Of a stretch of 64,000 nt of DNA, positions 1-64,000 are shown one piece after another. The DNA is from Amycolatopsis bartoniae (GTDB lineage Bacteria > Actinomycetota > Actinomycetes > Mycobacteriales > Pseudonocardiaceae). The position numbers and the translations under genes were made by a program. Numbering within the stretch: the first letter of the stretch is position 1; every line of letters starts with the position of its first letter. Below the pieces are notes generated by a model, which saw nothing but the letters and a program-made list of their open reading frames with translations, was not told the origin of the DNA and ran no database searches. Where the stretch lies: NCBI RefSeq assembly GCF_014191255.1, contig NZ_JACHWH010000011.1:1-64000 (forward strand), written 5' to 3'.

Positions 1-452
1 TCGGTGTCGAAGTGCGGCGCGTACAGGGCCCGGCCGAGGAGGTTGGCCGCCACCAGATCCTGGTTGGCGTTGTGCACGATCGCCGGCACCGCCATGTTGT
101 CCAGCACCCGCTGCACCGAGGTGCGCACCCGCTGGGGCACCGGCTCCCTCCGGGGCGCGCGGGAGGCGGCGGGCGCGGTGCGCGCCAGGTCGAACAGGTA
201 CTCGCGCTCGACGTCGTTGAGCAACAGCGCCCGGGCGATGGCGTTGAGCACGCTCTCCGACGCGCCACGGATGTTGCCGCGCTCCAGCCGCGTGTAGTAA
301 TCGAGGCTGACCCCGGCCAGCAGAGCCACCTCTTCACGGCGCAAACCCGGGACGCGCCGCTCCTCGCCGAGATCGGGAAGACCCACCTGCCGCGGGGTGA
401 CGTTCGCGCGGCGGGAGACCAGGAACTCCCGCACCTCGTCCTTCGTGCTCAT
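1..452 (-). CDS. XRE-family regulator with MmyB-like ligand domain (partial)
   Basis: This gene starts at the ATG at 452 and runs off the left edge, so only about 150 residues are visible. It opens with MSTKDEVREFL, then a helix-turn-helix around residues 32-60 (VPGLRREEVALLAGVSLDYY, then TRLERGN). This is the standard actinobacterial XRE domain that precedes an MmyB-type ligand-binding domain, whose start (VLDNMAVPAIVHNANQDL) is visible near the edge. Such regulators usually control a neighbouring oxidoreductase. Here the alcohol dehydrogenase lies directly upstream on the same strand, 86 bp away, with a strong hairpin between them. Target and ligand cannot be read from the sequence. Confidence 0.85.
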   Translation of the reverse strand, partial: MSTKDEVREFLVSRRANVTPRQVGLPDLGEERRVPGLRREEVALLAGVSLDYYTRLERGNIRGASESVLNAIARALLLNDVEREYLFDLARTAPAASRAPRREPVPQRVRTSVQRVLDNMAVPAIVHNANQDLVAANLLGRALYAPHFDT

Positions 453-476
453 GAACCCACGTTAAGTCCCGTCCGG

Positions 477-517
477 CACCGGGTGGGGGGTTGGGTCAGA
501 ACCCCCCCCACCCGGTG
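477..517. terminator. GC hairpin between alcohol dehydrogenase and XRE gene
   Basis: CACCGGGTGGGGGGTT pairs with AACCCCCCCCACCCGGTG across a 7-nt loop, leaving a two-C bulge. It lies after the dehydrogenase stop and before the regulator start. There is no clear U-tract, so it may be a terminator, an attenuator or only a GC-rich stem. Confidence 0.5.
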
Positions 518-538
518 GCAGGACACGCCCGGCTAGCG

Positions 539-1585
539 TCAGGCGGCGAGTGTGGTGGTGTCGATCACGAACCGGTACCGCACGTCCGAAGCCAGAACCC
601 GGTCCCACGCCTGGTTGATCTGGTCCGCGGCGATGATCTCGACCTCGGGGGCGATGCCGTGCCCGGCGCAGTAGTCGAGCATCTCCTGCGTCTCGGCGAT
701 ACCCCCGATCATCGAACCGGCGTAGGAGCGCCGTCCGCCGATCAACGACATCACGTGCAGGTCCAGCGGCTCGCCCGGGGCACCGACATTGACCAGGGCA
801 CCGTCCACGGCCAGCAGCCCGAGGAACGCGTCCACGTCGATCGGCGCGCTGACGGTGTTGAGGATCAGGTCGAACCGCCCGGCCAGGGCCTGGAACGTCT
901 CGGGGTCGCTGGTCGCGTGGTAGTGGTCGGCGCCGAGCCGCAGCCCGTCCTCGCGCTTGCCCAGCGTCCGGGACAGCACGGTCACCTCGGCTCCCATGGC
1001 GTGGGCGAACTTCACGGCCAGATGGCCCAGCCCGCCCATCCCCACGATCGCGACCTTCCGCCCCGGGCCGGCACCCCAGCGCTTGAGCGGCGAATAGGTG
1101 GTGATGCCCGCACACAGCAGCGGGGCGGCCTTCTCGAACGGGATCGCGTCGGGAATGCGCAGCACGAAGTCCTCGTCGACGACGACCCCGGTGGAGTAGC
1201 CGCCCTGGGTGACCGTGCCGTCCCGGTCGGTCCCCGCGTAGGTGGCGATCATGCCCTCGACGCAGTACTGCTCGTCCCCGGCCTGGCAGTGGGCACACTT
1301 ACCGCAGGAGCCGACCATGCAGCCCACGCCCACCCGGTCGCCCGCCCGGTAACGGGTCACCTCCGAGCCGACCTCGGCGACCACACCGGCGATCTCGTGC
1401 CCCACCGTCAGCGGATACGGCTGCGGCCCCCAGTCGCCACGGACGGTGTGGATATCGGAATGGCAGACACCGGCCCACCGGATGTCGATGCGCACATCCT
1501 TCGGGCCGACCTCACGCCGCTCGACCGTCCCCGGCACCAGCGGCTCGGTGGCGGAACGCGCGACATAGGCGTGCACAGAAGTCAT
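539..1585 (-). CDS. Zinc-dependent alcohol dehydrogenase, NAD(P)-dependent (YahK/CAD type)
   Basis: The enzyme likely interconverts an alcohol or aldehyde with NADP(H) in the cytoplasm. It has 348 residues from ATG 1585; the frame extends upstream, but the family N-terminus is MTSVHAY. Catalytic zinc ligands are Cys41 (GVCHSD), His63-Glu64 (GHE) and the Cys of LLCAG. The four structural-zinc cysteines are at about 94, 97, 100 and 108 ([15 protein letters not shown]). A GMGGLG Rossmann turn binds the nucleotide. This set fits the cinnamyl-alcohol/YahK-like medium-chain dehydrogenases, which accept many aldehydes. The next gene is the XRE regulator, a pairing common in actinobacteria and suggestive of local control. 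The substrate is not predictable. Confidence 0.9.
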
Positions 1586-2053
1586 GGGATTTCGGATTCC
1601 TTCACAGATGGGATGATCTTTCAGCGCGACGCGGGCACAACCCAGCCCCGGCAACACCCAGTCAACCCGTCCTCCCATCCGCGCGGGAGGTTCTCCCAAG
1701 CCCCCTCACGTGCACGGAAGCGCCGGTAACGTCGCCACCGGTATCGGCACAGTCAGAAATTCCCGGGGGCAGGTGGCCGAGTCGCAGGTCGATCCCCGGT
1801 GACGAGGATGCGCGCCATGTCCCGCTCCCGCCGTCCACAACGGACACTTTCAGGGCGCCTTCCTGCACGCACTGGCGGAATGATCCGGGGTGCAGCTCCA
1901 TCAAGGTGCTGCTGACGGCGTAGCCGGGACGTCGTGCCGACCGCGGCGGGCACCGGGACCGTCCACGGGCATTCGTGGCGTTCGGGAGGAGCACTGAACA
2001 CCACATCGGGTGCGTTTCCTCGCCACGGCGAAGGAGCCCGCGGCGCCCGGCCC
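1586..2053. other. Intergenic stretch, no supported gene
   Basis: This 468-bp stretch lies between two minus-strand genes. On the minus strand there is a possible 8-codon epimerase-like start (MARILVTG, near 1818) that runs into unrelated sequence and a stop after 21 codons. It could be a gene-start remnant, but the match is too short to claim. The promoter of the alcohol dehydrogenase must lie near 1586-1700. Confidence 0.4.
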
Positions 2054-4804
2054 CTACCCGGGGAGCGCGGCCAGCGCCTTTTCGATGGCCTCCACGATCT
2101 CGAGCGGCGTGTGGCTCAACGGATCCCGCAGCCGGCGGCCGGGCGTCCACCGGGTGGAGCGGCGGAAGGCGGCGGCCCGGCCGGGATCGATCGAGCTGAT
2201 CGCTCCCAGGACGGCCCGGTACGCCTCGACGTCGTCGACGATCGTGGCGAGGTCGCTGTCGAGCCCCAGCCCGGTCCGCGTGCGACGCGGGCGCGGGTGG
2301 CTCTCGGTCCAGGTGTGGGTTCCGCTGCCCACTTCGTGTTCGGCGCCGGACGGCAGACGGACGCACGCCCTGGTGTTGGGTGGGACCTCGATCTCGAAGC
2401 GAACCAGGTCGTTCGAGCGGCACCACCCGGCCGACGCCCGCCCGTACGGGGTGTCGTGCCACGCGAAAGCGTCGTCGAGCGTGTCGAGCAGGGTGGGGGC
2501 GACCCGAATGCGCCGGTAGCCGGGTTCCGCGGGTGCGAGACCGGCCACGCACCGGTGCAGCCAGTCCGCGACCGCACCGAGCGCGTAGTGGTTGAACGAC
2601 GTCATCTGACCGGGGTTGATCGTGCCGTCTTCCAGCATCGAGTCCCAGCGCTCCCAGATGGTGGTGGCGCCCATCCTCACCGGATACAGCCACGACGGGC
2701 ACTCGGTCTGGAGCAACAGCCGCGACGCCGCGTCCACGTGCCCGGTCGCCGTGAGCGCGTCACAGATGATCGGCGTGCCGACGAAGCCAGTGGCGATGTG
2801 GTACCCGTAGGCCCGGACGAGGTGCCGCAGCCGCTCCCCCATCGCGGCTTTCCGTTCGCCGTCGACGAGGCCGAAGACGATCGCGAGGGCGTAGGCCGTC
2901 GGTGCGTCCGACATCATCCGGCCCGAGGGCGTGACGTAGGTCCGGCGGAACTCCTCGGCGATCCTCGCCGCGAGGTCGCCGTACCGGCGGGCATCTTCGT
3001 CGCGACCCAGTATCCGGGCGGCCTGCGCGGTGAGGTCGGCCGAGCGGTGGAAGTAGGCCGTCGCCACCAGTCCGGCGTCGGTCTTGGCCTGGCCGGGCTG
3101 GTCCGGCGGGGCGTCCGGGTCGAGCCAGTCGCCGAACTGGACACCGCTCTCCCACAGCAACTTGCCGTCCGTGCGGTCCGTGACGGTGTCCACCCAGGCC
3201 GCCATGGCTTCGAAACAGGTCGCGATGGCGTCGTGATCGCCGAAGCGCTCCCGAAGGACGGTGGGCACGACGGTGATCACGTCACCCCAGGCCGCGACCG
3301 GCTCCAGTTGCCCGGGCACCTGCGGGATGACGGCGGGCACCGTCATCGGGACGACGCCCTTCGCCGCTCGCTGCTCGAGCATGACGTCCTCAAGCCACGA
3401 GCGCAGGAACGCGTCGCAGTCGTAGAGGAACGACGCGGTCGGGGCGAAGACCTGGAGGTCGCCGGTCCAGCCGAGACGCTCGTCGCGCTGAGGACAGTCG
3501 GTCGGGATCGACAGGAAGTTCCCGCGCATCCCCCACACCACGTTGTCGTGGAACTGCTGCAGCAGCGGGTGCGAGGTGGTGAACCCGCCGGTGCGCCGCA
3601 TGTCCGTGTGGACGACCGCGGCCGAGACCGCGGCGGGCGAGAGCTCGCCTGGCCAGTTCTCGACTTCGACGTACCGGAAGCCGTGGAACGTCCAGCGGGG
3701 CTCCCAGGTCTCCTCGCCCTCGCCGCGGAGGGTGTACCGGTCGGTGGCCGCGGCGTTGCGCAGTGGCCGGGTGCCGAGCTCCCCGCGCTCCAGCACTTCG
3801 GCGTGCCGCAGGGTGACGGTGTGCCCGCGCGGCCCCGAGACGGTGAGCCTCACCCACCCGACGAGGTTCTGCCCGAAGTCGAGCACCGTCTTGCCCGACG
3901 GCGTGGTGAGCACCTCGGCCACTTCGCGGCGCTCGATCACGCGCACCGGCGGGCCTGACCGGGGTTCCGGCCGCACGTCCGGGACCTCCACCAGCACGAC
4001 CGGGCGCCAGTCGTCGCCGCTCCGCCGCGCGTCGTAGGTCTCGCCCTGATAGATGCTTGCCGCGACGACCGGGCCCGGGGACCACTGCCAATCCTCGCCG
4101 GTGACGACCGTGGTGCTGGTGCCGTCCTCGTATTCGATCACCAGCTGCGCCGCCGCGGCGGGATTGCCTTCGTAGAAGCGTCGTGCCGCGTCGCGGAACC
4201 CGAAGTCCTCGGTGTACCAACCACCGGCGAGCTCGATCCCGATCGTGTTGGTTCCCTGACGCAGGTGCGCGGTCACGTCGTTGACGTCGTACAGCAGCCG
4301 CCACTGGTAGCTCGTCCACCCCGGCTTCAGTACCGCGTCGTCGACCGCCGAGCCGTTGAGGCGGACGTCGTAGGCGCCGAACGCCGTCGCGTAGAGGAAG
4401 GCCCGCCGGACACCGCCGTGCACGTCGAAGGTGGCGCGCAGCAGATGCGGTTCGTCCGAACCGGACCCGACGAACCGCGCGCGCCACTCGCCCGATTCGA
4501 GGAACCCCGCCGTCACCTCGGCCGGTTCACTCCACGGCGAAACCGACCCGTCGACGCCCTCGACCCGCACCCGGACCGCGACGGTTTCCCGTGGCCGCAA
4601 CGGAGCGAACGGCCACTCGACGAAGACCGACTCGTCCCCGTCGAGCGACGCGGTCACCCTCGCCTCCGCGGTGACGAGCTCGATCTCCGCCCTCGCCTGA
4701 AGCCAGTTCTCCGTCCGCGACAACGTTTTCCACGTCAGCCGCGGAGCCGGGGTGGCGGTGAAGGGCTCGCCGGAGCCGATGCGGACGACGGGGCCGGTCG
4801 TCAT
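2054..4804 (-). CDS. Alpha-L-rhamnosidase, GH78, cytoplasmic
   Basis: This inverting glycosidase removes terminal alpha-L-rhamnose from glycosides. It has 916 residues from the ATG at 4804, which overlaps the permease stop as TGATG; the Shine-Dalgarno AAGGAGG supports this start. It has the order expected for GH78: beta-sandwich N-domains (GWYTEDFGFRD, YQGETYDARR), then the (alpha/alpha)6 barrel with TDCPQRDERLGWTGD carrying conserved active-site acids, then SFNHYALGAVADW. No signal peptide is seen, so it should act on imported rhamnosides. A helical C-terminal extension of about 90 residues (from about 825) follows the usual C-domain. Co-transcription with the permease upstream suggests uptake and cytoplasmic cleavage of an intact rhamnoside. 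Confidence 0.93.
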   Translation of the reverse strand: MTTGPVVRIGSGEPFTATPAPRLTWKTLSRTENWLQARAEIELVTAEARVTASLDGDESVFVEWPFAPLRPRETVAVRVRVEGVDGSVSPWSEPAEVTAGFLESGEWRARFVGSGSDEPHLLRATFDVHGGVRRAFLYATAFGAYDVRLNGSAVDDAVLKPGWTSYQWRLLYDVNDVTAHLRQGTNTIGIELAGGWYTEDFGFRDAARRFYEGNPAAAAQLVIEYEDGTSTTVVTGEDWQWSPGPVVAASIYQGETYDARRSGDDWRPVVLVEVPDVRPEPRSGPPVRVIERREVAEVLTTPSGKTVLDFGQNLVGWVRLTVSGPRGHTVTLRHAEVLERGELGTRPLRNAAATDRYTLRGEGEETWEPRWTFHGFRYVEVENWPGELSPAAVSAAVVHTDMRRTGGFTTSHPLLQQFHDNVVWGMRGNFLSIPTDCPQRDERLGWTGDLQVFAPTASFLYDCDAFLRSWLEDVMLEQRAAKGVVPMTVPAVIPQVPGQLEPVAAWGDVITVVPTVLRERFGDHDAIATCFEAMAAWVDTVTDRTDGKLLWESGVQFGDWLDPDAPPDQPGQAKTDAGLVATAYFHRSADLTAQAARILGRDEDARRYGDLAARIAEEFRRTYVTPSGRMMSDAPTAYALAIVFGLVDGERKAAMGERLRHLVRAYGYHIATGFVGTPIICDALTATGHVDAASRLLLQTECPSWLYPVRMGATTIWERWDSMLEDGTINPGQMTSFNHYALGAVADWLHRCVAGLAPAEPGYRRIRVAPTLLDTLDDAFAWHDTPYGRASAGWCRSNDLVRFEIEVPPNTRACVRLPSGAEHEVGSGTHTWTESHPRPRRTRTGLGLDSDLATIVDDVEAYRAVLGAISSIDPGRAAAFRRSTRWTPGRRLRDPLSHTPLEIVEAIEKALAALPG

Positions 4805-6102
4805 CACAGAGCCTCCTTGGTGGTGAGGTCGGTGGTCCGGTCAGCCGACTGCGGTGCGGTGCTGCGCCGGCGGCGGAGGATCACCGCGCCCACGCCGCCC
4901 GACAGCACGGCGAACGCGGCCAGCAGGAAGTACAGACCACTCGGGCTCCACCCGATCAGCGCGGGCGTGACGAGCGCGAAGCCGGCCGCGATGAAGCGGG
5001 CGATGGCGATGGTGAAGCCCTGCACCGTCGCGCGGGCGTTGACCGGGAACGACTCCTGCGTCCAGATCTTGTACAGCGCCTCACCGATGAACGGGAAAGC
5101 GACGTTGTAGAGGACCAGGGCGGCGATCATCGCCGGCAGCACGACGCCGCCGGTGACGGCGATGAGCAGCTGACAGGCGACGAAGACGACCACGCCGAAG
5201 GCGAAGAACCGGCTGCGCCACTTCGTGTCCGCGATGCGGGTGAACACGATCGTGCCGACCAGCCCGATCAGGGTGGTCCCGAACGACAGGCCGGTGGCCA
5301 CCGTCTGCGTCGTACCACCGACCGTGACGAGGAAGTAGGTCTTGAAGGACCCGAAGGTGTTCGCCACGAGGGTGAAGAACAGGTAGAACAGCGCCGTCAG
5401 GGCGATCAGGACCAGCGACGTCCGGTCGCGGAGCAGGCCGGCCAGCGGTACGGCCTTGGCGGGGTCGACGCCCGCCGTCGCGTGCCGGGCCCGCGCCTCC
5501 TCCTCGAGCCGCTGGAAGGGCGGGTAGAAGGCGCGGAACACGAAGGTCGCGACCGCCAGCACCGCGAGCAGGCCGAAGATCAAGCTGATGCCGGGACCGC
5601 CCAGCCCGGAGACCGCGAACCCCAGCAGGGTCGCCACCACCACCCCGATCGTCCACATCACGTGGGTGAAGGCGACGAGCCGTCCCTGAGTGCCCTCTGG
5701 CGCACGCTCGGAGAGCACCGCCAGCGAGGTCGGCAGGTCGGCACCGGCGGCGATGCCCAGCACGATCACCCCGGCCACCAGCACGGACGCGTTCGGAGCC
5801 AGCGCGATGGCCGCCGCCGCGGCCGCGTAGAGCAGGATCGTCAGCGAGAACATGCGGCCCCGGCCGACCAGGTCGGCCAGCCGTCCACCGGCCAGCGAGC
5901 CAACGGCGATGAACAGCGTCAAGGCCGAGCCCAGCACCCCCACGGTCCAGACGTCCAGGTCGAACGCCTTCTTCCACAGGGCCAGGCCCAGCCCGACGGA
6001 GATGATCGCGCCCGAGTCGAGGAACGAGGCCATGCCCGCGGCGACCGCGAGCGTCCAATGCCGGGCGTCCAGCCCGGTAGGCGGCTTGGCGGTGTCGGCC
6101 AT
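4804..6102 (-). CDS. MFS transporter, probable rhamnoside/sugar permease
   Basis: A 432-residue protein with 12 predicted membrane spans and the major-facilitator signature between spans 2 and 3 (GGRLADLVGRGRMF). It resembles sugar or metabolite:H+ symporters. The start at 6102 has a clear Shine-Dalgarno (AAGGAG, spacing about 5). Its stop overlaps the start of the cytoplasmic rhamnosidase, so the two are translationally coupled. Two LacI-type operators lie immediately upstream (6143-6157 and 6217-6232). Known: MFS members import mono- and disaccharides. Inference: this one imports the rhamnoside or released rhamnose. Confidence 0.88.
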   Translation of the reverse strand: MADTAKPPTGLDARHWTLAVAAGMASFLDSGAIISVGLGLALWKKAFDLDVWTVGVLGSALTLFIAVGSLAGGRLADLVGRGRMFSLTILLYAAAAAAIALAPNASVLVAGVIVLGIAAGADLPTSLAVLSERAPEGTQGRLVAFTHVMWTIGVVVATLLGFAVSGLGGPGISLIFGLLAVLAVATFVFRAFYPPFQRLEEEARARHATAGVDPAKAVPLAGLLRDRTSLVLIALTALFYLFFTLVANTFGSFKTYFLVTVGGTTQTVATGLSFGTTLIGLVGTIVFTRIADTKWRSRFFAFGVVVFVACQLLIAVTGGVVLPAMIAALVLYNVAFPFIGEALYKIWTQESFPVNARATVQGFTIAIARFIAAGFALVTPALIGWSPSGLYFLLAAFAVLSGGVGAVILRRRRSTAPQSADRTTDLTTKEAL

Positions 6103-6142
6103 GAGGTCTCCTTCTTCGTCGAAGCAGTGTGCCGCTCAGTGG

Positions 6143-6157
6143 TAATACGTTTTACCT
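6143..6157. promoter_or_regulatory. LacI-type operator R1
   Basis: TAATACGTTTTACCT reads AGGTAAAACGTATTA on the other strand. It shares the AGGTAAAACG core with 6217-6232 and 16832-16850 and lies about 40 bp before the permease start. Confidence 0.7.
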
Positions 6158-6216
6158 CTGGGCGTAGGCATCACATCACATGGCCTCCCGCCACTGTCAA
6201 GACCGAGGAGGCGCGA

Positions 6217-6232
6217 GAGGTAAAACGATTTA
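6217..6232. promoter_or_regulatory. LacI-type operator R2
   Basis: GAGGTAAAACGATTTAA sits between the LacI stop codon and the permease. The 14-mer GAGGTAAAACGATT recurs exactly, on the opposite strand, upstream of the secreted rhamnosidase operon (16836-16849). Confidence 0.75.
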
Positions 6233-6234
6233 AG

Positions 6235-7284
6235 TCAGGGTTGAACCGTCGAGGCCCGCACGACCAGCTCGGGGGAGAACTCCAGCTGCGGCCGGGGCAG
6301 GTCAACCCCGTCGGCCGAGCCGAGGGCGTCGATTTCGGCGAAGAGCAGGTCGGCCACCGCGGTCCCCAGCTCCGCGTGAGGCGTCCGGATGGTCGTGAGC
6401 GGCACGATCGTGGACCGGGCGAACTCGATGTCGTCGTAGCCGACCACCGCGATGTCGGCCGGCACGCTGACGACCTCCGAGGACACGAAAGCCTGGACGA
6501 CGCCGATGGCCAGCAGGTCGTTGGCGCAGAACAACGCGTCGGGGCGCTCGGCTGCCGGCCGTCGCGCGATCGCGTCCGCGCAGGCCATGCCGGCCTCCAC
6601 CGAACGCTCCGGCACGGGGATGATTTCCAGGGTGACGCCGGGCGCCGAGCGCACCGCCGACAGCGCACCGTTCAGCCGGTCGGCCACCTGCTTCAGCTCC
6701 AGCGAGGAGGAGACGAACCCGATGCGCTTGCGTCCCTGCTCGATCAGATGGGTCGCCGCGAGCTTCCCGCCGGCCACGTGGTCGATCGACACCGACGCCT
6801 GCTCGGGCGATTCGGCGCGGCGGGCGCTGAGCACGCTCGCGATGCCGAAGGACCGCATCCGGGCCAGCTCGGCCTCCACGTTGCCGACCGGCGCGATGAT
6901 GACCCCGCTGACCAGCTGCTTGGCGAACAGTTGCAGGTAGCTGCGCTCACGCTGCTCGGAGCCGGTGTCGTTGGCCATCAGCATGTACATGCCCTCCGCC
7001 GACACCCGCTGTTCGATCGCCGCGGCGATCTCGGGCGTGGTCGCTCCGGCGAGTTCGAAGGCGATGTAGCCGATCACCGGGCTGACGCCGGTCCGGAGGG
7101 TGCGGGCGGCGTCGTTCGGCATGAACCCGAGTGCGTCGACCGCCTGCTGGATTCGTTGCCTCGTCGCATCGGAGAGCTTGCGCGGCTTGTGGAAGTAGTT
7201 GGACACCGAAGCGGGCGAGACCCTGGCCAGCTCGGCGACGTCGCGAATCGTGACCCTGTTCAGCCGACCGTTCCTCTCCCGCAC
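6235..7284 (-). CDS. LacI-family regulator of the rhamnoside regulon
   Basis: The N-terminal helix-turn-helix VTIRDVAELARVSPASVSNY is followed by a periplasmic-binding-protein-like sugar-sensing domain (GVIIAPVG, DALFCANDLLAIGV, VVGYDDIEFA). The GTG at 7284 preceded by GGCGGGG gives 349 residues, the normal family length. A longer frame begins at 7410, but its extra residues do not fit the family. The regulator lies between the permease/rhamnosidase operon and a divergent secreted hydrolase. LacI-type operators occur before both and again at 16.75-16.85 kb, so it probably represses all three units until a rhamnoside-derived inducer binds. Confidence 0.9.
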   Translation of the reverse strand: MRERNGRLNRVTIRDVAELARVSPASVSNYFHKPRKLSDATRQRIQQAVDALGFMPNDAARTLRTGVSPVIGYIAFELAGATTPEIAAAIEQRVSAEGMYMLMANDTGSEQRERSYLQLFAKQLVSGVIIAPVGNVEAELARMRSFGIASVLSARRAESPEQASVSIDHVAGGKLAATHLIEQGRKRIGFVSSSLELKQVADRLNGALSAVRSAPGVTLEIIPVPERSVEAGMACADAIARRPAAERPDALFCANDLLAIGVVQAFVSSEVVSVPADIAVVGYDDIEFARSTIVPLTTIRTPHAELGTAVADLLFAEIDALGSADGVDLPRPQLEFSPELVVRASTVQP

Positions 7285-7481
7285 GCCGTACCCCGCCGCC
7301 CATGTTAGTGCAGACGCGGGAACCGCGATTCCGCCGCTGACCAGGGCTGACTCCGGGGCTCGCGGCCGGTATCGGACAAATGCTTGCCCAGCTCGCCATC
7401 GCGTCCGCAAGATGCCCTTCTGGCCGGGTCCCCCAGCCGCCCCACAGACCCTCCACTCGAAGAGGAGAGGAAGGCACTTGA

Positions 7482-7497
7482 ATTGAAACGTTTACCT
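7482..7497. promoter_or_regulatory. LacI-type operator R3
   Basis: ATTGAAACGTTTACCT has the GAAACGTTTAC core typical of LacI/CcpA-class operators. It lies just before the secreted GH78-like gene and overlaps the place where an upstream start codon would be expected. Confidence 0.72.
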
Positions 7498-7529
7498 TCA
7501 GGAGAGCGAGCCGTCTGGCGACCGTCGGA

Positions 7530-9704
7530 GTGCTCGCTGTCCTCACTCCCGTTCTCGCCACCACCCCGGTTCAGGCAGCTCAAGGGCTGAACACCGCGGC
7601 CTGGAAGTCCTATGTGCTCGGGCCGTCGACCTCCGACGTCCACGCGGTACGAGCCAAGGGACGGGGCGACGTCAAGCATCCCCAGACCCTGGTGAGTTCC
7701 CACGGGCCGGCGACGACGCTCACGACCGTGGCGGGCGGGACGCCCGCTTCGGCGTTGCTGGACTTCGGCAAGGAGGTCGGTGGCACGCCCTACCTCGACC
7801 TCACCCGGATCAGCGGCGCGCCCACACTCACCCTGGTCACCGCCGAAGCCCGCCAGTACATCCGCACCCCGGCCGCGACGACCGTCCCGTCCGCGGTGCC
7901 CGCCGGTACGACACAGATCCCGCTGGCCTCCACGGCAAACCTCGAAACCGGCAACACGATCACCTTCACCCCTACCGGGGGAACTCCGGTCACGAGCACC
8001 ATCACGGGTTTCGACACCACTGCCCGGACCGTGACGGTCAAGCCCGCGCTGACCGCGAACCTCCCGGCGGGCACGGCCGTCACGACGTCACCGGGCGCGC
8101 CGAGCTCGGACGAGTCCCGCGGTCTCGCCGGTGTCGGCGGCCCGGACACCTTCCAGCCCACCGCGCCCGGCCGGCTGACCGGCGGTTTCCACGGCGGCTT
8201 CCGGTTCGCGCTGCTCACCCTCTCCACCCCCGGCAGCGTCAGCCTCACCTCGCTGGGCGTGGACTTCCAGGCGTTCCGCGCGACGCCGGCCGACTACCGA
8301 GGCTGGTTCCTCTCCAGCGACGACCAGCTCAACCGGATGTGGTACTCCGGCGCCTACACACTGCAGATGGACCTCAAGGCACCCGGGCTCAACGGCCTGC
8401 CCGACGCGCGGATCTACGACGGCGCCAAACGCGACCGCAGCATCTGGACCGGTGACCTGCTCGTCCAGATCCCCACCCTGCTCACCAGCCTCGGCGACGC
8501 CGGTGCGCCCTACGTGAAATCGTCGCTCGACACGCTGCTGGCGACCCAGCGGGCCGACGGCGCCTTCCCCGGCTCCCCGGACTTCGCCAAACGCACCAAC
8601 CCAGCGGGCTCGCCGCTCTTCTACTCCGACAACTACTCCGGCTACGGGCTGCGCGCCTTCGTCGACTACTACCGCTACACCGGCGACAAGGCCTACATCA
8701 CGGCAGCGCTTCCCGCACTGCGCAAGGAACTCGCCTACAACGACAGCTTCCTCAACGCCGACCATCTGGTCGTGTCGAACGACCGCGACTACTGGCAGGC
8801 GACCCAGACCGGCGAAGTCACCAAGTACAGCATCGACTACTACCTCGTCCTGCGGGAGATGTCCTGGCTGGAGCGCACGGCCGGTTCCCCGGCGCTGGCC
8901 GATGGCAACGACGCCAAGGCCGACGCCATCAAGACCGCGGTGATGAGCAAGCTGTGGAACCCGACGCTCGGCGCGTACGGGCAAAGCAGCGCCAAGCCCG
9001 ATGTCGTCGTCGAGGACGCCAACGCCCTGGCGCTCCAGTACGGGTTCGTCCCCGCCGGGCAGGAAGCGAGGGTCCTCGCCGCGCTGAAGACGCTCTGGAC
9101 CCCGTACGGCGCCATCATGGGCCCTGGCCTGCAGGACCCGACCGGGCACACGATCGAACCGTTCGGCAACGGCATGGAGACGGCCGGCCGGTTCGCGACC
9201 GGCGACACCGCCGGGGCGCTGGATCTCCTGCGGCGCACCTGGGGTCCCATGGTGGACAAGCAGAACCCGCTCTACACGGGCGCGTTCTGGGAGTTCAAGA
9301 ACAGCACCGGCGGCGTCAACCGCGCCACGGCCAGCCTCGCGCACGGCTGGGCCGCGTCACCATCCGTCCAGCTGACCGAACAGCTGCTCGGGGTCAAGCC
9401 GGTCGGTGCCGGCTACCAGACCTGGAGCATCGCGCCGAACCCCGGCACGGTGCGCTCGGCCGCCGGAGCCGTCCCGACCGCCTACGGGACCATCAGGACA
9501 CAGTGGACCAACGATCGCGGGCGTTTCACACTCACCGTGCAGGCGCCCGCGAACACCTCGGGCACCATCACGGTCCCCGTCGGCCGCGGCTCGGTGGTCA
9601 TGATCAACGGCCGTGACGCCGGTCCCGGGGCGAAGTCGGCCGGCAGTTCCGTGACGCTGAACGTCTCGGGCGGCACCTACGAGATCACCGTTTCCCAGCA
9701 CTGA
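7530..9704 (+). CDS. Secreted GH78-like alpha-L-rhamnosidase
   Basis: A 724-residue six-hairpin glycosidase. The core has DARIYDGAKRDRSIWTGDLL, which aligns with the acidic active-site segment of GH78, and a C-terminal SLAHGWAASPSVQLTEQLLG leading to the usual beta-sandwich. Near residue 110-190 a beta-rich insert (PAGTTQIPLASTANLETGNT) of the kind seen in extracellular actinobacterial glycosidases interrupts the N-terminal domain. The start is problematic: GTG 7530 gives a hydrophobic but uncharged signal peptide ending PVQA. Codons upstream in frame encode RRASRLATVG, a proper n-region, but no ATG/GTG/TTG lies before the TGA at 7479. CTG 7515 with AGGAG at 7500-7504 is an alternative. Operator R3 places it in the rhamnoside regulon. 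Confidence 0.83.
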   Translation: MLAVLTPVLATTPVQAAQGLNTAAWKSYVLGPSTSDVHAVRAKGRGDVKHPQTLVSSHGPATTLTTVAGGTPASALLDFGKEVGGTPYLDLTRISGAPTLTLVTAEARQYIRTPAATTVPSAVPAGTTQIPLASTANLETGNTITFTPTGGTPVTSTITGFDTTARTVTVKPALTANLPAGTAVTTSPGAPSSDESRGLAGVGGPDTFQPTAPGRLTGGFHGGFRFALLTLSTPGSVSLTSLGVDFQAFRATPADYRGWFLSSDDQLNRMWYSGAYTLQMDLKAPGLNGLPDARIYDGAKRDRSIWTGDLLVQIPTLLTSLGDAGAPYVKSSLDTLLATQRADGAFPGSPDFAKRTNPAGSPLFYSDNYSGYGLRAFVDYYRYTGDKAYITAALPALRKELAYNDSFLNADHLVVSNDRDYWQATQTGEVTKYSIDYYLVLREMSWLERTAGSPALADGNDAKADAIKTAVMSKLWNPTLGAYGQSSAKPDVVVEDANALALQYGFVPAGQEARVLAALKTLWTPYGAIMGPGLQDPTGHTIEPFGNGMETAGRFATGDTAGALDLLRRTWGPMVDKQNPLYTGAFWEFKNSTGGVNRATASLAHGWAASPSVQLTEQLLGVKPVGAGYQTWSIAPNPGTVRSAAGAVPTAYGTIRTQWTNDRGRFTLTVQAPANTSGTITVPVGRGSVVMINGRDAGPGAKSAGSSVTLNVSGGTYEITVSQH

Positions 9705-9721
9705 CCGGTCCCCTGCGAGAA

Positions 9722-9752
9722 AGCGGCGCCGAGGGAACTCCTCGGCGCCGCT
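9722..9752. terminator. Bidirectional terminator hairpin
   Basis: A perfect 13-bp stem, AGCGGCGCCGAGG / CCTCGGCGCCGCT, with loop GAACT lies between two convergent genes. It probably ends both transcripts. Confidence 0.85.
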
Positions 9753-9762
9753 CTCGTCCGGG

Positions 9763-12315
9763 TCACGACAACGTGATACGACCCCGCAGCGGAAGGTCGG
9801 CCGACGAAGTCCCCACACCGACGGTGTAGTCCCCCGGCACGACCGTCCACCCGGTACTCGAGTTCAGCCAGACCGCGAGCTCGTCCCGGGGCACGTCGAG
9901 AGTCACCGTCGTACGCTGCCCGGGGTTGAGGGTCACCTTCGAGAAGGCCTTCAGCTGCTGAGCCGGTTCCTGCGCCGCGTCCGGCGCGGCGACGTAGAGC
10001 TGGACGACCTCCGAACCGGCCCGGCGTCCGGTGTTCGTGACCGACACCGAAGCCCGCAGCCCGCCTGGTGCCGGGGACACGCGCAGGTCGTCGAGCCGGA
10101 AGGTCGTGTACGACAACCCGAACCCGAACGGGAACAGCGGCTTCTCCCCCGACTGCTGGTACCAGCGGTAGCCCACCGCCAAGCCCTCGTCATAGAAGAC
10201 ATGGACCCCGTCACCCGGGAACTCGACACCCGTCTTGGCCGGACCTTGTTGGTCGGTCGCCGGGAACGTCTCGGGCAGCCGGCCGCCCGGCTCCGCGTCC
10301 CCGAACAGCATCGCCGCCACCGCGTTTCCCTGCTCCTGCCCCGCATACCAGTTCGCGATGACGCCCTTCACACTCCCCAGCCACGGCATCAGCACCGCAC
10401 CCGAGGTGTTCAGCACGACCACCGTCCGAGGGCTCGCCGCGGCGACCGCAGCGACGAGTTCGTTCTGGTCGGCCGGCAGCGCGAGCGTCGAGCGGTCCAT
10501 ACCCTCGCTGGTGACGTCGGAAAGAACCACCACGGCCACCTCCGCCGCACGGGCGGCGGCCGCCGCCTCCTGGTGCAGCTGGTCGTACCCGGCCTGGGAT
10601 CCGAGCACCAGGGAGGTGCGCGGGGCACGCCCGCCGACCGGCGCGGCCGCGACGTACGTCAGCTCGATGGCGTGGTCGCCCGCGGTCAGGGTCACGAACG
10701 CGTTCTGGACGGACTCGCGGCCCGGCAGGTAGGTCAGCACGACCTTGCCGTCGATGCTCAACGTCGTCAGCCCGCCGGCGGTGAGGCTGAACCGGTAGCG
10801 CCCGGCGGTGTCAGCGTGGAACGTTCCGGTGTACCGCGCCGACCACCCGTCCGTCTGGCTCGTCACGGGCGCCGGTGCCGCCGTGACGTTCAGGTTCGGG
10901 ACCGTCTCGGTGCCCAGCGGGTCACCGGTCAGGTCCGTCGACGCGTAGTACGTGGCGGTCAGCCCGGGGCCGAACGCCGAGGCGGGGACAACCGGCAACG
11001 CGCCGATCCCGAGCGTCCCGCGCGCGTACGTCACCGGGATCGCCCCGGCCCGGGCCCGGATCCCGGCCAGCGGGGTCACGACCGGGCCGTTCGAGGTGAC
11101 GCTGCCGGAGCCGCCGCCGTGGGTTTGGGCGCCCGCGTCGGCGGCGCCGCCGATGACCGCGATGCCGCGCGGCCGCGCGAACGGCAGGACACCGTCGTTC
11201 TTGAGCAGCACGCTGCCCTCGACGCCGATCCGGCGCGCCAGGTCGAGATGCGCCGGCGTGGAGACCACGGTGTCGACGACGGTTTCCGGATCGGGCAGCG
11301 GGTGGTCGAACAACCCGACGCGGATCATCGGCGTGAGCACCTGGGTGACCATGGTGTCGAGCTGGGCCTGGCTGACGCTGCCGTTCCCCACCGCCGCCTT
11401 GGGCGCGTCGCCGAGGTACGTGCCGCCGGGCATCTCGGTGTCCGAACCCGCCTTGGCGGTCTGGACGGTGCTGTGGGTCCCGCCCCAGTCCGACATGACC
11501 CAGCCGTCGTAGCCCCACGCGTCGCGCAGCGTGTCCTGCACGTTGACCCGGTTCTCCTGCGCCCAGGTCCCGTTGACCTTGTTGTAGGAGGTCATGACGG
11601 CCCCGGTCTGGCCCTGCTGGACCGCGGCGCGGAAGCCCGGGAAGTAGATCTCCTGCAAGGCGCGCTCGGACACGACGACATCGATCGAGTTGCGCAGGGT
11701 CTCCTGGTTGTTGGCCGCGAAGTGCTTCACCGTCGAGATCACGTGGTTGGACTGGATGCCGCGGATCGTCGCGGCCGCGAGCCGGCCGTTCAGGAACGGG
11801 TCTTCCGTGTAGGTCTCGAACGAGCGGCCCCAGTGCGGCACCCGGAGGATGTTGATGCACGGCGCCAGGGCGACGTTGTGCCCTTTGGCGGCCTGCTCGG
11901 CGCCGTAGGCCTTGCCGTAGTCCTCCGCCGTGCCCGGGTTCCACGTCGCGGCCAGCGCTTTGGAGTCCGGCCATTGGGTGACTCCCGTGGACCCGTTTCC
12001 GACCCCGCTGGGTCCGTCGGCCAGCCGGAGCGCCGGAATACCGAGGCGGGTGTTGGCGGGGATGTGGCCGGTGAAGCCTCTGGTGGCGGGAATGCCGTGG
12101 CAGTAGGCGATCTTTTCGTCGAGCGTCATCCGGGACACCAGCTGCCGGGCCCGCTTGACGGCGGCCTGCGCTTCAGCGGACGCCACGGGCACCGCGCGAA
12201 GCGAGCCACCAGGCGGCGCGGCCTCCGCCAGGCCGGTGGGCGTCACGGCCACGACGCCCGCCGCGGCCACGCCCGCTCCTGTGAACTGCAACATCGACCG
12301 ACGGGTGACATCCAT
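9763..12315 (-). CDS. Secreted beta-glucosidase, GH3 with PA14 domain
   Basis: An 850-residue exported enzyme with a Tat signal (TRRSMLQFTGAG, cleavage near EAAP). The GH3 N-domain spans about 50-340, with the nucleophile Asp276 in WVMSDWGGTHS and KHF/NNQE substrate-binding motifs. The C-domain is interrupted by a PA14 carbohydrate-binding module at about 448-585, and a fibronectin-III-like domain closes the protein. The frame opens at GTG 12321, but AAGGAG seven bases before ATG 12315 fixes the start there. It is the last gene of the operon 16662 to 9763, 24 bp after the esterase, and should remove beta-glucose once rhamnose and acyl groups are gone. Xylosidase or arabinosidase activity is not excluded. 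Confidence 0.92.
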   Translation of the reverse strand: MDVTRRSMLQFTGAGVAAAGVVAVTPTGLAEAAPPGGSLRAVPVASAEAQAAVKRARQLVSRMTLDEKIAYCHGIPATRGFTGHIPANTRLGIPALRLADGPSGVGNGSTGVTQWPDSKALAATWNPGTAEDYGKAYGAEQAAKGHNVALAPCINILRVPHWGRSFETYTEDPFLNGRLAAATIRGIQSNHVISTVKHFAANNQETLRNSIDVVVSERALQEIYFPGFRAAVQQGQTGAVMTSYNKVNGTWAQENRVNVQDTLRDAWGYDGWVMSDWGGTHSTVQTAKAGSDTEMPGGTYLGDAPKAAVGNGSVSQAQLDTMVTQVLTPMIRVGLFDHPLPDPETVVDTVVSTPAHLDLARRIGVEGSVLLKNDGVLPFARPRGIAVIGGAADAGAQTHGGGSGSVTSNGPVVTPLAGIRARAGAIPVTYARGTLGIGALPVVPASAFGPGLTATYYASTDLTGDPLGTETVPNLNVTAAPAPVTSQTDGWSARYTGTFHADTAGRYRFSLTAGGLTTLSIDGKVVLTYLPGRESVQNAFVTLTAGDHAIELTYVAAAPVGGRAPRTSLVLGSQAGYDQLHQEAAAAARAAEVAVVVLSDVTSEGMDRSTLALPADQNELVAAVAAASPRTVVVLNTSGAVLMPWLGSVKGVIANWYAGQEQGNAVAAMLFGDAEPGGRLPETFPATDQQGPAKTGVEFPGDGVHVFYDEGLAVGYRWYQQSGEKPLFPFGFGLSYTTFRLDDLRVSPAPGGLRASVSVTNTGRRAGSEVVQLYVAAPDAAQEPAQQLKAFSKVTLNPGQRTTVTLDVPRDELAVWLNSSTGWTVVPGDYTVGVGTSSADLPLRGRITLS

Positions 12316-12339
12316 CTGCACACTCCTTCGTGTGTGGGA

Positions 12340-13944
12340 TCAGGCGTGGGTCTTCCAGAACAGCCGTTCGGCCCGGTCCGGATCGTCGACGATCTTGCAG
12401 TCGGCGTCGAGCCACATCGTGGACCGGTTCTTTGGCGTATAAGCAGGCCAGGCTGGTGCGTCCGTCGCAATCGGACGGTCATGGTGAGCGAAGCCCGCCC
12501 ACAGCGCGCTCATGTGCCGTGCGGTCGCCGCCTGTCCTGGCGGGCCCTCGGTGATGTTGGCGAATTTCAGGGGGATGTCCGACGCGTGCGGTGAGCCGAT
12601 GGGGAAATCGGTGCCGGGCACCAGGGTCGGGTTCTTGTAGGCGAGCTGGTACATGAACACCGGGGCCGCGTGCTGTGCCGCTTTGGCCTCCGCGATCTTG
12701 ATCGAGTCACGCCAGATGGGCGAGGTGGTGATCGCGAAGTAGAGCTGCGCCGGCGTGGCGTCGGGCCGCGACTTGTGGAAGGTGTCGATGATCTCGTCCA
12801 GCTCGGCGCCCTGGTACGTTGTGCTCAGCTCCCGGCGCAGGCCGGCCTCGTCGATGCGGAAGATGTCCGGCGGCCCGGAAAGACTGAAGAACACCATCTC
12901 GTCGCGGCAGGTGCCACACATCAGCGGTTTGGCCGCCGAGAAGGGCGCGGCGCCGTGGGCGAACGGGTGCCGCGGGATGACGTGGCCGTCGACGAAAGCA
13001 CCGAAACCGGGAAGCGGGCCGGGATCGCCCCAGGGTGCGACGCCGTTCGCGGCCTCGGACTGCTGGATTTCGAGCAGTCTTGTAGCCGGAATCTCGTGCA
13101 GCCGGGGAATGTCCGATGTGGTCATTCCCAGCAGCTCCAGCGTGCGCCTCGCCCGGGCGGTGGCGCCTTCGCGGGTGGGGAAGCGCAGCGGCGCGGCGCT
13201 CTCGATCGAAGCCTTGCGGAACAGCGGCACGGCGGCCGGCATGGTGTAGACGGCCGCGGTCTTGGCGCCGCCACCGCTCTCACCCCAGACCATGATGTTG
13301 TCGGGGTCTCCCCCGAAGTTCTCGATGTTCTCCCTGGTCCAGCGCAGCGCCGCGAGGATGTCCAGCATCCCCTGGTTGGCGGCGTAATCCCGGCCGGCGA
13401 GGTCGCCGAGGAACAGGTAGCCGAGCAGGCCGAGCCGATGGTTGGACTCGACCACCACCACGTCGTAGAGCTGCGCCAGATGGGTGCCGTCCTGCCCGGT
13501 GGCGGAGCCGGAGCCGATCATGTAACCACCGCCGTGGTTGTAGAACATCACCGGCCGCCGCCCGCGGTCGGCGGCCGGGGTCCAGATGTTGAGGTAGAGG
13601 CAGTCTTCGGAGGGGGCCGGCATCCGGCCGTTGCCGTTCGGGCCCATCTCGTTGCCCGCCACCTGGAACGCCGGGTTCGGAAAGCTCACCGCGTCGCGCA
13701 CGCCGTGCCAGCTTCGGGGCGGCTTCGGGGCCTTGAACCGTAGTTCGCCGAGCGGCGGCGTGGCGTAGGGCACGCCGAGGAACTTCACGATGCCGTCCTC
13801 CCGCCTCCCCCGCACCCTGCCGTAGCGGGTCGCCGCCTCGGTTGTCCTCGTCGAGGCGAGTGCCGGGACGGGCATGCTCATCCCGGCGATCACGGACAAC
13901 GATCCGCCGATCATCGTTCTGCGGGTAATCCTCGAACTCTCCAT
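12340..13944 (-). CDS. Secreted type-B carboxylesterase
   Basis: A 534-residue alpha/beta hydrolase of the COesterase family with a Tat signal (ITRRTMIGG). The oxyanion region is NHGGGYMIGSGS, the nucleophile Ser is in WGESGGG, and the catalytic His lies in GSPHASDIPLKF. The start at 13944 has GGAGGT nine bases upstream. It is the middle gene of an operon with secreted GH78 (27 bp upstream) and GH3 (24 bp downstream). That context suggests it removes acetyl, feruloyl or other acyl groups from a decorated plant rhamnoside so the glycosidases can act. The exact ester is unknown. Confidence 0.9.
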   Translation of the reverse strand: MESSRITRRTMIGGSLSVIAGMSMPVPALASTRTTEAATRYGRVRGRREDGIVKFLGVPYATPPLGELRFKAPKPPRSWHGVRDAVSFPNPAFQVAGNEMGPNGNGRMPAPSEDCLYLNIWTPAADRGRRPVMFYNHGGGYMIGSGSATGQDGTHLAQLYDVVVVESNHRLGLLGYLFLGDLAGRDYAANQGMLDILAALRWTRENIENFGGDPDNIMVWGESGGGAKTAAVYTMPAAVPLFRKASIESAAPLRFPTREGATARARRTLELLGMTTSDIPRLHEIPATRLLEIQQSEAANGVAPWGDPGPLPGFGAFVDGHVIPRHPFAHGAAPFSAAKPLMCGTCRDEMVFFSLSGPPDIFRIDEAGLRRELSTTYQGAELDEIIDTFHKSRPDATPAQLYFAITTSPIWRDSIKIAEAKAAQHAAPVFMYQLAYKNPTLVPGTDFPIGSPHASDIPLKFANITEGPPGQAATARHMSALWAGFAHHDRPIATDAPAWPAYTPKNRSTMWLDADCKIVDDPDRAERLFWKTHA

Positions 13945-13971
13945 TCGGACCTCCTCTTTGAGGCGTGGCGA

Positions 13972-16662
13972 TCAGATCGAGGTCGTGAAGGTGTACTGGC
14001 CGGCGCCGACGGTGTGCGCGGCCGAGCTGCCGGGGAGGTGCACGGTCGCGGTCGCGCCGGGCGGCACGGTGACCTCCAACTGGAACCGGTGCGCGGACTT
14101 CGTCCAGCTGCTGCTGACCGTCCCGAACGGAGTGCGGTAGCTGCCTGCCGCGTGGGTCAGGTCGCCGACGAGCGCCGGAGCGATCTCCAGAGCGCGGTAG
14201 CCGACCGAGCCCGGAGCCTGCCGGATTCCGGCGACGCCGCCGACGAACCACGCGTCGACCTCACCGAGGAAGTGGTGGTTCTGTGAGCCGCCGCCGTCGA
14301 GGCTTTCCGACAACGTGGTGTGACCGCTGGCGATCAGGTAGCCGTAGCCCGGTGAGGTCGGGTTGACGACCATGTCGTAGAGGACGTCGTTGCGGTTCCC
14401 CGCTTGCAGGGCCCGGAAGAGCGGGCCGAGCGCGACCGAGCCGGTGGTGATGTGGTTGCCCGCCTTGCGCACCGACGCGACGAGCCGGTCGAGCACCGCG
14501 GCGCGGTCGGCGGGCGCGACCAGACCCGCGTCCAGAGCCATCGCGTTGGATGCTTCGCTGTCGCTGCCGTAGAAGACACCGGTCGCGTCGACGTGCCGGA
14601 AGCGGGCGGTGAACTCGGCGGCGAGCTGTCCGGCCAGAGCCGTGTACTTGGTCTGGTCGGCGGTCTTGCGCAGAACCTGAGCGATGCTCGCCATGTCGTG
14701 GGCGGCGGTGTAGTAGCCGGCGGTGATGGCCAGCTGCATCGGCGTGGTGTTGTCGGTCGCGGACCAGTCGCCCAGGCCGGGGATGTCGCCGTTGTTGGCG
14801 GCCTTGTTCGCGGCCTCGTAGTCCAGCCAGGCCACCATGTTGTCGTAGTACGTCGCCATGGTGCGGGTGTCGCCGTAGGTCTGGTAGAGCTGCCACGGGA
14901 TGCGGACGATCGCGCCGCCCCAGTTGACCTCGTCGAGGAACTCGATGGTGCCCTGCGGGTACTGCAGCTTGGTGGGAAGGACGCGGTGGAACTCCGGGGC
15001 GATGTTGGCGATCAGTCCCGGTGATTCGTCGCCCGGCTGCCGTTGCGCGGTGGCCATGTTGCGCACGAGCTGCGGCTGGAAGGCCGACATGTCGTAGTCG
15101 GTGAGCAGCGCGTCGATGTTGTGCAGGTTGTCGCCGGTGTACGGGCCTTTTTCCCGGTCCGGGCAGTCGGTCAGGACCGACATCATGTTGCTCTGGATCG
15201 ACCGCTCGGTGATGGCGTGGATCTGGTTGAGCAGGTCGCTGGACGAGGTGAACTCACTCGCGCTCGGGTTCGCCGCGTGGATGACGTCCATGGTCACCGT
15301 GTCCTTGGCCGGCGCGGTACGCAGACCACTCACCTGCAGATACCGGTAGCCGCTGTAGGTGAACTGCGGATGCCACTTCTCGACGCCGTGCCCGGAAAGG
15401 GTGTAGCGGTAGGCGATCTGGCTGCCGGGTTTCGCACCTGTGCTGCTGATGTCCAGCGTGCCGTCGGCGGCGAGCTTCTCGGCGGGGATCATGGTGACGG
15501 TGTCGCCGGCCTGCCCGGCGACCGACAGGCTGGGCCAGCCGGAGCGGTTCGCACCGAAGTCGAGGATGTAGGAGCCGTCGGCGAGCTTGCGGATGTCCGT
15601 GGGCCGCACGGTTTCCGCGACAGTGACCGGCGGGCGCGGGTTCGCGCGCAGCGGCGTCGTGTCCCGTGGCGTGGTGGTCTGGGACAGCTTGACGACGCTT
15701 GCCTGCTGCCAGTCCGTACCGTTTCCGCGGCGGGCGTCGTATTCCTCACCACTCCACCACGACGAGAACGTCGTCGGCCCCAGCGCGGTGCGCCACGTGC
15801 CATCACTCGAAACGACGTCGCGGCGCCCATCCTGGTAGGTGACTTCGAGCTGGGCGATGACCTTGGGCTCGCCGTACACCGTGTACTGCTCCAGGGTGTT
15901 GCCGAAGAAGTACCGGCCCGGCGTCTTCACCCGCTGGTAGGTGCCGCTGCCCGTCTCCAGGCCGATCGTGTTCGTCCCCGGCCGCAGCGCCCGAGTCAGG
16001 TCGTAGGTGCGGTAGTCGACCTCGGCGGAGTACGTGGTCTGCCCCGGTTCGAGGACCGCGTCCCCCACGGGACGTCCGTTCAGCGTAGCGGCGTACATCC
16101 CGAGCCCGGTCGTATAGAGGCGCGCCTGCTTGACCGGCCCGCGCACGGAGAACGCCTTGCCGAACACCGGCAGCGGCGTCTCCTTGCCGTCCGGCTGCGT
16201 GTAGTCGTACGACGGGTTCTCGATCCAGCGGGCCGACCAGTCGGCCGCGGACAGCAGCCCCATCTCCCAGCTCGACTGCGCGCTCCACGGCGAGACGCGC
16301 CCGGCGGCGTCCCAGATCCGGACCTGCCACCGGACGTGGTCGCGGGCGTGCAGGGCGGGGCCGCCGTAGGCGATGTTCGAGGTGTCGGCCGAGCGGACCT
16401 TCCCACTGTCCCAGAGCTCACGCGGCCGGGACGGGGTGTCGAGGGTCGCGCGGACCTCATAGGCGGCTTGCCCCGGCGCCGGCGGAAGCCAGCTCAGCAG
16501 CGGCTTGGCCGCGTCGATCCCGATCGGCTCGACGAGGTTCTCCGTCCGCAGCGCGGTCGGCTGCCCGAGGTGGCCGCCGCCCGGTGCGGCGGTGGCCGCC
16601 GGCCCGGACACGGCCAGCAGCACCGCGGTCAAGAGGGTGAGCAGGGGGCGCCGGTGGTTCAT
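13972..16662 (-). CDS. Secreted alpha-L-rhamnosidase, GH78
   Basis: An 896-residue exported rhamnosidase. The Sec signal MNHRRPLLTLLTAVLLAVSG ends near ATAAPG. ATG 16662 preceded by AAAGGAC is chosen over a GTG six codons upstream. N-terminal GH78 beta-domains (WWSGEEYDARRG, TYQRVKTPGRYFFG) precede the barrel with LTDCPDREKGPYTGDNL, the variant active-site segment, and SQNHHFLGEVDAWFV in place of SFNHYA. It therefore belongs to a different GH78 subgroup from the cytoplasmic enzyme at 2054-4804. It heads the operon with the esterase and GH3, under two LacI-type operators about 90 and 170 bp upstream. Confidence 0.92.
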   Translation of the reverse strand: MNHRRPLLTLLTAVLLAVSGPAATAAPGGGHLGQPTALRTENLVEPIGIDAAKPLLSWLPPAPGQAAYEVRATLDTPSRPRELWDSGKVRSADTSNIAYGGPALHARDHVRWQVRIWDAAGRVSPWSAQSSWEMGLLSAADWSARWIENPSYDYTQPDGKETPLPVFGKAFSVRGPVKQARLYTTGLGMYAATLNGRPVGDAVLEPGQTTYSAEVDYRTYDLTRALRPGTNTIGLETGSGTYQRVKTPGRYFFGNTLEQYTVYGEPKVIAQLEVTYQDGRRDVVSSDGTWRTALGPTTFSSWWSGEEYDARRGNGTDWQQASVVKLSQTTTPRDTTPLRANPRPPVTVAETVRPTDIRKLADGSYILDFGANRSGWPSLSVAGQAGDTVTMIPAEKLAADGTLDISSTGAKPGSQIAYRYTLSGHGVEKWHPQFTYSGYRYLQVSGLRTAPAKDTVTMDVIHAANPSASEFTSSSDLLNQIHAITERSIQSNMMSVLTDCPDREKGPYTGDNLHNIDALLTDYDMSAFQPQLVRNMATAQRQPGDESPGLIANIAPEFHRVLPTKLQYPQGTIEFLDEVNWGGAIVRIPWQLYQTYGDTRTMATYYDNMVAWLDYEAANKAANNGDIPGLGDWSATDNTTPMQLAITAGYYTAAHDMASIAQVLRKTADQTKYTALAGQLAAEFTARFRHVDATGVFYGSDSEASNAMALDAGLVAPADRAAVLDRLVASVRKAGNHITTGSVALGPLFRALQAGNRNDVLYDMVVNPTSPGYGYLIASGHTTLSESLDGGGSQNHHFLGEVDAWFVGGVAGIRQAPGSVGYRALEIAPALVGDLTHAAGSYRTPFGTVSSSWTKSAHRFQLEVTVPPGATATVHLPGSSAAHTVGAGQYTFTTSI

Positions 16663-16750
16663 CGGCTGTCCTTTCGGCACGACAAGGGGTCACGCGTTCG
16701 AGCTCGGAGCCGACGCTGATGTTCCACAGCGACGGTTGGCAGGAGGGGCG

Positions 16751-16767
16751 ATTGAAACGATTTATAA
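16751..16767. promoter_or_regulatory. LacI-type operator R4
   Basis: ATTGAAACGATTTATAA lies about 90 bp before the secreted GH78 start and combines the ATTGAAACG of R3 with the ACGATTTA of R2. Confidence 0.72.
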
Positions 16768-16831
16768 GTGCCAGATCTCAACGCGCACAGCAGCTCCTGA
16801 AAAGGTCTGCGGGGAAGCAGCCCCGATTCGG

Positions 16832-16850
16832 TAATGAATCGTTTTACCTC
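16832..16850. promoter_or_regulatory. LacI-type operator R5
   Basis: TAATGAATCGTTTTACCTC reads GAGGTAAAACGATTCATTA on the minus strand, matching R2 exactly over 14 bases. R4 and R5 are about 82 bp apart, about eight helical turns, so a looped tetramer is possible. Confidence 0.75.
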
Positions 16851-17077
16851 GCGTTGAGGCTACGAGGGTTCTCCCTGACGAACAAGAGGTTGTCCGACTC
16901 CGGACACGCCGGCTCCGCCACTCGGGCCGCCCCCGCCGTACCACCCACGCCGAGCCACCGTCGGGACGACAGGATGGGAACCTGTGCCCCCTTGCTCCCC
17001 ACATCGGACTGAATGATTTTCGCCAGCAAGGCCGGGACGGCAGGCTGCTGCCCGAGATCGCGGAGGCGTTCCGTCAT
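16844..17077 (-). pseudogene. 5' end of a gene cut by the tRNA-Pro scar
   Basis: An ATG at 17077 overlaps the RpiR stop as ATGA, the hallmark of a co-transcribed second gene. The product begins MTERLRDLGQQPAVPALLAK for about 24 residues. It then reads straight through tRNA-derived sequence (GSKGAQVPILSSRR) to a stop at 16844, inside the rhamnosidase promoter region. The first segment looks like a true gene start and the rest is junction read-through. The original product is not recognisable. Confidence 0.55.
16958..16995 (-). other. tRNA-Pro 3'-end-like scar (att-like), left copy
   Basis: On the minus strand ACAGG-TTCCCAT-CCTGT forms a perfect T-arm-like stem, followed by CGTCCCGA, the 3' acceptor strand of actinobacterial tRNA-Pro. 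The T-loop is degenerate and the 5' half is absent, so this is not a tRNA gene. The 16-mer CCGTCGGGACGACAGG recurs in the same orientation at 51844-51859. Confidence 0.65.
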
Positions 17078-17994
17078 TGAGGGGACGGCTTGCCGCCCGG
17101 CCGCCGGTGCAGCAGGTCGAACCGGGACCACATGGCCTCCGCGGCTTCGATCGACCTGCCGGTCCTGGCGGGGTCCACCGCCGCCAGCTGTGCCACGATC
17201 GCCTGGGCCAGCGCGATCCCACCGGTCAGCGACGGGAAGAACGTCACGCCCTCGGCGGGCACGATCAGCACCCGCTCCGCCGCCTCCGCCAGCGCTGGGC
17301 TCGCCGCGTCCGTGATCGCGAAGACCCGGGCGCCCCGGTCGTGTGCCTCGTTCGCCGCCAGCACCGTGCTCTCGTACAACCGCCAGAAGCTGATCGCCAC
17401 GAAGGCGTCGTCGGCGGTCAGCTTCGCCGTGGCGTTCGCCAGTTCGGCGTCGCCCGCCGTGATCGCGTGCACGTCGTACCCGGCGAGCCGCGCGTTGTGG
17501 GCGAAGGCGATGCCCACCGCGGCGTAACTGCCGTCCGCGATCACCACCGTGCGCCTCGCGGCGGCGATCGCCTCCGCGACCTCGCGGATCTCCGCCTCGT
17601 CGAACCGACGGTTCAGCAGCGCGAGCCCGTCGAGGTCCCGGCGCAGCGCGGCCGACGCGGGTGAGCCGACGCCGTGGTGCTCCTCGGCGACCTCGGGCGC
17701 ACTCAGCGACGACAGGTACCGCGCACGCAGTTCCTGTTGCAGCGCGGGCCATCCCGCGAACCCGAGTGCCTGCGCGGTCCTGGTCACCGTCGCGACGTTG
17801 ACCCCCGCGAGCCGGGCCAGGTCCGCCGTGGAGCCGAACGACGCCTCACGCGGACGCGAGACCAGCACCTCCACCACCGCGGCCGACTTCGGGCGCAGCC
17901 CGCGCCCGGGCACGCGCGCGCGTAGCCACTCCTCGAACCCGTCGAGGTTCCTCCTGTCCGCCACCCGCGCACCGTATCCCACTGTTACAAGCAT
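17074..17994 (-). CDS. RpiR-family transcriptional regulator
   Basis: A 306-residue protein with an N-terminal HTH_6 domain (about 15-90; LARLAGVNVATVTRTAQALG) and a C-terminal SIS phosphosugar-binding domain (about 125-265; VVIADGSYAAVG, AFVAISFWRLYEST). ATG 17994 would place the start codon inside an inverted repeat (17994-18009), so GTG 17964 is an alternative giving 296 residues. It is divergent from an MFS transporter followed by GAF and amidohydrolase genes, which it probably controls. Although SIS domains classically sense phosphosugars, several RpiR members regulate amino-acid or purine catabolism, which would suit an amidohydrolase operon better. Confidence 0.87.
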   Translation of the reverse strand: MLVTVGYGARVADRRNLDGFEEWLRARVPGRGLRPKSAAVVEVLVSRPREASFGSTADLARLAGVNVATVTRTAQALGFAGWPALQQELRARYLSSLSAPEVAEEHHGVGSPASAALRRDLDGLALLNRRFDEAEIREVAEAIAAARRTVVIADGSYAAVGIAFAHNARLAGYDVHAITAGDAELANATAKLTADDAFVAISFWRLYESTVLAANEAHDRGARVFAITDAASPALAEAAERVLIVPAEGVTFFPSLTGGIALAQAIVAQLAAVDPARTGRSIEAAEAMWSRFDLLHRRPGGKPSPQ

Positions 17995-18009
17995 GCAAAG
18001 CGTATTGCA
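17994..18009. promoter_or_regulatory. Candidate RpiR operator
   Basis: TGCAAAGCGTATTGCA is an inverted repeat TGCAA-N6-TTGCA in the intergenic region between the divergent RpiR and MFS genes. It overlaps the upstream start of the regulator, consistent with autoregulation. Confidence 0.6.
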
Positions 18010-18073
18010 GTTTCGCGAATCTGCAGGATACGTTGTCGGAACTCCTGGTGGTCCCCTTCCGGAAGGCGTTGGG

Positions 18074-19465
18074 ATGACGCTCCTGGCACGACTCGACCGG
18101 CTGCCGCTGGCCCGGCCGCACTACCTCCTGCTGCTCGTCGGCGGGCTCGGGTACACGTTCGACGGCATGGACTCCGCCGTCGTCGCGTTCCTGCTGCCCG
18201 GCGTGAAGTCGGTGTGGCAGCTCAGCAACGGCGAGCTGGGGTTGATCGGCTCCGCGACCCCGTTCGGCTTCCTCTTCGGCGCGATCGCGGCCGGCCTGCT
18301 CGGCGACCGCGTCGGCCGCAAGAAGGTCATGATGTACGCGCTGGCGTTCTACGCGGTGTTCTCCGTGATCGCCGCGTTCTCCCCGAACTACGAGATCTTC
18401 CTGGTCTCCCGCGTGCTCGCCGGTGCGGGTGCCGGCGCGGAGAGCGCGATCATCGCCCCGTTCCTGTCGGAGTTCGTGCCCGCGAAACGCCGTGGCTGGT
18501 TCGTCGGCGCGCTCGCGGGGTTCTTCTCGTTCGGGTTCGTCGCCGCCGCGGTCATCGGCCGGTTCGTCGTGTCGGCCGTGCCCGAGGGCTGGCGCGTGGC
18601 ACAGGTGATCACCGCGCTGCCGATCGTGCTCCTGCTGTGGTGGCGCCGTTCCCTGCCGGAATCGCCGCGGTTCCTGCTCGCGCAGGGCCGTACCGCCGAG
18701 GCAGAACAGGTGGTCGCGCGGTTGGAGCGGGCCGTCGAAAAAGCCACGAAGGCACCGTTACCGCCCGTGCCGGAGGCCGCGGTCCAGCCGATGACCGAGA
18801 CCCCGAAGGTCAACCTGCTCACCGCGCTGAAGTTCCTCTGGAGCCCGGCGATGGCCCGGCGCACGGCGGTGATCTGGGCCGTCTGGTTCGTCATCACCTT
18901 TTCGTACTACGGCTTCTTCTCGTGGATTCCGACCCTGCTCGTGGAACGCGGGATCACGGTGACGAAGAGCTTCGAGTTCTCGATCATCATTTACGTCGCA
19001 CAGGTGCCGGGCTACTTCTCCGCCGCATGGCTGTCCGAGCGCCTCGACCGCAAGCACACGATCGCGCTGTATCTCACCGGCTCGGCGGTAAGCGCTTTCT
19101 GGCTGAGCCAGATGAACGCGCCGTGGTCGATCACGCTCGCCGGTGCGGTGCTGTCGTTCTTCCTCAACGGCACCTACGCCGGGGTGTACTCGTACACCCC
19201 GGAGGTGTTCCCGACGTGGATCCGCGCCACCGGGACCGGGTTGTCGAGTGCGTTCGGCCGAGTCGGCAGCATCCTCGCGCCGACGATCATCGGCGTGTTC
19301 GCCGCGAGCCTCGGGTTCGGCGGCGTGTTCGGCCTCACCACCGCGGTACTGGTGCTGGGCGTGTTGTGCGTGGTGGTCTTCGGGTTGTCCACCGCGGGCC
19401 GCTCGCTGGAGGAACTGACCGAGTCCGGCGCACCCGTCGCCGTCACGAAGGAGCTGAACAAGTGA
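18074..19465 (+). CDS. MFS transporter (metabolite:H+ symporter type)
   Basis: A 463-residue protein with 12 predicted spans. FDGMDSAVVAFLLPGV in span 1, DRVGRKK after span 2 and PESPRFLL in the central loop are typical of the aromatic-acid/niacin/sugar symporter branch of MFS. The start at 18074 follows GGAAGG. It begins a three- or four-gene run with stop/start overlaps (GTGA to the GAF gene, ATGA to the amidohydrolase). It probably imports the amidohydrolase substrate, which would be an amide-, imide- or lactam-containing compound. Confidence 0.88.
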   Translation: MTLLARLDRLPLARPHYLLLLVGGLGYTFDGMDSAVVAFLLPGVKSVWQLSNGELGLIGSATPFGFLFGAIAAGLLGDRVGRKKVMMYALAFYAVFSVIAAFSPNYEIFLVSRVLAGAGAGAESAIIAPFLSEFVPAKRRGWFVGALAGFFSFGFVAAAVIGRFVVSAVPEGWRVAQVITALPIVLLLWWRRSLPESPRFLLAQGRTAEAEQVVARLERAVEKATKAPLPPVPEAAVQPMTETPKVNLLTALKFLWSPAMARRTAVIWAVWFVITFSYYGFFSWIPTLLVERGITVTKSFEFSIIIYVAQVPGYFSAAWLSERLDRKHTIALYLTGSAVSAFWLSQMNAPWSITLAGAVLSFFLNGTYAGVYSYTPEVFPTWIRATGTGLSSAFGRVGSILAPTIIGVFAASLGFGGVFGLTTAVLVLGVLCVVVFGLSTAGRSLEELTESGAPVAVTKELNK

Positions 19466-19887
19466 CCGAACTGTCCACTGTGGAGGAAAAGGTGCGGGCC
19501 GAGATCGGTGCGCGGCTGTTCACCGTGCTGGCCTGGGTTCCCGAGCGGCGCACCATGCGCCGGGTTCACACGAGCCACCCCGAGCAGTACCCGGTCGGCG
19601 GGGAGAAAAGCGTCGAGATCACCGGTGGCTGGCTGGAGCGGTGCATCGTCCGGCAGGAGCCGTTCTTCGGGCCGGACCTGGCGTCGGTGCGCGAGGTGTT
19701 CGCCGACCACGAGCTGATCGACTCGCTCGGCTGCGGCGCGGTGATCAACGTGCCGGTGGTCGACGGGGGCGAGACGTTGGGCGCGCTCGCCATCCTCGAC
19801 GCGGAGGGCGCCTACGACGAGGCGTCCGTCGAAGCAGCGGTGAAACTCGCGCCGTTGGCTGTGGCCGCCCTGCGGGAGCTGCGATGA
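19462..19887 (+). CDS. GAF-domain protein
   Basis: A 141-residue stand-alone GAF-like domain with no output domain. GTG 19462 overlaps the transporter stop. Recognisable features are a small N-terminal helix, ERRTMRRVHTSHPEQYPVGG, and SLGCGAVINVPVVDGGETLG, where GAF proteins form the ligand pocket. It is coupled by ATGA overlap to the amidohydrolase. Single-domain GAF proteins of this kind are found beside amidohydrolases and M20/M24 peptidases; they could be small-molecule sensors or accessory binding proteins. No catalytic residues are evident. Confidence 0.75.
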   Translation: MTELSTVEEKVRAEIGARLFTVLAWVPERRTMRRVHTSHPEQYPVGGEKSVEITGGWLERCIVRQEPFFGPDLASVREVFADHELIDSLGCGAVINVPVVDGGETLGALAILDAEGAYDEASVEAAVKLAPLAVAALRELR

Positions 19888-21086
19888 ACCTGCTGCTGCG
19901 CAACGCATTGTTGCTCGACCCGGAGACCGGCGAGTACACCGAGGGCGACCTGCGGTGCGCCGACGGCCGGATCGTCGAGACCGGCCGGGGGCTCACCGCG
20001 GACGTCCGCACCGAGGACCTGCGTGGCGCCGTCGTGCTGCCCGGCCTGATCGACGCACACGTGCACGTCACGGCGTCCACCGCGGATCTCGGCTCGCTGC
20101 CGTCGACCGCACCGTCCTATGTGGCCCTGCAGAGCGCGCGGACGATGAACGGGATGCTGTCCCGCGGGTTCACCACGGTGCGGGACGCGTCGGGCGCGGA
20201 CTACGGTCTCGCCGACGCACAGGCCGAAGGGCTGTTCCGCGGGCCGCGGCTGTTGTTCTGCGGGCGGGCGCTGAGCCAGACCGGCGGGCACGGCGACAAC
20301 CGGAGCCGCGGCACCCACCGGCACGACGACCACCCGTGCTGCGCCGGCCTCGGCCGCATCGCCGACGGGGTGGACGCCGTGCGGGCCGCCGCGCGGGACG
20401 AGCTGCGCAAGGGCGCGCACCACATCAAGGTCATGGCTTCGGGTGGCGTCGCGTCGCCGACCGACCGCATCGACTCCACGCAGTACTCGGCGGAGGAGAT
20501 GCGTGCGGTGGTGGAGGAGGCGGAGGCGGCGAACCGGTACGTCGCCGCGCACGCCTACACCGCACGGGCCGTGAACCGCGCGCTGGAGCTGGGTGTCCGT
20601 TCGATCGAGCACGGGAACCTGCTGGACGACCGCAGCGTGGAGCTGTTCCGCGAGCACGACGCGTTCCTCGTGCCCACGCTCGTGACCTATTGGGCGCTCA
20701 AGGAGGAGGGGCGCGAGTTCGGGCTGCCGGAGGCGAGCTGGCGGAAGGTGGACGAGGTGCTCGGCGCCGGGCTGGCGGCGCTGGAGCGAGCCGCGCGTGG
20801 CGGCGTGAAACTGGTGTACGGCACGGATCTGCTCGGCGGGATGCACCGGCACCAGAACACGGAGTTCCGTCTGCGTGCGGAGGTCCAGACCCCGCTGGAG
20901 GTGCTCCGCTCCGCGACGACGGTGGCGGCGGAGCTGGTGAACCTGAGCGGCGAGATCGGCACCCTGCGCCCCGGCGCACACGCCGACCTGCTCGTCGTCG
21001 AGGGCGATCCGCTGGCGGACATCGGCGTCCTCGCCGACCCACAGCACATCCGGCATGTCGTGCAGGGCGGGGAAGTCGTGGGGTGA
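19884..21086 (+). CDS. Metal-dependent amidohydrolase (imidazolonepropionase/dipeptidase-like)
   Basis: A 400-residue TIM-barrel hydrolase. Metal ligands are His59 and His61 (DAHVHV), the carbamylation-type Lys in HIKVMASGG, His in AAHAYTARAV, His in SIEHGNLLDD and Asp in YGTDLLGG. An HHHH-rich loop (RGTHRHDDHPCC) near residue 145 is common in this subgroup, which includes Xaa-Pro dipeptidases and imidazolonepropionase relatives. It is coupled to the GAF gene and, by GTGA, to a truncated fourth gene. It hydrolyses an amide or cyclic amide; the substrate is unknown. Confidence 0.87.
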   Translation: MNLLLRNALLLDPETGEYTEGDLRCADGRIVETGRGLTADVRTEDLRGAVVLPGLIDAHVHVTASTADLGSLPSTAPSYVALQSARTMNGMLSRGFTTVRDASGADYGLADAQAEGLFRGPRLLFCGRALSQTGGHGDNRSRGTHRHDDHPCCAGLGRIADGVDAVRAAARDELRKGAHHIKVMASGGVASPTDRIDSTQYSAEEMRAVVEEAEAANRYVAAHAYTARAVNRALELGVRSIEHGNLLDDRSVELFREHDAFLVPTLVTYWALKEEGREFGLPEASWRKVDEVLGAGLAALERAARGGVKLVYGTDLLGGMHRHQNTEFRLRAEVQTPLEVLRSATTVAAELVNLSGEIGTLRPGAHADLLVVEGDPLADIGVLADPQHIRHVVQGGEVVG

Positions 21087-21318
21087 CCCGCCACGGCGGG
21101 ATGCTCGTGCTCGCCGGCTGGTGCCTGACACAGGCCGGGTTCGCCGCGACGACGATGGGGTTGCGGGCACTGCTCGCCGAAGCGATCTCGACCAGGGTCG
21201 GCGTGCCGGCGGTGGTCGCACTCGGCACCGACACCGCGGTGGTCCTGGTACTGCGCGACCAGGTACGCACCGAACGGATCCGGATCGTGCGACGCGAGGC
21301 CGAACTACTACCCGGGCT
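21083..21318 (+). pseudogene. Truncated fourth gene of the amidohydrolase operon
   Basis: GTG 21083 overlaps the amidohydrolase stop, as expected of a real operon member. The product (VTRHGGMLVLAGWCLTQAGF...) is a plausible protein for about 79 residues. The frame then runs antisense into the glpD 3' end and becomes arginine/serine-rich low-quality sequence to 21556. The gene has probably lost its 3' part at a junction near 21.32 kb. I do not recognise the family. Confidence 0.5.
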
Positions 21319-22857
21319 TCAGACCAGCGCGCCCTGGAGGAGTTCCGCGACCCGTCGTCGGATCTCGGGGGTGTCCAGGCCCCGCACGGTCAGCGTGGTG
21401 CGGCGGCGCAGGACGTCGTCGGGCTCGCACGCCCATTCCCGCTCGATCGCGTACACCACCTGGGCCCAGATGTCGGGTCCGCCGGGGTGCACTCGTTCGA
21501 GCAGGGCGGGGTTTTCGAGCCCGAGCGCCAGCAGTTCGTGGCTCACCGAGCCGTAGTGCCGCGCCAGGTGGGCGGCCACGTCCCCCGGCAGCTCCGGTGC
21601 GGCACGCAGCAGCACGTGTTCCACCGCCTCGGGGCTCGCCGCACCGGGCAGCGGCGCGTTGACCGGGCCGGGCGCGGCCTGGGGCAGCCGTGTGCGCAGG
21701 TGCGCGAGCACCTTCCGGCCGATGTCGCGGAACGTGGTCCACTTGCCGCCCGCGATGCTGATCATGCCGCCGCGCCCGACGCTGACCACGGTCTCGCGCT
21801 TGGCGTGCTGGGTGTCGCCCTCGCCGCCGGGCAGCACGCGCAGTCCCGCGAAGGAGTACACGATGTCGGACCGGCGCAGGTGCTCCTCCCCGATCGACAG
21901 CCCGGCCTCGCCGAGGATCTGGTCCACGTCGGCGTCCGTCGGACGGACATCGGCCGGGTCGCCCCGGTACTCCTCGTCCGTGGTGCCCAGCAGCAGCTGC
22001 CCCTCCCACGGGATCGCGAAGGACACCCGGCCCCCGTCGAGCGGGGTCGTGACCGCGGCGTCCCACGTGCCGTGCCGCCGCAGCACCAGGTGCGTGCCCT
22101 TGGACAGCCGCATGCTCGGCCGTGCCGCCGGGTCCTCCAGCCGCCGCAGGTGGTCGACCCACGGCCCGGCGGCGTTGACGACCACCTCGGCGTCGATTCC
22201 GAACTCGTTGCCGGACAACGTGTTCCGAACGTCCACACCGGACACCCGGCCCCCCGTGGTGCGCAGGCCGAGCACCTCGGCGTGGTTGAGCAGCACGGCA
22301 CCGGACTCCGCGGCGGCCCGCGCCGTGGTGACCGCGAGCCGGGCGTCGTTCATCTGGTGGTCGTGGTAGATCCCGCACGCCGTCAGCGCGCCGGCACGCA
22401 GGCCCGACACGTACTGCTGCGCCCGCCCGGGAGAGATGACGTGCCCGATGCCGTCGGCGAACCCGGACAACGCCGTGTAGGCGAGCATCCCGGCGCCGAT
22501 CGTCACCGGCCCGTGCGGGCCACCGCGGCGCAGTGCCACGAGGAACGGCAACGGGCGCACGTGGTGCGGGGCCACCGTGGTGCCGAGCGCACGGCGTTCA
22601 CGGTGGTTCTCCCGCACCAGCTTGACGTTGCCCATCGCCAGGTACCGCAGGCCGCCGTGCACGAGCTTCGACGACGCGCTGGAGGTGGCCGAGGCGAAGT
22701 CGCCCTTCTCGACCACCGCCACGCGCAGCCCGGCCCTGGCGGCTTCCCAGGCGGTGGCCAGTCCGACGATGCCGCCACCGATCACCAGCACGTCGAACCG
22801 GCCGGTGGTCAGCAGCTCCGTGGTCCGGGCCCGGTGCCCGGCAAGGGATTCGTGCAC
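21319..22857 (-). CDS. glpD: Glycerol-3-phosphate dehydrogenase, FAD-dependent
   Basis: This enzyme oxidises sn-glycerol-3-phosphate to dihydroxyacetone phosphate at the membrane, passing electrons to quinone. It has 512 residues from GTG 22857 (AGGA upstream). The FAD fold VLVIGGGIVGLATAWEAARA is near residues 23-42, followed by SSASSKLVHGGLRYL, the typical GlpD substrate-side motif, and a C-terminal helical DAO_C domain. It is the last gene of glpF-glpK-glpD, 23 bp after glpK. Confidence 0.95.
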   Translation of the reverse strand: MHESLAGHRARTTELLTTGRFDVLVIGGGIVGLATAWEAARAGLRVAVVEKGDFASATSSASSKLVHGGLRYLAMGNVKLVRENHRERRALGTTVAPHHVRPLPFLVALRRGGPHGPVTIGAGMLAYTALSGFADGIGHVISPGRAQQYVSGLRAGALTACGIYHDHQMNDARLAVTTARAAAESGAVLLNHAEVLGLRTTGGRVSGVDVRNTLSGNEFGIDAEVVVNAAGPWVDHLRRLEDPAARPSMRLSKGTHLVLRRHGTWDAAVTTPLDGGRVSFAIPWEGQLLLGTTDEEYRGDPADVRPTDADVDQILGEAGLSIGEEHLRRSDIVYSFAGLRVLPGGEGDTQHAKRETVVSVGRGGMISIAGGKWTTFRDIGRKVLAHLRTRLPQAAPGPVNAPLPGAASPEAVEHVLLRAAPELPGDVAAHLARHYGSVSHELLALGLENPALLERVHPGGPDIWAQVVYAIEREWACEPDDVLRRRTTLTVRGLDTPEIRRRVAELLQGALV

Positions 22858-22880
22858 GTGTCCTACTTCCTTCGCTTCCG

Positions 22881-24398
22881 TCAGTCCGCGTCGATCCAGC
22901 CGACCGTGCGGGAAACCGCCTTCTTCCAGCCCGCGTAGCCCTCAGCCCGCTGCTCGTCGCTCCACGTGGGCTCCCAGCGGCGGTCCTCCTGCCAGTTCTG
23001 CTCCAGCTCGTCCGTGGAGCCCCAGAAACCGACCGACAAACCGGCGGCGTAGGCGGCGCCGAGCGCGGTGGTCTCGGCGACCACCGGCCGCGACACCGGC
23101 ACGCCCAGGATGTCCGCCTGCAGCTGCATGCACAGCTGGTTCGCGGTCACCCCACCGTCCACCCGCAGCACCTCCAGCTCGACGCCGGAGTCCGCGGTCA
23201 TCGCCTCGACCACGTCGCGGCTCTGGTAGCAGATCGCCTCCAGCGTCGCGCGGGCCACATGGGCGTTGGTGCTGTAACGGGACAGGCCCAGCAGCGCGCC
23301 GCGAGCGTCGGAACGCCAGTACGGCGCGAACAGGCCCGAGAACGCCGGGACGAAGTAGACGCCACCGTTGTCGCCGACCTGGCTCGCCAGCGCTTCGCTC
23401 TGCGCGGCACCGCTGATGATGCCCAGCTGGTCGCGCAGCCACTGCACGGCCGAGCCGGTGACGGCGATCGAGCCTTCCAGCGCGTAGACCGGCTTCTCCT
23501 CACCGAACTGGTAGGCCACCGTGGTGAGCAGCCCGTGCTGCGAGCGCACCAGCTCGTGGCCGGTGTTGAGCAGCAGGAAGTTGCCGGTGCCGTAGGTGTT
23601 CTTGGCCTCGCCGGGCCGGAAGCACAGCTGGCCGACGGTCGCCGCCTGCTGGTCGCCGAGCACCCCCGCCAGCTTCACCTCGCCGCCGAACGGCCCGTTC
23701 GCGCGGGTCACGCCGTGCAGCTCGGGGTTACCGGACGGAAGGATGAACGGCAGCATCTGGCGCGGGATGCCGAAGAAGGACAGCAGCTCGTCGTCCCAGT
23801 CCCACGTCTCCAGGTTCATCAGCATCGTGCGGCTGGCGTTGGTGGGATCGGTGATGTGCACCCCGCCGTCGACGCCGCCGGTGAGGTGCCACAGCAGCCA
23901 GGTGTCCATCGTGCCGAAGATCGCGTCGCCCGCCTCGGCCGCGGCCCGCACGCCGTCGACGTTCTCCAGGATCCACTGCAGCTTGCCCGCCGAGAAGTAC
24001 GTCGCGGGCGGCAGGCCCGCCTTCTGCCGGATCACGTCCCCGCGGCCGTCCGCGTCGAGCGCGGCGGCGATGCGGTCGGTGCGCGTGTCCTGCCAGACGA
24101 TCGCGTTGGTGTAGGGCCGGCCGGTGTGCCGGTTCCACACCACGGTCGTCTCGCGCTGGTTGGTGATGCCGACCGCCGCGAGGTCGCTCGCCCGCAGGTT
24201 CCCCTTGGTGAGCGCGCTTTCGACGACCGCGCGGGTGCGTTCCCAGATCTCGGTCGGGTTGTGCTCGACCCAGCCGGGCCGCGGCAGGATCTGGTCGTGC
24301 TCCAGCTGGTGCCGCACGATCTCATTGCCCCCGTGGTCGAAGACCATGAACCGGGTGCTGGTCGTGCCCTGGTCGATCGCGCCGACGAACTCGCCCAT
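22881..24398 (-). CDS. glpK: Glycerol kinase
   Basis: It phosphorylates glycerol with ATP to sn-glycerol-3-phosphate. It has 505 residues; ATG 24398 follows GGAAGG, while the frame extends to 24590 without support. FGGY-family landmarks are [11 protein letters not shown] (ATP/Mg), [32 protein letters not shown] and [10 protein letters not shown]. It lies between glpF (29 bp) and glpD (23 bp) in one operon. A second kinase gene lies at 26297-27811. Confidence 0.96.
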
Positions 24399-24427
24399 TG
24401 TCGTCACCTTCCTGTTCAGGCCGTGTT

Positions 24428-25243
24428 TCAGGCGTTGGCCTCGACGGGGATCCGCCCGGGCTCGCCCGCCCCGGCGGTGGGGAGGAACCGGCCGACGAGC
24501 AGCCGGTAGAGACCGACGCCGACGACGCCGCCGATCAGGGGGCCGACGATCGGCACCCAGAAGTAGAGATCGCCGTACTGGTCGTGCCACGCGCCGTGGT
24601 AACCGGTGAGGAAGGACGCGAGGCGAGGGCCGAAGTCACGGGCGGGGTTGATCGCGTACCCGGCGTCGGTGCCCCACGCCATGCCGATGCCCACGACGAC
24701 GGCGCCGACGACGATCGGCGAGGCCCACTGCGGCGGCACGAGGTTGCGCACGTCGGTGATCGCGGCGATGAGGAACAGCAGGATCGCGGTGCCGATGATC
24801 TGGTCGCGCAGCGCGCCGAGGTCGCTCACGGGCAGTGTGCCGTTGCCCGGCAGGGTCGAGAACACGCCCTGGGTCTTGATGGTGTGCCCCGGGTCGGCGG
24901 CCGACAGGACCTCGCCGTAGTTCCACCGCACCAACAGGGCCGCGACGAACGCGCCCGCGGTCTGGGCGAGCACGTACGGGGCCACCTTGCGCCAGGAGAA
25001 GTCGCGGAACACCGCCAGCGCCACCGTCACCGCGGGGTTGAGATGCCCGCCGCTGATGCGGGCCGAGACGAACACGCCGAGCACCACGCCGAGGCCCCAG
25101 GCCCACGCGATGCTGTCGTGACCGCCGATGCCCGCGGCCGCGACCTGCGCGACCACGCCGACACCGAACAGGATCAGGATCATGGTGCCGGCGAACTCCG
25201 CCAGCACCTCGCCGGCGAGCCCGCCGGCCTTGAGACGCTCCAT
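24428..25243 (-). CDS. glpF: Glycerol facilitator (aquaglyceroporin)
   Basis: A 271-residue MIP-family channel for passive glycerol entry. The two NPA motifs are [11 protein letters not shown] (Asn69) and [13 protein letters not shown], whose Asp after the second NPA marks glycerol facilitators rather than strict aquaporins. Six spans are evident. ATG 25243 has GGAGGT with good spacing. It is the first gene of the glp operon and faces the divergent GylR-like regulator across a 203-bp region with two inverted repeats. Confidence 0.94.
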
Positions 25244-25328
25244 TGCCACCTCCGAACCCAGTCCCGCCACGCCACCGGGGCGGGTGCCGGGGACGTTAAG
25301 AAGCGATCGGGAGGGCGACAACGGGCGT

Positions 25329-25347
25329 CGTTCGACATCGTCGAACG
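25329..25347. promoter_or_regulatory. Candidate GylR operator O1
   Basis: CGTTCGACATCGTCGAACG is a perfect inverted repeat (8-bp arms, 3-bp spacer) between the divergent glpF and iclR-type genes. Confidence 0.75.
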
Positions 25348-25407
25348 CTCGGTCCCGCTCGCGCAAGCCACGCCGGGCCGGACGGCTGCTCGGGGCTCGG
25401 AAGAGAC

Positions 25408-25425
25408 GGTCGGCATTGTCGAACG
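25408..25425. promoter_or_regulatory. Candidate GylR operator O2
   Basis: GGTCGGCATTGTCGAACG repeats the right arm of O1 exactly (GTCGAACG) and the left arm imperfectly. It lies about 22 bp before the regulator start, suggesting autoregulation. Confidence 0.6.
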
Positions 25426-25446
25426 GCAAGGGCTAAGGTTCGCCTC

Positions 25447-26211
25447 GTGCCGGGCCCCATCCAGTCCATCGAACGCGCCGCCGCGATCCTGCGGCTGCTC
25501 GCGCGCGGGTCCGGGCGGCTCGGGCTCGCCGACATCGCCGCCGGCCTCGGGCTCGCGAAGGGCACGGCACACGGGCTGCTGCGCACCCTGCAGGGCGTGG
25601 GCTTCGTGCACCAGGATCCCGTGTCCGGCAAGTATTCGCTCGGCGACGCGTTGTCGCACCTCGGTCCCGGCTACCTCGACGCCAACGACCTCCGCTCGCG
25701 CGCGAGCAACTGGGCCGACGCGCTGGCCGCCCGCAGCGGGGAAGCCGTGCGGCTCGGCGTGCCGGGCGAGGGCAGCGTGCTGGTGGTGCACCACGTGTTC
25801 CGGCCGGACGACACGCAGCAGTCGCTCGACGTCGGCAGTTCCCAGCCGCTGCACGCGACCGCGCTCGGCAAGGTCCTGCTCGCCTTCGACGCCGACCTCG
25901 CCCGGACCGTGCTGTCCGGTGCGCCCGAGCCCTACACCCGCCGCACCCTCACGGCCGGCCCGGCACTGGCGGCCGCGCTGGCGCGGATCCGCGAGGCGGA
26001 CTGGGCGGCGGAGGTGGAGGAGTTCGTGCCCGGTGAAGCCGGCGTCGCCGCGCCGGTCCGCTCGTTCGGCGGGCTCGTCGTCGGCGCCATCGGCATCACC
26101 GGCGCGGTCGACCGGCTCTGCGACACCCGCGGCCGCCCGCGCCCCGTGCTCGTGCGTAGCGTCCTGGACGCGGCACTCGCGGTGAGCCGCGATCTGGAGA
26201 CAGAGCGTTAG
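25447..26211 (+). CDS. gylR: IclR-family glycerol regulator, GylR-like
   Basis: A 254-residue protein with an N-terminal winged helix (about 5-65; IERAAAILRLLARG, GLAKGTAHGLLRTL) and the IclR effector domain (about 75-250; QPLHATALGKVLLAF). GTG 25447 is used. In Streptomyces the glycerol operon is controlled by the IclR-type repressor GylR next to glycerol kinase and dehydrogenase genes. The divergent arrangement with glpFKD and the two palindromes fit that role. The symbol is assigned by family and context. A second glycerol kinase follows 85 bp downstream on the same strand. Confidence 0.85.
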   Translation: MPGPIQSIERAAAILRLLARGSGRLGLADIAAGLGLAKGTAHGLLRTLQGVGFVHQDPVSGKYSLGDALSHLGPGYLDANDLRSRASNWADALAARSGEAVRLGVPGEGSVLVVHHVFRPDDTQQSLDVGSSQPLHATALGKVLLAFDADLARTVLSGAPEPYTRRTLTAGPALAAALARIREADWAAEVEEFVPGEAGVAAPVRSFGGLVVGAIGITGAVDRLCDTRGRPRPVLVRSVLDAALAVSRDLETER

Positions 26212-26296
26212 CGGAAGCCGGTGACCGGTGTCCACCACGCCGGGAACGGTGTCCCCACCGTTAACCTCTGGTCATGAACCGGCCGGAGGTCCGCTG

Positions 26297-27811
26297 ATGC
26301 CCGCGCACCACGTGATGGCGATCGACCAGGGCACGACGTCCACCCGCTGCCTGGTGTTCGACCAGCGGGCCCGGCTCGTCGCCGTCGTGCAGCGCGAGCA
26401 CCGGCAGCACTTCCCGCGGCCCGGCTGGGTCGAGCACGACGCCACCGAGATCTGGCGCAACGTCGACCGGATCGTGCCGCAGGCGTTGCGGGAGGCCGGG
26501 ATCGACGCGGGCCAGGTGGCGGGGCTCGGCATCGCCAACCAGCGGGAAACCACCGTGTTGTGGGACCGGCACACGGGTGTTCCCGTCGGCCACGCCGTGG
26601 TGTGGCAGGACACCCGCACCGAGGACCTCGTCCGCGCGCTGTCGGCGCTGCCCGGTGCCGAGCGGGTCCGGGAACGCAGCGGGCTGCCGCTCGCGACGTA
26701 CTTCTCCGCACCCAAGGTCCGCTGGCTGCTCGATCACACCCCGGGCCTGCGCGAGCGCGCCGAACGCGGCGACGTGCTGTTCGGCACCATGGAGAGCTGG
26801 CTGATCTGGAACCTGACCGGCGGTGCCGACGGCGGCAGCCACGTCACCGACGTCACCAACGCCAGCCGCACCCTGCTGATGAACCTGTCCACATTGGACT
26901 GGGATGACGACCTGCTGGCGTTCTTCGGCGTCCCGCGCGCGATGCTGCCGGAGATCCAGCCATCGGCGCGGGAGCACGGCGTCACCCGCCGGGTCGTGCC
27001 CGGGCTGCGGATCGCCGCGGCGCTCGGCGACCAGCAGGCGGCGTTGTTCGGCCAGACGTGCTTCGACGCGGGCGAGGCCAAGTGCACCTACGGCACGGGC
27101 AGCTTCCTGCTCATGAACACCGGCACGGAACCGGTGTCCTCGCGGCACGGACTGCTGACCACGGTCGCGTTCCAGCTCGACGCCGAGCCCGCGCACTACG
27201 CGCTGGAAGGCTCGATCGCGGTCACCGGCTCGCTCGTGCAGTGGTTCCGCGACGCGCTGGGGCTCATCCGCACGGCGCCGGAGATCGAAACCCTCGCCAG
27301 GACGGTGGACGACAACGGCGGCTGCTACATCGTGCCCGCCTTCGCGGGGTTGTTCGCCCCGCACTGGCGCAGCGAGGCACGGGGCATCGTCGTCGGGCTG
27401 ACCTCCTACGTGACGAAGGGCCATCTCGCCCGCGCGGTGCTGGAGGCGACGGCGTGGCAGACCCGTGAGGTCGTCGAGGCCATGAACGCCGATTCCGGGC
27501 TGACGGCGAAGGCGCTCAAAGTGGACGGTGGGATGACGCCGGACCACCTGCTGATGCAGCTCATCGCGGACGTGCTGGACGTGCCGGTGATGCGCCCGAT
27601 GCTCGCCGAGACGGTGTCCGTCGGCGCCGCCTACGCCGCGGGGCTGGCCGTCGGGCTGTGGCCGGACCTGCGGGGGCTGCGCCGCAACTGGCACCGCGCG
27701 GCGCAGTGGCTGCCGCAGATGCCCGCCGCCCGCCGCGACGCGGAGTACGCGAACTGGCGGCACGCCGTGCGGCTGAGCATCGACTGGGGCAACCGGGCCA
27801 CGCGCGGCTGA
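26297..27811 (+). CDS. glpK: Second glycerol kinase
   Basis: A 504-residue FGGY kinase closely resembling the one at 22881-24398 ([56 protein letters not shown]). ATG 26297 follows GGAGGT at 26285-26290. It is downstream of the GylR-like gene and oriented away from the main glp operon, so it may have its own expression pattern. The retained motifs suggest an active enzyme. It could also act on another short polyol such as erythritol or dihydroxyacetone. Confidence 0.9.
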
Positions 27812-27914
27812 AGCCCGCGCACCGCTCACCCACCCGCTCGGCGAGCTGGGTCGCTGACGGGCCGGCCGTTGATGTTCGGCCCGCGAGCGGCCGGTCGCAC
27901 GGCCAGGCGGGCGC

Positions 27915-28017
27915 GCCGGTGTTCAGCGATCGGCGGGTGCCGTACCTGCACGCGGTACGCGCGCCCCTGCCGGAGATCCCGCTCGTGCCCGGCGGCGGCG
28001 TCACGCTGTTCGTCTGA
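27915..28017 (+). pseudogene. Remnant of KDPG aldolase (3' fragment)
   Basis: About 34 codons read PYLHAVRAPLPEIPLVPGGG then VTLFV-stop. This resembles the segment of 2-keto-3-deoxy-6-phosphogluconate aldolases that ends in PLIPTGGV, with the conserved Thr replaced. No upstream frame contains the rest of the enzyme. Identification rests on a short match. Confidence 0.45.
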
Positions 28018-28019
28018 GC

Positions 28020-28904
28020 TCAGACGATGATCACCCGGCGACCGCGCGTGTGACCGGCCTGGCTGTCGACGTGCGCGGCCGCGGCGTCGGCGAGCGCGTA
28101 CGACTTCTCGACGGGGATGTGCAGCTTTCCCTGTGAGATGAGACGGGCCGCGTCGGCGAGCGCGTCCGGCACGCTCCCGGCGACGCCGGAAAACCGGACC
28201 CCGGCGTCCTCGGCACCGCGGTCGGCGGTGGTGAGCACCTTCCCCGCGTCCCCGGTCAGCTCGACGAGCTCGCGCAGCACGCCCGAACCGGCCAGGTCGA
28301 GCGCCGCGTCGACGTGGCCGAGCTGCCGCACGCGCTCGACCCAGCCCTCGCCGTAGGTCGTGGCGAGGGCACCCAGGCCACGCAGGTAGTCCTGGTTCGC
28401 GGCACCGGCCGTGCCGATCACGGTGATCCCGCGCTCGCGGGCGATCTGCAGCACCGCCGATCCGACACCGCCGGACGCGCCGTTGACCAGCAGCGTCTGC
28501 CCGCTCTCCACGCCAACCTCACGCAGGATGCGCAGCGCGGTCTCCACCACCGAGGGGTATCCGGCGGCCTCTTCGAACGTCAGCCCCCCGGGCATGCGGG
28601 CCCACGCCGTCAGCACGGCGAACTCCGCGTACGTGCTCGAACCTTCACCGAACACGGCGTCGCCGACCGCGATCCCGTCGACGCCGTCGCCGACCTCGTC
28701 CACGACTCCGGCGGCGTCCAGCCCGATCCCGGCGGGCAGCTCCATCGGCTGGAACTGGCCCTCACGGATCCTCCAGTCGACGGGGTTCACACCGGCCGCC
28801 CGCACGGCGATGCGTACCTGACCGGGACCCGCGTGGGGCTCCTCCACCTCCACCAGCCGCAGCACCTCGGGACCGCCGAACTCGGCGAAGCTCACTCTCT
28901 TCAT
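28020..28904 (-). CDS. NADP-dependent quinone oxidoreductase-like protein
   Basis: A 294-residue zinc-independent medium-chain reductase (MDR/QOR type). AAGVNPVDWRIREGQF and GLDAAGVVDEVGDGV form the catalytic fold, and NGASGGVGSAVLQIARERG is the NADPH-binding site; no zinc cysteines are present. ATG 28904 is preferred over 28916 from family alignment. Divergent from a TetR gene with a perfect operator between them, it is the likely target of that repressor and may detoxify quinones or electrophiles. Confidence 0.87.
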   Translation of the reverse strand: MKRVSFAEFGGPEVLRLVEVEEPHAGPGQVRIAVRAAGVNPVDWRIREGQFQPMELPAGIGLDAAGVVDEVGDGVDGIAVGDAVFGEGSSTYAEFAVLTAWARMPGGLTFEEAAGYPSVVETALRILREVGVESGQTLLVNGASGGVGSAVLQIARERGITVIGTAGAANQDYLRGLGALATTYGEGWVERVRQLGHVDAALDLAGSGVLRELVELTGDAGKVLTTADRGAEDAGVRFSGVAGSVPDALADAARLISQGKLHIPVEKSYALADAAAAHVDSQAGHTRGRRVIIV

Positions 28905-28918
28905 GCCCTCGACCATAG

Positions 28919-28933
28919 CACTAACAGTTAGTG
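28919..28933. promoter_or_regulatory. TetR-type operator
   Basis: CACTAACAGTTAGTG is a perfect 7-bp inverted repeat around one base, 15 bp before the oxidoreductase start and 42 bp before the divergent TetR gene. Confidence 0.8.
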
Positions 28934-28974
28934 TTTTAAAACGATTAGGGTTTCGTAGTTGGTAGCATCAACTC

Positions 28975-29559
28975 ATGACCGCCCCGCCCGGACGCCGCGA
29001 GCGCAAGAAGGCCGCGACCCGCCAGAAGATCGCCGACACCGCACTGCGGCTCTTCCTGGAACGCGGGTACGACGAGGTGGGCATCCGCGAGGTGGCCGCC
29101 GAAGCCGACGTGGCCGTCACCACGGTCTTCTCGCACTTCGCCTCGAAAGAGGCCCTGGTGTTCGAGCGGAACGAGGACTTCGAGCAACGCCTCGCGCGGG
29201 CGGTCACGGACCGGGCCCCACACGAACCACTCATCCCGGCACTGCGCCGCGAGATCCTGGTGATGGTGCGGCACTGCGCGACGGGCGACGCCGCCCCGAT
29301 CTGGCGCATGGTGGACGAATCCCCCACGCTGCGGCAGTACGAGGAGTCGATGCGGTTGCGGCACGCGAACTCGCTGGCCGCGGCCATCGCCACCGAGCTG
29401 GAGCTGGCACAGCCCACGACGTTCTGCCGGACGATCGCGAGGTTCGTGGTCGATTCCCACTCGCTCGCCCGCGAGGCGCCGGATCCGGAGGCCGCGGTGG
29501 ACGAGATCTTCCGGATGATCGAGGCGGCCTGGAAGGCGGGCGGGCCCGCACACACGTGA
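28975..29559 (+). CDS. TetR-family repressor
   Basis: A 194-residue protein with the TetR helix-turn-helix at about 14-60 (AATRQKIADTALRLF, EVGIREVAAEADVAVTTVFS, HFASKEALV) and a helical effector domain. It is divergent from a quinone oxidoreductase with a palindrome in the shared promoter, the usual layout of a repressor controlling one reductase and itself. The inducer is unknown. Confidence 0.9.
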   Translation: MTAPPGRRERKKAATRQKIADTALRLFLERGYDEVGIREVAAEADVAVTTVFSHFASKEALVFERNEDFEQRLARAVTDRAPHEPLIPALRREILVMVRHCATGDAAPIWRMVDESPTLRQYEESMRLRHANSLAAAIATELELAQPTTFCRTIARFVVDSHSLAREAPDPEAAVDEIFRMIEAAWKAGGPAHT

Positions 29560-29986
29560 AGGATCCGCCCTCCGCTGTCAGGCGCCGTACGGGTCCGCAG
29601 GCGGCGCTGATCTCCGCGTGCGAGGACTGCCCGGAGCGGGCCAGCTGGCCGAGCACCTGCCTCGCCCAGATGACCGGCAGGTGCGCGGCGGCCAGCCACA
29701 GAACCTCCTCCTGCGACTCGGCTGGCCGCTTATTCCACCGAATCACCGCACCCATAACTCACACCCTGCACTGGTCAACTCGGCGACGAGCCAGGGACTG
29801 TCAGCGATCGCCGTAGTGCATGGCGAGCGTGTTCAACGCGTGCGAAATGACCCTGTCGAGGTACCGCGCGGGCGATCCGGGCGACGAGTTCCGGTGGCCG
29901 GCTGGGTGACGCACGCGAGGATTCACGGATCACGCTCGGCCGCCACCAGACGGTCGCATTTCACCTCCAGTTCGCGGCTCCCTCCG
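29560..29986. other. Intergenic stretch with possible gene remnants
   Basis: No complete gene is supported in these 427 bp. On the minus strand a short run ending at 29801 reads ARYLDRVISHALNTLAMHYG-DR-stop, which could be the C-terminus of a helical regulator. Another open stretch from 29755 runs antisense into the TetR gene. Both may be debris. Confidence 0.35.
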
Positions 29987-30997
29987 TCACATCGCGCGCT
30001 GCTGAGAGGGACGCAGGTGCCCCATCCGCTCCTGCTTGGTCCGCAAGTAGCGCAGATTGCACGGGTTCTCGGCGAAAGGCACCGCGACCCGCTCGACTAC
30101 CTCGAGGCCGTGATCGTGGAGCCCGCGGAACTTGGCGGGGTTGTTCGTGATCAGCCGAAGCCGGCGGATGCCGAGGTCGGCCAGGATCTGCGCGCCGGTG
30201 TCGTAGCCGCGCGAGTCGACGGGCAGGCCTTGCACGAGGTTCGCCTCGACCGTGTCGAGCCCCTTCTCCTGCAACGCATAGGCACGGATCTTGTGCGCCA
30301 GCCCGATGCCGCGCCCCTCGTGTCCTCGCAAGTAGACGATCGCACCGCAGCCTTCGTCGGAAACCGCCCGGAGAGCGTGCTCCAGCTGCGCACCACAGTC
30401 GCACCGCAGCGAGCCGATGAGGTCGCCAGTCAGGCATTCGCTGTGGACCCGGACGAGCGCTCCCGCCGCCGACCGTCCCGCGGCCGCGACGTCACCCCGC
30501 ACGATGGCAAGGTGTTCGGCGCCGTCCAGCGTGGAACGGTATGCCACGGCCCGAAAATCACCGAACACCGTGGGAAGGGCCGCCGTCGCGACCCGCTCGA
30601 CCAAACGCTCGGTGACGCGGCGGAAACGGACGAGATCCGCGATGGCCAAGATCGGCAGCCCGTGCTCCTCGGCGAAAGCCCGCAACTGCGCTCCGCGCGA
30701 CATCGAACCGTCCGGTGCCACGATCTCGCCGATCACTGCGGCGGGAACCCGACCGGTCAGCTTCATCAGGTCGATCGCCGCCTCCGTGTGTCCCGCCCGG
30801 GCGAGCACCCCGCCGTCCCGCGCCTGCAGCGGGAAAATGTGCCCGGGCCGGCGAAGATCCGCCGGCCGAGTCGCCGGGTCGGCCAGCGCGCGCACCGTCC
30901 GTGCCCGGTCCGCCGCGGAGACGCCCGTTCCGCTGTCGACGTGATCGGTGGTGACGGTGAACGCCGTCGCGTGTGATTCACTGTTGTCACCGACCAT
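29987..30997 (-). CDS. RibBA with truncated RibB half (GTP cyclohydrolase II)
   Basis: The C-terminal half is a complete GTP cyclohydrolase II: HSECLTGDLIGSLRCDCGAQ carries the three zinc cysteines, YLRGHEGRGIGL the catalytic segment, then ITNNPAKF, and it ends ERMGHLRP. The N-terminal half is a 3,4-dihydroxy-2-butanone-4-phosphate synthase that begins only near ATAFTVTTDH. The first roughly 60 residues, with the DRE(N/D)EGDL acidic cluster and the TSG substrate loop, are absent. ATG 30997 is the first sensible start; upstream codons to about 31035 (PITAERAAQLRLPQ) still look like RibB, then unrelated sequence begins. The RibB half should be inactive. No FMN riboswitch is seen upstream. Whether the cyclohydrolase half is expressed is unclear. 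Confidence 0.8.
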   Translation of the reverse strand: MVGDNSESHATAFTVTTDHVDSGTGVSAADRARTVRALADPATRPADLRRPGHIFPLQARDGGVLARAGHTEAAIDLMKLTGRVPAAVIGEIVAPDGSMSRGAQLRAFAEEHGLPILAIADLVRFRRVTERLVERVATAALPTVFGDFRAVAYRSTLDGAEHLAIVRGDVAAAGRSAAGALVRVHSECLTGDLIGSLRCDCGAQLEHALRAVSDEGCGAIVYLRGHEGRGIGLAHKIRAYALQEKGLDTVEANLVQGLPVDSRGYDTGAQILADLGIRRLRLITNNPAKFRGLHDHGLEVVERVAVPFAENPCNLRYLRTKQERMGHLRPSQQRAM

Positions 30998-31130
30998 CTG
31001 CGGCAGGCGCAGTTGTGCCGCTCGTTCCGCGGTGATCGGGATCGAACTTCTCGGGGGTCGGATCGTACGGATAGCTGAAAATCTCGAAAAGCCACGACTT
31101 GACCACGTGCTGCTCCGTCCACTTTGACAT
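30987..31130 (-). other. Short frame fused out of phase to RibBA
   Basis: ATG 31130 begins MSKWTEQHVVKSWLFEIFSY then PYDPTPEKFDPD, a gene-start-like sequence. It then enters the RibB coding region in the wrong frame and stops at 30987. It looks like the 5' end of another gene joined to a 5'-deleted ribBA. The family is not recognised. Confidence 0.4.
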
Positions 31131-31259
31131 TCGCATTGCTGTTGCGCGCATCGCGGTGCTGAACCGGATGAGGTGCTTGTCACGTTAAGGCGGAGCGGTC
31201 CGGCGCGGCGAGCCACTAGCCGCACAGGTCTGGCCATTTTTCGCACCGGCTCGTGCCGG

Positions 31260-31571
31260 TCAGGCGACCAGCGCCCGCAATTCCTCACGGATCGCCGTGA
31301 ACGTGTCCAGGTTCCGCTCAACCGGGCTGATCGCGAGACTCAGGGTCCTGCGCCGGTCGAGCACCAACCGCACGAGGCTGTCGATGTCGCGCGCCGGTGC
31401 ACCACGGAAGCCGTGGAGCAGAGGGGCTACCCGGAGGCGGTGGATGGCCTCGCGCACCAGCTCAGAAGTGAGCGGTGGGATGAGCAGCCCCACGCTCATC
31501 TCGAGCCCGCCGTCGAGGCACGGCTCGACCAGGAGCCCGCCCGCACTTCGGCCTCGTCGCCGATGCCCCAC
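31260..31571 (-). pseudogene. 3' remnant of an ATP-grasp acyl-CoA synthetase (ADP-forming)
   Basis: A 103-codon frame contains MSVGLLIPPLTSELVREAIH then RLRVAPLLHGFRGAPARDID, matching the ATP-grasp (beta-subunit) region near the C-terminus of ADP-forming acetate/acyl-CoA ligases. The rest of the roughly 700-residue enzyme is missing and the terminal residues are altered. It cannot be functional as it stands. Confidence 0.6.
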
Positions 31572-31583
31572 GCTCGCTTCCGC

Positions 31584-31612
31584 TTGACATTGACACTGAT
31601 GTAAGAGTTTAG
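31584..31612 (+). promoter_or_regulatory. Candidate promoter, MerR-like spacing
   Basis: TTGACA at 31584-31589 is followed by TTGACACTGATGTAAGAG and TTTAG. This resembles the long-spacer TTGAC...GTCAA promoters bound by MerR activators, with a degenerate right arm. It lies about 45 bp before the epimerase start. No MerR gene is in the window. Confidence 0.4.
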
Positions 31613-31654
31613 CGTGATGATTCGAGAGCGAAATCGCTGAGGAACGGAATCATC

Positions 31655-32554
31655 ATGAAGGTCTTCATCACCGGCGGGACGGGCTATCTCGGTACCGTCC
31701 TCGTCGAGCACCTCGTCACGGCCGGACACGACGTGGCAGCCCTTGCCCGCTCGGACGCCAGCGCCGCCCGCCTGCACGAGGCGGGTGCCACACCTGTGGC
31801 CGGGTCGCTCAGCGACACCGCCGTCCTCACCGGCGCCGCGGCCACCGCCGATGCCGTCATTCACGCGGCGGTCGACTACACGATGACCGACCAATCGACG
31901 GCCAGGGAGCTGGCCGCGGTCACGGCGCTGGTCGACGGCGCCGCGTCCGGGACTGCCCGCAAGCCGTTCGTCTTCACCAGCACCGGGCTGGTCTACGGGT
32001 TCGAGGAGGACCAGGACAGGTCGGAAGATGCTGTTCTGCCGCAGGTCAGCGCACAGCCGGTGAAGGTCGCCGCGGAACGCATCGTCCGCGGCGAGGCGGG
32101 CATCCGCGGCATCGTGTTCCGCGCCGGGCTGATCTTCGGCCGCGGTGGCTCCGCGGTGCTGGGCGGACTGATCCAGTCCGCCCAGCACACCGGCACATCA
32201 AGCTACGTCGGAGACGGGCAGAACGCATGGACCCCCGTCCACGTCGACGACCTCGCCGAGGTGTACGTCGCGGCGCTCGAACACCCGGTCGCCGGCATCT
32301 ACAACGCTGTCGGCGCCGTGCCGTTCACGTTCCGGGCACTCGCCGAAGCGATCGCAGACCTGACCGGGACGCCGGTGGCATCCGTACCGCTCGAAGTCGC
32401 GGAACAGAACTTCGGACCCGCCGCCCGCATCCTGACGACCACGAGCCGCCTCGATGCCTCCAAAGCCCGCGACACCTTCGGCTGGAGTCCCACGCCGCGA
32501 TCACTGATCGACGATGTCCGTTCCGGCTCCTACACCAACGCCGCCGCGAAATGA
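31655..32554 (+). CDS. NAD(P)-dependent epimerase/dehydratase (extended SDR)
   Basis: A 299-residue extended short-chain dehydrogenase. The cofactor motif GGTGYLG is at residues 7-13, with Ser/Thr at VFTSTGLVYG in the active-site region. The canonical YxxxK is replaced by sequence around QPVKVAAERIV, so it is an atypical member. The start at 31655 follows GAGGAACGG. Its stop overlaps the next gene (ATGA), an HSL-type hydrolase, so the pair is translationally coupled. The substrate is unknown. Confidence 0.82.
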   Translation: MKVFITGGTGYLGTVLVEHLVTAGHDVAALARSDASAARLHEAGATPVAGSLSDTAVLTGAAATADAVIHAAVDYTMTDQSTARELAAVTALVDGAASGTARKPFVFTSTGLVYGFEEDQDRSEDAVLPQVSAQPVKVAAERIVRGEAGIRGIVFRAGLIFGRGGSAVLGGLIQSAQHTGTSSYVGDGQNAWTPVHVDDLAEVYVAALEHPVAGIYNAVGAVPFTFRALAEAIADLTGTPVASVPLEVAEQNFGPAARILTTTSRLDASKARDTFGWSPTPRSLIDDVRSGSYTNAAAK

Positions 32555-33420
32555 GTCCGAGCCTGCAGAGCCGACTGCTCGCCGGCGCCATGACGCTCAT
32601 GCGTGCTCGAGAGCAGTTCAACCCGAAGAAATTCACCAAGGAGCCGAGCACGGCGGCCCAGTATTCGCCGCCGCCGTCCGTCGAGAAGAGGGTAACCATA
32701 ACGCGGAGCACGTTCCGCGACTGGCCGGTATTCACGCTCGCGCCGGAGACGCCCTCCGGGAAGCAAGCCCTGTACCTGCATGGCGGGGCGTGGGCAGCGG
32801 AGATCCAGGCCGGGCACTGGAACCTCATCGCCGACCTCGTCGTCCGCACCTCGCGGACCTTCGTCGTACCGATCTTCCCCCTCGTTCCAGCGGTCACCCA
32901 CCGGGACATCACTCCGGTTCTGACGGACCTGTGGGGGGCGATCGCAGGAGAGGTGCCGACGGCACTCGTCGGCGACTCGGCGGGAGCGACAATGGCCCTG
33001 AACCTGCTTGTCGCCCTCCCCGAGGGCGCCCCCGCGCCGGATGTGACAGTGCTGCTGTCCCCGACGTTCGATCTCACGTTCGCGAATCCAGAAAGCGCCC
33101 GCATCGCCCCCCGCGATCCGCTGCTGAAGCTCGACTACATCCGCGCTCTCGCCGCCAGCTATGCGGGCCCCGACGGGCCCGACAGCGAACTGGTCAGCCC
33201 CGTTCACGCCCGGGTCGACCACCTCGGCGCGATCACTGTCTTCACCGGCACCAGGGACCTCCTGAACCCGGATGCTCACCGCTACGCCGACCTCGCCCGA
33301 GACGCCCCCGGCACGCAGGTGACCATTGAAGAGACCGCCGATATGGTGCACGACTGGATGTTGATGCCGATCCCCGAAGCGAAAACGACCCGTGCCCACA
33401 TCGCCCGCCTCCTGCGATAG
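32551..33420 (+). CDS. Alpha/beta hydrolase, HSL-like esterase
   Basis: A 289-residue hydrolase of the hormone-sensitive-lipase branch. The oxyanion motif LHGGAW is near residue 74, the nucleophile Ser is in VGDSAGATMAL, an acid lies in FTGTRDLLNPDA, and the His is in MVHDWMLMP. ATG 32551 overlaps the SDR stop. It probably cleaves a short-chain ester; with the SDR it may form a small detoxification or catabolic unit. Confidence 0.87.
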   Translation: MSPSLQSRLLAGAMTLMRAREQFNPKKFTKEPSTAAQYSPPPSVEKRVTITRSTFRDWPVFTLAPETPSGKQALYLHGGAWAAEIQAGHWNLIADLVVRTSRTFVVPIFPLVPAVTHRDITPVLTDLWGAIAGEVPTALVGDSAGATMALNLLVALPEGAPAPDVTVLLSPTFDLTFANPESARIAPRDPLLKLDYIRALAASYAGPDGPDSELVSPVHARVDHLGAITVFTGTRDLLNPDAHRYADLARDAPGTQVTIEETADMVHDWMLMPIPEAKTTRAHIARLLR

Positions 33421-33627
33421 ACAGCAGCCGGGCGAGGCACAGCCGGCGCCACTGCAGGGCATTCGGCGACCGGTGCCGGTGGACCTGCGGGACGGCAGGC
33501 GAGCCCTCAGCCGAGATCTGGAAACCGTGAAGCAGCCTGACCGCCGGCAGGGCCCTGCCGGTGTCCTGCAGAGGAAGCAGCATCGCCCCGTTTCGCGCAT
33601 GGCGATACCCACGTCGGAAGGACATCC

Positions 33628-34482
33628 ATGAAGATCGGTATCACGCTGCCCAACCTGACGGGCGAAACACGGGAGATCCCCCGCTGGGCGGCCGCGGCCG
33701 AAGAGGCCGGTTTTGCCACGTTGGGCACGGCGGGCCGCTTCGCCTACCCGGCGGTCAGCGACACCGTGTCACTTGCCGCGGCCGCCGCGGTGACGGAGCG
33801 GATCGAGTTGGTCAGCCACATCCTGATCGCCCCGAGTTGGCCGGCGGCCCTGCTGGCCAAGGAAGTCGCCGGGATCGACGCGGTGTCGGGCGGACGGCTG
33901 ACGCTCGGCATCGGAGTGGGAGTCCGCCCGGACGACTTCGTGGTGCCCGGGCATGGGGTGGACGGGCGTGGCAAGCGCCTGGACGCCGATCTTCACCTCT
34001 ACCGCAGTGTCTGGCGCGGTGAACCGGTCGCGCACGGCGAGAACCCGGCGGTACCCGCTGGGACCCGCCAGATTCCGCTGCTGTTCGGCGCACAGAGCGA
34101 GCCGGCACTGCGGCGGGCCGCGCGCGAAGGCGAAGGCGTCATAGGTCCGACGGTTCCGGCCGCGATGGTGGGCTCCGTGTTCGACGCAGCCCGCGCTGCG
34201 TGGTCCGCCGCGGGACGAACCAGTCCGCCACGGCTCGTGGGACTTGCTTACTTCGGGTTCGGTGACGTCGAACAGTCACGCGCGGCGGTGCGCGACTACT
34301 ACTCCTCCCACACCCTCACGGCACCCGTCGCGGACATGGTCGCGGACAGCGTGTCAGTCGGAGCGACAGAGGTCCGGAAGACGGTCCAGGTGTTCCAGGA
34401 CATGGGAGCGGACGATCTCGTCTTCCTGCCGACCGAGGGTGGCATCGACGCCCTGGCCCGACTGGCCGGCGCTGTGCTGTAA
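33628..34482 (+). CDS. LLM-class F420/flavin-dependent oxidoreductase
   Basis: A 284-residue luciferase-like TIM-barrel protein (MKIGITLPNLTG start, GGRLTLGIGVGVRPDDF, then PLLFGAQSEPALRRAAREGE). The ATG follows GGAAGG. In actinobacteria this family often uses F420 rather than FMN; the sequence alone does not decide. The 207 bp upstream hold nothing recognisable. It stands alone, so its role is open. Confidence 0.87.
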   Translation: MKIGITLPNLTGETREIPRWAAAAEEAGFATLGTAGRFAYPAVSDTVSLAAAAAVTERIELVSHILIAPSWPAALLAKEVAGIDAVSGGRLTLGIGVGVRPDDFVVPGHGVDGRGKRLDADLHLYRSVWRGEPVAHGENPAVPAGTRQIPLLFGAQSEPALRRAAREGEGVIGPTVPAAMVGSVFDAARAAWSAAGRTSPPRLVGLAYFGFGDVEQSRAAVRDYYSSHTLTAPVADMVADSVSVGATEVRKTVQVFQDMGADDLVFLPTEGGIDALARLAGAVL

Positions 34483-34592
34483 CCTCGCCCCGTCGCGCGG
34501 TAGCGGTCCTGATCGCGCCATATCTCAGGCAGGGACGCGACAGCTGCCCGTGCGGCGCGGCGCGGGCCTTGGCCGGTCGGCCTCGAAGGGCG

Positions 34593-34793
34593 ATGACCGC
34601 GACGCGTAAAGACGCGCCTGACCCGGCCGAACCCGAGCATTGCGGAGCCGGATGCTGCCCGGATCCTGAGGCCGCCGACGCACACCCCAGCAGCTACTGG
34701 AAGCGGATCGACAAGCACTGGGGCGAACGCCGGACGGGCCTCGCCGCTTTCATGCGGAGGCGCCGCGGCGTCGCCCCCCGATCAGCAGGCTGA
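34593..34793 (+). CDS. Small Cys-rich hypothetical protein
   Basis: A possible 66-residue protein, MTATRKDAPDPAEPEHCGAG, then CCPDPEA and YWKRIDKHWGERRTGLAAFM, with a basic tail. Composition is more protein-like than the surrounding frames, and AAGGG precedes the ATG, though closely. The CxxxCC cluster might bind metal. No family is recognised. The rest of 34483-34932 shows only a palindrome at 34878. Confidence 0.35.
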   Translation: MTATRKDAPDPAEPEHCGAGCCPDPEAADAHPSSYWKRIDKHWGERRTGLAAFMRRRRGVAPRSAG

Positions 34794-34877
34794 CCAACGT
34801 CTCTGGAGATCACAACCAGAACAGCGCGACGTCACTCCAGACGTGCACCCCTCAGATCGTCTAGCATTCGGGCTCAA

Positions 34878-34887
34878 TCACATGTGA
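34878..34887. promoter_or_regulatory. Palindrome before LuxR gene
   Basis: TCACATGTGA is a perfect 10-bp palindrome, with TGTGAC directly after, 45 bp before the regulator start. It could be an operator for the adjacent LuxR-type protein. Confidence 0.4.
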
Positions 34888-34932
34888 TGTGACCCCGAGG
34901 TGCGAGATGCGGATCGAAGCGGTACTTCCGCC

Positions 34933-35913
34933 ATGGCCACGAACGTTCCTCCTGATTCCGTCGAGGCCGATCTGGTACGTGAGCGAGCGGTGACGGCGAT
35001 GCAGGTGCTGCGTGAACTCATCCCCTGGGAGGGGTACGCCCTCTCAGCCTGGGACGCCGTGTCAGGAACCCACCGCCACGTCACACTGGCGAGCGAGGGT
35101 TACTCCACGCGGGTCCAGGCCCACATGAACGACGCCTTCGTCCAGGAGAATCCCGGTTTTCAGCTCTTGCACACCCGCGTACCCCACGCGCTGAGGTGGT
35201 CCGACCTCGCCCGTGATTGGCAGGTCGAGTTCTCCAAGACCTTCTCCGCGGAAGCGGTCCTGATCCCGGCGGGATTCAAAGAGGGCGCGACGATGTGCCT
35301 GCGGCTCCCGGACGGTCGCTACACCGGAGCGCTGCACATCAGCTGGGCACGTCCGCACGACGCCAGCGACGAGGCACGACGCACGATCGAGGGCTTCCGG
35401 CCACTACTCGCGCAGGCGTGTGACCTGCTGAGCGCGCTCCCGGCCGAGCAGCAGGTGGGTCCCGACGCCCACGCAGTGGTCATCTCCCCCACGGGGACCG
35501 TCTCGCAGATGCCCGGGCGATCGGCCGGACCGGTTCTCCTGGAGCACATGCCCAACCGTGTGCTCCACGACCTGGCTATGCGTGGCTCGGTTCGCCGGCG
35601 CTATCTGTGGGCAGGCCCGAAGGGGAGCTGTCACCGTATCGAAGTCATCCCGTGCCGCGGTCAGGCCACCCTGATCAGCGAGGAACAGATCCCGTGGCCC
35701 TTCGACCTCAGCCCCCGGGAGGCCCAGATCCTGCACCTGGTGGCACAAGGATTCTCCAATCCGCGGATCGCCGGGGAGCTCTTCATCAGTCCGCGCACGG
35801 TCTCCACCCATGTCGAGCACCTGCTCGACAAGCTCGCATGCGAGTCGCGAGCGCGGCTCGCGGCGATCGCGGCCGGCGCCGACCTTGTTCTCCTCAACGC
35901 CACGGACGCCTGA
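34933..35913 (+). CDS. LuxR-type transcriptional regulator
   Basis: A 326-residue regulator with a C-terminal LuxR helix-turn-helix at about 258-320 (LSPREAQILHLVAQGFSNPR, IAGELFISPRTVSTHVEHLL) and an N-terminal GAF-like sensor domain (about 30-190). ATG 34933 is chosen; GTG 34900 is possible. It lies just left of the amidase and SSS-transporter genes and may control them. Confidence 0.87.
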   Translation: MATNVPPDSVEADLVRERAVTAMQVLRELIPWEGYALSAWDAVSGTHRHVTLASEGYSTRVQAHMNDAFVQENPGFQLLHTRVPHALRWSDLARDWQVEFSKTFSAEAVLIPAGFKEGATMCLRLPDGRYTGALHISWARPHDASDEARRTIEGFRPLLAQACDLLSALPAEQQVGPDAHAVVISPTGTVSQMPGRSAGPVLLEHMPNRVLHDLAMRGSVRRRYLWAGPKGSCHRIEVIPCRGQATLISEEQIPWPFDLSPREAQILHLVAQGFSNPRIAGELFISPRTVSTHVEHLLDKLACESRARLAAIAAGADLVLLNATDA

Positions 35914-36031
35914 GGGTCTTCACGGACCGCCCAGCTGTGCACCTCGGACATCCTGTTCGACTTCTGACGGAATGACGAACCAGTCGCCGGCGACCACCCC
36001 GTAGAAATCGCGGTGAGAATCGCGCCAACCG

Positions 36032-37384
36032 TCAGCTCATCGCGGCAGCGGTCCGGAGCAGGGTCGCCTCCGAGCCGGGCGGCCCGACCAGTTGGAGCCC
36101 TATCGGCAGCCCGTCAGCATGACCGACCGGTACCGACATGGCTGGGAGCCCGAGAACGCTCCACGGGCTCGTCAGCGACAGAAGGGCCGCGCGGATGTCG
36201 ACGGGGTGGCCATCGATCTTTCCGGCACGCGCACCCACAACCGGCGCGGGCATCGGCGTCGTCGGCAAGGCCAGGAAGTCGTAAGTGTCGAAGAGGTCGC
36301 TCACGACCGCCCGGACACGCTCACGAACGGCCAGAGCCGCCGACCACGATGTGACGGTGACGGTGGCGCCGGCGAGCAGGCGATCGCGGACCTCGGCGTC
36401 GTACAACTCGGGGTTCGACTCGAGCCGATCACGATGTACGGCGAAGGCCTCGCGTCCCTGGATGACCGCATAGGCCGACCGGAGCTGTTCTGCCTCGGGC
36501 AGGACCACCTCGCCAGTGACAAGGCCATCCACGCGGCCCCGGACGGCGCCGACGACCTCCTGCGACGTCGGGTGCAGCAGCCCGGGCAGCACCCAGCCGA
36601 GACGTGGCGCCGGGGCGTCGGCGCGCGGTGCATTGGTCGAGTGTGCCGTGCTGAGCGCGGCCCAGAGCACCGCCGCGTCCTCGGCGCTGCGCGCCATGAC
36701 GCCCACTGTGTCGAGTGAGGCCGAAAGGGGTAGCACACCCTTGGTGCTGAGAGCGCCGTAGGTCGGCCTCAGTCCCACGATGCCGCATAAGGCAGCGGGG
36801 ATGCGTGCTGATCCACCCGTGTCCGTGCCGAGCGCCAGCGGGACGATGCCTGCCGCGATCGCCGCGGCCGATCCGCTGCTCGAGCCCCCGGCCATGTGGT
36901 CAACGGCATGGGGATTGCGCGTGGGGCCGCTGGCGGCACGGTCTCCGGTCGGACCGTTGGCGAACTCGTGGGTGGCGGTCTTGCCCACGATGACAGCACC
37001 GGCATCTCGAAGACGGCGAACGCACGCAGCGTCGGTGGATGCGAGGTGGTCGCGACGGTGGCGGGACCCGGCCGTGGTCGGGAGACCGCGCACGTCAATC
37101 ATGTCCTTGACCGCAACCGGCACGCCATGGAGAGGCCCTCGGACCAATCCGCTCGCGAGCTCACGGTCGGCCTGGCGTGCCGCGTCGCGTGCCCCGCGTT
37201 CGTCCAACGTGACGAAGGCGTTCACGCGGGGCTCCCACCGTGCGGCGGCGCTCAAGGACTCCTCGACCAGTTCGATCGACGACACCCGCCGGGCGCGCAG
37301 GTCGGAGCCGAGCTGTCGCAGGTCGAGCTCAGCGAAACGCCCCGCGCCAGTGGCGAGGGATTCGGCTCCAGTGGTGGACGACAC
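36032..37384 (-). CDS. Amidase (amidase-signature family)
   Basis: A 450-residue serine hydrolase with the Ser-cisSer-Lys triad: Lys93 in VAVKDMIDV, the cis-Ser in AGGSSSGSAAA (about 169-170) and the nucleophile Ser192 in GTDTGGSARIPA. GTG 37384 has AAGGAG four bases upstream. It is divergent from a DUF3311/SSS transporter pair (170 bp between them), which suggests joint control and import of an amide. Relatives act on short aliphatic, aromatic and ureido amides; GatA is excluded because no GatB/C neighbours exist and the locus is catabolic. Confidence 0.9.
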   Translation of the reverse strand: MSSTTGAESLATGAGRFAELDLRQLGSDLRARRVSSIELVEESLSAAARWEPRVNAFVTLDERGARDAARQADRELASGLVRGPLHGVPVAVKDMIDVRGLPTTAGSRHRRDHLASTDAACVRRLRDAGAVIVGKTATHEFANGPTGDRAASGPTRNPHAVDHMAGGSSSGSAAAIAAGIVPLALGTDTGGSARIPAALCGIVGLRPTYGALSTKGVLPLSASLDTVGVMARSAEDAAVLWAALSTAHSTNAPRADAPAPRLGWVLPGLLHPTSQEVVGAVRGRVDGLVTGEVVLPEAEQLRSAYAVIQGREAFAVHRDRLESNPELYDAEVRDRLLAGATVTVTSWSAALAVRERVRAVVSDLFDTYDFLALPTTPMPAPVVGARAGKIDGHPVDIRAALLSLTSPWSVLGLPAMSVPVGHADGLPIGLQLVGPPGSEATLLRTAAAMS

Positions 37385-37554
37385 GGGACTCCTTCGTGAC
37401 CGGGCGGCATCGCGACTCTAGCGAGCCCGGAGAGCCAGGCCGAGGCCTCAAACCCCGAATACGTCAGCTGACCGATGCCCCTCGATCGAGCCCATTCCTA
37501 CGCTCGAAGTCTCGACACCAGGAATTCACGCCCTGGTCGACCAAGTGAGGTTTC

Positions 37555-37791
37555 ATGGAACGCAGGAAGGACGAACAGCGGCGTCCGGGCACAGTGCTGT
37601 TCGGCGCCTTGTTCGCGCTGGTCTACGCGGTCGCACTGGCGCCGCCGGTGTACATCACGCTCTCCCGGCAACATGGGATGTTGCTCTCAATCCCAGCGTC
37701 GGTCTGGTACATGCTCCTGGTCTCCGCGGCCGCGATCGCCGTGACCTACGGGCTCTGGCTGCTCGAGCGCCGGCGGGGGGTGCTGGACTGA
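37555..37791 (+). CDS. Small membrane subunit, DUF3311-like
   Basis: A 78-residue protein with two hydrophobic spans (about 14-35 and 48-68), a conserved-looking PPVY between them and a basic tail. It overlaps the SSS transporter start (TGATG). Small two-span proteins of the DUF3311/YhjC type are encoded directly before SSS symporters (Bacillus yhjC-yhjB) and are thought to be accessory subunits. Confidence 0.75.
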   Translation: MERRKDEQRRPGTVLFGALFALVYAVALAPPVYITLSRQHGMLLSIPASVWYMLLVSAAAIAVTYGLWLLERRRGVLD

Positions 37792-39323
37792 TGATCATCA
37801 CCTTCGGCTCCCTGGCGCTGTTCTTTGCCGTCGTCGTCGGTGTACTGCACACCACCAAGCGACGGCGCGCCGCCGCCGCATCCTTCAGCGACTACGCAGT
37901 AGGGGAGCGCTCTTTCTCCAGTTGGTTCGTGTCGATGGCCTACACCAACTCGTGGTGGCCCGGATCGACGTTCACCGCAGTTTTCGGCCTGATGGTGGCC
38001 AGCGGTCTGGTCGGTCTGTACTTCCTGGTCTACTCCGTCCTCGGCGTCCTGGCGATGTACTTCATCGCACGCCCGGTCTGGAAGTGGGGCAAGCAGTTCG
38101 ACCTGCGTACCCAGGCGGATCTGCTGGCTCTGCGCTACAACAGTCCCGCGCTCAAGCTCGTGGCCAGCGCTGTCAGCGTCGTCGCGCTCCTCCCGTGGCT
38201 CATCCTGGGTCTGATCGCCATGGGCGCCGTCATCCAGTGGGCGTCGCTGGGACACCTCTCGGTCGCCGACTCGATCCTGATCGGCATCCTCGTTCTCGTC
38301 GTCCGCCAGTTCTGGACCGTGCAGATGGGCATGCGCGGACTGATCGTGACCGACATGGTCCAGGGGATCGTGGCCTATCTGGGCTCGGCCGTCCTCTGCC
38401 TGGGTCTGCTCTTCTTCTACTTCCACGGTCTTTCGAACCTCAACCGCCTGAGCGAGAGCCAGCTCAGCCTGCCCGGCTTCGGATCCGAGAACGGCGGCTT
38501 CTACTACTTCGGCATCGTCGCGGCCGGCATCATCGGCAGCTTGTGCTGGCCCATGATCTTCACCCGTATCTACACCGCGGCCAGCGTGCAGGAAGTCAAG
38601 AAGGGATCCCTGCAGACCATGGTCATCGGCTTCGGGTTCTTCGTGCTACTCGTCGCAGTTGCGCTATGCGCGGCACCCCTTCCCTTCGCTGCGAAGGAGC
38701 CCGTTTCGGCGTTCTTCGCGGTCTCGCAGGATGCCGGCGGCACGTGGCTGCTCGCGTGCTCATTGGTCGTCGTCTTCGCGGCCGGCATGGGCTTCGTCGA
38801 CGGCGTCACCCAGGCCATCGGCACCCAGGTCGCCAACGACATCGTCGGGGTCATCCGCCCGCTGCGTGACAAGCAGGAGCTCTACCTGGCCAAGGCCGCC
38901 ATGGGAGTGAGCGCGATCATCGCCGCCGTCATCGCCTACCGGATCTACGACTCCCCCAACCTGGCAGGCGTCACGCAGCTGGCCTACCAAGCGATCATCC
39001 AACTGGCCGTTCCGATCTTCGGCGGACTCGTGTGGCGCCGCGGCACCAAGGCAGGAGCGATCACAGGACTCTTGACAGGCGCCTTGGTGGCGCTCGTGCT
39101 GACGGTGCCCTACATGAACGCCGGTGGTGCCGTTCCCTGGCTGAGCGGCCTCGGTTCCGGACTGGTGGGCCTGGTCGCCAACCTGGCTGTGTTCGTCGCC
39201 GTCAGCATCGCCCGCCCGGACGACGCCCCAGAGCGTCACCGGGTCGACCAGCTCTTCCGAGCGGCGCGATCACGTACCGCGTCTCCGGGACCTGTCACCA
39301 GCCCGCTCCCCGACCCCGCCTGA
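37791..39323 (+). CDS. Sodium:solute symporter (SSS family)
   Basis: A 510-residue transporter with about 13 predicted spans. Family features include the N-terminal YAVGERSFSSWF, AYTNSWWPGSTFTAVFG and, late in the protein, VDGVTQAIGTQVANDIVG. It is coupled by TGATG to the small membrane protein and followed after 32 bp by an alpha/beta hydrolase and the DUF1116 gene. Relatives move pantothenate, proline, urea and organic acids with sodium. Next to an amidase and AllG-like protein, a ureide or amide substrate is plausible. Confidence 0.9.
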   Translation: MIITFGSLALFFAVVVGVLHTTKRRRAAAASFSDYAVGERSFSSWFVSMAYTNSWWPGSTFTAVFGLMVASGLVGLYFLVYSVLGVLAMYFIARPVWKWGKQFDLRTQADLLALRYNSPALKLVASAVSVVALLPWLILGLIAMGAVIQWASLGHLSVADSILIGILVLVVRQFWTVQMGMRGLIVTDMVQGIVAYLGSAVLCLGLLFFYFHGLSNLNRLSESQLSLPGFGSENGGFYYFGIVAAGIIGSLCWPMIFTRIYTAASVQEVKKGSLQTMVIGFGFFVLLVAVALCAAPLPFAAKEPVSAFFAVSQDAGGTWLLACSLVVVFAAGMGFVDGVTQAIGTQVANDIVGVIRPLRDKQELYLAKAAMGVSAIIAAVIAYRIYDSPNLAGVTQLAYQAIIQLAVPIFGGLVWRRGTKAGAITGLLTGALVALVLTVPYMNAGGAVPWLSGLGSGLVGLVANLAVFVAVSIARPDDAPERHRVDQLFRAARSRTASPGPVTSPLPDPA

Positions 39324-39355
39324 GCCCTGACCCCGCACAACAGGAGACACGACGC

Positions 39356-40243
39356 ATGAGCACCATCGAGCACACCATCGACGTCCCGCACCTCGGGGGT
39401 TCGGTGATCGGTGCGACCTTCGGCAGGCCTTACGATCCTGAACTGCCCACGCTGGTCATGATCAACTCTTACACCACCTCCGCCGACCTGTACCGGCCGC
39501 AGTTCGCGGACCCGGCGCTGAACGGGGTGGTGAATCTCCTCGCCCTCGAGCCATTCGGGCACGGCCGCACCCGAGCGGGGTACGAGCACTTCACCTACTG
39601 GGACAGCGCGACCGCCAACCTCCAGGCGCTCGCCGCCCTGGGCATCAGCGAGGCATTCGTGCTGGGGACCTCCCAGGGCGGCTGGATCGCCGTCCGCATG
39701 GCATTGATGGCGCCCCAGGTCGTCAAAGGGCTGATCCCGCTGGGCACGTCGCTCGACACCGAGAGCCAGCGCACCCGCGACCTCGGTTGCTGGGACGGTC
39801 CGGGGTTCTGCACACCCTTCATCGACGCATTCGCCGATTCGGTCGATTCTGATTGGGTGGTGCCGGACCAGTTCGTGGACGACACCTTCGACGCGGCACT
39901 CGGCGGTCTGACCCACGACGAGCGCAAATTCTGGCTCACGACATATCGGAGGAATTACGCCGGAGACGCCGGCCGGCACCGCCTTCGCCTGTGCACGATC
40001 AACCTGCGCGATCGCGACGGTCTCCACGGCCGGTTGGATGAGGTGCGACCGCCGGTGCTGTGGCTGCACGGCACCGCCGACCAGGTCTACTCGATCGCCA
40101 ACGCCGAAGAGGAGATCAAACTCCTCACGCGCTCGGCCGACGCCCACCTCGAGGTGATCGACGGCGGCCACCACTTCCTGAGTGCTTCGAAGCCTGATCA
40201 GGTGAATGCGGCCGCCGCCAAGTTCATCGCGAGGTGGGCATGA
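39356..40243 (+). CDS. Alpha/beta hydrolase
   Basis: A 295-residue alpha/beta hydrolase. The nucleophile Ser is in LGTSQGGWIAV, an acid lies in HGTADQVYS, and the His is in DGGHHFLSAS. The ATG follows CAGGAG. It ends in an ATGA overlap with the DUF1116 gene, so the two products are made together. The cap region (FCTPFIDAFADS) is unlike common lipases. It could open a lactone or cleave a C-C or amide bond. Confidence 0.87.
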   Translation: MSTIEHTIDVPHLGGSVIGATFGRPYDPELPTLVMINSYTTSADLYRPQFADPALNGVVNLLALEPFGHGRTRAGYEHFTYWDSATANLQALAALGISEAFVLGTSQGGWIAVRMALMAPQVVKGLIPLGTSLDTESQRTRDLGCWDGPGFCTPFIDAFADSVDSDWVVPDQFVDDTFDAALGGLTHDERKFWLTTYRRNYAGDAGRHRLRLCTINLRDRDGLHGRLDEVRPPVLWLHGTADQVYSIANAEEEIKLLTRSADAHLEVIDGGHHFLSASKPDQVNAAAAKFIARWA

Positions 40244-41523
40244 CGAGCGCACACGTCGCCGGCCAGGCCCCGAGGACCGACCGCGAGGGAGCCAACGAGC
40301 CGGCGGTCGCGGCCATGCTGGCTGTCGACCCGATCCTGGTCGATGTCGCCCCCGCGCTCGAAGCCCTGCCGGGCATGACGCCGCACACGATCCTCGTCTC
40401 GGGAGCGCCGCTGGAGTGGGGGCAGTACACCGGTGGTCAGCGTCGGGCGGTCCTCGGAGCGGCCGTGTTCGAGGGGCTCGCCGACTCGCTTGCGGAGGCC
40501 GACGCCTTGCTGCACGAGGGGAAGATCATCGTCCGGCCCTGCCATGACTACGGCTGCGTCGGCTCCGTCACGGGCGTCACCTCGGCCTCCATGCCGGTGT
40601 GGGTTGTGGAGGATCCGGTCACCGGCGGTCGCGGGCACTGCCTGCTCTACGAGGGCAGCGAGCGTCAACGCCTGACCTACGGAGTCTGGAACGACGCAGT
40701 GCAGCGACGCCTGACCTGGTTGCGAGAGGTCTTGGCTCCGCAACTGTCGGCAGGTCTGCGGCATGTCGGTGGGCTGCGGCTGAGCCCCATCATCCGCCGC
40801 GCTCTGGGCATGGGGGATGACCTGCACAGCCGCAACACCGCCGCTACCGCCGTCCTGTATCAACAGTTGAGCGGACCGGTCCTCGACGCCAACGGGCTCG
40901 GCGCTGCTACCCGTGAGGTTCTCGACTTCCTTCGTCAGAACGACTTGTTCTTCCTCCACGTCGCCATGGCGACGGGCAAGTGCATCGCTGATCGCGCAGC
41001 AGGGATGGTGGGGAGCACCATCGTGACTGCCATGACGCTCAACGAGCGGCAGTTCGCGATTCGCACCGCCGGCACCGGACGACGCTGGTTCCGGGCGCCG
41101 ATTCCCCCGCTACGGGCGAAGTTGTTCGACGGCCTCAGGCCCGAGGACACGGCGTTCATGGGCGGCGAAAGTCTCATTACCGAGACGGTCGGCCTGGGCG
41201 GCATGGCTGCAGCCGCGGCCTTCTCCCTCCAGGACTACAGCGGCGGTTCGGTCGATCACATGGTGCAGACGACGAACGCGATGTACGACATCACGCACGC
41301 CGAACATCCGACATGGAAGATTCCGTACCTAGCCTTCCGAGGCGTCCCGTTCGGGATCGACGCGGCACAGGTAGCCGCGTCCGGCATCACGCCGAGCATT
41401 CACATGGGCGCAGCACTCCGCGAGGGTGGTCACGCTGGCGCGGGGCTCCTGATCGCGCCGGTCGAACCGTTCCAGGACGCGGTCAAAGCATTGCGCGAAA
41501 CGGGACTCGGTCGAAGACCGTGA
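40240..41523 (+). CDS. DUF1116 protein (AllG/YlbE-like)
   Basis: A 427-residue DUF1116 protein (FEGLADSLAEADALL, HDYGCVGSVTGVTSASMPVW, GVPFGIDAAQV). In E. coli the DUF1116 protein YlbE/AllG works with FdrA/AllF and YlbF/AllH as oxamate carbamoyltransferase at the end of anaerobic allantoin breakdown. Neither partner is encoded here. ATG 40240 overlaps the hydrolase stop; a GTG two codons upstream is less likely. The solitary member, coupled to an alpha/beta hydrolase, may have a different carbamoyl- or amide-related reaction. Confidence 0.85.
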   Translation: MTSAHVAGQAPRTDREGANEPAVAAMLAVDPILVDVAPALEALPGMTPHTILVSGAPLEWGQYTGGQRRAVLGAAVFEGLADSLAEADALLHEGKIIVRPCHDYGCVGSVTGVTSASMPVWVVEDPVTGGRGHCLLYEGSERQRLTYGVWNDAVQRRLTWLREVLAPQLSAGLRHVGGLRLSPIIRRALGMGDDLHSRNTAATAVLYQQLSGPVLDANGLGAATREVLDFLRQNDLFFLHVAMATGKCIADRAAGMVGSTIVTAMTLNERQFAIRTAGTGRRWFRAPIPPLRAKLFDGLRPEDTAFMGGESLITETVGLGGMAAAAAFSLQDYSGGSVDHMVQTTNAMYDITHAEHPTWKIPYLAFRGVPFGIDAAQVAASGITPSIHMGAALREGGHAGAGLLIAPVEPFQDAVKALRETGLGRRP

Positions 41524-41565
41524 TCTCGGACGCTGCCGGCGAGGTGCGAGTCGAGGTTCCGCGGG

Positions 41566-42090
41566 ATGAGCAAGGACCAGATCGTCGCGGCCATCTGCGA
41601 GCAGGCGACCCACATGCTGCCCGCCGAGCTGACGGCCGAGTCCGCGCACGACTTCCTCCAGCACATCCGCACCCTGGCGCGCGAGGAGGACCACGCCCGG
41701 CTGGTCGCCCAGATCTACGCCGAGGCCGCCGTCTCCCCCGCCCTCGCGGCCCTGGTCCAGCGCCAGCTCGAGGACCTGCGCCAGGCGGTCGCCGCGCTTC
41801 TGCCGCATCGCAAATCCGCCGACGCGGAACGGGTCGCCGAAGTGTTCGTGGCCCTCTGCCACGCCTACACCCAGCAACTCGCCGTCCGCGGCGATCCCGA
41901 CCCGGCCCCCTACACCGCGGCGCTGATGGCGATCATCGAGTGTGACGAAGGGGCCGCGGGCCACCGAGGTTTCCGAAAAACGCCGGCGTGCCCCACACCC
42001 GCCTCGCGGTGCGGTGTGGCGGCAACCGGTGCACAGCGAATTCAGGGCAGCATGGCGAGCCAGATGCCGCTGCACACGTCGCTGACGTGA
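41566..42090 (+). pseudogene. TetR-family regulator lacking its DNA-binding domain
   Basis: The frame begins SKDQIVAAICEQATHMLPAE, which is where a TetR effector domain starts after the ...YF.SKDQIV turn. The helix-turn-helix that should precede it is missing. The helical effector domain continues to about 41944, then the frame decays and runs antisense into the next TetR gene. It is a 5'-truncated gene. Confidence 0.65.
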
Positions 42091-42671
42091 GAAAGGCTCG
42101 CCTCGGTGTCGCTTTGCACGGAGGCTCGATAGAAATTGCGCTCGGTCATCCAGCAGAGCGCGGAGGCCACCTCGTGCGCTGAAGACGGACCGTCGTCCGG
42201 CAGCCCTGCTCGGCGGAGAACGTCGCTCATCACCGCGATGTATCGATCCACAGTGTCGTTCCACATGACCCCGATGTCCGGGATGACGGCGCCCAGCTCG
42301 ACAGCGGCCCGCATGACTCTGCCATGCCTGCGCCAGGATCCCTCGACACCGCGCATGGCTCGGAGGATGCTCTCGCGCGGATCCGATGTCGTGCCGGCAG
42401 CGGTGGATTCCGCGTCCTCGGCGAGCTCGCCGACTGTTCGACGCACGAGCGCTGTCAGCACGTCCTGTTTGGAGGCGAAGTAGAAGTACAAAGCGTTGCG
42501 GGTGATTCCCGCGCCGCGCGCGATCGACTCCACCGTCATGCCCTCGAGCGTCTCGGTCTCGAGCTGTGCCTCGGCGGCGTCGAGGATCGCTTGCTCCCGC
42601 AGGTCACCTTTGCGAGGCGTTACGCGGCGCCGTCGGCGGGTGGATGAATCTGCGCTCGTCACGCGATCCAT
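42042..42671 (-). CDS. TetR-family repressor of the 42-50 kb operon
   Basis: A 209-residue TetR protein with helix-turn-helix at about 30-75 (EGMTVESIARGAGITRNALY, FYFASKQDVLTALV), resembling the EthR-like branch. ATG 42671 is chosen; GTG 42683 is possible. It is the last gene of the seven-gene operon starting at 49927, 50 bp after the oxidoreductase. The inverted repeat at 49966-49996 is its likely operator. Confidence 0.88.
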   Translation of the reverse strand: MDRVTSADSSTRRRRRVTPRKGDLREQAILDAAEAQLETETLEGMTVESIARGAGITRNALYFYFASKQDVLTALVRRTVGELAEDAESTAAGTTSDPRESILRAMRGVEGSWRRHGRVMRAAVELGAVIPDIGVMWNDTVDRYIAVMSDVLRRAGLPDDGPSSAHEVASALCWMTERNFYRASVQSDTEASLSHVSDVCSGIWLAMLP

Positions 42672-42721
42672 CCTAGTGGTCACCGCGTCCGTGCCCGTTC
42701 ATCAATGCGGCGATCCGGCGA

Positions 42722-43687
42722 TCACCGCACCTCCAGCACGATCTTGCCGAGAGCACCGCGGCGGTCGAGGGTGCGCAGGGCCTCGGCAGCGTCAGAGAGC
42801 GGGAAGCGGTGCCCCAGGGCCGGCGAGAATGCGCCGGACTCCAGATGCGGCCGGATCTCCGCCCACTGTTCGGCGAGGTAGGCGGGTCTGGGGAGCCAGT
42901 AGGCTCCCCACCCGACTCCGACGGCCGACACGTTGTTGAGCAGCAGCCGGTTGAGGCGGACGGTCGGGATCTCGCCTCCGGTGAAGCCGATGACGAGGAG
43001 CCTGCCCTCGGCGCGCAGGCTGCGAAGGGAGTCGGTGACGCGGTCGCCGCCGACCGGGTCGACCACGAGGTCGACGCCCGCGCCGCCGGTGATGTCGGCG
43101 ACGGCCGCCCGGAAGTCGCCGGCGTCGACCGCGTGGTGAGCGCCGGCGCGCAGGGCGAGTTCACGCTTGTCGTCGCTGGACGCCACGGCGATGACGGTGG
43201 CCCCGTACGCCCCGGCGACCTGGATGGCGGCGGTACCGATGCCGCCGGCGGCTCCGTGGACGAGCACCGATTCCCCGGCCTGCAGCCGGCCGCGGCGCAG
43301 AAGGCCGAAATGCATGGTGAGGTAGTTCATGGGAATGCCCGCGGCGGCGGCGAAGGACACGTTCGCGGGCAGCGGGAAGACGGCGTGGGCGGGAACGGCC
43401 ACCTGCTCGGCCCAGCCGCCGTAGACGCTGACCCCGGCCACGCGGTCTCCGGTGTGGAAACCCGACTCCGCTGGAGCGGAGTGGACCACGCCGGCGACCT
43501 CGGAGCCGGGGACGAACGGGTAATTCGGCTTCATCTGGTACTGCCCGCGGCTGAGCAGCAGGTCAGGGTAGGTGACGCCGGCCGCGTGCACGTCGATGAC
43601 GACGTCCGCGCCCGGATCGGGAGCCGGCACCTCGGTCAGTACGGCCGCGCCGGGCCCGTCGGGGGAAGCGATCCTGATCGCGTACAA
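42722..43687 (-). CDS. NADPH:quinone oxidoreductase-like protein
   Basis: A 321-residue zinc-free medium-chain reductase (AAGVTYPDLLLSRGQYQMKP, VPGSEVAGVV, VHGAAGGIGTAAIQVAGAYG for NADPH). The start is TTG 43687 with GAAGGGAAC upstream, an unusual but well-supported choice. It follows the MBL gene by 27 bp in the operon. It may reduce an enone or enoyl intermediate of the pathway. Confidence 0.88.
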   Translation of the reverse strand: MYAIRIASPDGPGAAVLTEVPAPDPGADVVIDVHAAGVTYPDLLLSRGQYQMKPNYPFVPGSEVAGVVHSAPAESGFHTGDRVAGVSVYGGWAEQVAVPAHAVFPLPANVSFAAAAGIPMNYLTMHFGLLRRGRLQAGESVLVHGAAGGIGTAAIQVAGAYGATVIAVASSDDKRELALRAGAHHAVDAGDFRAAVADITGGAGVDLVVDPVGGDRVTDSLRSLRAEGRLLVIGFTGGEIPTVRLNRLLLNNVSAVGVGWGAYWLPRPAYLAEQWAEIRPHLESGAFSPALGHRFPLSDAAEALRTLDRRGALGKIVLEVR

Positions 43688-43714
43688 GGCGTTCCCTTCA
43701 AGCTGGTGAGTGGG

Positions 43715-44647
43715 TCAGACCACGGTGCGCATCGGCCGGCCGCGCCACGTCACGGCGTCAGCGAGCGCCGTCACGACATCGACCTCGCCGGCGCCGCGGT
43801 CGGCATAGGCCCGGTGCAGGTTCGGCACGAGCCGTTCATTGTCGGCCCAGCCGGAGAAGCGGCCCAGGTCGGCGGCCACGGCGACCTCCAGGGGCTCTTT
43901 GCCGTTCTGGATGCCTTCTGCCGCGAGCGCCTGGATCAGGCGGTAGTACTCCTCGTGGTCGGCCAGCACGCGGTCGAGATCGGGTCCGCTGATGACCGGT
44001 CCGTGGCCGGGGACGATCTGCGTCGCGCCGAACCCGGTGAGCCACTCGAGCGACCGGAGGGCGCCGTCGACGCTCCCCATGAACACCAGTGGGGTGAGCC
44101 CGTTGAACAGGAGGTCGCCGGTGAACAGGACGCCTTCGTCGGGGATCCACGCGACCCCGTCTCCGGTGGTGTGAGCCGGATATCCGGGGTGCCGGAGCTC
44201 GACACGCAGGTTGCCGGCGTCGAGAGTGAGGTCGTCGGTGAATTCGACCTCGGGAACGCGGCGGGTGACCTCGCCCCAGTTCGGCACGGGCTCCCACAAC
44301 GGGGGGCACCCGTCGATGACCGGATCCGTGCGCAGGTAGTCGCACATCGCACGCTGCCCGATCAGCATCGTGTCCGCAGGCAGGAGCGAGTTGCCGTACG
44401 TGTGGTCGCCGTGGGCGTGCGTGTTGAACGCCCATCGGATCGGGGTTCCCACGTTGTCGCCCACGGCAGCCAGGAACGCCCGGGTCCGGGTCGCGGTGGC
44501 GCACGTGTCGACGATGCACAGGCCGCGCTCGCCGGCGACCGCTCCCGCGTTGTTGACCCACCAGGTCCCGTCCGCCTGGATCCAGGCCCACACCCGGTCG
44601 GTGAGCCGGACGAGTTCCGCTCCGCTGACATCGTGGTCGGCGTTCAC
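43715..44647 (-). CDS. MBL-fold metallohydrolase
   Basis: A 310-residue metallo-beta-lactamase-fold enzyme. The zinc motif HAHGDH is at 77-82 (NTHAHGDHTYGN), with a further His at about 156 (PGYPAHTTGD), Asp in FTGDLLFNG and His in VPGHGPVISG. ATG 44647 overlaps the CoA-ligase stop. A thioesterase, lactonase or ring-opening role in the operon is plausible. Confidence 0.88.
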   Translation of the reverse strand: MNADHDVSGAELVRLTDRVWAWIQADGTWWVNNAGAVAGERGLCIVDTCATATRTRAFLAAVGDNVGTPIRWAFNTHAHGDHTYGNSLLPADTMLIGQRAMCDYLRTDPVIDGCPPLWEPVPNWGEVTRRVPEVEFTDDLTLDAGNLRVELRHPGYPAHTTGDGVAWIPDEGVLFTGDLLFNGLTPLVFMGSVDGALRSLEWLTGFGATQIVPGHGPVISGPDLDRVLADHEEYYRLIQALAAEGIQNGKEPLEVAVAADLGRFSGWADNERLVPNLHRAYADRGAGEVDVVTALADAVTWRGRPMRTVV

Positions 44648-46641
44648 TGCGCTACCTCCGTGCGGCGTGCCGCGGCGATGGCCGCGTAGTGGTCGATGAG
44701 GGACGGGTCGTCGAGGCTGCCCGCGCTGGCGACGTGCTCCGGCGCGGCGCCTTGGAAGAGCCTCTTGACCGGGACCTCGATCCGCTTCCCCGTGCGGGTA
44801 CGCGGGATGCCGGGGACCGCGAGGATCTCGTCCGGGACGTGCCGGCGGCTGGCGCTGTCCGCGATCACCCGGCTGATCGTCTCGCGCAGCTCGTCGTCCA
44901 GTTCGGCGCCGTCCGCCAGCTGCACGAACAACGGCATCCAGTACTTTCCGTCGTCCAGTTCCACGCCGATCATCATCGAGTCGGCGATCTGCGGGATCCG
45001 GGTGAGCGCGGCGTACACGTCGGCGGTGCCCATGCGAACGCCGCCCCGGTTGAGGGTGGAGTCCGAGCGCCCGGACACGATCGCCGTGCCTCGTTCGGTG
45101 ATTTCGACCCAGTCGCCGTGTCGCCAGACGCCCGGGTACGTGGAGAAGTACGCGTCCCGGTAACGACTGCCGTCAGGGTCGTTCCAGAAGTACAACGGCA
45201 TGGTCGGCATGGGTGCGGTGATGACGAGCTCACCGTCCCGGCCCACCACGGGTTTGCCGTCGTCGTCGAAGGACGCCACGGCGACCCCGAGCATGGGGCC
45301 GGACAGTTCGCCTGCCCACACGGGAAGCAGGGGGCTTCCGCCGAAAAACCCGCTGGCGACGTCGGTGCCTCCGGTGGAGGACACCAGCTGGGGATGCCGG
45401 CCGACGGCGTCGTAGACCCACTTCGCGGTCGCGGCCGGCAGCGGGGATCCGGTCGAGCCGATGAAGCGCACCCGGGACAGGTCGTACTCGCGGCCCGGCT
45501 CAAGCCCTCGCGCCGCGCAGCTGGTGAGGTAGCCCGCGCTGGTTCCGAGGTGGGTGAGGCCCCACTGCGCGGCATGAGCCCATTGCACGTCGAGATCCGG
45601 ATAGGTCGGGCTCCCGTCGTAGACGACTGCCGTGGCGCCGGTCAGCATCGAGGAGACGACCACGTTCCACATCATCCAGGAGGTCGAGGTGTACCAGTAG
45701 AAGACGTCGCCGGGCCTGAGGTCGTTCTGCAGGACGAGCATCTTGTACTGCTCGAGCAGCATGCCGCCGTGGCCGTGCACGATGCCCTTCGGAATGCCCG
45801 TGGTGCCGGAGGAGAACAGGATCCACAGTGGATGGTCGAACGGGAGGGAGACGCAGGAAAGCGGCTCGTTGCCGCCGATGACGTCGTGCCACCTGTGCAA
45901 CGCGACCCCGTCCCGGACGTCGGGGGCCGGGTGAGATTCCCCGCGGCCGACCCAGATGCACGCCCGCACGGTGGGGAGCTCGCCCAGGACCTGCAGCGCG
46001 GCCGCGGTCCGGTCGTGGAGCTTTCCGCCGAAGTGGTAGCCGTCCGCCGCGATCAGGACCTTCGGTTCGGTCTGCGCGAGGCGGTCCAGGACGCTTCGCA
46101 CGCCGAACTCGGGCGCACACATCGTCCACACCGCTCCGATCGAGGCCGTAGCGAGGAACGCGATGACCGCGTGCTCGGTGTTGGGCAGGTAAGCCGCGAC
46201 CCGGTCCCCCTCACCCACGCCCATCCGGCGCAGCGAGGCGGCAAGTGCGCCGACCTGGCGTCGAAGGTCGGCGCCGGTGAGCTCGACGACCGCGCCGGAT
46301 TCGGTGCGCGCGACCAAGGCCGGTTGGTCGTCGTCGTGGGCCGCCAGGATGCGTTCGGCGAAGTTCACCCGGACGGCGGGGAACCAGACAGCACCCGGCA
46401 TCGCCGCGTCCACCAGCGCATCCTCCGGTGCGACGCCCCTCGCTACGTCGAAGTACTCGGCGACGTCGGCCCAGAACGCAGCCAGGTTGTCCACCGACCA
46501 CTGCCACAGTTCGGCGTAAGAGCCGAACGAGACGCCATGCCGCCGGCCGAGCCAGGCTGCGAACTCGGCGAGACGGCTTCCCGCACCACCATCGGGGGGC
46601 GACCACAGCAGCTCAGCCGACGCCGTGGAGTCGTGCGTCAT
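44644..46641 (-). CDS. Acetoacetyl-CoA synthetase-like ligase
   Basis: A 665-residue ANL-superfamily enzyme matching acetoacetate-CoA ligase over its length. It has an N-terminal ACAS_N domain, the P-loop ILFSSGTTGIPKGIVHGHGG, the STSWMMWN motif, GDWVEITERG, and the catalytic Lys in RTGKRIEVPVKRL. ATG 46641 has GGAAGGG at good spacing; ATG 46662 lacks one. It would convert a 3-oxo acid plus CoA and ATP to the thioester, feeding thiolysis. In this operon the substrate may be acetoacetate or a related beta-keto acid from ring cleavage. Confidence 0.9.
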   Translation of the reverse strand: MTHDSTASAELLWSPPDGGAGSRLAEFAAWLGRRHGVSFGSYAELWQWSVDNLAAFWADVAEYFDVARGVAPEDALVDAAMPGAVWFPAVRVNFAERILAAHDDDQPALVARTESGAVVELTGADLRRQVGALAASLRRMGVGEGDRVAAYLPNTEHAVIAFLATASIGAVWTMCAPEFGVRSVLDRLAQTEPKVLIAADGYHFGGKLHDRTAAALQVLGELPTVRACIWVGRGESHPAPDVRDGVALHRWHDVIGGNEPLSCVSLPFDHPLWILFSSGTTGIPKGIVHGHGGMLLEQYKMLVLQNDLRPGDVFYWYTSTSWMMWNVVVSSMLTGATAVVYDGSPTYPDLDVQWAHAAQWGLTHLGTSAGYLTSCAARGLEPGREYDLSRVRFIGSTGSPLPAATAKWVYDAVGRHPQLVSSTGGTDVASGFFGGSPLLPVWAGELSGPMLGVAVASFDDDGKPVVGRDGELVITAPMPTMPLYFWNDPDGSRYRDAYFSTYPGVWRHGDWVEITERGTAIVSGRSDSTLNRGGVRMGTADVYAALTRIPQIADSMMIGVELDDGKYWMPLFVQLADGAELDDELRETISRVIADSASRRHVPDEILAVPGIPRTRTGKRIEVPVKRLFQGAAPEHVASAGSLDDPSLIDHYAAIAAARRTEVAQ

Positions 46642-46668
46642 CTCTTTCCCTTCCTCGTCCATCCTCTG

Positions 46669-47652
46669 TCACTTGATCGCCACCGCGCTGACCGGAGCTC
46701 CGGCGGCGCCGGTCAGCGGCAAAGGCGATGCGACGAACATGAACTCGTAGACGCCGTCGGCGGCGCAGTCCGCCGCGAGCGCGTCGAGATCGAACATCTC
46801 GCCGAACGCGATTCCGGTGTGCACCAGCGAGACCACGTGAAGCGGCTGGTAGACCCCGATTTCGTTCGGCCGTACCTCCACGCCCCAGGTGTCGGCCGCG
46901 ATCGCGGCGACACCCTGCCGGTGCAGCCAGGGTGCGGTGTGCAGGGACAGCCCCGGCGCCGGTCCGCCGGCGTAGTCGCCCCAGCGGCCACGCCGCTCGC
47001 CGAGGAAACCCGTGCGGAGCACCAGCGCGTCGCCCGGCTGGACTGCCAGGGAGTGGGCGGCGAGGAACTCCTCGAGGTGGGCGACGGACACCGCGTATCC
47101 GGGCTCCAGTGCGGCGCCACCGCGCAGTTGGGGCAGGTCCACGAGAACGCCGCGCGTGACGATTCGCCCGGCGTAGTTCTCGATGCCGTTGGATCGGCTG
47201 CCGGCGGAGGTGGACTCCGCCGCGGATCGCCCGTTGTACATCTTGCCGTCCCAGAAGATGTGCGACAGCGAGTCCCACTGGGTCCCGGCCTGGTTCGCCA
47301 TGATGACGATGTCGTCGGAATAGCCGAACCCCTTCGACGTACCCCCTCCGGGGAGGAAGTCCTGAGTGCCCGCAAGGTAATCCAGGCCCGTCGCCGTGGT
47401 CACCAGCTGCGGGTTGGACCGCAGGGAGCCGTCTTGCGGGCCGGTGTTGTCGTAGGGCATCGTGAGCGACACCGTCCGTCCCGCCTTCACCAGAGCGGCC
47501 GCGCGACAGATCGCGTCCGCGTCGATGAGGTTGACCGCACCGATCTCGTCGTCCTCGCCCCACCGCCCCCAGTTGGTGCACTGCTCGATGTAGCTGCGCA
47601 GCAGTTCGAGGTCCTCGGCCGGCGCGGGACCCGCGCTCGCGAAGTCGCCCAT
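46669..47652 (-). CDS. Cyclase-family (kynurenine formamidase-like) metallohydrolase
   Basis: A 327-residue protein of the PF04199 family. GTQWDSLSHIFWDGKMYNG is the metal-binding segment, with Gln where the classic HxGTHxD motif has His. Other landmarks are DLPQLRGG and WGVEVRPNE. ATG 47652 lies five bp after the amidohydrolase gene, so they are tightly coupled. Members hydrolyse amides, formamides or cyclic imides and use zinc or manganese. Confidence 0.87.
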   Translation of the reverse strand: MGDFASAGPAPAEDLELLRSYIEQCTNWGRWGEDDEIGAVNLIDADAICRAAALVKAGRTVSLTMPYDNTGPQDGSLRSNPQLVTTATGLDYLAGTQDFLPGGGTSKGFGYSDDIVIMANQAGTQWDSLSHIFWDGKMYNGRSAAESTSAGSRSNGIENYAGRIVTRGVLVDLPQLRGGAALEPGYAVSVAHLEEFLAAHSLAVQPGDALVLRTGFLGERRGRWGDYAGGPAPGLSLHTAPWLHRQGVAAIAADTWGVEVRPNEIGVYQPLHVVSLVHTGIAFGEMFDLDALAADCAADGVYEFMFVASPLPLTGAAGAPVSAVAIK

Positions 47653-47657
47653 GCCGG

Positions 47658-49073
47658 TCAGCCCGCCAGGTTGGCGAGCGCCAGCGCGGTCGTTTCGTCG
47701 AAGCCCTCGGCCGGAGTCGCGGGGAACGGCCCCCCAGCGGACCGAATCCGTTCGAGCACCCGGCTCGCGGACTCGTCGGCTTCGGCGAGAAGCTTGGGGA
47801 GGTCGTGACCGACCAGCACCCCGTCTCGCTTGACGAAGTTGCCGGCGACCAGGACGTGGCGGACGTCGGACGGCGTGGTCTGGAAGATCACCGTGCCGGG
47901 CGCGTCGACGACGGGATGCTGCCCGATGCCAGGACCACCCACGACCATCAGGTCGGCTTGTTTGCCGACCGTGATGCTGCCGACGACATCGCCGAGGCCG
48001 CAGGCTTCGGCACCGTTGACGGTCGACCACTCGAGCGCCTGCAGCGCCGTGGTGGTGACTCGTTCCACGTCCTTGCCTGCGAGGTTCAGGTGCTCGGTGT
48101 CGGCCCACCGCTTGAAGGCGATACCCAGGCGGGCCTGGCTTGCCAGGTCGCCCGAGTTCAGCGACACGACATCGCACGACAGCGTCGGCTTGACGCCGAA
48201 CTCCTCGCACTTCGCGAACACCGGGCGCCCCATGCCCATGTTGAGCTCGGTCTCGACGGAGATGGACACTTTCGCTCCCGCGTCGGCCAGCTGACGCCAC
48301 TGGTCGTCGGTGAGTGCGTTGCAGTGAATGTGCACCTGGTCGGGGCCGAGCAAACCGGCACGGGCGATCTCGTCGAAACCCGAGGGCATCTGCCAGACGC
48401 AGGCCATGTGGGTGGCGATGAGGGCGTCGTGGGCGCGGGCCAGCTCGATCTCGGTGCGCGTGTTCGAGAACGGCACGAGGCCGAGTTCGTTGAGCGCGAC
48501 ACCGAGCGTGACCAGACCGTCGCCGCTGAAGTAGGTGCCGGCGATACGCTCGAAGTCCCTCACCCGTGCGGCGTGATCGGCGAAGTGCGGCGGCGCGTAG
48601 GGGCTGCTCTCGAAGAAGCCGTAGCAGAACTTGGCACGGACACCCGACTCCCGCAGCCCGGTCACCGCTGCGTCGGAGTGCTCGGGGGTGTTGTTGCAGT
48701 GGGAGAAGTCCAGGACGGTGGTGACTCCGGCGTTCAGCGCCTCGAGCGCGCCGAGCTTGTTGCCCAGGTGCACGTCCTCAGGAGTGTAGGACGGAGAGAC
48801 GGCGAGGCGGATGCCGTAGAAGTAGTCGGCCAGCGTCCAGTCGGCGCAGATCGCGCGCATCTGGGTCTGCCAGGTGTGACGGTGGGTGTCCACCATGCCC
48901 GGCGCCAGCACGTGGCCCCGGATGTCGACGATGTCGGCGTCCTCGACGTCGAGGTGGGGGGCGACGGCCGCGATGACGCCGTCTTCGATGAGGACGTCGC
49001 CTTCGGGAAGGACACCGGTCGCGGGGTCCATGGTGATGATCTGCGCTCCGCGCAGCACAATTCGAGTGGTCAT
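47658..49073 (-). CDS. Amidohydrolase/deaminase (SsnA/AtzA-TrzN branch)
   Basis: A 471-residue TIM-barrel metal hydrolase. His64 and His66 in VDTHRHTW, a His in IATHMACVWQ, a His in VHIHCNALTD and the Asp of LSCDVVSLNSGD form the single-metal site typical of cytosine deaminase-like and triazine hydrolases. It probably removes an amino group or hydrolyses a ring amide. It lies 56 bp after the SDR and 5 bp before the cyclase-family gene. Confidence 0.9.
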   Translation of the reverse strand: MTTRIVLRGAQIITMDPATGVLPEGDVLIEDGVIAAVAPHLDVEDADIVDIRGHVLAPGMVDTHRHTWQTQMRAICADWTLADYFYGIRLAVSPSYTPEDVHLGNKLGALEALNAGVTTVLDFSHCNNTPEHSDAAVTGLRESGVRAKFCYGFFESSPYAPPHFADHAARVRDFERIAGTYFSGDGLVTLGVALNELGLVPFSNTRTEIELARAHDALIATHMACVWQMPSGFDEIARAGLLGPDQVHIHCNALTDDQWRQLADAGAKVSISVETELNMGMGRPVFAKCEEFGVKPTLSCDVVSLNSGDLASQARLGIAFKRWADTEHLNLAGKDVERVTTTALQALEWSTVNGAEACGLGDVVGSITVGKQADLMVVGGPGIGQHPVVDAPGTVIFQTTPSDVRHVLVAGNFVKRDGVLVGHDLPKLLAEADESASRVLERIRSAGGPFPATPAEGFDETTALALANLAG

Positions 49074-49129
49074 GGTCTTCCGAATCCGTTCTGGCTGGGT
49101 GGACCCCGGGACGAAGGCCGGGGTGGAGG

Positions 49130-49927
49130 TCAGACGAGGATGAGGCCACCGTCGAGCGTGAGACCTTGCCCGGTCATGCCGCCCGCGGCCGGCGAAGCCA
49201 GGTAGCCGATGAGCTGTGCGACCTCATCGGGCTGAAGCAGCCGGCCGAGGGGAACCCGGCTCAGCAGGCCGGGGATGACCGCACTCTCCGGCACGCCCAG
49301 CTGCGTTGCCCAGAGCGGGACAGCCTGCTGGACCATTTCGGTGTCGACGAAGCCCGGGCACACGGCGTTCACGGTGATTCCGGTGCCCGCGGTCTCCAGG
49401 GCCAGGCACCGGGTCAGGCCGAGGAGCGCGTGCTTGGTGGCGTTGTAGGGGCTCTGCAGCTTGCTGCCGTACTTGGCAGCCGTGGACGCGACGTTGATGA
49501 CGCGGCCCCAGCCCTGGTCGCGCATGTGGGGAAGCACCGCACGGGCGAGACGGACGGCGCCGAGGACGTTGACCTCGTAGAGCCGCCGCCAGTCGTCGTC
49601 GGAGAGGTCCTCGAACCGTCCTACGGCACTCTGTCCGGTGGCGTAGACGAGCACGTCGACCGGGCCAAGTCCTTCGGTCACCTCATCGAGTACCCGCTGG
49701 GCGGAGTCCGGGTCGGTGACATCCGCGGCGACAACGTGCGCCTCGGCTCCCGTCGCGCGCACCTGGTCGGCGACGCCGTGCAGGCTCGCCGCGGTCCGGG
49801 CCGAGACCGCGACCCGTGCACCGCGCGCGGCGAGAGCCGTCGCAGCCGACGCACCGATGCCACGACTCGCACCGACGACGAGGGCGCATCGGCCGCTGAG
49901 ATCGGCGACGGGGGTGGGGGCACTCAT
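49130..49927 (-). CDS. Short-chain dehydrogenase/reductase
   Basis: A 265-residue classical SDR (GASRGIG cofactor turn at about 19-25, INVASTAAKYG with catalytic Ser, YNATKHALLG with Tyr and Lys). It is the first gene of the seven-gene operon, with a large inverted repeat about 40 bp upstream. It could oxidise a hydroxyl to the keto group later activated by the acetoacetyl-CoA-synthetase-like ligase. Confidence 0.9.
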   Translation of the reverse strand: MSAPTPVADLSGRCALVVGASRGIGASAATALAARGARVAVSARTAASLHGVADQVRATGAEAHVVAADVTDPDSAQRVLDEVTEGLGPVDVLVYATGQSAVGRFEDLSDDDWRRLYEVNVLGAVRLARAVLPHMRDQGWGRVINVASTAAKYGSKLQSPYNATKHALLGLTRCLALETAGTGITVNAVCPGFVDTEMVQQAVPLWATQLGVPESAVIPGLLSRVPLGRLLQPDEVAQLIGYLASPAAGGMTGQGLTLDGGLILV

Positions 49928-49965
49928 ACGCGAGTCCTTTCACGTGACGACGGTGTCACAGCGAC

Positions 49966-49996
49966 GACAATGCTAGACGCAACGTCGAGCAATGTC
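49966..49996. promoter_or_regulatory. Inverted repeat before the SDR operon (TetR operator candidate)
   Basis: GACAATGCTAGAC and GTCGAGCAATGTC form 13-bp arms matching at 11 positions around a 5-bp spacer, in the promoter of the 49927-42042 operon. Confidence 0.7.
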
Positions 49997-50002
49997 TACG
50001 TA

Positions 50003-50310
50003 CTATCGTTTTTTTTGGACTCGACGTCGACTAGCGAGTGCAGGGCGAGCCGGCCCGAGGGTGCCGGGACGGCAGGTGCGAGTCGGCCGTCGAAGGCGAT
50101 CTCGAAAGCGTTGAGTGCGAGTTTCGGCGGGGCTGCGCCGGCCGAGGCGTTTGCGAGGCCGGTTGTTGAGTTCGGCAGCCACGAGCTCGAGGTAGTCGGG
50201 GTGGTAGCCGGACAGGTCGGTGAACTTCGGAAAGTACTGGCGGAGAAGGCCGTTGGTGTTTTCGTTCGTGCTGCGCTGCCAGGCGAGTGCGGGTCGCGGA
50301 AATAGATGTC
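50003..50310 (-). mobile_element. IS30-family transposase remnant (C-terminal part)
   Basis: The minus strand encodes WQRSTNENTNGLLRQYFPKF and ELNNRPRKRLG, the diagnostic C-terminal part of IS30 transposases. The upstream piece KLDIYFRDPHSP is in another frame, showing a frameshift near 50281. The 5' two-thirds is missing and the frame runs past its normal end, so this is a dead fragment. Confidence 0.85.
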
Positions 50311-50846
50311 CAGCTTCGGCGGGACGTACTCGAACCACCTGCGGGCGGTAGCCGCCGTCGGTCACATCCTCGGCTTCGACACGGTCGGGGTGGTGAGCCG
50401 GACGTCGTGGCAGCGCTGGCCGAGCACTTCGGCACCTGCTACGTCATGCCGGAGGGCGGCAGCAACGCTCTCGGCGTGCGCGGCTGCGCCGAACTGCCGA
50501 CGGAGATTGAGGCGAACCTCGACGTCATCTGTTGCGCCTGCGGTACGGGTGCGACGCCGGCCGGGATCGCCGACGGACTGACCGGCACCCGGCGGGCACT
50601 GGGTTTCGCCGTCCTCAAGGGCGGTCGGTTCCTGGATGATGAGGTGCGGCGGCTCCAGCGCGAAGCCTTTGGCCGCGCGACCAGCAACTGGGCGATGGAT
50701 GACGGCTTTCACTTCGGCGGCTACGCCAAGCGCACGCCATCACACTCGACTGGGTGTACGAGGCCAAGATGATGTACGGCCTGTTCAACCGCATCGCCTC
50801 CGGTGCGTTCGCAGCCGGAACAATCATCGTGGCGGTCTTGAGCTGA
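50306..50846 (+). pseudogene. Broken D-cysteine desulfhydrase/ACC deaminase gene
   Basis: Three frames together encode a PLP enzyme: SSFGGTYSNHLRAVAAVG, then YVMPEGGSNALGVRGCAELP and CACGTGATPAGIADGL, then LDWVYEAKMMYGLFNRIASG ending at 50846. There are at least two frameshifts (near 50395 and 50735), short internal deletions, and loss of the N-terminus with the PLP lysine. The first part is joined to the IS30 fragment. Confidence 0.8.
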
Positions 50847-51105
50847 GCTGTTAATGCTTGAGATCACAAGTGTGAAACCAGCATCGCGCTCGCGGCGCGG
50901 ATGCCTCGCGGATCTGCCACCTGAGGCGTAGAGCGTCCGCGAACGGTTGACAACGCTCTGGGGAAAGATACTGAAATCAAGCCTTCCGGGCGGCCTATCC
51001 CCTTGGGTACGCAATCTTTTCGGCCGATCGGCGGCGCGGCGGTACCCCGGTCCCGCGTGACCGTCGCGAGGTGCCACACGACCAACCGCCCCGCTGCCGG
51101 CCGTC

Positions 51106-51208
51106 TGGAACGTGCACTACAACTACCATCGACCACACACCGCCGCTGGAGAACAGCCACCCGCCTCCCGACTCCAGCGTCACCAACATCATGGCCACAT
51201 ACAGCTAG
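51106..51208 (+). mobile_element. IS481-family transposase remnant (C-terminus)
   Basis: WNVHYNYHRPHTAAGEQPPA then SRL in one frame, and DSSVTNIMATYS-stop in the next, together match the C-terminal end of IS481-type transposases with a frameshift near 51180. Between 50847 and 51105 nothing else is recognisable. Confidence 0.7.
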
Positions 51209-51458
51209 CCGATCGAGCACCAGGCCGGGCGTGATCGATCGTCATGACGACGATCGCCGTGGGCAGCGAAAGCTTCACTGCTCGCTCCTGCGGGGACAAC
51301 TTCCCTTCCGGGTCGACCTGCTTGTGAAACCGATCCACAGCCGCCTTGCGCGCCGCCGCGGTGCGGGCAGCCCGGTCTTGGGTGTTCGCCCACGACACAT
51401 GCGCGGCGATCTGCGCGCGCAGCCGACGCTGCTCAGGTGTCAACTCATTCGAAACCAT
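51189..51458 (-). pseudogene. Remnant of small hypothetical protein (ELTPEQRxLRARIAA family)
   Basis: MVSNELTPEQRRLRAQIAAH followed by DPEGKLSPQERA matches a helical protein common in actinobacteria, often near mobile elements. After PQERA the frame departs from the family and ends in unrelated residues, so the 3' end is broken by the IS481 fragment. Confidence 0.5.
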
Positions 51459-51623
51459 GCTTCGAGCACAGCACAACGGTGTCACCCCGCACCCACTGTC
51501 ACGCTCACACCGCGGCAACTCCGTCCGAGCAGAGGACGCGCCGTGCGGGGGCCCAATGCTCCGAACAGGACACCCGCACAGCACATGGTTCACCAGCGCT
51601 CGCCACCCAACAGGGGCACGCCG

Positions 51624-51773
51624 TCAGACGCGATCCCCGAGCCGCATGCTGCGGAAGAACTGCTGCACCGACTTGGACTCTGGATAGTTCCCCGCCAGCA
51701 ACGACCGATCCCACTCCTGCACATACGACCGCCACACCGGCGCCGAGGGCCGCGGTAGACCCCCTTCAGTCAA
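51624..51773 (-). pseudogene. Integrase N-terminal fragment (tyrosine recombinase)
   Basis: TTG 51773 begins a 49-residue frame with VWRSYVQEWDRSLLAGNYPE, which matches the SAM-like core-binding start of actinobacterial tyrosine recombinases (usually ...DRSLRAGNxPET...). It stops after 49 residues and the catalytic domain is absent. It lies about 70 bp from the right tRNA-Pro scar, where an integrase gene would be expected. Confidence 0.55.
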
Positions 51774-51803
51774 ACCGGAAGAACAGTCACGAGACCACGA
51801 AAA

Positions 51804-51840
51804 AGCGGGCCCTCACAGCTCTGAGCTGCGAGAACCCGCT
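51804..51840 (-). terminator. Intrinsic terminator downstream of the right tRNA scar
   Basis: AGCGGGCCCTCACAGCT-CTG-AGCTGCGAGAACCCGCT is a long hairpin with a T5 run on the minus strand (51799-51803). It is the usual terminator just after a tRNA gene, so this is probably the native 3' flank of a former tRNA-Pro. Confidence 0.8.
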
Positions 51841-51843
51841 TCG

Positions 51844-51870
51844 CCGTCGGGACGACAGGGTTTGAACCGG
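51844..51870 (-). other. tRNA-Pro 3'-end-like scar (att-like), right copy
   Basis: The minus strand reads GGTTCAAACCCTGTCGTCCC then GACGG, a normal TTCAAAC T-loop and tRNA-Pro acceptor end. The 5' T-stem strand and the rest of the tRNA do not match. It shares CCGTCGGGACGACAGG with 16958-16973 in the same orientation. Confidence 0.65.
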
Positions 51871-52008
51871 AGGCCCGCGACGAACGTGGCCAGTCCTCTC
51901 GCCAATTCCACCGGGGCACGTTCTGCGGCATGAGCGGAGTAGGTAACCGCGCGTCCGTCCCGATAGCCGAGCAGCAACCGGGGCCGACAAGCTGGCGCGC
52001 ACGGACGT

Positions 52009-52758
52009 TCACGAATCCACTCGTGCCGCTGCCAGGGCGCGCAGGGTGTGGAGCAGGACGTGCGTCAGGTTGTAGATCACCGCGCCCGGGGGTGCGGTCT
52101 TGGCCTGTTCCGCGCTTCCCACGATGCTCACCATCGGCTTGCGCGCCCGCTCCGCGGCTCGCGCGACGCGCTGCGTCGCTTCTGCCACAAGGGGTTCGGC
52201 CGCGCCGCCGGTCAGGCCCATCGCCACCGAAAGGTCGGCGGGGCCCACGAGGACCGCGTCGACCCCGGGCACCGACAGGATTTCGGGTACCGCGGTGCAC
52301 CCTGCCGGTGTCTCGATCATCGGCACGACGATCGTGGTCTCCTCGGCCTTTTCCAGGTGCTCGGTGATGCTGTGCGCGCCGAACCGGCCGGCCCTGCTGT
52401 AGGTCGCGAAGCCCCGCTCGCCCAGTGGCGGGTAGTGCGCTGCCGCGACCACCGCCCGGGCCTGGGCAGCGGTGTCGACATGCGGCGCGATCACCCCGTC
52501 CGCGCCGAGGTCGAGCACTCGCAGCACGAGCGCTGGCTCGGCCGCGCCGACTCGCACCAACACGCCGAGGCCGTGGGCCTGTGCCGCCACCACGTGCTGC
52601 TGCAACGGAACCAGGTCGGCGGGCCCGTGTTCGCAGTCGAACACCACGAAGTCGAGTCCCGCCACCCCGGCCATCTCGACGAGCGTCTCCGATGGCAGCC
52701 GCAAAAGCCCGCCGAGCAGTCGTTCCCCGGACCGCAGGCGCTGCTTCAGCGTGGTCAT
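52009..52758 (-). CDS. HpcH/HpaI-family class II aldolase
   Basis: A 249-residue metal-dependent aldolase. VFDCEHGPADLVPLQQHV, the conserved Arg in GVLVRVGAAEP, the metal-ligand Glu in VPMIETPAGC and GPADLSVAMG are family hallmarks. Relatives cleave 4-hydroxy-2-oxo acids to pyruvate plus an aldehyde, or make 2-keto-3-deoxyglucarate-type bonds. ATG 52758 overlaps the SDR stop. As the last gene of operon A it probably performs the final carbon-carbon cleavage. Confidence 0.92.
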   Translation of the reverse strand: MTTLKQRLRSGERLLGGLLRLPSETLVEMAGVAGLDFVVFDCEHGPADLVPLQQHVVAAQAHGLGVLVRVGAAEPALVLRVLDLGADGVIAPHVDTAAQARAVVAAAHYPPLGERGFATYSRAGRFGAHSITEHLEKAEETTIVVPMIETPAGCTAVPEILSVPGVDAVLVGPADLSVAMGLTGGAAEPLVAEATQRVARAAERARKPMVSIVGSAEQAKTAPPGAVIYNLTHVLLHTLRALAAARVDS

Positions 52759-53507
52759 CGCGCCACCATCCCCGCGGACAGGTCGATGTCGGCCGCGCAC
52801 AGCCCCGGCATCCGCAGCATCGCGAGGACCGCCGCCGCCACTTCCGGTTCCGTGACCATCCGGCCCAGTGCCGCCCGCCCCACGAACGCCCGCTCCGCCT
52901 CGGTGCGGCTCACCCCCGTGCGCTCGGCCTCCAGCCGGAAATTGCGGTCCATCCGCGGCCCCTCGACCGGCCCCGGCGACAGTGAGTTGACCGACACCCC
53001 GAGCGGCCCGACCTCCCCCGCCAGCGTCGCCGTCAGGCCGATGACCGCCATCTTCGACGCGCAGTACGGCGTGCGCCGCAGCAGCGGTCGCTTCCCGCTC
53101 ACCGACGCGATGTTGATGACGTCGCCCGCCCCGCGCGCGACCATCGCCGGGAGGAACGCGCGGCACACCAGGTACATCCCGCGGACGTTGACGGCGAAGA
53201 CGTCGTCCCACTCCTGCGGCTCGACCTCGACCAGCGGCTTGACCGGTCCCGCGACCCCGGCGTTGTTGACCAGCACCGAGATCTCTTCGTCCGCCAGCTC
53301 GCCGGCCAGCGCGGCGACCGAGGCGGGATCGGCGACGTCGCACACGGCGGCCCGGCCCGGGCCCGGCAACCGGGCCACCGTCTCGTCCAGACTGGACTGC
53401 CGCCGCCCGGTCACCACCACCCGCACGCCCTCGCGCGACAACGCCACGGCGATCGCCCGGCCCAGACCGTTGCCGCCGCCCGTGACCAGCGCTGTCCGCC
53501 CCCTCAT
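52755..53507 (-). CDS. Short-chain dehydrogenase/reductase
   Basis: A 250-residue classical SDR (GGGNGLG turn, NNAGVAGP, INIASVSGKRP with catalytic Ser, YCASKMAVIG with Tyr/Lys). ATG 53507 overlaps the HisD-like stop; a GTG at 53519 is less likely. Flanked by overlapping genes on both sides in operon A, it should oxidise a secondary alcohol intermediate before aldol cleavage. Confidence 0.91.
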   Translation of the reverse strand: MRGRTALVTGGGNGLGRAIAVALSREGVRVVVTGRRQSSLDETVARLPGPGRAAVCDVADPASVAALAGELADEEISVLVNNAGVAGPVKPLVEVEPQEWDDVFAVNVRGMYLVCRAFLPAMVARGAGDVINIASVSGKRPLLRRTPYCASKMAVIGLTATLAGEVGPLGVSVNSLSPGPVEGPRMDRNFRLEAERTGVSRTEAERAFVGRAALGRMVTEPEVAAAVLAMLRMPGLCAADIDLSAGMVAR

Positions 53508-54799
53508 GCCGGGTTCCACGACAGCTCACCGCGGCGGAACTCCGCCGCCCGCACGTCGCCGGAGCGCGCGTGGCCCTCGAACAGCTCCACCCGCGCCGCG
53601 CGCCCGCACACCTCGCCGAGCCGCACGCTGGACTCGCTGCTCGTCACCTCCTGGTAGGTGACCGTCTTGAGGTACTTGCCGACCCAGAGCCCGCCGGTGT
53701 AGCGGGCGGCGCCGCGCGTGGGCAGGACGTGGTTGGTGCCGATCACCTTGTCCCCGTAGGACACGCACGTGCCCGGCCCGAGGAACAGTGCCCCGTAGTC
53801 GCGCATCTTGTCCAGCGCCTGCCGTGGCTGCTCGGTGAGGACCTGGACGTGCTCGAACGCGTAGGTGTCGGCCAGCGCGAACGCCTCGTCGAGGGAATCG
53901 ACCACGTGGACCTCGCCGTGGTCGCACCACGCCGGCTCGGCGAAGTCGCGGGTGGGCATGCCGGGCAGCAACGCCTCGACGTGGTCGAGCACCTCCCTGG
54001 CGACGTCCTCCGAGGTCGTGATCAGCACCGCCGGGGAATCCGGCCCGTGCTCGGCCTGCGACAACAGGTCCACGGCGACGACGAACGGGTCTGCCGTGTG
54101 GTCGGCCACGATCAGCACCTCGGTCGGCCCGGCGAACAGGTCGATCCCCACCTCGCCGAACAGCTGCCGCTTGGCCTCGGCGACGTAGGCGTTGCCCGGT
54201 CCGGCGATCAGGTCGACCCGCCCCACGGTCTCCGTGCCGACGGCCAGCGCGGCCACCGCCTGCACCCCGCCCAGCAGGTAGATCTCGTCGGCGCCGGCGA
54301 GGTGCATGGCGGCGACGGTGGCCTCGGGGACCTCACCGCGGATCGGCGGCGTGCAGGCGGCCACCCTGGGTACCCCGGCGACCTTCGCGGTCACGATCGT
54401 CATGTGCGCCGACGCGGTGAGCGGGTACCGGCCACCGGGGACGTATGCGCCCGCAGCGGATACCGGCACGTGCTTTTGTCCCAAATGGACACCCGGCAGG
54501 GTCTCCACCTCGAACTCGTGCAACGAATCCCGCTGGTGCCGGGCGAAGGTGCGCACCTGGTCCTGCACGAACCGGATGTCGTCGAGCACCTGTGCGGGAA
54601 CCCTGGCAACGATCTCCTCGACCTGTTCGGCGGAGAGGCGGAACGACTCGGGTGACCACGAGTCGAACTTCGCCGAGTAGTCGCGGACCGCGGCGTCACC
54701 GCGTTCCCGGATGTCGGCGATGATCGCGCGGACACGGTCGGCGACGCCGGCCCGCCCGGCCCGCTCGGCGGGGACGGCGGATTTCAGGACCTTGGGCAT
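53504..54799 (-). CDS. HisD-like (HpsN-type) polyol dehydrogenase 1
   Basis: A 431-residue histidinol-dehydrogenase homologue. Zinc ligands are Gln248 and His251 (SQAEHGPDSPA), Asp350 and His410 (EGHARSG); the catalytic pair is Glu316-His317 (AFEHVQV). The loop reads GTNHVLPT, whereas histidine-biosynthetic HisD has GPNHVLPT. That change, the catabolic neighbours and the absence of his genes argue for an HpsN-like NAD-dependent oxidation of a diol or hydroxyalkyl group to an acid. The substrate is unknown. Confidence 0.87.
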   Translation of the reverse strand: MPKVLKSAVPAERAGRAGVADRVRAIIADIRERGDAAVRDYSAKFDSWSPESFRLSAEQVEEIVARVPAQVLDDIRFVQDQVRTFARHQRDSLHEFEVETLPGVHLGQKHVPVSAAGAYVPGGRYPLTASAHMTIVTAKVAGVPRVAACTPPIRGEVPEATVAAMHLAGADEIYLLGGVQAVAALAVGTETVGRVDLIAGPGNAYVAEAKRQLFGEVGIDLFAGPTEVLIVADHTADPFVVAVDLLSQAEHGPDSPAVLITTSEDVAREVLDHVEALLPGMPTRDFAEPAWCDHGEVHVVDSLDEAFALADTYAFEHVQVLTEQPRQALDKMRDYGALFLGPGTCVSYGDKVIGTNHVLPTRGAARYTGGLWVGKYLKTVTYQEVTSSESSVRLGEVCGRAARVELFEGHARSGDVRAAEFRRGELSWNPA

Positions 54800-54809
54800 G
54801 GGATCTCCT

Positions 54810-55490
54810 TCATCGGATGAAACGCAACCAGTCGCGCAGCACCTCGGCCGCGGCGGCGGGTTCCTCGAGCGTCAGCAGGTGCCCGGATTTCGGGAGCACC
54901 CGCAGGGTGGGGTTGGCCGCCTGCGCGGCGATGGCGTGGTGGAACGACGGCGGGCACAACACGTCCCGTGCGCCGCACAGCACCAGGACCGGGCAGGACA
55001 GCCCTGCGATCGCGGGGTGGAAATCGCGCCGGGTGGCCTGGGCAGCGAGCTGCGCGCGGAACGTGTCCGGCCCGATCCGCCGCGCCATGACCAGAAAACG
55101 CTGGTACAAAGCCGGATCCGGATCGGCGAACATGGTCGGCAGGATCCGCCCGGCAGCTTCCTCGAAGCCACCCTCCGCGGTGAGCCGGTCCAGCTCCGCC
55201 CAGCCGGCCAGCTGCTCCGAAGACGGCGCGCCGGCATTGGTCGACACCGCGCAGAACCCGGCCAGCCGCTCGGGTGTCCGCCGGGCGACCTCGAACCCGG
55301 CGATGGCGCCGAGACTGACTCCGACGAGCACGAACGGTCCGTCCACAGCGGACAGGATCTGCTCGGCCATGCCGCCGATCGAGGGCGCGGTGATCTCGGC
55401 GTGCACCACCGGCCCCGGCACGTCGACACCGCTCCAGAGGCCCGCGTCGCACAGCATCCCGGGCACCAGCACCACCGGCGGTGACGTCAT
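54810..55490 (-). CDS. Alpha/beta hydrolase
   Basis: A compact 226-residue alpha/beta hydrolase: LVPGMLCDAGLWSGV (oxyanion), Ser in VGVSLGAIAG, Asp in CGARDVLCPP and His in PKSGHLLTL. ATG 55490 overlaps the bicupin stop. It lies 10 bp before the HisD-like gene in operon A. Lactonase, enol-lactonase or esterase activity would fit. Confidence 0.89.
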   Translation of the reverse strand: MTSPPVVLVPGMLCDAGLWSGVDVPGPVVHAEITAPSIGGMAEQILSAVDGPFVLVGVSLGAIAGFEVARRTPERLAGFCAVSTNAGAPSSEQLAGWAELDRLTAEGGFEEAAGRILPTMFADPDPALYQRFLVMARRIGPDTFRAQLAAQATRRDFHPAIAGLSCPVLVLCGARDVLCPPSFHHAIAAQAANPTLRVLPKSGHLLTLEEPAAAAEVLRDWLRFIR

Positions 55491-56605
55491 CGCGCGCGGG
55501 GCAGCAGGTGGTACGGCGCGAGATAGCCGTTGTGGTCCAGGCCGACACCGGCGTCGGCGGCCGCCTTGACGACCTCCTCATCCCACTCCAGCCGGACGCG
55601 CCCGTCACCGCCGTTGACGACGAGCAGGGTCGCCGTCTCACCGGACACGTTGCGGACGCTGCGCCACGCACCGCGCGGCACGGACAGCATGTCCCACGGG
55701 CCGAGGCGCACGCTGACCTCGTCGTGCCGGTTGAGCGTGACCTCCCATTCGCCGTCCTTCACCATGAGGACCTGCGTCTCGTCGTGGCGGTGGAGCAGCA
55801 GGCCCTCTCCCGGCTCAGCGCGCAGCCACGCGACGTTGTGCCCGTGCGGGTTGTAGATGCGCGGTTCCTGGTCGCGGTCCTCGGTCATGCCGAAGCCGAT
55901 CACCGTGGCCAGCTCGGCGCGTCCGCCCGGCAGCACGCTCCCCAGCAGCGCGCGGGCGGACCATCGCAGATCGCCGGTGGCAGCCACCCGCCGCCGCAGC
56001 TTCGCCACGTCGTAGGAGGGCAGGGCCGCGATGTCGGCGGGGGCCATCGGCTGGACCAGCTCGGCCGGGTCGGGAACCTCGTCGCCCGCGACGGTGTCGA
56101 TGAGCCGGTTGTCCGCGCCGAGGTACAGGCCGTGGCCCTCGGCCTCCCGCAACACGGACGGGCCCCAGATGATCCCGCCGGTGTCGTCGTGCCCGAGCAC
56201 CGTGAACAGCCAGCCGTCGTCGGGGCCAACGTTCGTGAAGCCCCGGAAGATCCACGTCGGGATCGAGGCGATGTCGCCCTCGCGCAGCACCAGCTCGCCC
56301 TCGTCGCCGTCCGCACCCCACCGCAGCAGGAACTCGCCGCGGAAGCACAGGAACACCTCGGCCGTGAAGTGCAGATGCAGATTGTTCGTGATGCCGTGCG
56401 GCATCGCCGCGGCGCCGATGCTGAACCCGTGGGGCTCGCGCAGGTTCACCACCTGGTCCGGGTTCTGCGTCACCCCCGGGCCGATCATCGAGTAGTTCTC
56501 CTTGCGGTCCGATCCCGGTGTCCGGCAGTCGATGAACGCCTGGTTGCAGGACACGAAATCGGTGCGGCGGATCGTGCGGCGGCGCAGCTCCTCGTCGGTG
56601 ACCAT
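55487..56605 (-). CDS. Bicupin protein, first gene of operon A
   Basis: A 372-residue protein with two cupin domains (about 60-170 and 240-350). The first has NNLHLHFTAEVFLCFRGEFL, the second LLLHRHDETQVLMVKDGEWE then SVPRGAWRSVRN, giving plausible metal ligands in each. A conserved N-terminus (QAFIDCRTPGSDRKENYSMI) recalls uncharacterised bicupins found beside HisD-like genes. ATG 56605 with AAGGGG is chosen over upstream codons. An operator-like palindrome lies 28 bp upstream. It could be a dioxygenase or isomerase. Confidence 0.85.
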   Translation of the reverse strand: MVTDEELRRRTIRRTDFVSCNQAFIDCRTPGSDRKENYSMIGPGVTQNPDQVVNLREPHGFSIGAAAMPHGITNNLHLHFTAEVFLCFRGEFLLRWGADGDEGELVLREGDIASIPTWIFRGFTNVGPDDGWLFTVLGHDDTGGIIWGPSVLREAEGHGLYLGADNRLIDTVAGDEVPDPAELVQPMAPADIAALPSYDVAKLRRRVAATGDLRWSARALLGSVLPGGRAELATVIGFGMTEDRDQEPRIYNPHGHNVAWLRAEPGEGLLLHRHDETQVLMVKDGEWEVTLNRHDEVSVRLGPWDMLSVPRGAWRSVRNVSGETATLLVVNGGDGRVRLEWDEEVVKAAADAGVGLDHNGYLAPYHLLPRAR

Positions 56606-56632
56606 GGCACCCCTTCGCTGAAATCGGTTGTA

Positions 56633-56648
56633 CATACGTATGCATACC
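56633..56648. promoter_or_regulatory. LacI-type operator C1
   Basis: CATACGTATG (perfect palindrome, 56633-56642) continues as CATACC, 28 bp before the bicupin start. The same palindrome occurs before the MHS transporter at 62276-62285. Confidence 0.78.
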
Positions 56649-56701
56649 ATCACTGCGCACACCCGTGTGTCAAGGACGACCGACTGCGGTTTCCGCTAGG
56701 A

Positions 56702-56711
56702 TGCGTATGCA
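56702..56711. promoter_or_regulatory. LacI-type operator C2 (half site)
   Basis: TGCGTATGCA, 27 bp before the LacI start, resembles C1 with one mismatch per arm; probably autoregulatory. Confidence 0.55.
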
Positions 56712-56737
56712 CGAGCCACGCGCCGGAAGGGCAGCCG

Positions 56738-57739
56738 ATGACGATCACGAGCCATGACGTGGCCCGGCTCGCCGGGGTGTCCCAGCCGACCGTCTCCCGG
56801 GCGCTGCGCGGGGACCACCGGGTTTCGGAGGCCACCCGCGCGCGGGTGCGCGCGGCGGCCGAGGCGCTCGGCTACGTGCCCAGCGAAGCGGGCCGGAGCC
56901 TCTCGACGCGCTCGACGCGCCGCATCGGAGTGGTCGTCACCGACCTGACCAACCCGTTCTACCCACACCTGATCGGCCCGCTGCACGACGAACTCGAACA
57001 GCACGGCTACCGGATGATGCTGTTCACCGAGCGCAGCGAGACGGCGCTGGAGACCGAGCGCCTGCTCGACCGCTCGATCGACGGCGTCGTGCTCACCACC
57101 GCGGTGATCGGGTCTCCCCTGCCCGCCGAGCTCACCCGCCGCGGCCTGCCGTTCGTCTTCCTCAACCGGGAGACGGGCAACGACAAGGCCGACGCGGCGG
57201 TGGTCGACAACGAGGCCGGCGGCCGGCTCGTCGCCGAGGAACTCGTGCGCCTCGGCCACACCGATGTCGCCCTGATCGGCGGTCCCGCGGACACCACCAC
57301 GGGGCGCGACCGGGAGCTGGGATTCCGGGTCGGGCTGTCCGAGGCCGGGGTCGGGCTGCCCCGGCACCGGGTGCGCCGCGGGCCGTTCGACCAGGGCACC
57401 GGCTACCAGGGACTGCTCGACATGCTGGCGGAGGGACCGTGTCCCACCGCGGTCTTCTGCGGCAACGACGTGATCGCGATCGGTGTGCTGAACGCGGCGC
57501 GGCGGCGGGGTCTGTCGGTGCCCGGCGACCTGACCGTCATCGGGTTCGACGACCTGCCGATGGCCTCCTGGGAGACCTTCGACCTCACCACCGTTCGCCA
57601 CGACCTCGACGGGATGGCGCAGGCCGCGGCGGACCTGCTGGTCGAACGCCTGTCCGGGAAGGCGCCGGACACCCCGCGCCGGGTCACGTTCGCTCCGGCA
57701 CTGGTACCGAGGGGGACGCACGCCACCTCGACGCGGTGA
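56738..57739 (+). CDS. LacI-family regulator of the 52-63 kb locus
   Basis: A 333-residue regulator with helix-turn-helix TSHDVARLAGVSQPTVSRAL at the N-terminus and a sugar-binding-like effector domain (IGVVVTDLTNPFYPHLIGPL, AVFCGNDVIAIGVLNAARRR, VIGFDDLPMASW). ATG 56738 follows GGAAGG. It is divergent from operon A. CATACGTATG-type sites before operon A, itself, the MHS transporter and the SnoaL gene suggest one regulon. Its 3' end overlaps the convergent nitrilase gene by 56 bp. Confidence 0.92.
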   Translation: MTITSHDVARLAGVSQPTVSRALRGDHRVSEATRARVRAAAEALGYVPSEAGRSLSTRSTRRIGVVVTDLTNPFYPHLIGPLHDELEQHGYRMMLFTERSETALETERLLDRSIDGVVLTTAVIGSPLPAELTRRGLPFVFLNRETGNDKADAAVVDNEAGGRLVAEELVRLGHTDVALIGGPADTTTGRDRELGFRVGLSEAGVGLPRHRVRRGPFDQGTGYQGLLDMLAEGPCPTAVFCGNDVIAIGVLNAARRRGLSVPGDLTVIGFDDLPMASWETFDLTTVRHDLDGMAQAAADLLVERLSGKAPDTPRRVTFAPALVPRGTHATSTR

Positions 57740-58544
57740 GCGCGCCGCCGTACAGCGGCAACGGGATCGGTTCGTCGTCCTCGCGCAGCTGCTCCCACGG
57801 CTTCGTGACGCCAAAGCTGCCGTGGCGGCGCACGGCGGTCACCACGTCCAGGTCGATCACGGCCGTGAGCACCTCCTCGGTGCCGCCGGGCAGCTCGGCC
57901 AGGACCTGCCCTTCGGGTCCGGTCAGCACGGAGTGGCCGACGCCGGTCGGACCTGCCGCGTTGACGCTCGCGACGAACACCTGGTTGACGATCGCGTTGG
58001 CACGGGCCAGGACGACCTCCTGAGCGCGGTCGGCGGTGTCGGTCCGGACCACGTTGAGCACGAGCTCGGCCCCGAGCCAGGCCAGGTGCCGGGTGGTCTC
58101 GGGGAACCACGCGTCGTAGCAGACGGACAGCCCGACGCGGCCCACGCCCGGGATGGGGAACACCACGAACTCGCGGCCCGGCCGGAACGGTTCGTGGGGC
58201 CGCCACGGGAAGACCTTGCGGTAGGACGCGGCCAGTTCCCCCTCCGGTGAATACACGACGGCCGTGTCGTAGACGTGGCCGTCGTCGCCGAGCTCGGCGA
58301 CACTGCCCGGGCACAGCCACAACCCCAGGTCCCCGGCGAGTTCGGCGAAGTACCGGTGACGGGGGCCGTCGGTGAGCGGTTCCGCGCTGTCCACATCGGA
58401 CTCCGCGGTCAGGTGCAGCTCCGGGTAGGCCAGCAGCCGGGTCCCCGGGAACCGGTGCACCGTCGCGCTGGCGTGCGCGGCGAACCCCGCCAAGTCGCGT
58501 CCGGCGGAAACCTGGGCGAGCGCCAGGGTGAGCGGCCGTCCCAT
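57684..58544 (-). CDS. Nitrilase-superfamily amidohydrolase
   Basis: A 286-residue carbon-nitrogen hydrolase with the Glu42 (YPELHL), Lys110 (YRKVFPW) and Cys142 (SVCYDAWFPE) triad. ATG 58544 overlaps the stop of the second HisD-like gene, with AGGAGGT upstream. It ends inside the 3' end of the convergent LacI gene. The usual members cleave amides or carbamoyl groups to acid plus ammonia, so the pathway may process a nitrogen-containing substrate. Confidence 0.91.
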   Translation of the reverse strand: MGRPLTLALAQVSAGRDLAGFAAHASATVHRFPGTRLLAYPELHLTAESDVDSAEPLTDGPRHRYFAELAGDLGLWLCPGSVAELGDDGHVYDTAVVYSPEGELAASYRKVFPWRPHEPFRPGREFVVFPIPGVGRVGLSVCYDAWFPETTRHLAWLGAELVLNVVRTDTADRAQEVVLARANAIVNQVFVASVNAAGPTGVGHSVLTGPEGQVLAELPGGTEEVLTAVIDLDVVTAVRRHGSFGVTKPWEQLREDDEPIPLPLYGGALTASRWRASPSVPVPERT

Positions 58545-59872
58545 CACACCTCCTGCGGGGCTAGCCGCCGCGTGCGCAGGACGGCCGTCGCGCGGTGGGC
58601 GGCCATGCCCTCCGAAGCCGAGATGACCTCGACGGCGTCGGCCAGAACGGGCGTGGCCTCGCGGGCGACCCGCTGGTAGGTCAGCGGCCGGAGGAACCGC
58701 GACACGGACAGCCCGGCGCTGTGCCGCGCGCCGCCGGCGGTGGGCAGCACGTGGTTGGTCCCGGCCATGCCCTTGTCGGAGTAGGCGACGGTGCTCCACG
58801 CGCCGAGGAACAGCGATCCGTAGGCGGTGAGGTGCTCGTGGTACCAGTCGTCGTCGGCGGTCTGGATCTCCAGGTGTTCGGGGGCGAGGTCGTCCATCAG
58901 CGCCGCCGCGGTCTCGCGGTCGGCCGCCACCGTGATCGAGCCGTGGTCGCGCCACGCGGGGCCGGCGATCGACGCGGTGGCCAGGGTCGCGAGCTGTCGG
59001 TCGGCCTCCGCGGCGACCGCGGTCGCCAGCTCGGCGCTCGTCGTGATCAGCGCCGCGGGCGAGTCCGGGCCGTGCTCGGCCTGACCGAGCAGGTCGGCCG
59101 CGACGAGTTCGGGGTCGGCGGTCTCGTCGGCGATGACGGCGACCTCGGAGGGCCCCGCGAGCAGGTCGATCGCGACCGTGCCGAAGAGCTGGCGCTTGGC
59201 CTCCGCCACGAACGCGTTGCCCGCGCCGACCAGCATGTCCACCGGTGCGTCGCCGACCAGGCCGTAGGCCATCGCCGCGAGCGCCTGCACCCCGCCGAGC
59301 AGGAAGACCCGGTCCACTCCGGACACGTACGCGGCGTACAGCACGGCGGGGTTGGGACCGCCGTCCGGCTGCGGCGGCGTGCACGCGACGACCGACGGGA
59401 CCCCGGCCGCCTTGGCGACGTTGACGGTCATGAAAGCGCTTGCGGTCAGCGGGAAACGGCCCGCGGGCAGGTAGGCGCCGACGCGCTGCACCGGCACGTA
59501 GCGGTACCCGGCGACCACGCCGGGTTCGAGCTCGACCTCCAGGTCCTTCAGCGCGGCGCGGGACGCCTCCGCGAAGGCCCTGGTGCGGGCGGCACCGAGC
59601 TCGATCGCCTCGCGCAGGTCGTCCGGCAGCGACGACCCGCTGCGGCGCATCTCCTCGCGCGAGATCTCCAGCGGCCTGCCGTCGTACCCGTCGAGCTCGG
59701 CGGCGTAGCGGGTCACGGCCGCGAGCCCGTCGGCGCGGATCTGCCCGAGCATGCGGGTCACCGTCTCGATGACCCCGGGATCGCGCTGGGCCGGCGCTCC
59801 CCCGGCCGCGGGTGCCTTGACGGCCGTGAACCGGCCGGCGAATCGACGCTGGGTGGCTTCGGTGAAGTACAT
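58544..59872 (-). CDS. HisD-like (HpsN-type) polyol dehydrogenase 2
   Basis: A 442-residue histidinol-dehydrogenase homologue, clearly diverged from the one at 53504-54799. It keeps the zinc ligands Gln264, His267, Asp366 and His426 and the catalytic Glu332-His333 (LAPEHLEIQ). It also has GTNHVLPT rather than GPNHVLPT. ATG 59872 is used; the frame opens further upstream without family support. It forms a two-gene operon with the nitrilase and is divergent from the LysR gene. Two active-looking paralogues in one locus suggest two successive or parallel oxidations. Confidence 0.87.
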   Translation of the reverse strand: MYFTEATQRRFAGRFTAVKAPAAGGAPAQRDPGVIETVTRMLGQIRADGLAAVTRYAAELDGYDGRPLEISREEMRRSGSSLPDDLREAIELGAARTRAFAEASRAALKDLEVELEPGVVAGYRYVPVQRVGAYLPAGRFPLTASAFMTVNVAKAAGVPSVVACTPPQPDGGPNPAVLYAAYVSGVDRVFLLGGVQALAAMAYGLVGDAPVDMLVGAGNAFVAEAKRQLFGTVAIDLLAGPSEVAVIADETADPELVAADLLGQAEHGPDSPAALITTSAELATAVAAEADRQLATLATASIAGPAWRDHGSITVAADRETAAALMDDLAPEHLEIQTADDDWYHEHLTAYGSLFLGAWSTVAYSDKGMAGTNHVLPTAGGARHSAGLSVSRFLRPLTYQRVAREATPVLADAVEVISASEGMAAHRATAVLRTRRLAPQEV

Positions 59873-59915
59873 GCCCCGAAAACTAATTCCGCTCCTGCCA
59901 CGGGACAACCTTGTC

Positions 59916-59928
59916 TTGCATTGAGCAA
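59916..59928. promoter_or_regulatory. LysR-type box
   Basis: TTGCATTGAGCAA (TTGC-N5-GCAA) lies between the divergent HisD-like and LysR genes, 16 bp before the LysR start. It matches the dyad expected for a LysR regulator. Confidence 0.6.
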
Positions 59929-59944
59929 CCTATAGCATTTCCTT

Positions 59945-60895
59945 GTGACTCTGACGCAGTTGCGAGCGCTCGTGGCGGCCGCCGAACTCGGTTCCTTCAC
60001 CGCCGCCGGGAACGCGCTCGGGTACAGCCAGGCGGCCATCTCGGAACTGGTGCGCCGCCTGGAGGAGGAATGCGGCCTGCAGCTGTTCCACCGGGGCGGG
60101 CGGCGGCTCACGCTGACCGTCGCCGGGACCCAGCTGCTGCCGCATGCGCAGCAGACCGTCAGCGCGGCGCAGAACGCCGAGGACACGGTCAAGGCGGTGC
60201 GCGGGCTGACCGGCGGGGTGGCGTCGTTCGGCCTGTTCCGCAACGCGGACTTCTACCTGCTCGCCGAGCTGGGTGAACGCTTCGCCACCGCGCACCCGGA
60301 CGTGCGCGTCCGCCTGGTCGGGGTCAACGCCGCGCTCGTCGCCGAAGCCGTCGCGGCCGGGGACCTGGAGGCGGGCATAGTCGTCCTCCCGGTCACCCCC
60401 ACCGGACTGGAGACCACCCCGCTCGCGCGCGACGAAGTCCTCTACGTGTCAGCGGATCCGGCGCACGTGGCCGCACCGGTGGACATCGAAACGCTGGCCG
60501 CGCGGCGGCTCGTCCTCTACGACGCGCACGTGGGGTGGGCGGACCCGGACCGGTTGCAGCTGGCCGAGCGGGCCCAGCACGCCGGGGTGCGACTCGACCC
60601 GTTCATCGAGGTCGAGCAGGCCCAGGCCGCGCTGCACCTGGTGGCCCGCGGGCTGGGTGACACGTTCCTGTCCCGCGCGGTGGCGCAGCGGCTCCTCCGC
60701 ACGGAGGGCCTGCGCCTGCACACCACGACCTTCGACCCGCCGCTGCACAACACGTTCGCGCTCGTGCGGCGGCAGCACACCCGGCTCTCCCCCGCCACCG
60801 CGGAGCTCGCGCGGCTCGCCGTGGACCTGTTGCTGCGCAACACGATGCTCGAACACCGGCGGCCCCTGCCCGTGCAGGAGCCGCCGGTGCCGTGA
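59945..60895 (+). CDS. LysR-family regulator
   Basis: A 316-residue protein with the LysR winged helix (TLTQLRALVAAAELGSFTAA, YSQAAISELVRRLEEE) and a type-2 periplasmic-binding-like effector domain (about 90-295). GTG 59945 is the start. It is divergent from the HisD2/nitrilase operon and probably activates it in response to a pathway intermediate. The 5-bp gap to the convergent transporter leaves no room for a separate terminator. Confidence 0.92.
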   Translation: MTLTQLRALVAAAELGSFTAAGNALGYSQAAISELVRRLEEECGLQLFHRGGRRLTLTVAGTQLLPHAQQTVSAAQNAEDTVKAVRGLTGGVASFGLFRNADFYLLAELGERFATAHPDVRVRLVGVNAALVAEAVAAGDLEAGIVVLPVTPTGLETTPLARDEVLYVSADPAHVAAPVDIETLAARRLVLYDAHVGWADPDRLQLAERAQHAGVRLDPFIEVEQAQAALHLVARGLGDTFLSRAVAQRLLRTEGLRLHTTTFDPPLHNTFALVRRQHTRLSPATAELARLAVDLLLRNTMLEHRRPLPVQEPPVP

Positions 60896-60900
60896 AGCGG

Positions 60901-62238
60901 TCAGCGGGCGAACTTGTCCGCGGACAGGTCGCTGCGGTAGGTCTCCTTCATGAACACCGTGATCACCACCAGTGCCAGCACCGCGGCCACCGCGAGGTAG
61001 ACCCACACGGCGTAGATCGTGCCGAACGACGACACCAGCAGGGTCGCGATGAACGGCGTGATGCCCATGAAGATCGAGAACGAGCTGTTGTAGGCGATCG
61101 AGCTGGCGCTGAACCGCGTGCGGGTGGCGAACAGCTCGGCCGCGCAAACCGTGACGATGCCGGTGAGGAAGAACTCCGGGATGATGTAGATCAGCTGACT
61201 GACCACCGCTCCGGCGAAGGTGGCCGACTGTCCCACCCAGAACGCCAGCGGCACCAGGACGATGCAGCACAGCGCGCCGGTGATCAGCATCGGCTTGCGC
61301 CCGATGCGGTCGGAGATCGCACCGGCGAGCGGCACCAGCGGGATCAGCACGGCGACCGAGATCATGTTGGACAGCCAGGCCGCCGACTTCGGCAGGCCGA
61401 GGGTGTCGGACAGGTACTCCGGGTAGAAGGTGACCCAGGTGTAGGACAGGATCGCGAGCATGATCGAGGCGCCGCAGAACACCAGGATCGGCCGCCACTG
61501 CGACTTCAGCGCCTCGCGGAACGGGGCCGCGACCACGTCCGTCCCCTGCTCGGTCGCGGCGAGGAACTCCGGCGACTCGGAGATCCGGCTCCGCAGCCAC
61601 ATCGCGATCAGGCTCATCGGCAGCACGGCCAGGAACGGGATCCGCCAGCCCCAGCTGTGCAGTGCGGCGTCGCTGAGCACGGCGCTCATCAGCGCGGCCA
61701 CCCCGGCACCGGCGAGGATGCCGAAGAAGCAGCTGTTGGACGCGAACGAGGTGTAGTACGCGCGGCGGCGCGGTTCCGCCCACTCGACCACGAACGCGAC
61801 CGCGCCGACGTACTCACCGCCCGCGACCATCCCCTGCACGACCCGCAGCACCAGCAGCAGCAGCGGCGCGGCCAGGCCGATCTGACTGTAGGGAGGCAGG
61901 ACGCCGATCGCGGCCGTGGACACGCCCATGAACACGACCGTCCACAGCAGCACGCGCTTGCGGCCGAACCGGTCTCCCCACCGGCCGAGGACACTGCCGC
62001 CGAGCGGCCGGACGAGGCACGCGATCGCGATCACCGCGTAGGCGCTCAGCACGCTGGCGGTGTGGTCGCTCGCCGGAAAGAACGACGAGGCGAGGACGGG
62101 TGCCATGTAGCCGTACAACCCGTAGTCGAACTGCTCGACGAAGTTGCCGATGCTGCCTGCGACGATCGCGCGGCGGATCACCCTTCGACGTCCGGCCGCA
62201 TCTGCGGGCGCGGCTGTGGTCGGCGCGACGGTGGACAT
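60901..62238 (-). CDS. MFS transporter, MHS (metabolite:H+ symporter) family
   Basis: A 445-residue, 12-span MHS-family permease (ShiA/citrate/ProP branch): NFVEQFDYGLYGYMAPVLAS in span 1, RPLGGSVLGRWGDRFGRKR, and VAGGEYVGAVAFVVEWAEPR. ATG 62238 follows GGAGGT. A CATACGTATG operator lies 38 bp upstream. It probably imports the substrate of the 52-60 kb enzymes; MHS members favour carboxylates and small zwitterions. Confidence 0.9.
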   Translation of the reverse strand: MSTVAPTTAAPADAAGRRRVIRRAIVAGSIGNFVEQFDYGLYGYMAPVLASSFFPASDHTASVLSAYAVIAIACLVRPLGGSVLGRWGDRFGRKRVLLWTVVFMGVSTAAIGVLPPYSQIGLAAPLLLLVLRVVQGMVAGGEYVGAVAFVVEWAEPRRRAYYTSFASNSCFFGILAGAGVAALMSAVLSDAALHSWGWRIPFLAVLPMSLIAMWLRSRISESPEFLAATEQGTDVVAAPFREALKSQWRPILVFCGASIMLAILSYTWVTFYPEYLSDTLGLPKSAAWLSNMISVAVLIPLVPLAGAISDRIGRKPMLITGALCCIVLVPLAFWVGQSATFAGAVVSQLIYIIPEFFLTGIVTVCAAELFATRTRFSASSIAYNSSFSIFMGITPFIATLLVSSFGTIYAVWVYLAVAAVLALVVITVFMKETYRSDLSADKFAR

Positions 62239-62273
62239 GACACCTCCATTGTGCCACGACGGCGCGAGCCGTC

Positions 62274-62287
62274 TGCATACGTATGGA
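62274..62287. promoter_or_regulatory. LacI-type operator C3
   Basis: TGCATACGTATGGA contains the perfect palindrome CATACGTATG found at C1; it lies before the MHS transporter. Confidence 0.78.
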
Positions 62288-62362
62288 AAGCAACATAGGT
62301 CGGCGCTCACTCACGGGTCAAGACGCAGATCACAGCGAGGCGAGCGGTCTTGCCGCCCAGAA

Positions 62363-62376
62363 TGCATACGGATACA
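62363..62376. promoter_or_regulatory. LacI-type operator C4
   Basis: TGCATACGGATACA matches the left arm of C3 exactly and the right arm imperfectly; it lies 39 bp before the SnoaL-type gene. Confidence 0.65.
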
Positions 62377-62414
62377 GTGCGAGGATCCTGCCCGTGTCCC
62401 GAAAGGTCAGCCAC

Positions 62415-63407
62415 ATGCCACTCGATCCGGTCGCCTACCAGCCCTACGAGGACCCGGACGACTTCATCCGCGAAGTGACCGACCGGATCTGGGTCCAGCG
62501 CGACATCTCCTACATCACCGACAACTACGAACCGGACTCGATTGTCCACGGTGGTCTCGGGACCGTCGTCGGGAGAGACGGTGTCATCGAAGGCAGCCTG
62601 ATGCGGATCGCCCAGGTGCCGCAGCACGTGGGCCAGGCCGAGGACGTCGTCTGGGAGGCCCGCGGGGACGACGCCTTCCTCAGCTCGCACCTCGTCTTCT
62701 CCAGCGACACCCACATCGTGGGCGGCGTGCCGACGCCGATCCGCAAGCGCACCATCGCCAACTGCCTCTACCGGCGGGGACGGATGGTCGAGGAGTGGGT
62801 CGTGCGCGACGACCTCGCCGACTGCCTGCAGCTCGGCCTCGACCCCGCCGAGGTCGCGCGCGGCCTGCGGTTCCGGGGCTACGAAGGCTCGATGACCCGG
62901 CCTGCACCCGCCGATGTCCTGGCCGCGGGCGACAGCGGGCCGCGCCCGGACGACCACCGGCCCGAGTGCGAGATGGTGCTGGAGTTCATCGAGGAGGTGT
63001 GGAACGCGCGGCGCCTGCACAAGGTCACCGACTACATGCACCGCGACCTGTTCCTGCACACCATCGGCGACCGCACGGTGCTGCGGCCCGACGGCTACCA
63101 GCGGGACCTGCTCACCCAGGTCGCGCCGTTCCCGGACGCGCGGTTCGAGGTGCGCGACGTCCAGACCCACCACGCCGAACGCTACGCCGGGCTGCGCGTC
63201 GCGGTGCTGTGGGTCATGAAGGGCTCCTACCGCGGCGTCCCCGAATTCGGTCCCCTCACCGGAGGGCAGGTCGACCTGATCGGGGTGTCGCAGTTCCTCG
63301 TCCAGAACGGGCGGATCGTCCGGGAGGTCCGGGTGTACGACCAGATCGCGCTGCGGGCCCAGATCAACAGCCACGAGAGCTCGTTCGCCGACACCAACAT
63401 CTACTGA
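62415..63407 (+). CDS. Tandem SnoaL/NTF2-like protein
   Basis: A 330-residue protein with two NTF2-like alpha+beta domains (about 18-155 and 188-310). The halves share the pattern IWVQRDISYITDNYEPDSIV versus VWNARRLHKVTDYMHRDLFL. ATG 62415 has GAAAGG upstream; GTG 62396 is possible. NTF2-like folds act as cyclases, isomerases, dehydratases or binding proteins. The operator C4 puts it in the LacI regulon. It is followed after 20 bp by a GH13 gene. Confidence 0.8.
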   Translation: MPLDPVAYQPYEDPDDFIREVTDRIWVQRDISYITDNYEPDSIVHGGLGTVVGRDGVIEGSLMRIAQVPQHVGQAEDVVWEARGDDAFLSSHLVFSSDTHIVGGVPTPIRKRTIANCLYRRGRMVEEWVVRDDLADCLQLGLDPAEVARGLRFRGYEGSMTRPAPADVLAAGDSGPRPDDHRPECEMVLEFIEEVWNARRLHKVTDYMHRDLFLHTIGDRTVLRPDGYQRDLLTQVAPFPDARFEVRDVQTHHAERYAGLRVAVLWVMKGSYRGVPEFGPLTGGQVDLIGVSQFLVQNGRIVREVRVYDQIALRAQINSHESSFADTNIY

Positions 63408-63427
63408 CCCGCCGGAGGAGAACGATC

Positions 63428-64000
63428 ATGGTGTTGTCGAGGCGGTCCTTCGTGCTCGGCACCGGCGCGGCGCTCGCAGGCGCGGCGCTGTTGCCGGCCA
63501 CCCCGGCGTCGGCCGCGTCCCGCTCGTCGTCCTGGCTGGCCGACGCCGTGCTCTACCAGGTCTACCCGCAGAGCTTCGCCGACACCGGCGGCGACGGCAT
63601 CGGAGACCTGGCAGGCATCATCGACCACCTCGACCACCTGCGGTGGCTCGGGGTGGACACGGTGTGGGTGAACCCGGTCTTCCCGTCGCCGTTCACCGAC
63701 GCCGGCTACGACATCTCCGACTACGTGAGCGTCCACCCGCGCTACGGCGACGAGGAGGACGTCTCGCGGCTGGTGGAGGCCGCCCGGCGCCGGGGCATCC
63801 GCGTGCTGTTCGACCTCGTCGCGGGTCACACGTCCGACCAGCACCGGTGGTTCCTGAACTCGCTGCGCGACCCCGCCGACGACCGCTACATCTGGGCCAC
63901 GCCGGACCAGCTGCCCGCCGGCGGGCCGCTGCCCGAGCAGTTCGTCGCCTCGCCGGGACCGCGCCCCGGCGCGTTCCGGATGAACTACTACGCCACGCAA
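63428..64000 (+). CDS. Secreted GH13 alpha-glucosidase/amylase-like enzyme (partial)
   Basis: The first 191 residues of a GH13 enzyme; the 3' end is beyond the window. ATG 63428 follows GGAGGAGAAC. A Tat signal (LSRRSFVLGTGAALAGAALL) ends near PASAAS. The barrel begins AVLYQVYPQSFADTGGDGIG, as in trehalose synthase/oligo-1,6-glucosidase relatives. Region I reads DLVAGHTSDQH, with Gly where DLVVNHTS has Asn. Catalytic residues lie downstream and cannot be checked. Only 20 bp separate it from the SnoaL gene, so it may be co-transcribed. Confidence 0.85.
   Translation, partial: MVLSRRSFVLGTGAALAGAALLPATPASAASRSSSWLADAVLYQVYPQSFADTGGDGIGDLAGIIDHLDHLRWLGVDTVWVNPVFPSPFTDAGYDISDYVSVHPRYGDEEDVSRLVEAARRRGIRVLFDLVAGHTSDQHRWFLNSLRDPADDRYIWATPDQLPAGGPLPEQFVASPGPRPGAFRMNYYATQ

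Follow-up and report, generated by a model that had tools for sequence, protein, structure and literature searches.

A stand-alone branch of the AllG (DUF1116) family and its possible role in the catabolism of carboxylated amides

The substrate of the AllFGH enzyme is oxalurate (N-carbamoyl oxamate). The AllG family is known only as one of the three parts of a bacterial nitrogen-salvage enzyme, whereas the branch described here, which is widespread and distinct, stands alone and might cleave small acids that contain nitrogen without any partner. Oxamate transcarbamylase requires three genes; the part of the source available here states no roles for the subunits, nor does it show AllG alone to be catalytic (PMC11326118). 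A second relevant enzyme, NicD or Nfo, is given in the accessible part of its source as the N-formylmaleamate deformylase, an alpha/beta hydrolase (PMC6122326). We analysed a DUF1116 gene of Amycolatopsis bartoniae in its surroundings, with the window denoting the whole stretch of 64,000 nucleotides.

The gene module in the window

The genes of the module are listed in Table 1. The sequence-only reading had placed the DUF1116 gene in an amide catabolic module, coupled to an alpha/beta hydrolase (ABH) and linked to a symporter, a divergent amidase and a LuxR regulator, and all four neighbours were recovered by domain matches. The ATGA at position 40240 forms a 4-nt overlap that couples the ABH gene to the DUF1116 gene, and the amidase gene diverges from the small ORF across a gap of 170 nt. 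The name of the module suits this gene set, but neither its substrate nor its reaction has been shown. The DUF1116 reading frame also opens at a GTG at position 40234.

Table 1. Coordinates of the module genes within the window
Feature	Positions	Strand	Length	Basis and remarks
LuxR-type regulator	34900..35913	+	337 aa	PF00196, 65.8 bits; outside 36032-41523
Amidase-signature hydrolase	36032..37384	-	450 aa	PF01425, 335.9 bits
Small ORF, symporter partner	37555..37791	+	78 aa	position, homologues in L051 and L140, hydrophobic by eye
Sodium:solute symporter (SSS)	37791..39323	+	510 aa	PF00474, 57 bits
Alpha/beta hydrolase (ABH)	39356..40243	+	295 aa	PF00561
DUF1116 (AllG-type) gene	40240..41523	+	427 aa	ATG start; PF06545, 230.6 bits

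The small ORF overlaps the SSS start by 1 nt and has homologues in loci L051 (78 bits) and L140 (89 bits). No NCBIfam model matches it and no Pfam model matches its L140 homologue from Aeromicrobium; the label DUF3311 remains unconfirmed. For the amidase, the AtzE family is the top NCBIfam model, yet the scores stay below the cut-offs (NF006631/TIGR02715, 364.9 against 461 and 344.6 against 425.75), and the nearest PDB entries are 2dc0 and then 6c62. BLASTP finds no significant resemblance between the ABH and NicD (best match 28% over 25 residues, E 3.1).

The full set of LuxR, amidase, small ORF, SSS, ABH and DUF1116 genes recurs in L051, from genome G283 of another genus of the same family, and in L140 of Aeromicrobium endophyticum, where the order is LuxR, small ORF, SSS, ABH, DUF1116 and amidase on a single strand. 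Both loci have SSS homologues, keep the 4-nt ABH/DUF1116 overlap and carry LuxR homologues near the module. Since the same genes occur together in L051 and L140, the arrangement in the window is more than chance, and the module of SSS, ABH, DUF1116, amidase and LuxR genes is, as judged from sequence, conserved across three genera.

An ABH homologue (E <= 1e-40) was found in 18 of 298 genomes of the order, and the 17 ABH loci outside the window share no part of the module except the ABH itself and, in L115, a LuxR homologue that adjoins it, the rest of the module being absent there. Synteny among these 17 loci yielded no substrate, and ABH relatives on Agrobacterium and Rhizobium plasmids have no common pathway. 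As side observations, a 207-aa gene is present in seven of the 17 loci, several genes are common to L117, L124 and L130 and others to L127 and L128, and one of the plasmid-borne relatives adjoins an amidase.

The DUF1116 protein, its missing partners and its clade

The PF06545 match (cut-off 27 bits) covers model positions 1-215 of 215. The predicted structure (pLDDT 92.7) superimposes on PDB 3clq with Z 59.9 and rmsd 1.6 over 413 aligned residues (37% identity), the only clear match in the fold comparison; rows at Z 2.1-2.6 were ignored, and a family absent from the comparison is not excluded. The residues retained family-wide are all present (N19, E78, D193, H196, R198, K247, W283, S311, E315 and D374).

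Neither AllF nor AllH was found within the 64-kb window, in agreement with the earlier claim that no homologue is nearby, and the search was extended to the whole assembly (7.76 Mb, 99.98% complete). The AllH profile (PF11392) has no match genome-wide, with a positive control in the E. coli genome. The FdrA/AllF profile gives just two matches genome-wide, of about 60 bits and in open frames of 319 and 332 aa; each has a SucC-like ORF upstream, read by eye, and both were rejected as AllF and taken as SucD-type proteins. The best match of the same profile reaches 610-716 bits in each of four FdrA-linked control genomes. An AllK-type carbamate kinase query, taken from an FdrA-linked source, likewise found nothing in the window genome and scored 198-682 bits in the four controls, one of which is the source of the query. 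Because no AllF/FdrA, AllH or AllK-like kinase was found, the condition that the sequence-only reading had named as its refutation, a complementing FdrA/AllH pair elsewhere in the genome, fails.

In a tree of 150 DUF1116 rows, 91 stand-alone sequences separate from 59 others at one branch (SH-aLRT 100), and the window protein falls on the 91-row, FdrA-free side. The stand-alone state changes once on the tree, compared with a mean of 46.9 changes after shuffling. The tree comes from a quick search with SH-aLRT values only and no bootstrap, and support is 38 for the node that places L143 apart from the remaining 90 stand-alone rows. The 59 other rows comprise 55 with FdrA nearby, two with AllH only (L049 and L055) and two with neither in the fetched stretch (L058 and L059); the last two carry a carbamate kinase and fall on the FdrA side. 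No FdrA or AllH was detected in any of the 87 sampled stand-alone loci, within fetched stretches of which nine are under 10 kb. In the phylum survey, 52 matches yielded loci for 30 (the window's own, that of genome G527, which is only 81% complete, and 28 others), and FdrA adjoins DUF1116 in all 28 of the others (L069-L096), which were the ones checked for it.

The stand-alone loci were gathered with protein patterns from eight FdrA-free sequences: 300 stretches matched, giving 258 relatives, and the best 80 of the 258 were kept, giving 78 loci. Since the collection was by protein patterns, it selected for sequence type and not for gene context. L060 was excluded from the stand-alone set (a truncated DUF1116 overlapping an FdrA-like stretch), L046 was excluded from the tree (no DUF1116 gene called), and L181 (an 821-aa call) was excluded from the tree by length and retained in the locus counts (86 loci against 87).

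The two branches differ in short motifs, GGES in the stand-alone branch against GDS, and GGQR against GP, while the conserved core is intact in both. Column 310 is Glu in 89 of 91 stand-alone rows and Asp in 59 of 59 others, column 66 is Gly in 91 of 91 and Pro in 59 of 59, respectively, and Gln67 is found in all 91 stand-alone rows; the window protein has G66, Q67 and E310. On this phylogenetic evidence, the window DUF1116 belongs to a large and distinct clade, stand-alone throughout the sample and not peculiar to this genome. The clade-wide state and the missing AllF and AllH together support the earlier suggestion of a reaction with a different partner or none. We found no published description of the branch in the open-access literature, preprints not being covered. 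For its members, automatic annotation as "oxamate carbamoyltransferase subunit AllG" is doubtful, and a branch without AllF and AllH may offer a one-protein system for the direct assay of DUF1116 chemistry.

Possible chemistry and competing explanations

The reading we prefer, tentatively and with no activity shown, is that the stand-alone subclade, without AllF and AllH, acts on an N-acyl amic acid or a similar carboxylated amide and cleaves its C-N bond, either by hydrolysis or by transfer of the acyl group from the substrate. In the window, the symporter would take up a carboxylated amide of unknown identity, the coupled ABH and DUF1116 proteins, in an order that is undecided, would remove or open an ester or N-acyl group, the amidase would release ammonia, and the LuxR regulator would control the module. 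For relatives linked to NicX, N-formylmaleamate would be the substrate, and this context provides a concrete and cheap prediction.

NicX adjoins DUF1116 in L139, L141 and L142 (251 bits to PDB 7cn3 and 237-253 bits to Pseudomonas NicX), and by clustering NicX and a flavin reductase are the genes that all three have in common within seven genes of DUF1116. NicD and NicE have no match within these three loci, whereas both are present at L229 and L231. The L229 record labels (FAD-dependent monooxygenase, alpha/beta hydrolase, Asp/Glu racemase and N-carbamoylsarcosine amidohydrolase) we take to denote NicC, NicD, NicE and NicF, from the annotation, the gene order and the Pseudomonas nic cluster. 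Genome-wide, NicD matches in S. brasiliensis and A. pretoriensis reach only 26-38% identity and at most 56 bits, and no orthologue was found there. In P. kunmingensis two NicD orthologues occur (73% and 53%), of which one lies next to a second NicX and the other about 8 kb from a third, with none at its DUF1116-linked NicX; no completeness figure is given for the genomes of L139-L142. The replacement of NicD by DUF1116 remains only suggestive, because two of the four DUF1116-free plasmid NicX loci (L229-L232) also lack NicD, namely L230 (Rhizobium) and L232 (R. pyridinivorans). NicX itself has no match in the window genome, G283 or the Aeromicrobium genome, and the argument from NicX therefore rests on relatives that are 63-76% identical. 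We note that L139 and L141 carry an unrelated ABH and a CN-hydrolase, either of which could be a deformylase, and that the 364-aa (c19) and 254-aa (c21) families of the relatives remain unnamed after Pfam and NCBIfam searches.

The broader proposal is more doubtful than C-N cleavage as such: an undescribed, large and self-sufficient DUF1116 branch, needing neither AllF/AllH nor CoA-ligase domains nor carbamoyl phosphate, would split N-acyl amic acids and carboxylated amides related to them, would replace the ABH deformylase NicD after ring cleavage by NicX in some actinobacteria, and would serve uptake-coupled amide catabolism in the window.

A less probable alternative, which nonetheless has support in gene context, retains a carbamoyl or acyl transferase module in which another ATP-dependent ligase has replaced AllF: mostly a type III-like glutamine synthetase (GS), an ATP-grasp protein in L034, L145 and L150, and in the window an unrecognised partner or the ABH. 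Of the 87 stand-alone loci, 65 have a GS-like gene within 5 kb of DUF1116 and 47 have one within 1 kb, as against none of 32 comparison loci. In the three loci named, the start of DUF1116 shares 4 nt with an ATP-grasp gene (identified by a domain match in L034 and L145 and by clustering in L150). The comparison is taxonomically narrow, since a single bacterial family supplies 28 of the 32 loci, with L002, L136, L137 and L138 as the rest; L046 is included. Some GS genes are separated from DUF1116 or lie on the opposite strand, the GS HMM has no match in the 64-kb window, none of the nine members of the window's subclade has a GS neighbour, nor did the window module reveal a ligase. The GS linkage suggests that actinobacteria, proteobacteria and others have a further pathway for amines or amides, one that is apparently undescribed.

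Still harder to sustain is the view that the subclade protein replaces NicE or NicF, as a cis-trans isomerase or an amidase of maleamate- or maleate-type acids. As NicE too is missing from the three NicX-linked loci, isomerisation is not excluded; NicF is likewise unmatched beside the DUF1116-linked NicX of L139 and L141, and amic-acid-like substrates would accord with the activity of AllFGH on oxamate. However, both absences rest on fetched loci and not on whole genomes, candidate amidases exist (the CN-hydrolase of L139 and L141 and an isochorismatase-like 57-bit NicF match in L142), and such chemistry is more distant from the interconversion of oxalurate and oxamate.

That the protein is an ordinary oxamate carbamoyltransferase subunit with AllF and AllH elsewhere in the genome has PF06545 membership in its favour and is scarcely credible, being refuted at sequence level by the failure to find FdrA, AllH or a carbamate kinase with working controls, so that only unrecognisable analogues could rescue it. 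Nor can a decaying or neutral remnant of an AllFGH operon be seriously entertained, for nothing beyond the missing partners speaks for it; against it, the ORF is intact, the core residues are conserved, the fold is predicted with confidence, the module recurs in three genera and the motifs are fixed across the clade.

Comparison with known systems

The E. coli AllFGH system includes AllF, AllH and AllK genes, AllK being the carbamate kinase that makes use of carbamoyl phosphate, and none of the three was found in the window genome. E. coli AllG (YlbE) shares the Pfam family and the invariant residues with the window protein, at 37% identity over a near-full-length BLASTP alignment of 413 columns, and PDB 3clq, a DUF1116 protein of Enterococcus faecalis with no assigned function, has the same whole-chain fold. 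Where the FdrA-linked branch has P57, D301 and G260, the window protein carries G66, E310 and E269. In L136 (an Aminobacter plasmid) and L137 (a Citrobacter plasmid), an FdrA-linked DUF1116 lies beside ring-opening amidohydrolases and a carbamate kinase; these clusters share the DUF1116 family with the window, apparently in the context of a nitrogen heterocycle or ureide, but they contain FdrA, DUF2877 and carbamate kinase. NicD (Nfo) belongs to a different family from DUF1116, yet the step proposed here for DUF1116 is of the same kind.

The DUF1116 module and the search for its usual partners

The DUF1116 protein of the window aligns with E. coli AllG over nearly its full length at 37% identity, and the start of its gene overlaps the 3′ end of the alpha/beta hydrolase gene in an ATGA, while the end of the 78-aa ORF and the start of the symporter gene share one base. 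The sequence-only reading had this gene anatomy right, and the small ORF is present and in its place; just one name, DUF3311 for that ORF, is unconfirmed (the ORF itself was scanned against NCBIfam only, and the Aeromicrobium homologue has no Pfam match). Starting 42 nt after the DUF1116 gene, an ORF that matches only a TetR C-terminal domain (PF17940, 30 bits), without a DNA-binding domain match, looks like a truncated regulator, and its end overlaps a convergent TetR gene. Adjoining the module is a separate minus-strand block with a metallo-beta-lactamase-fold gene (PF00753), a gene for a putative cyclase (PF04199) and, labelled by eye, genes that resemble a quinone oxidoreductase and an acyl-CoA synthetase (672 aa).

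Positions of the window module, its surroundings and selected features of other DUF1116 loci
Locus	Feature	Position	Strand	Remark
Window	LuxR-type regulator	34900-35913	+	beyond the amidase, as seen from the other module genes
Window	Amidase	36032-37384	-	divergent from the small ORF, symporter and hydrolase genes; gap 170 nt
Window	Hydrophobic small ORF, 78 aa	37555-37791	+	upstream of DUF1116 gene, same strand
Window	SSS symporter	37791-39323	+	upstream of DUF1116 gene
Window	Alpha/beta hydrolase	39356-40243	+	upstream of DUF1116 gene
Window	DUF1116/AllG protein, 427 aa	40240-41523	+	PF06545, 230.6 bits
Window	TetR C-terminal-domain-only ORF	41566-42090	+	
Window	TetR gene	42042-42683	-	
Window	Adjoining block	42722-49058	-	
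L034	Dapdiamide-like cluster	2050-12884		DUF1116 between ATP-grasp and MFS genes
L145	Dapdiamide-like cluster	805-14811		DUF1116 between ATP-grasp and MFS genes
L150	Dapdiamide-like cluster	913-13566		DUF1116 between ATP-grasp and MFS genes
L060	Truncated DUF1116	9564-10547	-	
L144	GS-linked example	1551-2906		
L148	GS-linked example	8525-9994		

The same reading held that DUF1116 stands alone here, and that complementing FdrA or AllH homologues elsewhere in the genome would refute it. That objection fails. The assembly (7.76 Mb in 23 contigs, 99.98% complete) contains one PF06545 gene and no match to AllH, and an FdrA profile built from 13 sequences finds only two ORFs, at ~60 bits and across the SucD-like part. 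Both were rejected as FdrA, being by eye the alpha subunit of succinyl-CoA synthetase with a SucC-like ORF upstream of each; the genome has two copies of sucCD-like genes, labelled by eye (L217 and L218). The top match to the same profile is 610–716 bits in each of four FdrA-linked genomes and 38–61 bits in each of five genomes with other stand-alone DUF1116 genes, one of which (G527) is just 81% complete. Searched with a carbamate kinase encoded in an FdrA-linked operon, the window genome gives no match and all four FdrA-linked genomes give strong ones, one of the four being the query's own source; across five stand-alone genomes, the window's included, the query yields only ~23-bit matches in three and none in two. 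The observation of a stand-alone DUF1116 is correct.

A stand-alone branch of the family

In a survey across the bacterial family, PF06545 occurs in 30 of 297 genomes; most fetched neighbourhoods include FdrA, AllH or carbamate kinase, and those of five genomes, the window's among them, include none of the three. FdrA is adjacent in all 28 DUF1116 loci fetched in the phylum survey (the window's and that of G527 excluded). Scanning genome contigs with eight FdrA-free sequences gave 78 loci (the best 80 of 258 were kept), which with ten more and without the chimeric L060 make 87 stand-alone loci, none of them matched by the FdrA or AllH HMMs within the fetched stretch. In L060, left out of the counts, a truncated DUF1116 and an FdrA-like stretch (277 bits) overlap, which looks like the outcome of a fusion of the two genes or of a deletion that collapsed them.

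On a tree of 150 rows, one branch (SH-aLRT 100) separates the 91 stand-alone proteins from all the others, and the stand-alone state changes once, against a shuffled mean of 46.9. Column 66 is Gly in 91 of 91 stand-alone proteins and Pro in 59 of 59 others, and column 310 is Glu in 89 of 91 and Asp in all 59, respectively; at column 53, Thr occupies 95% of the stand-alone side and His all of the other, with Val in the window protein. The core common to both branches includes Asp193, His196, Arg198, Ser311, Glu315 and Asp374.

Glutamine synthetase, dapdiamide-like and NicX contexts

The linkage of stand-alone DUF1116 to a type III-like glutamine synthetase (GS) is strong, with the pathway unidentified. 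Of the 87 loci, 65 have a GS-like gene no more than 5 kb away, and in 47 the distance is at most 1 kb; the 32 comparison loci, of which a single bacterial family supplies 28, have none. Type III glutamate-ammonia ligase was the top NCBIfam model for all 11 GS-like proteins scanned, above cut-off in five. Part of the GS-linked loci also carry C26 gamma-glutamyl hydrolase, cytosine-type or amino-acid permeases, SDRs or arginase-family genes. The order SDR-DUF1116-SDR-c19-GS-GS-ABH (ABH, alpha/beta hydrolase) recurs in L174, L175, L184, L196, L199, L212, L215, L134 and L135, from Nocardioides, Mycobacterium/Mycolicibacterium, Gordonia and Rhodococcus, the Rhodococcus records being plasmids; c19 (~364 aa) has no Pfam or NCBIfam match.

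Within the stand-alone branch, nine rows including the window protein form a subclade (SH-aLRT 99) with fixed residues of its own, e.g., Thr146, Trp150, His240, His388 and His398 (each 9/9), and with no GS neighbour in any of the nine, versus 65 of 77 loci in the remainder. Three contexts occur within it. The window module is found in the window, in L051 (a different genus of the same family) and in L140 (Aeromicrobium endophyticum), and a dapdiamide-like biosynthetic cluster in three actinobacterial loci; L145 has a DdaG-like ligase (below model cut-off) and PALP, OCD, asparagine-synthase-like and ATP-grasp genes, and L034 an AspH-like gene, the remaining labels in these clusters coming from clustering of the proteins. 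Whether a ligase partner, GS or ATP-grasp, stands in for AllF, above all in the rest of the clade, remains open.

The third context is NicX, in L139 (Streptomyces brasiliensis), L141 (Amycolatopsis pretoriensis) and L142 (Pseudonocardia kunmingensis). In L141, the 346-aa protein adjoining DUF1116 has no Pfam match and is a full-length match to 2,5-dihydroxypyridine 5,6-dioxygenase (PDB 7cn3, 251 bits); the closest PDB relative of its flavin monooxygenase is HspB (297 bits), and L142 has a molybdenum hydroxylase trio. Hpo, the 2,5-dihydroxypyridine dioxygenase of the nicotine pathway, forms N-formylmaleamate, which Nfo deformylates to maleamate, and orthologues function in nicotinate degradation (PMC6122326). 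In our own clustering, the three loci have two genes in common within seven genes of DUF1116, namely NicX and a flavin reductase. In L229 (Pseudomonas plasmid), we assign the names NicD, NicE and NicF to the neighbouring alpha/beta hydrolase, Asp/Glu racemase and N-carbamoylsarcosine-amidohydrolase-like proteins, respectively. All three have matches in L231 (Embleya), where NicX shares 59% identity with the L141 protein. Neither NicD nor NicE has a match in the three DUF1116-linked loci, and NicF only a weak one, in L142 (NicE and NicF were searched in fetched loci, not whole genomes). In whole-genome searches, S. brasiliensis and A. pretoriensis each show a single NicX, and their only NicD-like matches are at 26–38% identity and score no higher than 56 bits. 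P. kunmingensis carries two good NicD orthologues (73% and 53%) alongside three NicX genes: one adjoins the second NicX, another lies ~8 kb away from the third, and the DUF1116-linked NicX has none at its locus. Two of four DUF1116-free NicX loci examined, on plasmids of Rhizobium (L230) and Rhodococcus pyridinivorans (L232), also lack a NicD match, and a missing NicD is therefore not peculiar to DUF1116 loci; L232 combines NicX with a CN-hydrolase and NicE-/NicF-type genes. The alpha/beta hydrolase or CN-hydrolase of L139 and L141 could be the deformylase.

Proposed substrate class and relation to known proteins

Chemically, oxalurate is N-carbamoyl oxamate, and N-formylmaleamate belongs to the N-formyl amic acids. 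The known AllFGH reaction and the NicX context are most simply brought together if DUF1116 binds carboxylated N-acyl amides and breaks their acyl–N bond, an inference for which no activity has been shown. In the transcarbamylase, AllF and AllH would turn this cleavage into phosphorolysis, and the stand-alone branch would perform it without them. In the window, a carboxylated amide might be imported by the symporter and acted on by the coupled alpha/beta hydrolase and DUF1116, with the amidase releasing ammonia. The window genome gave no NicX match, so the substrate there is probably not N-formylmaleamate from the NicX route. On Pantoea and Arthrobacter plasmids, relatives of the symporter share their surroundings with an amidase and a hydrolase of Zn-dependent or M20 type, a setting consistent with uptake of organic nitrogen.

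Plasmids of Aminobacter (L136) and Citrobacter (L137) carry FdrA-DUF1116-carbamate kinase clusters with ring-opening amidohydrolases, and this gene company suggests a role for AllFGH-type enzymes in handling barbiturate- or cyanurate-like ring products besides oxalurate. The predicted structure of the window DUF1116 (pLDDT 92.7) has one clear structural match, PDB 3clq (Z 59.9; next row 2.6), itself a DUF1116 protein without known function. What emerges is a stand-alone form of a known protein family, and the substrate predicted for it can be tested.
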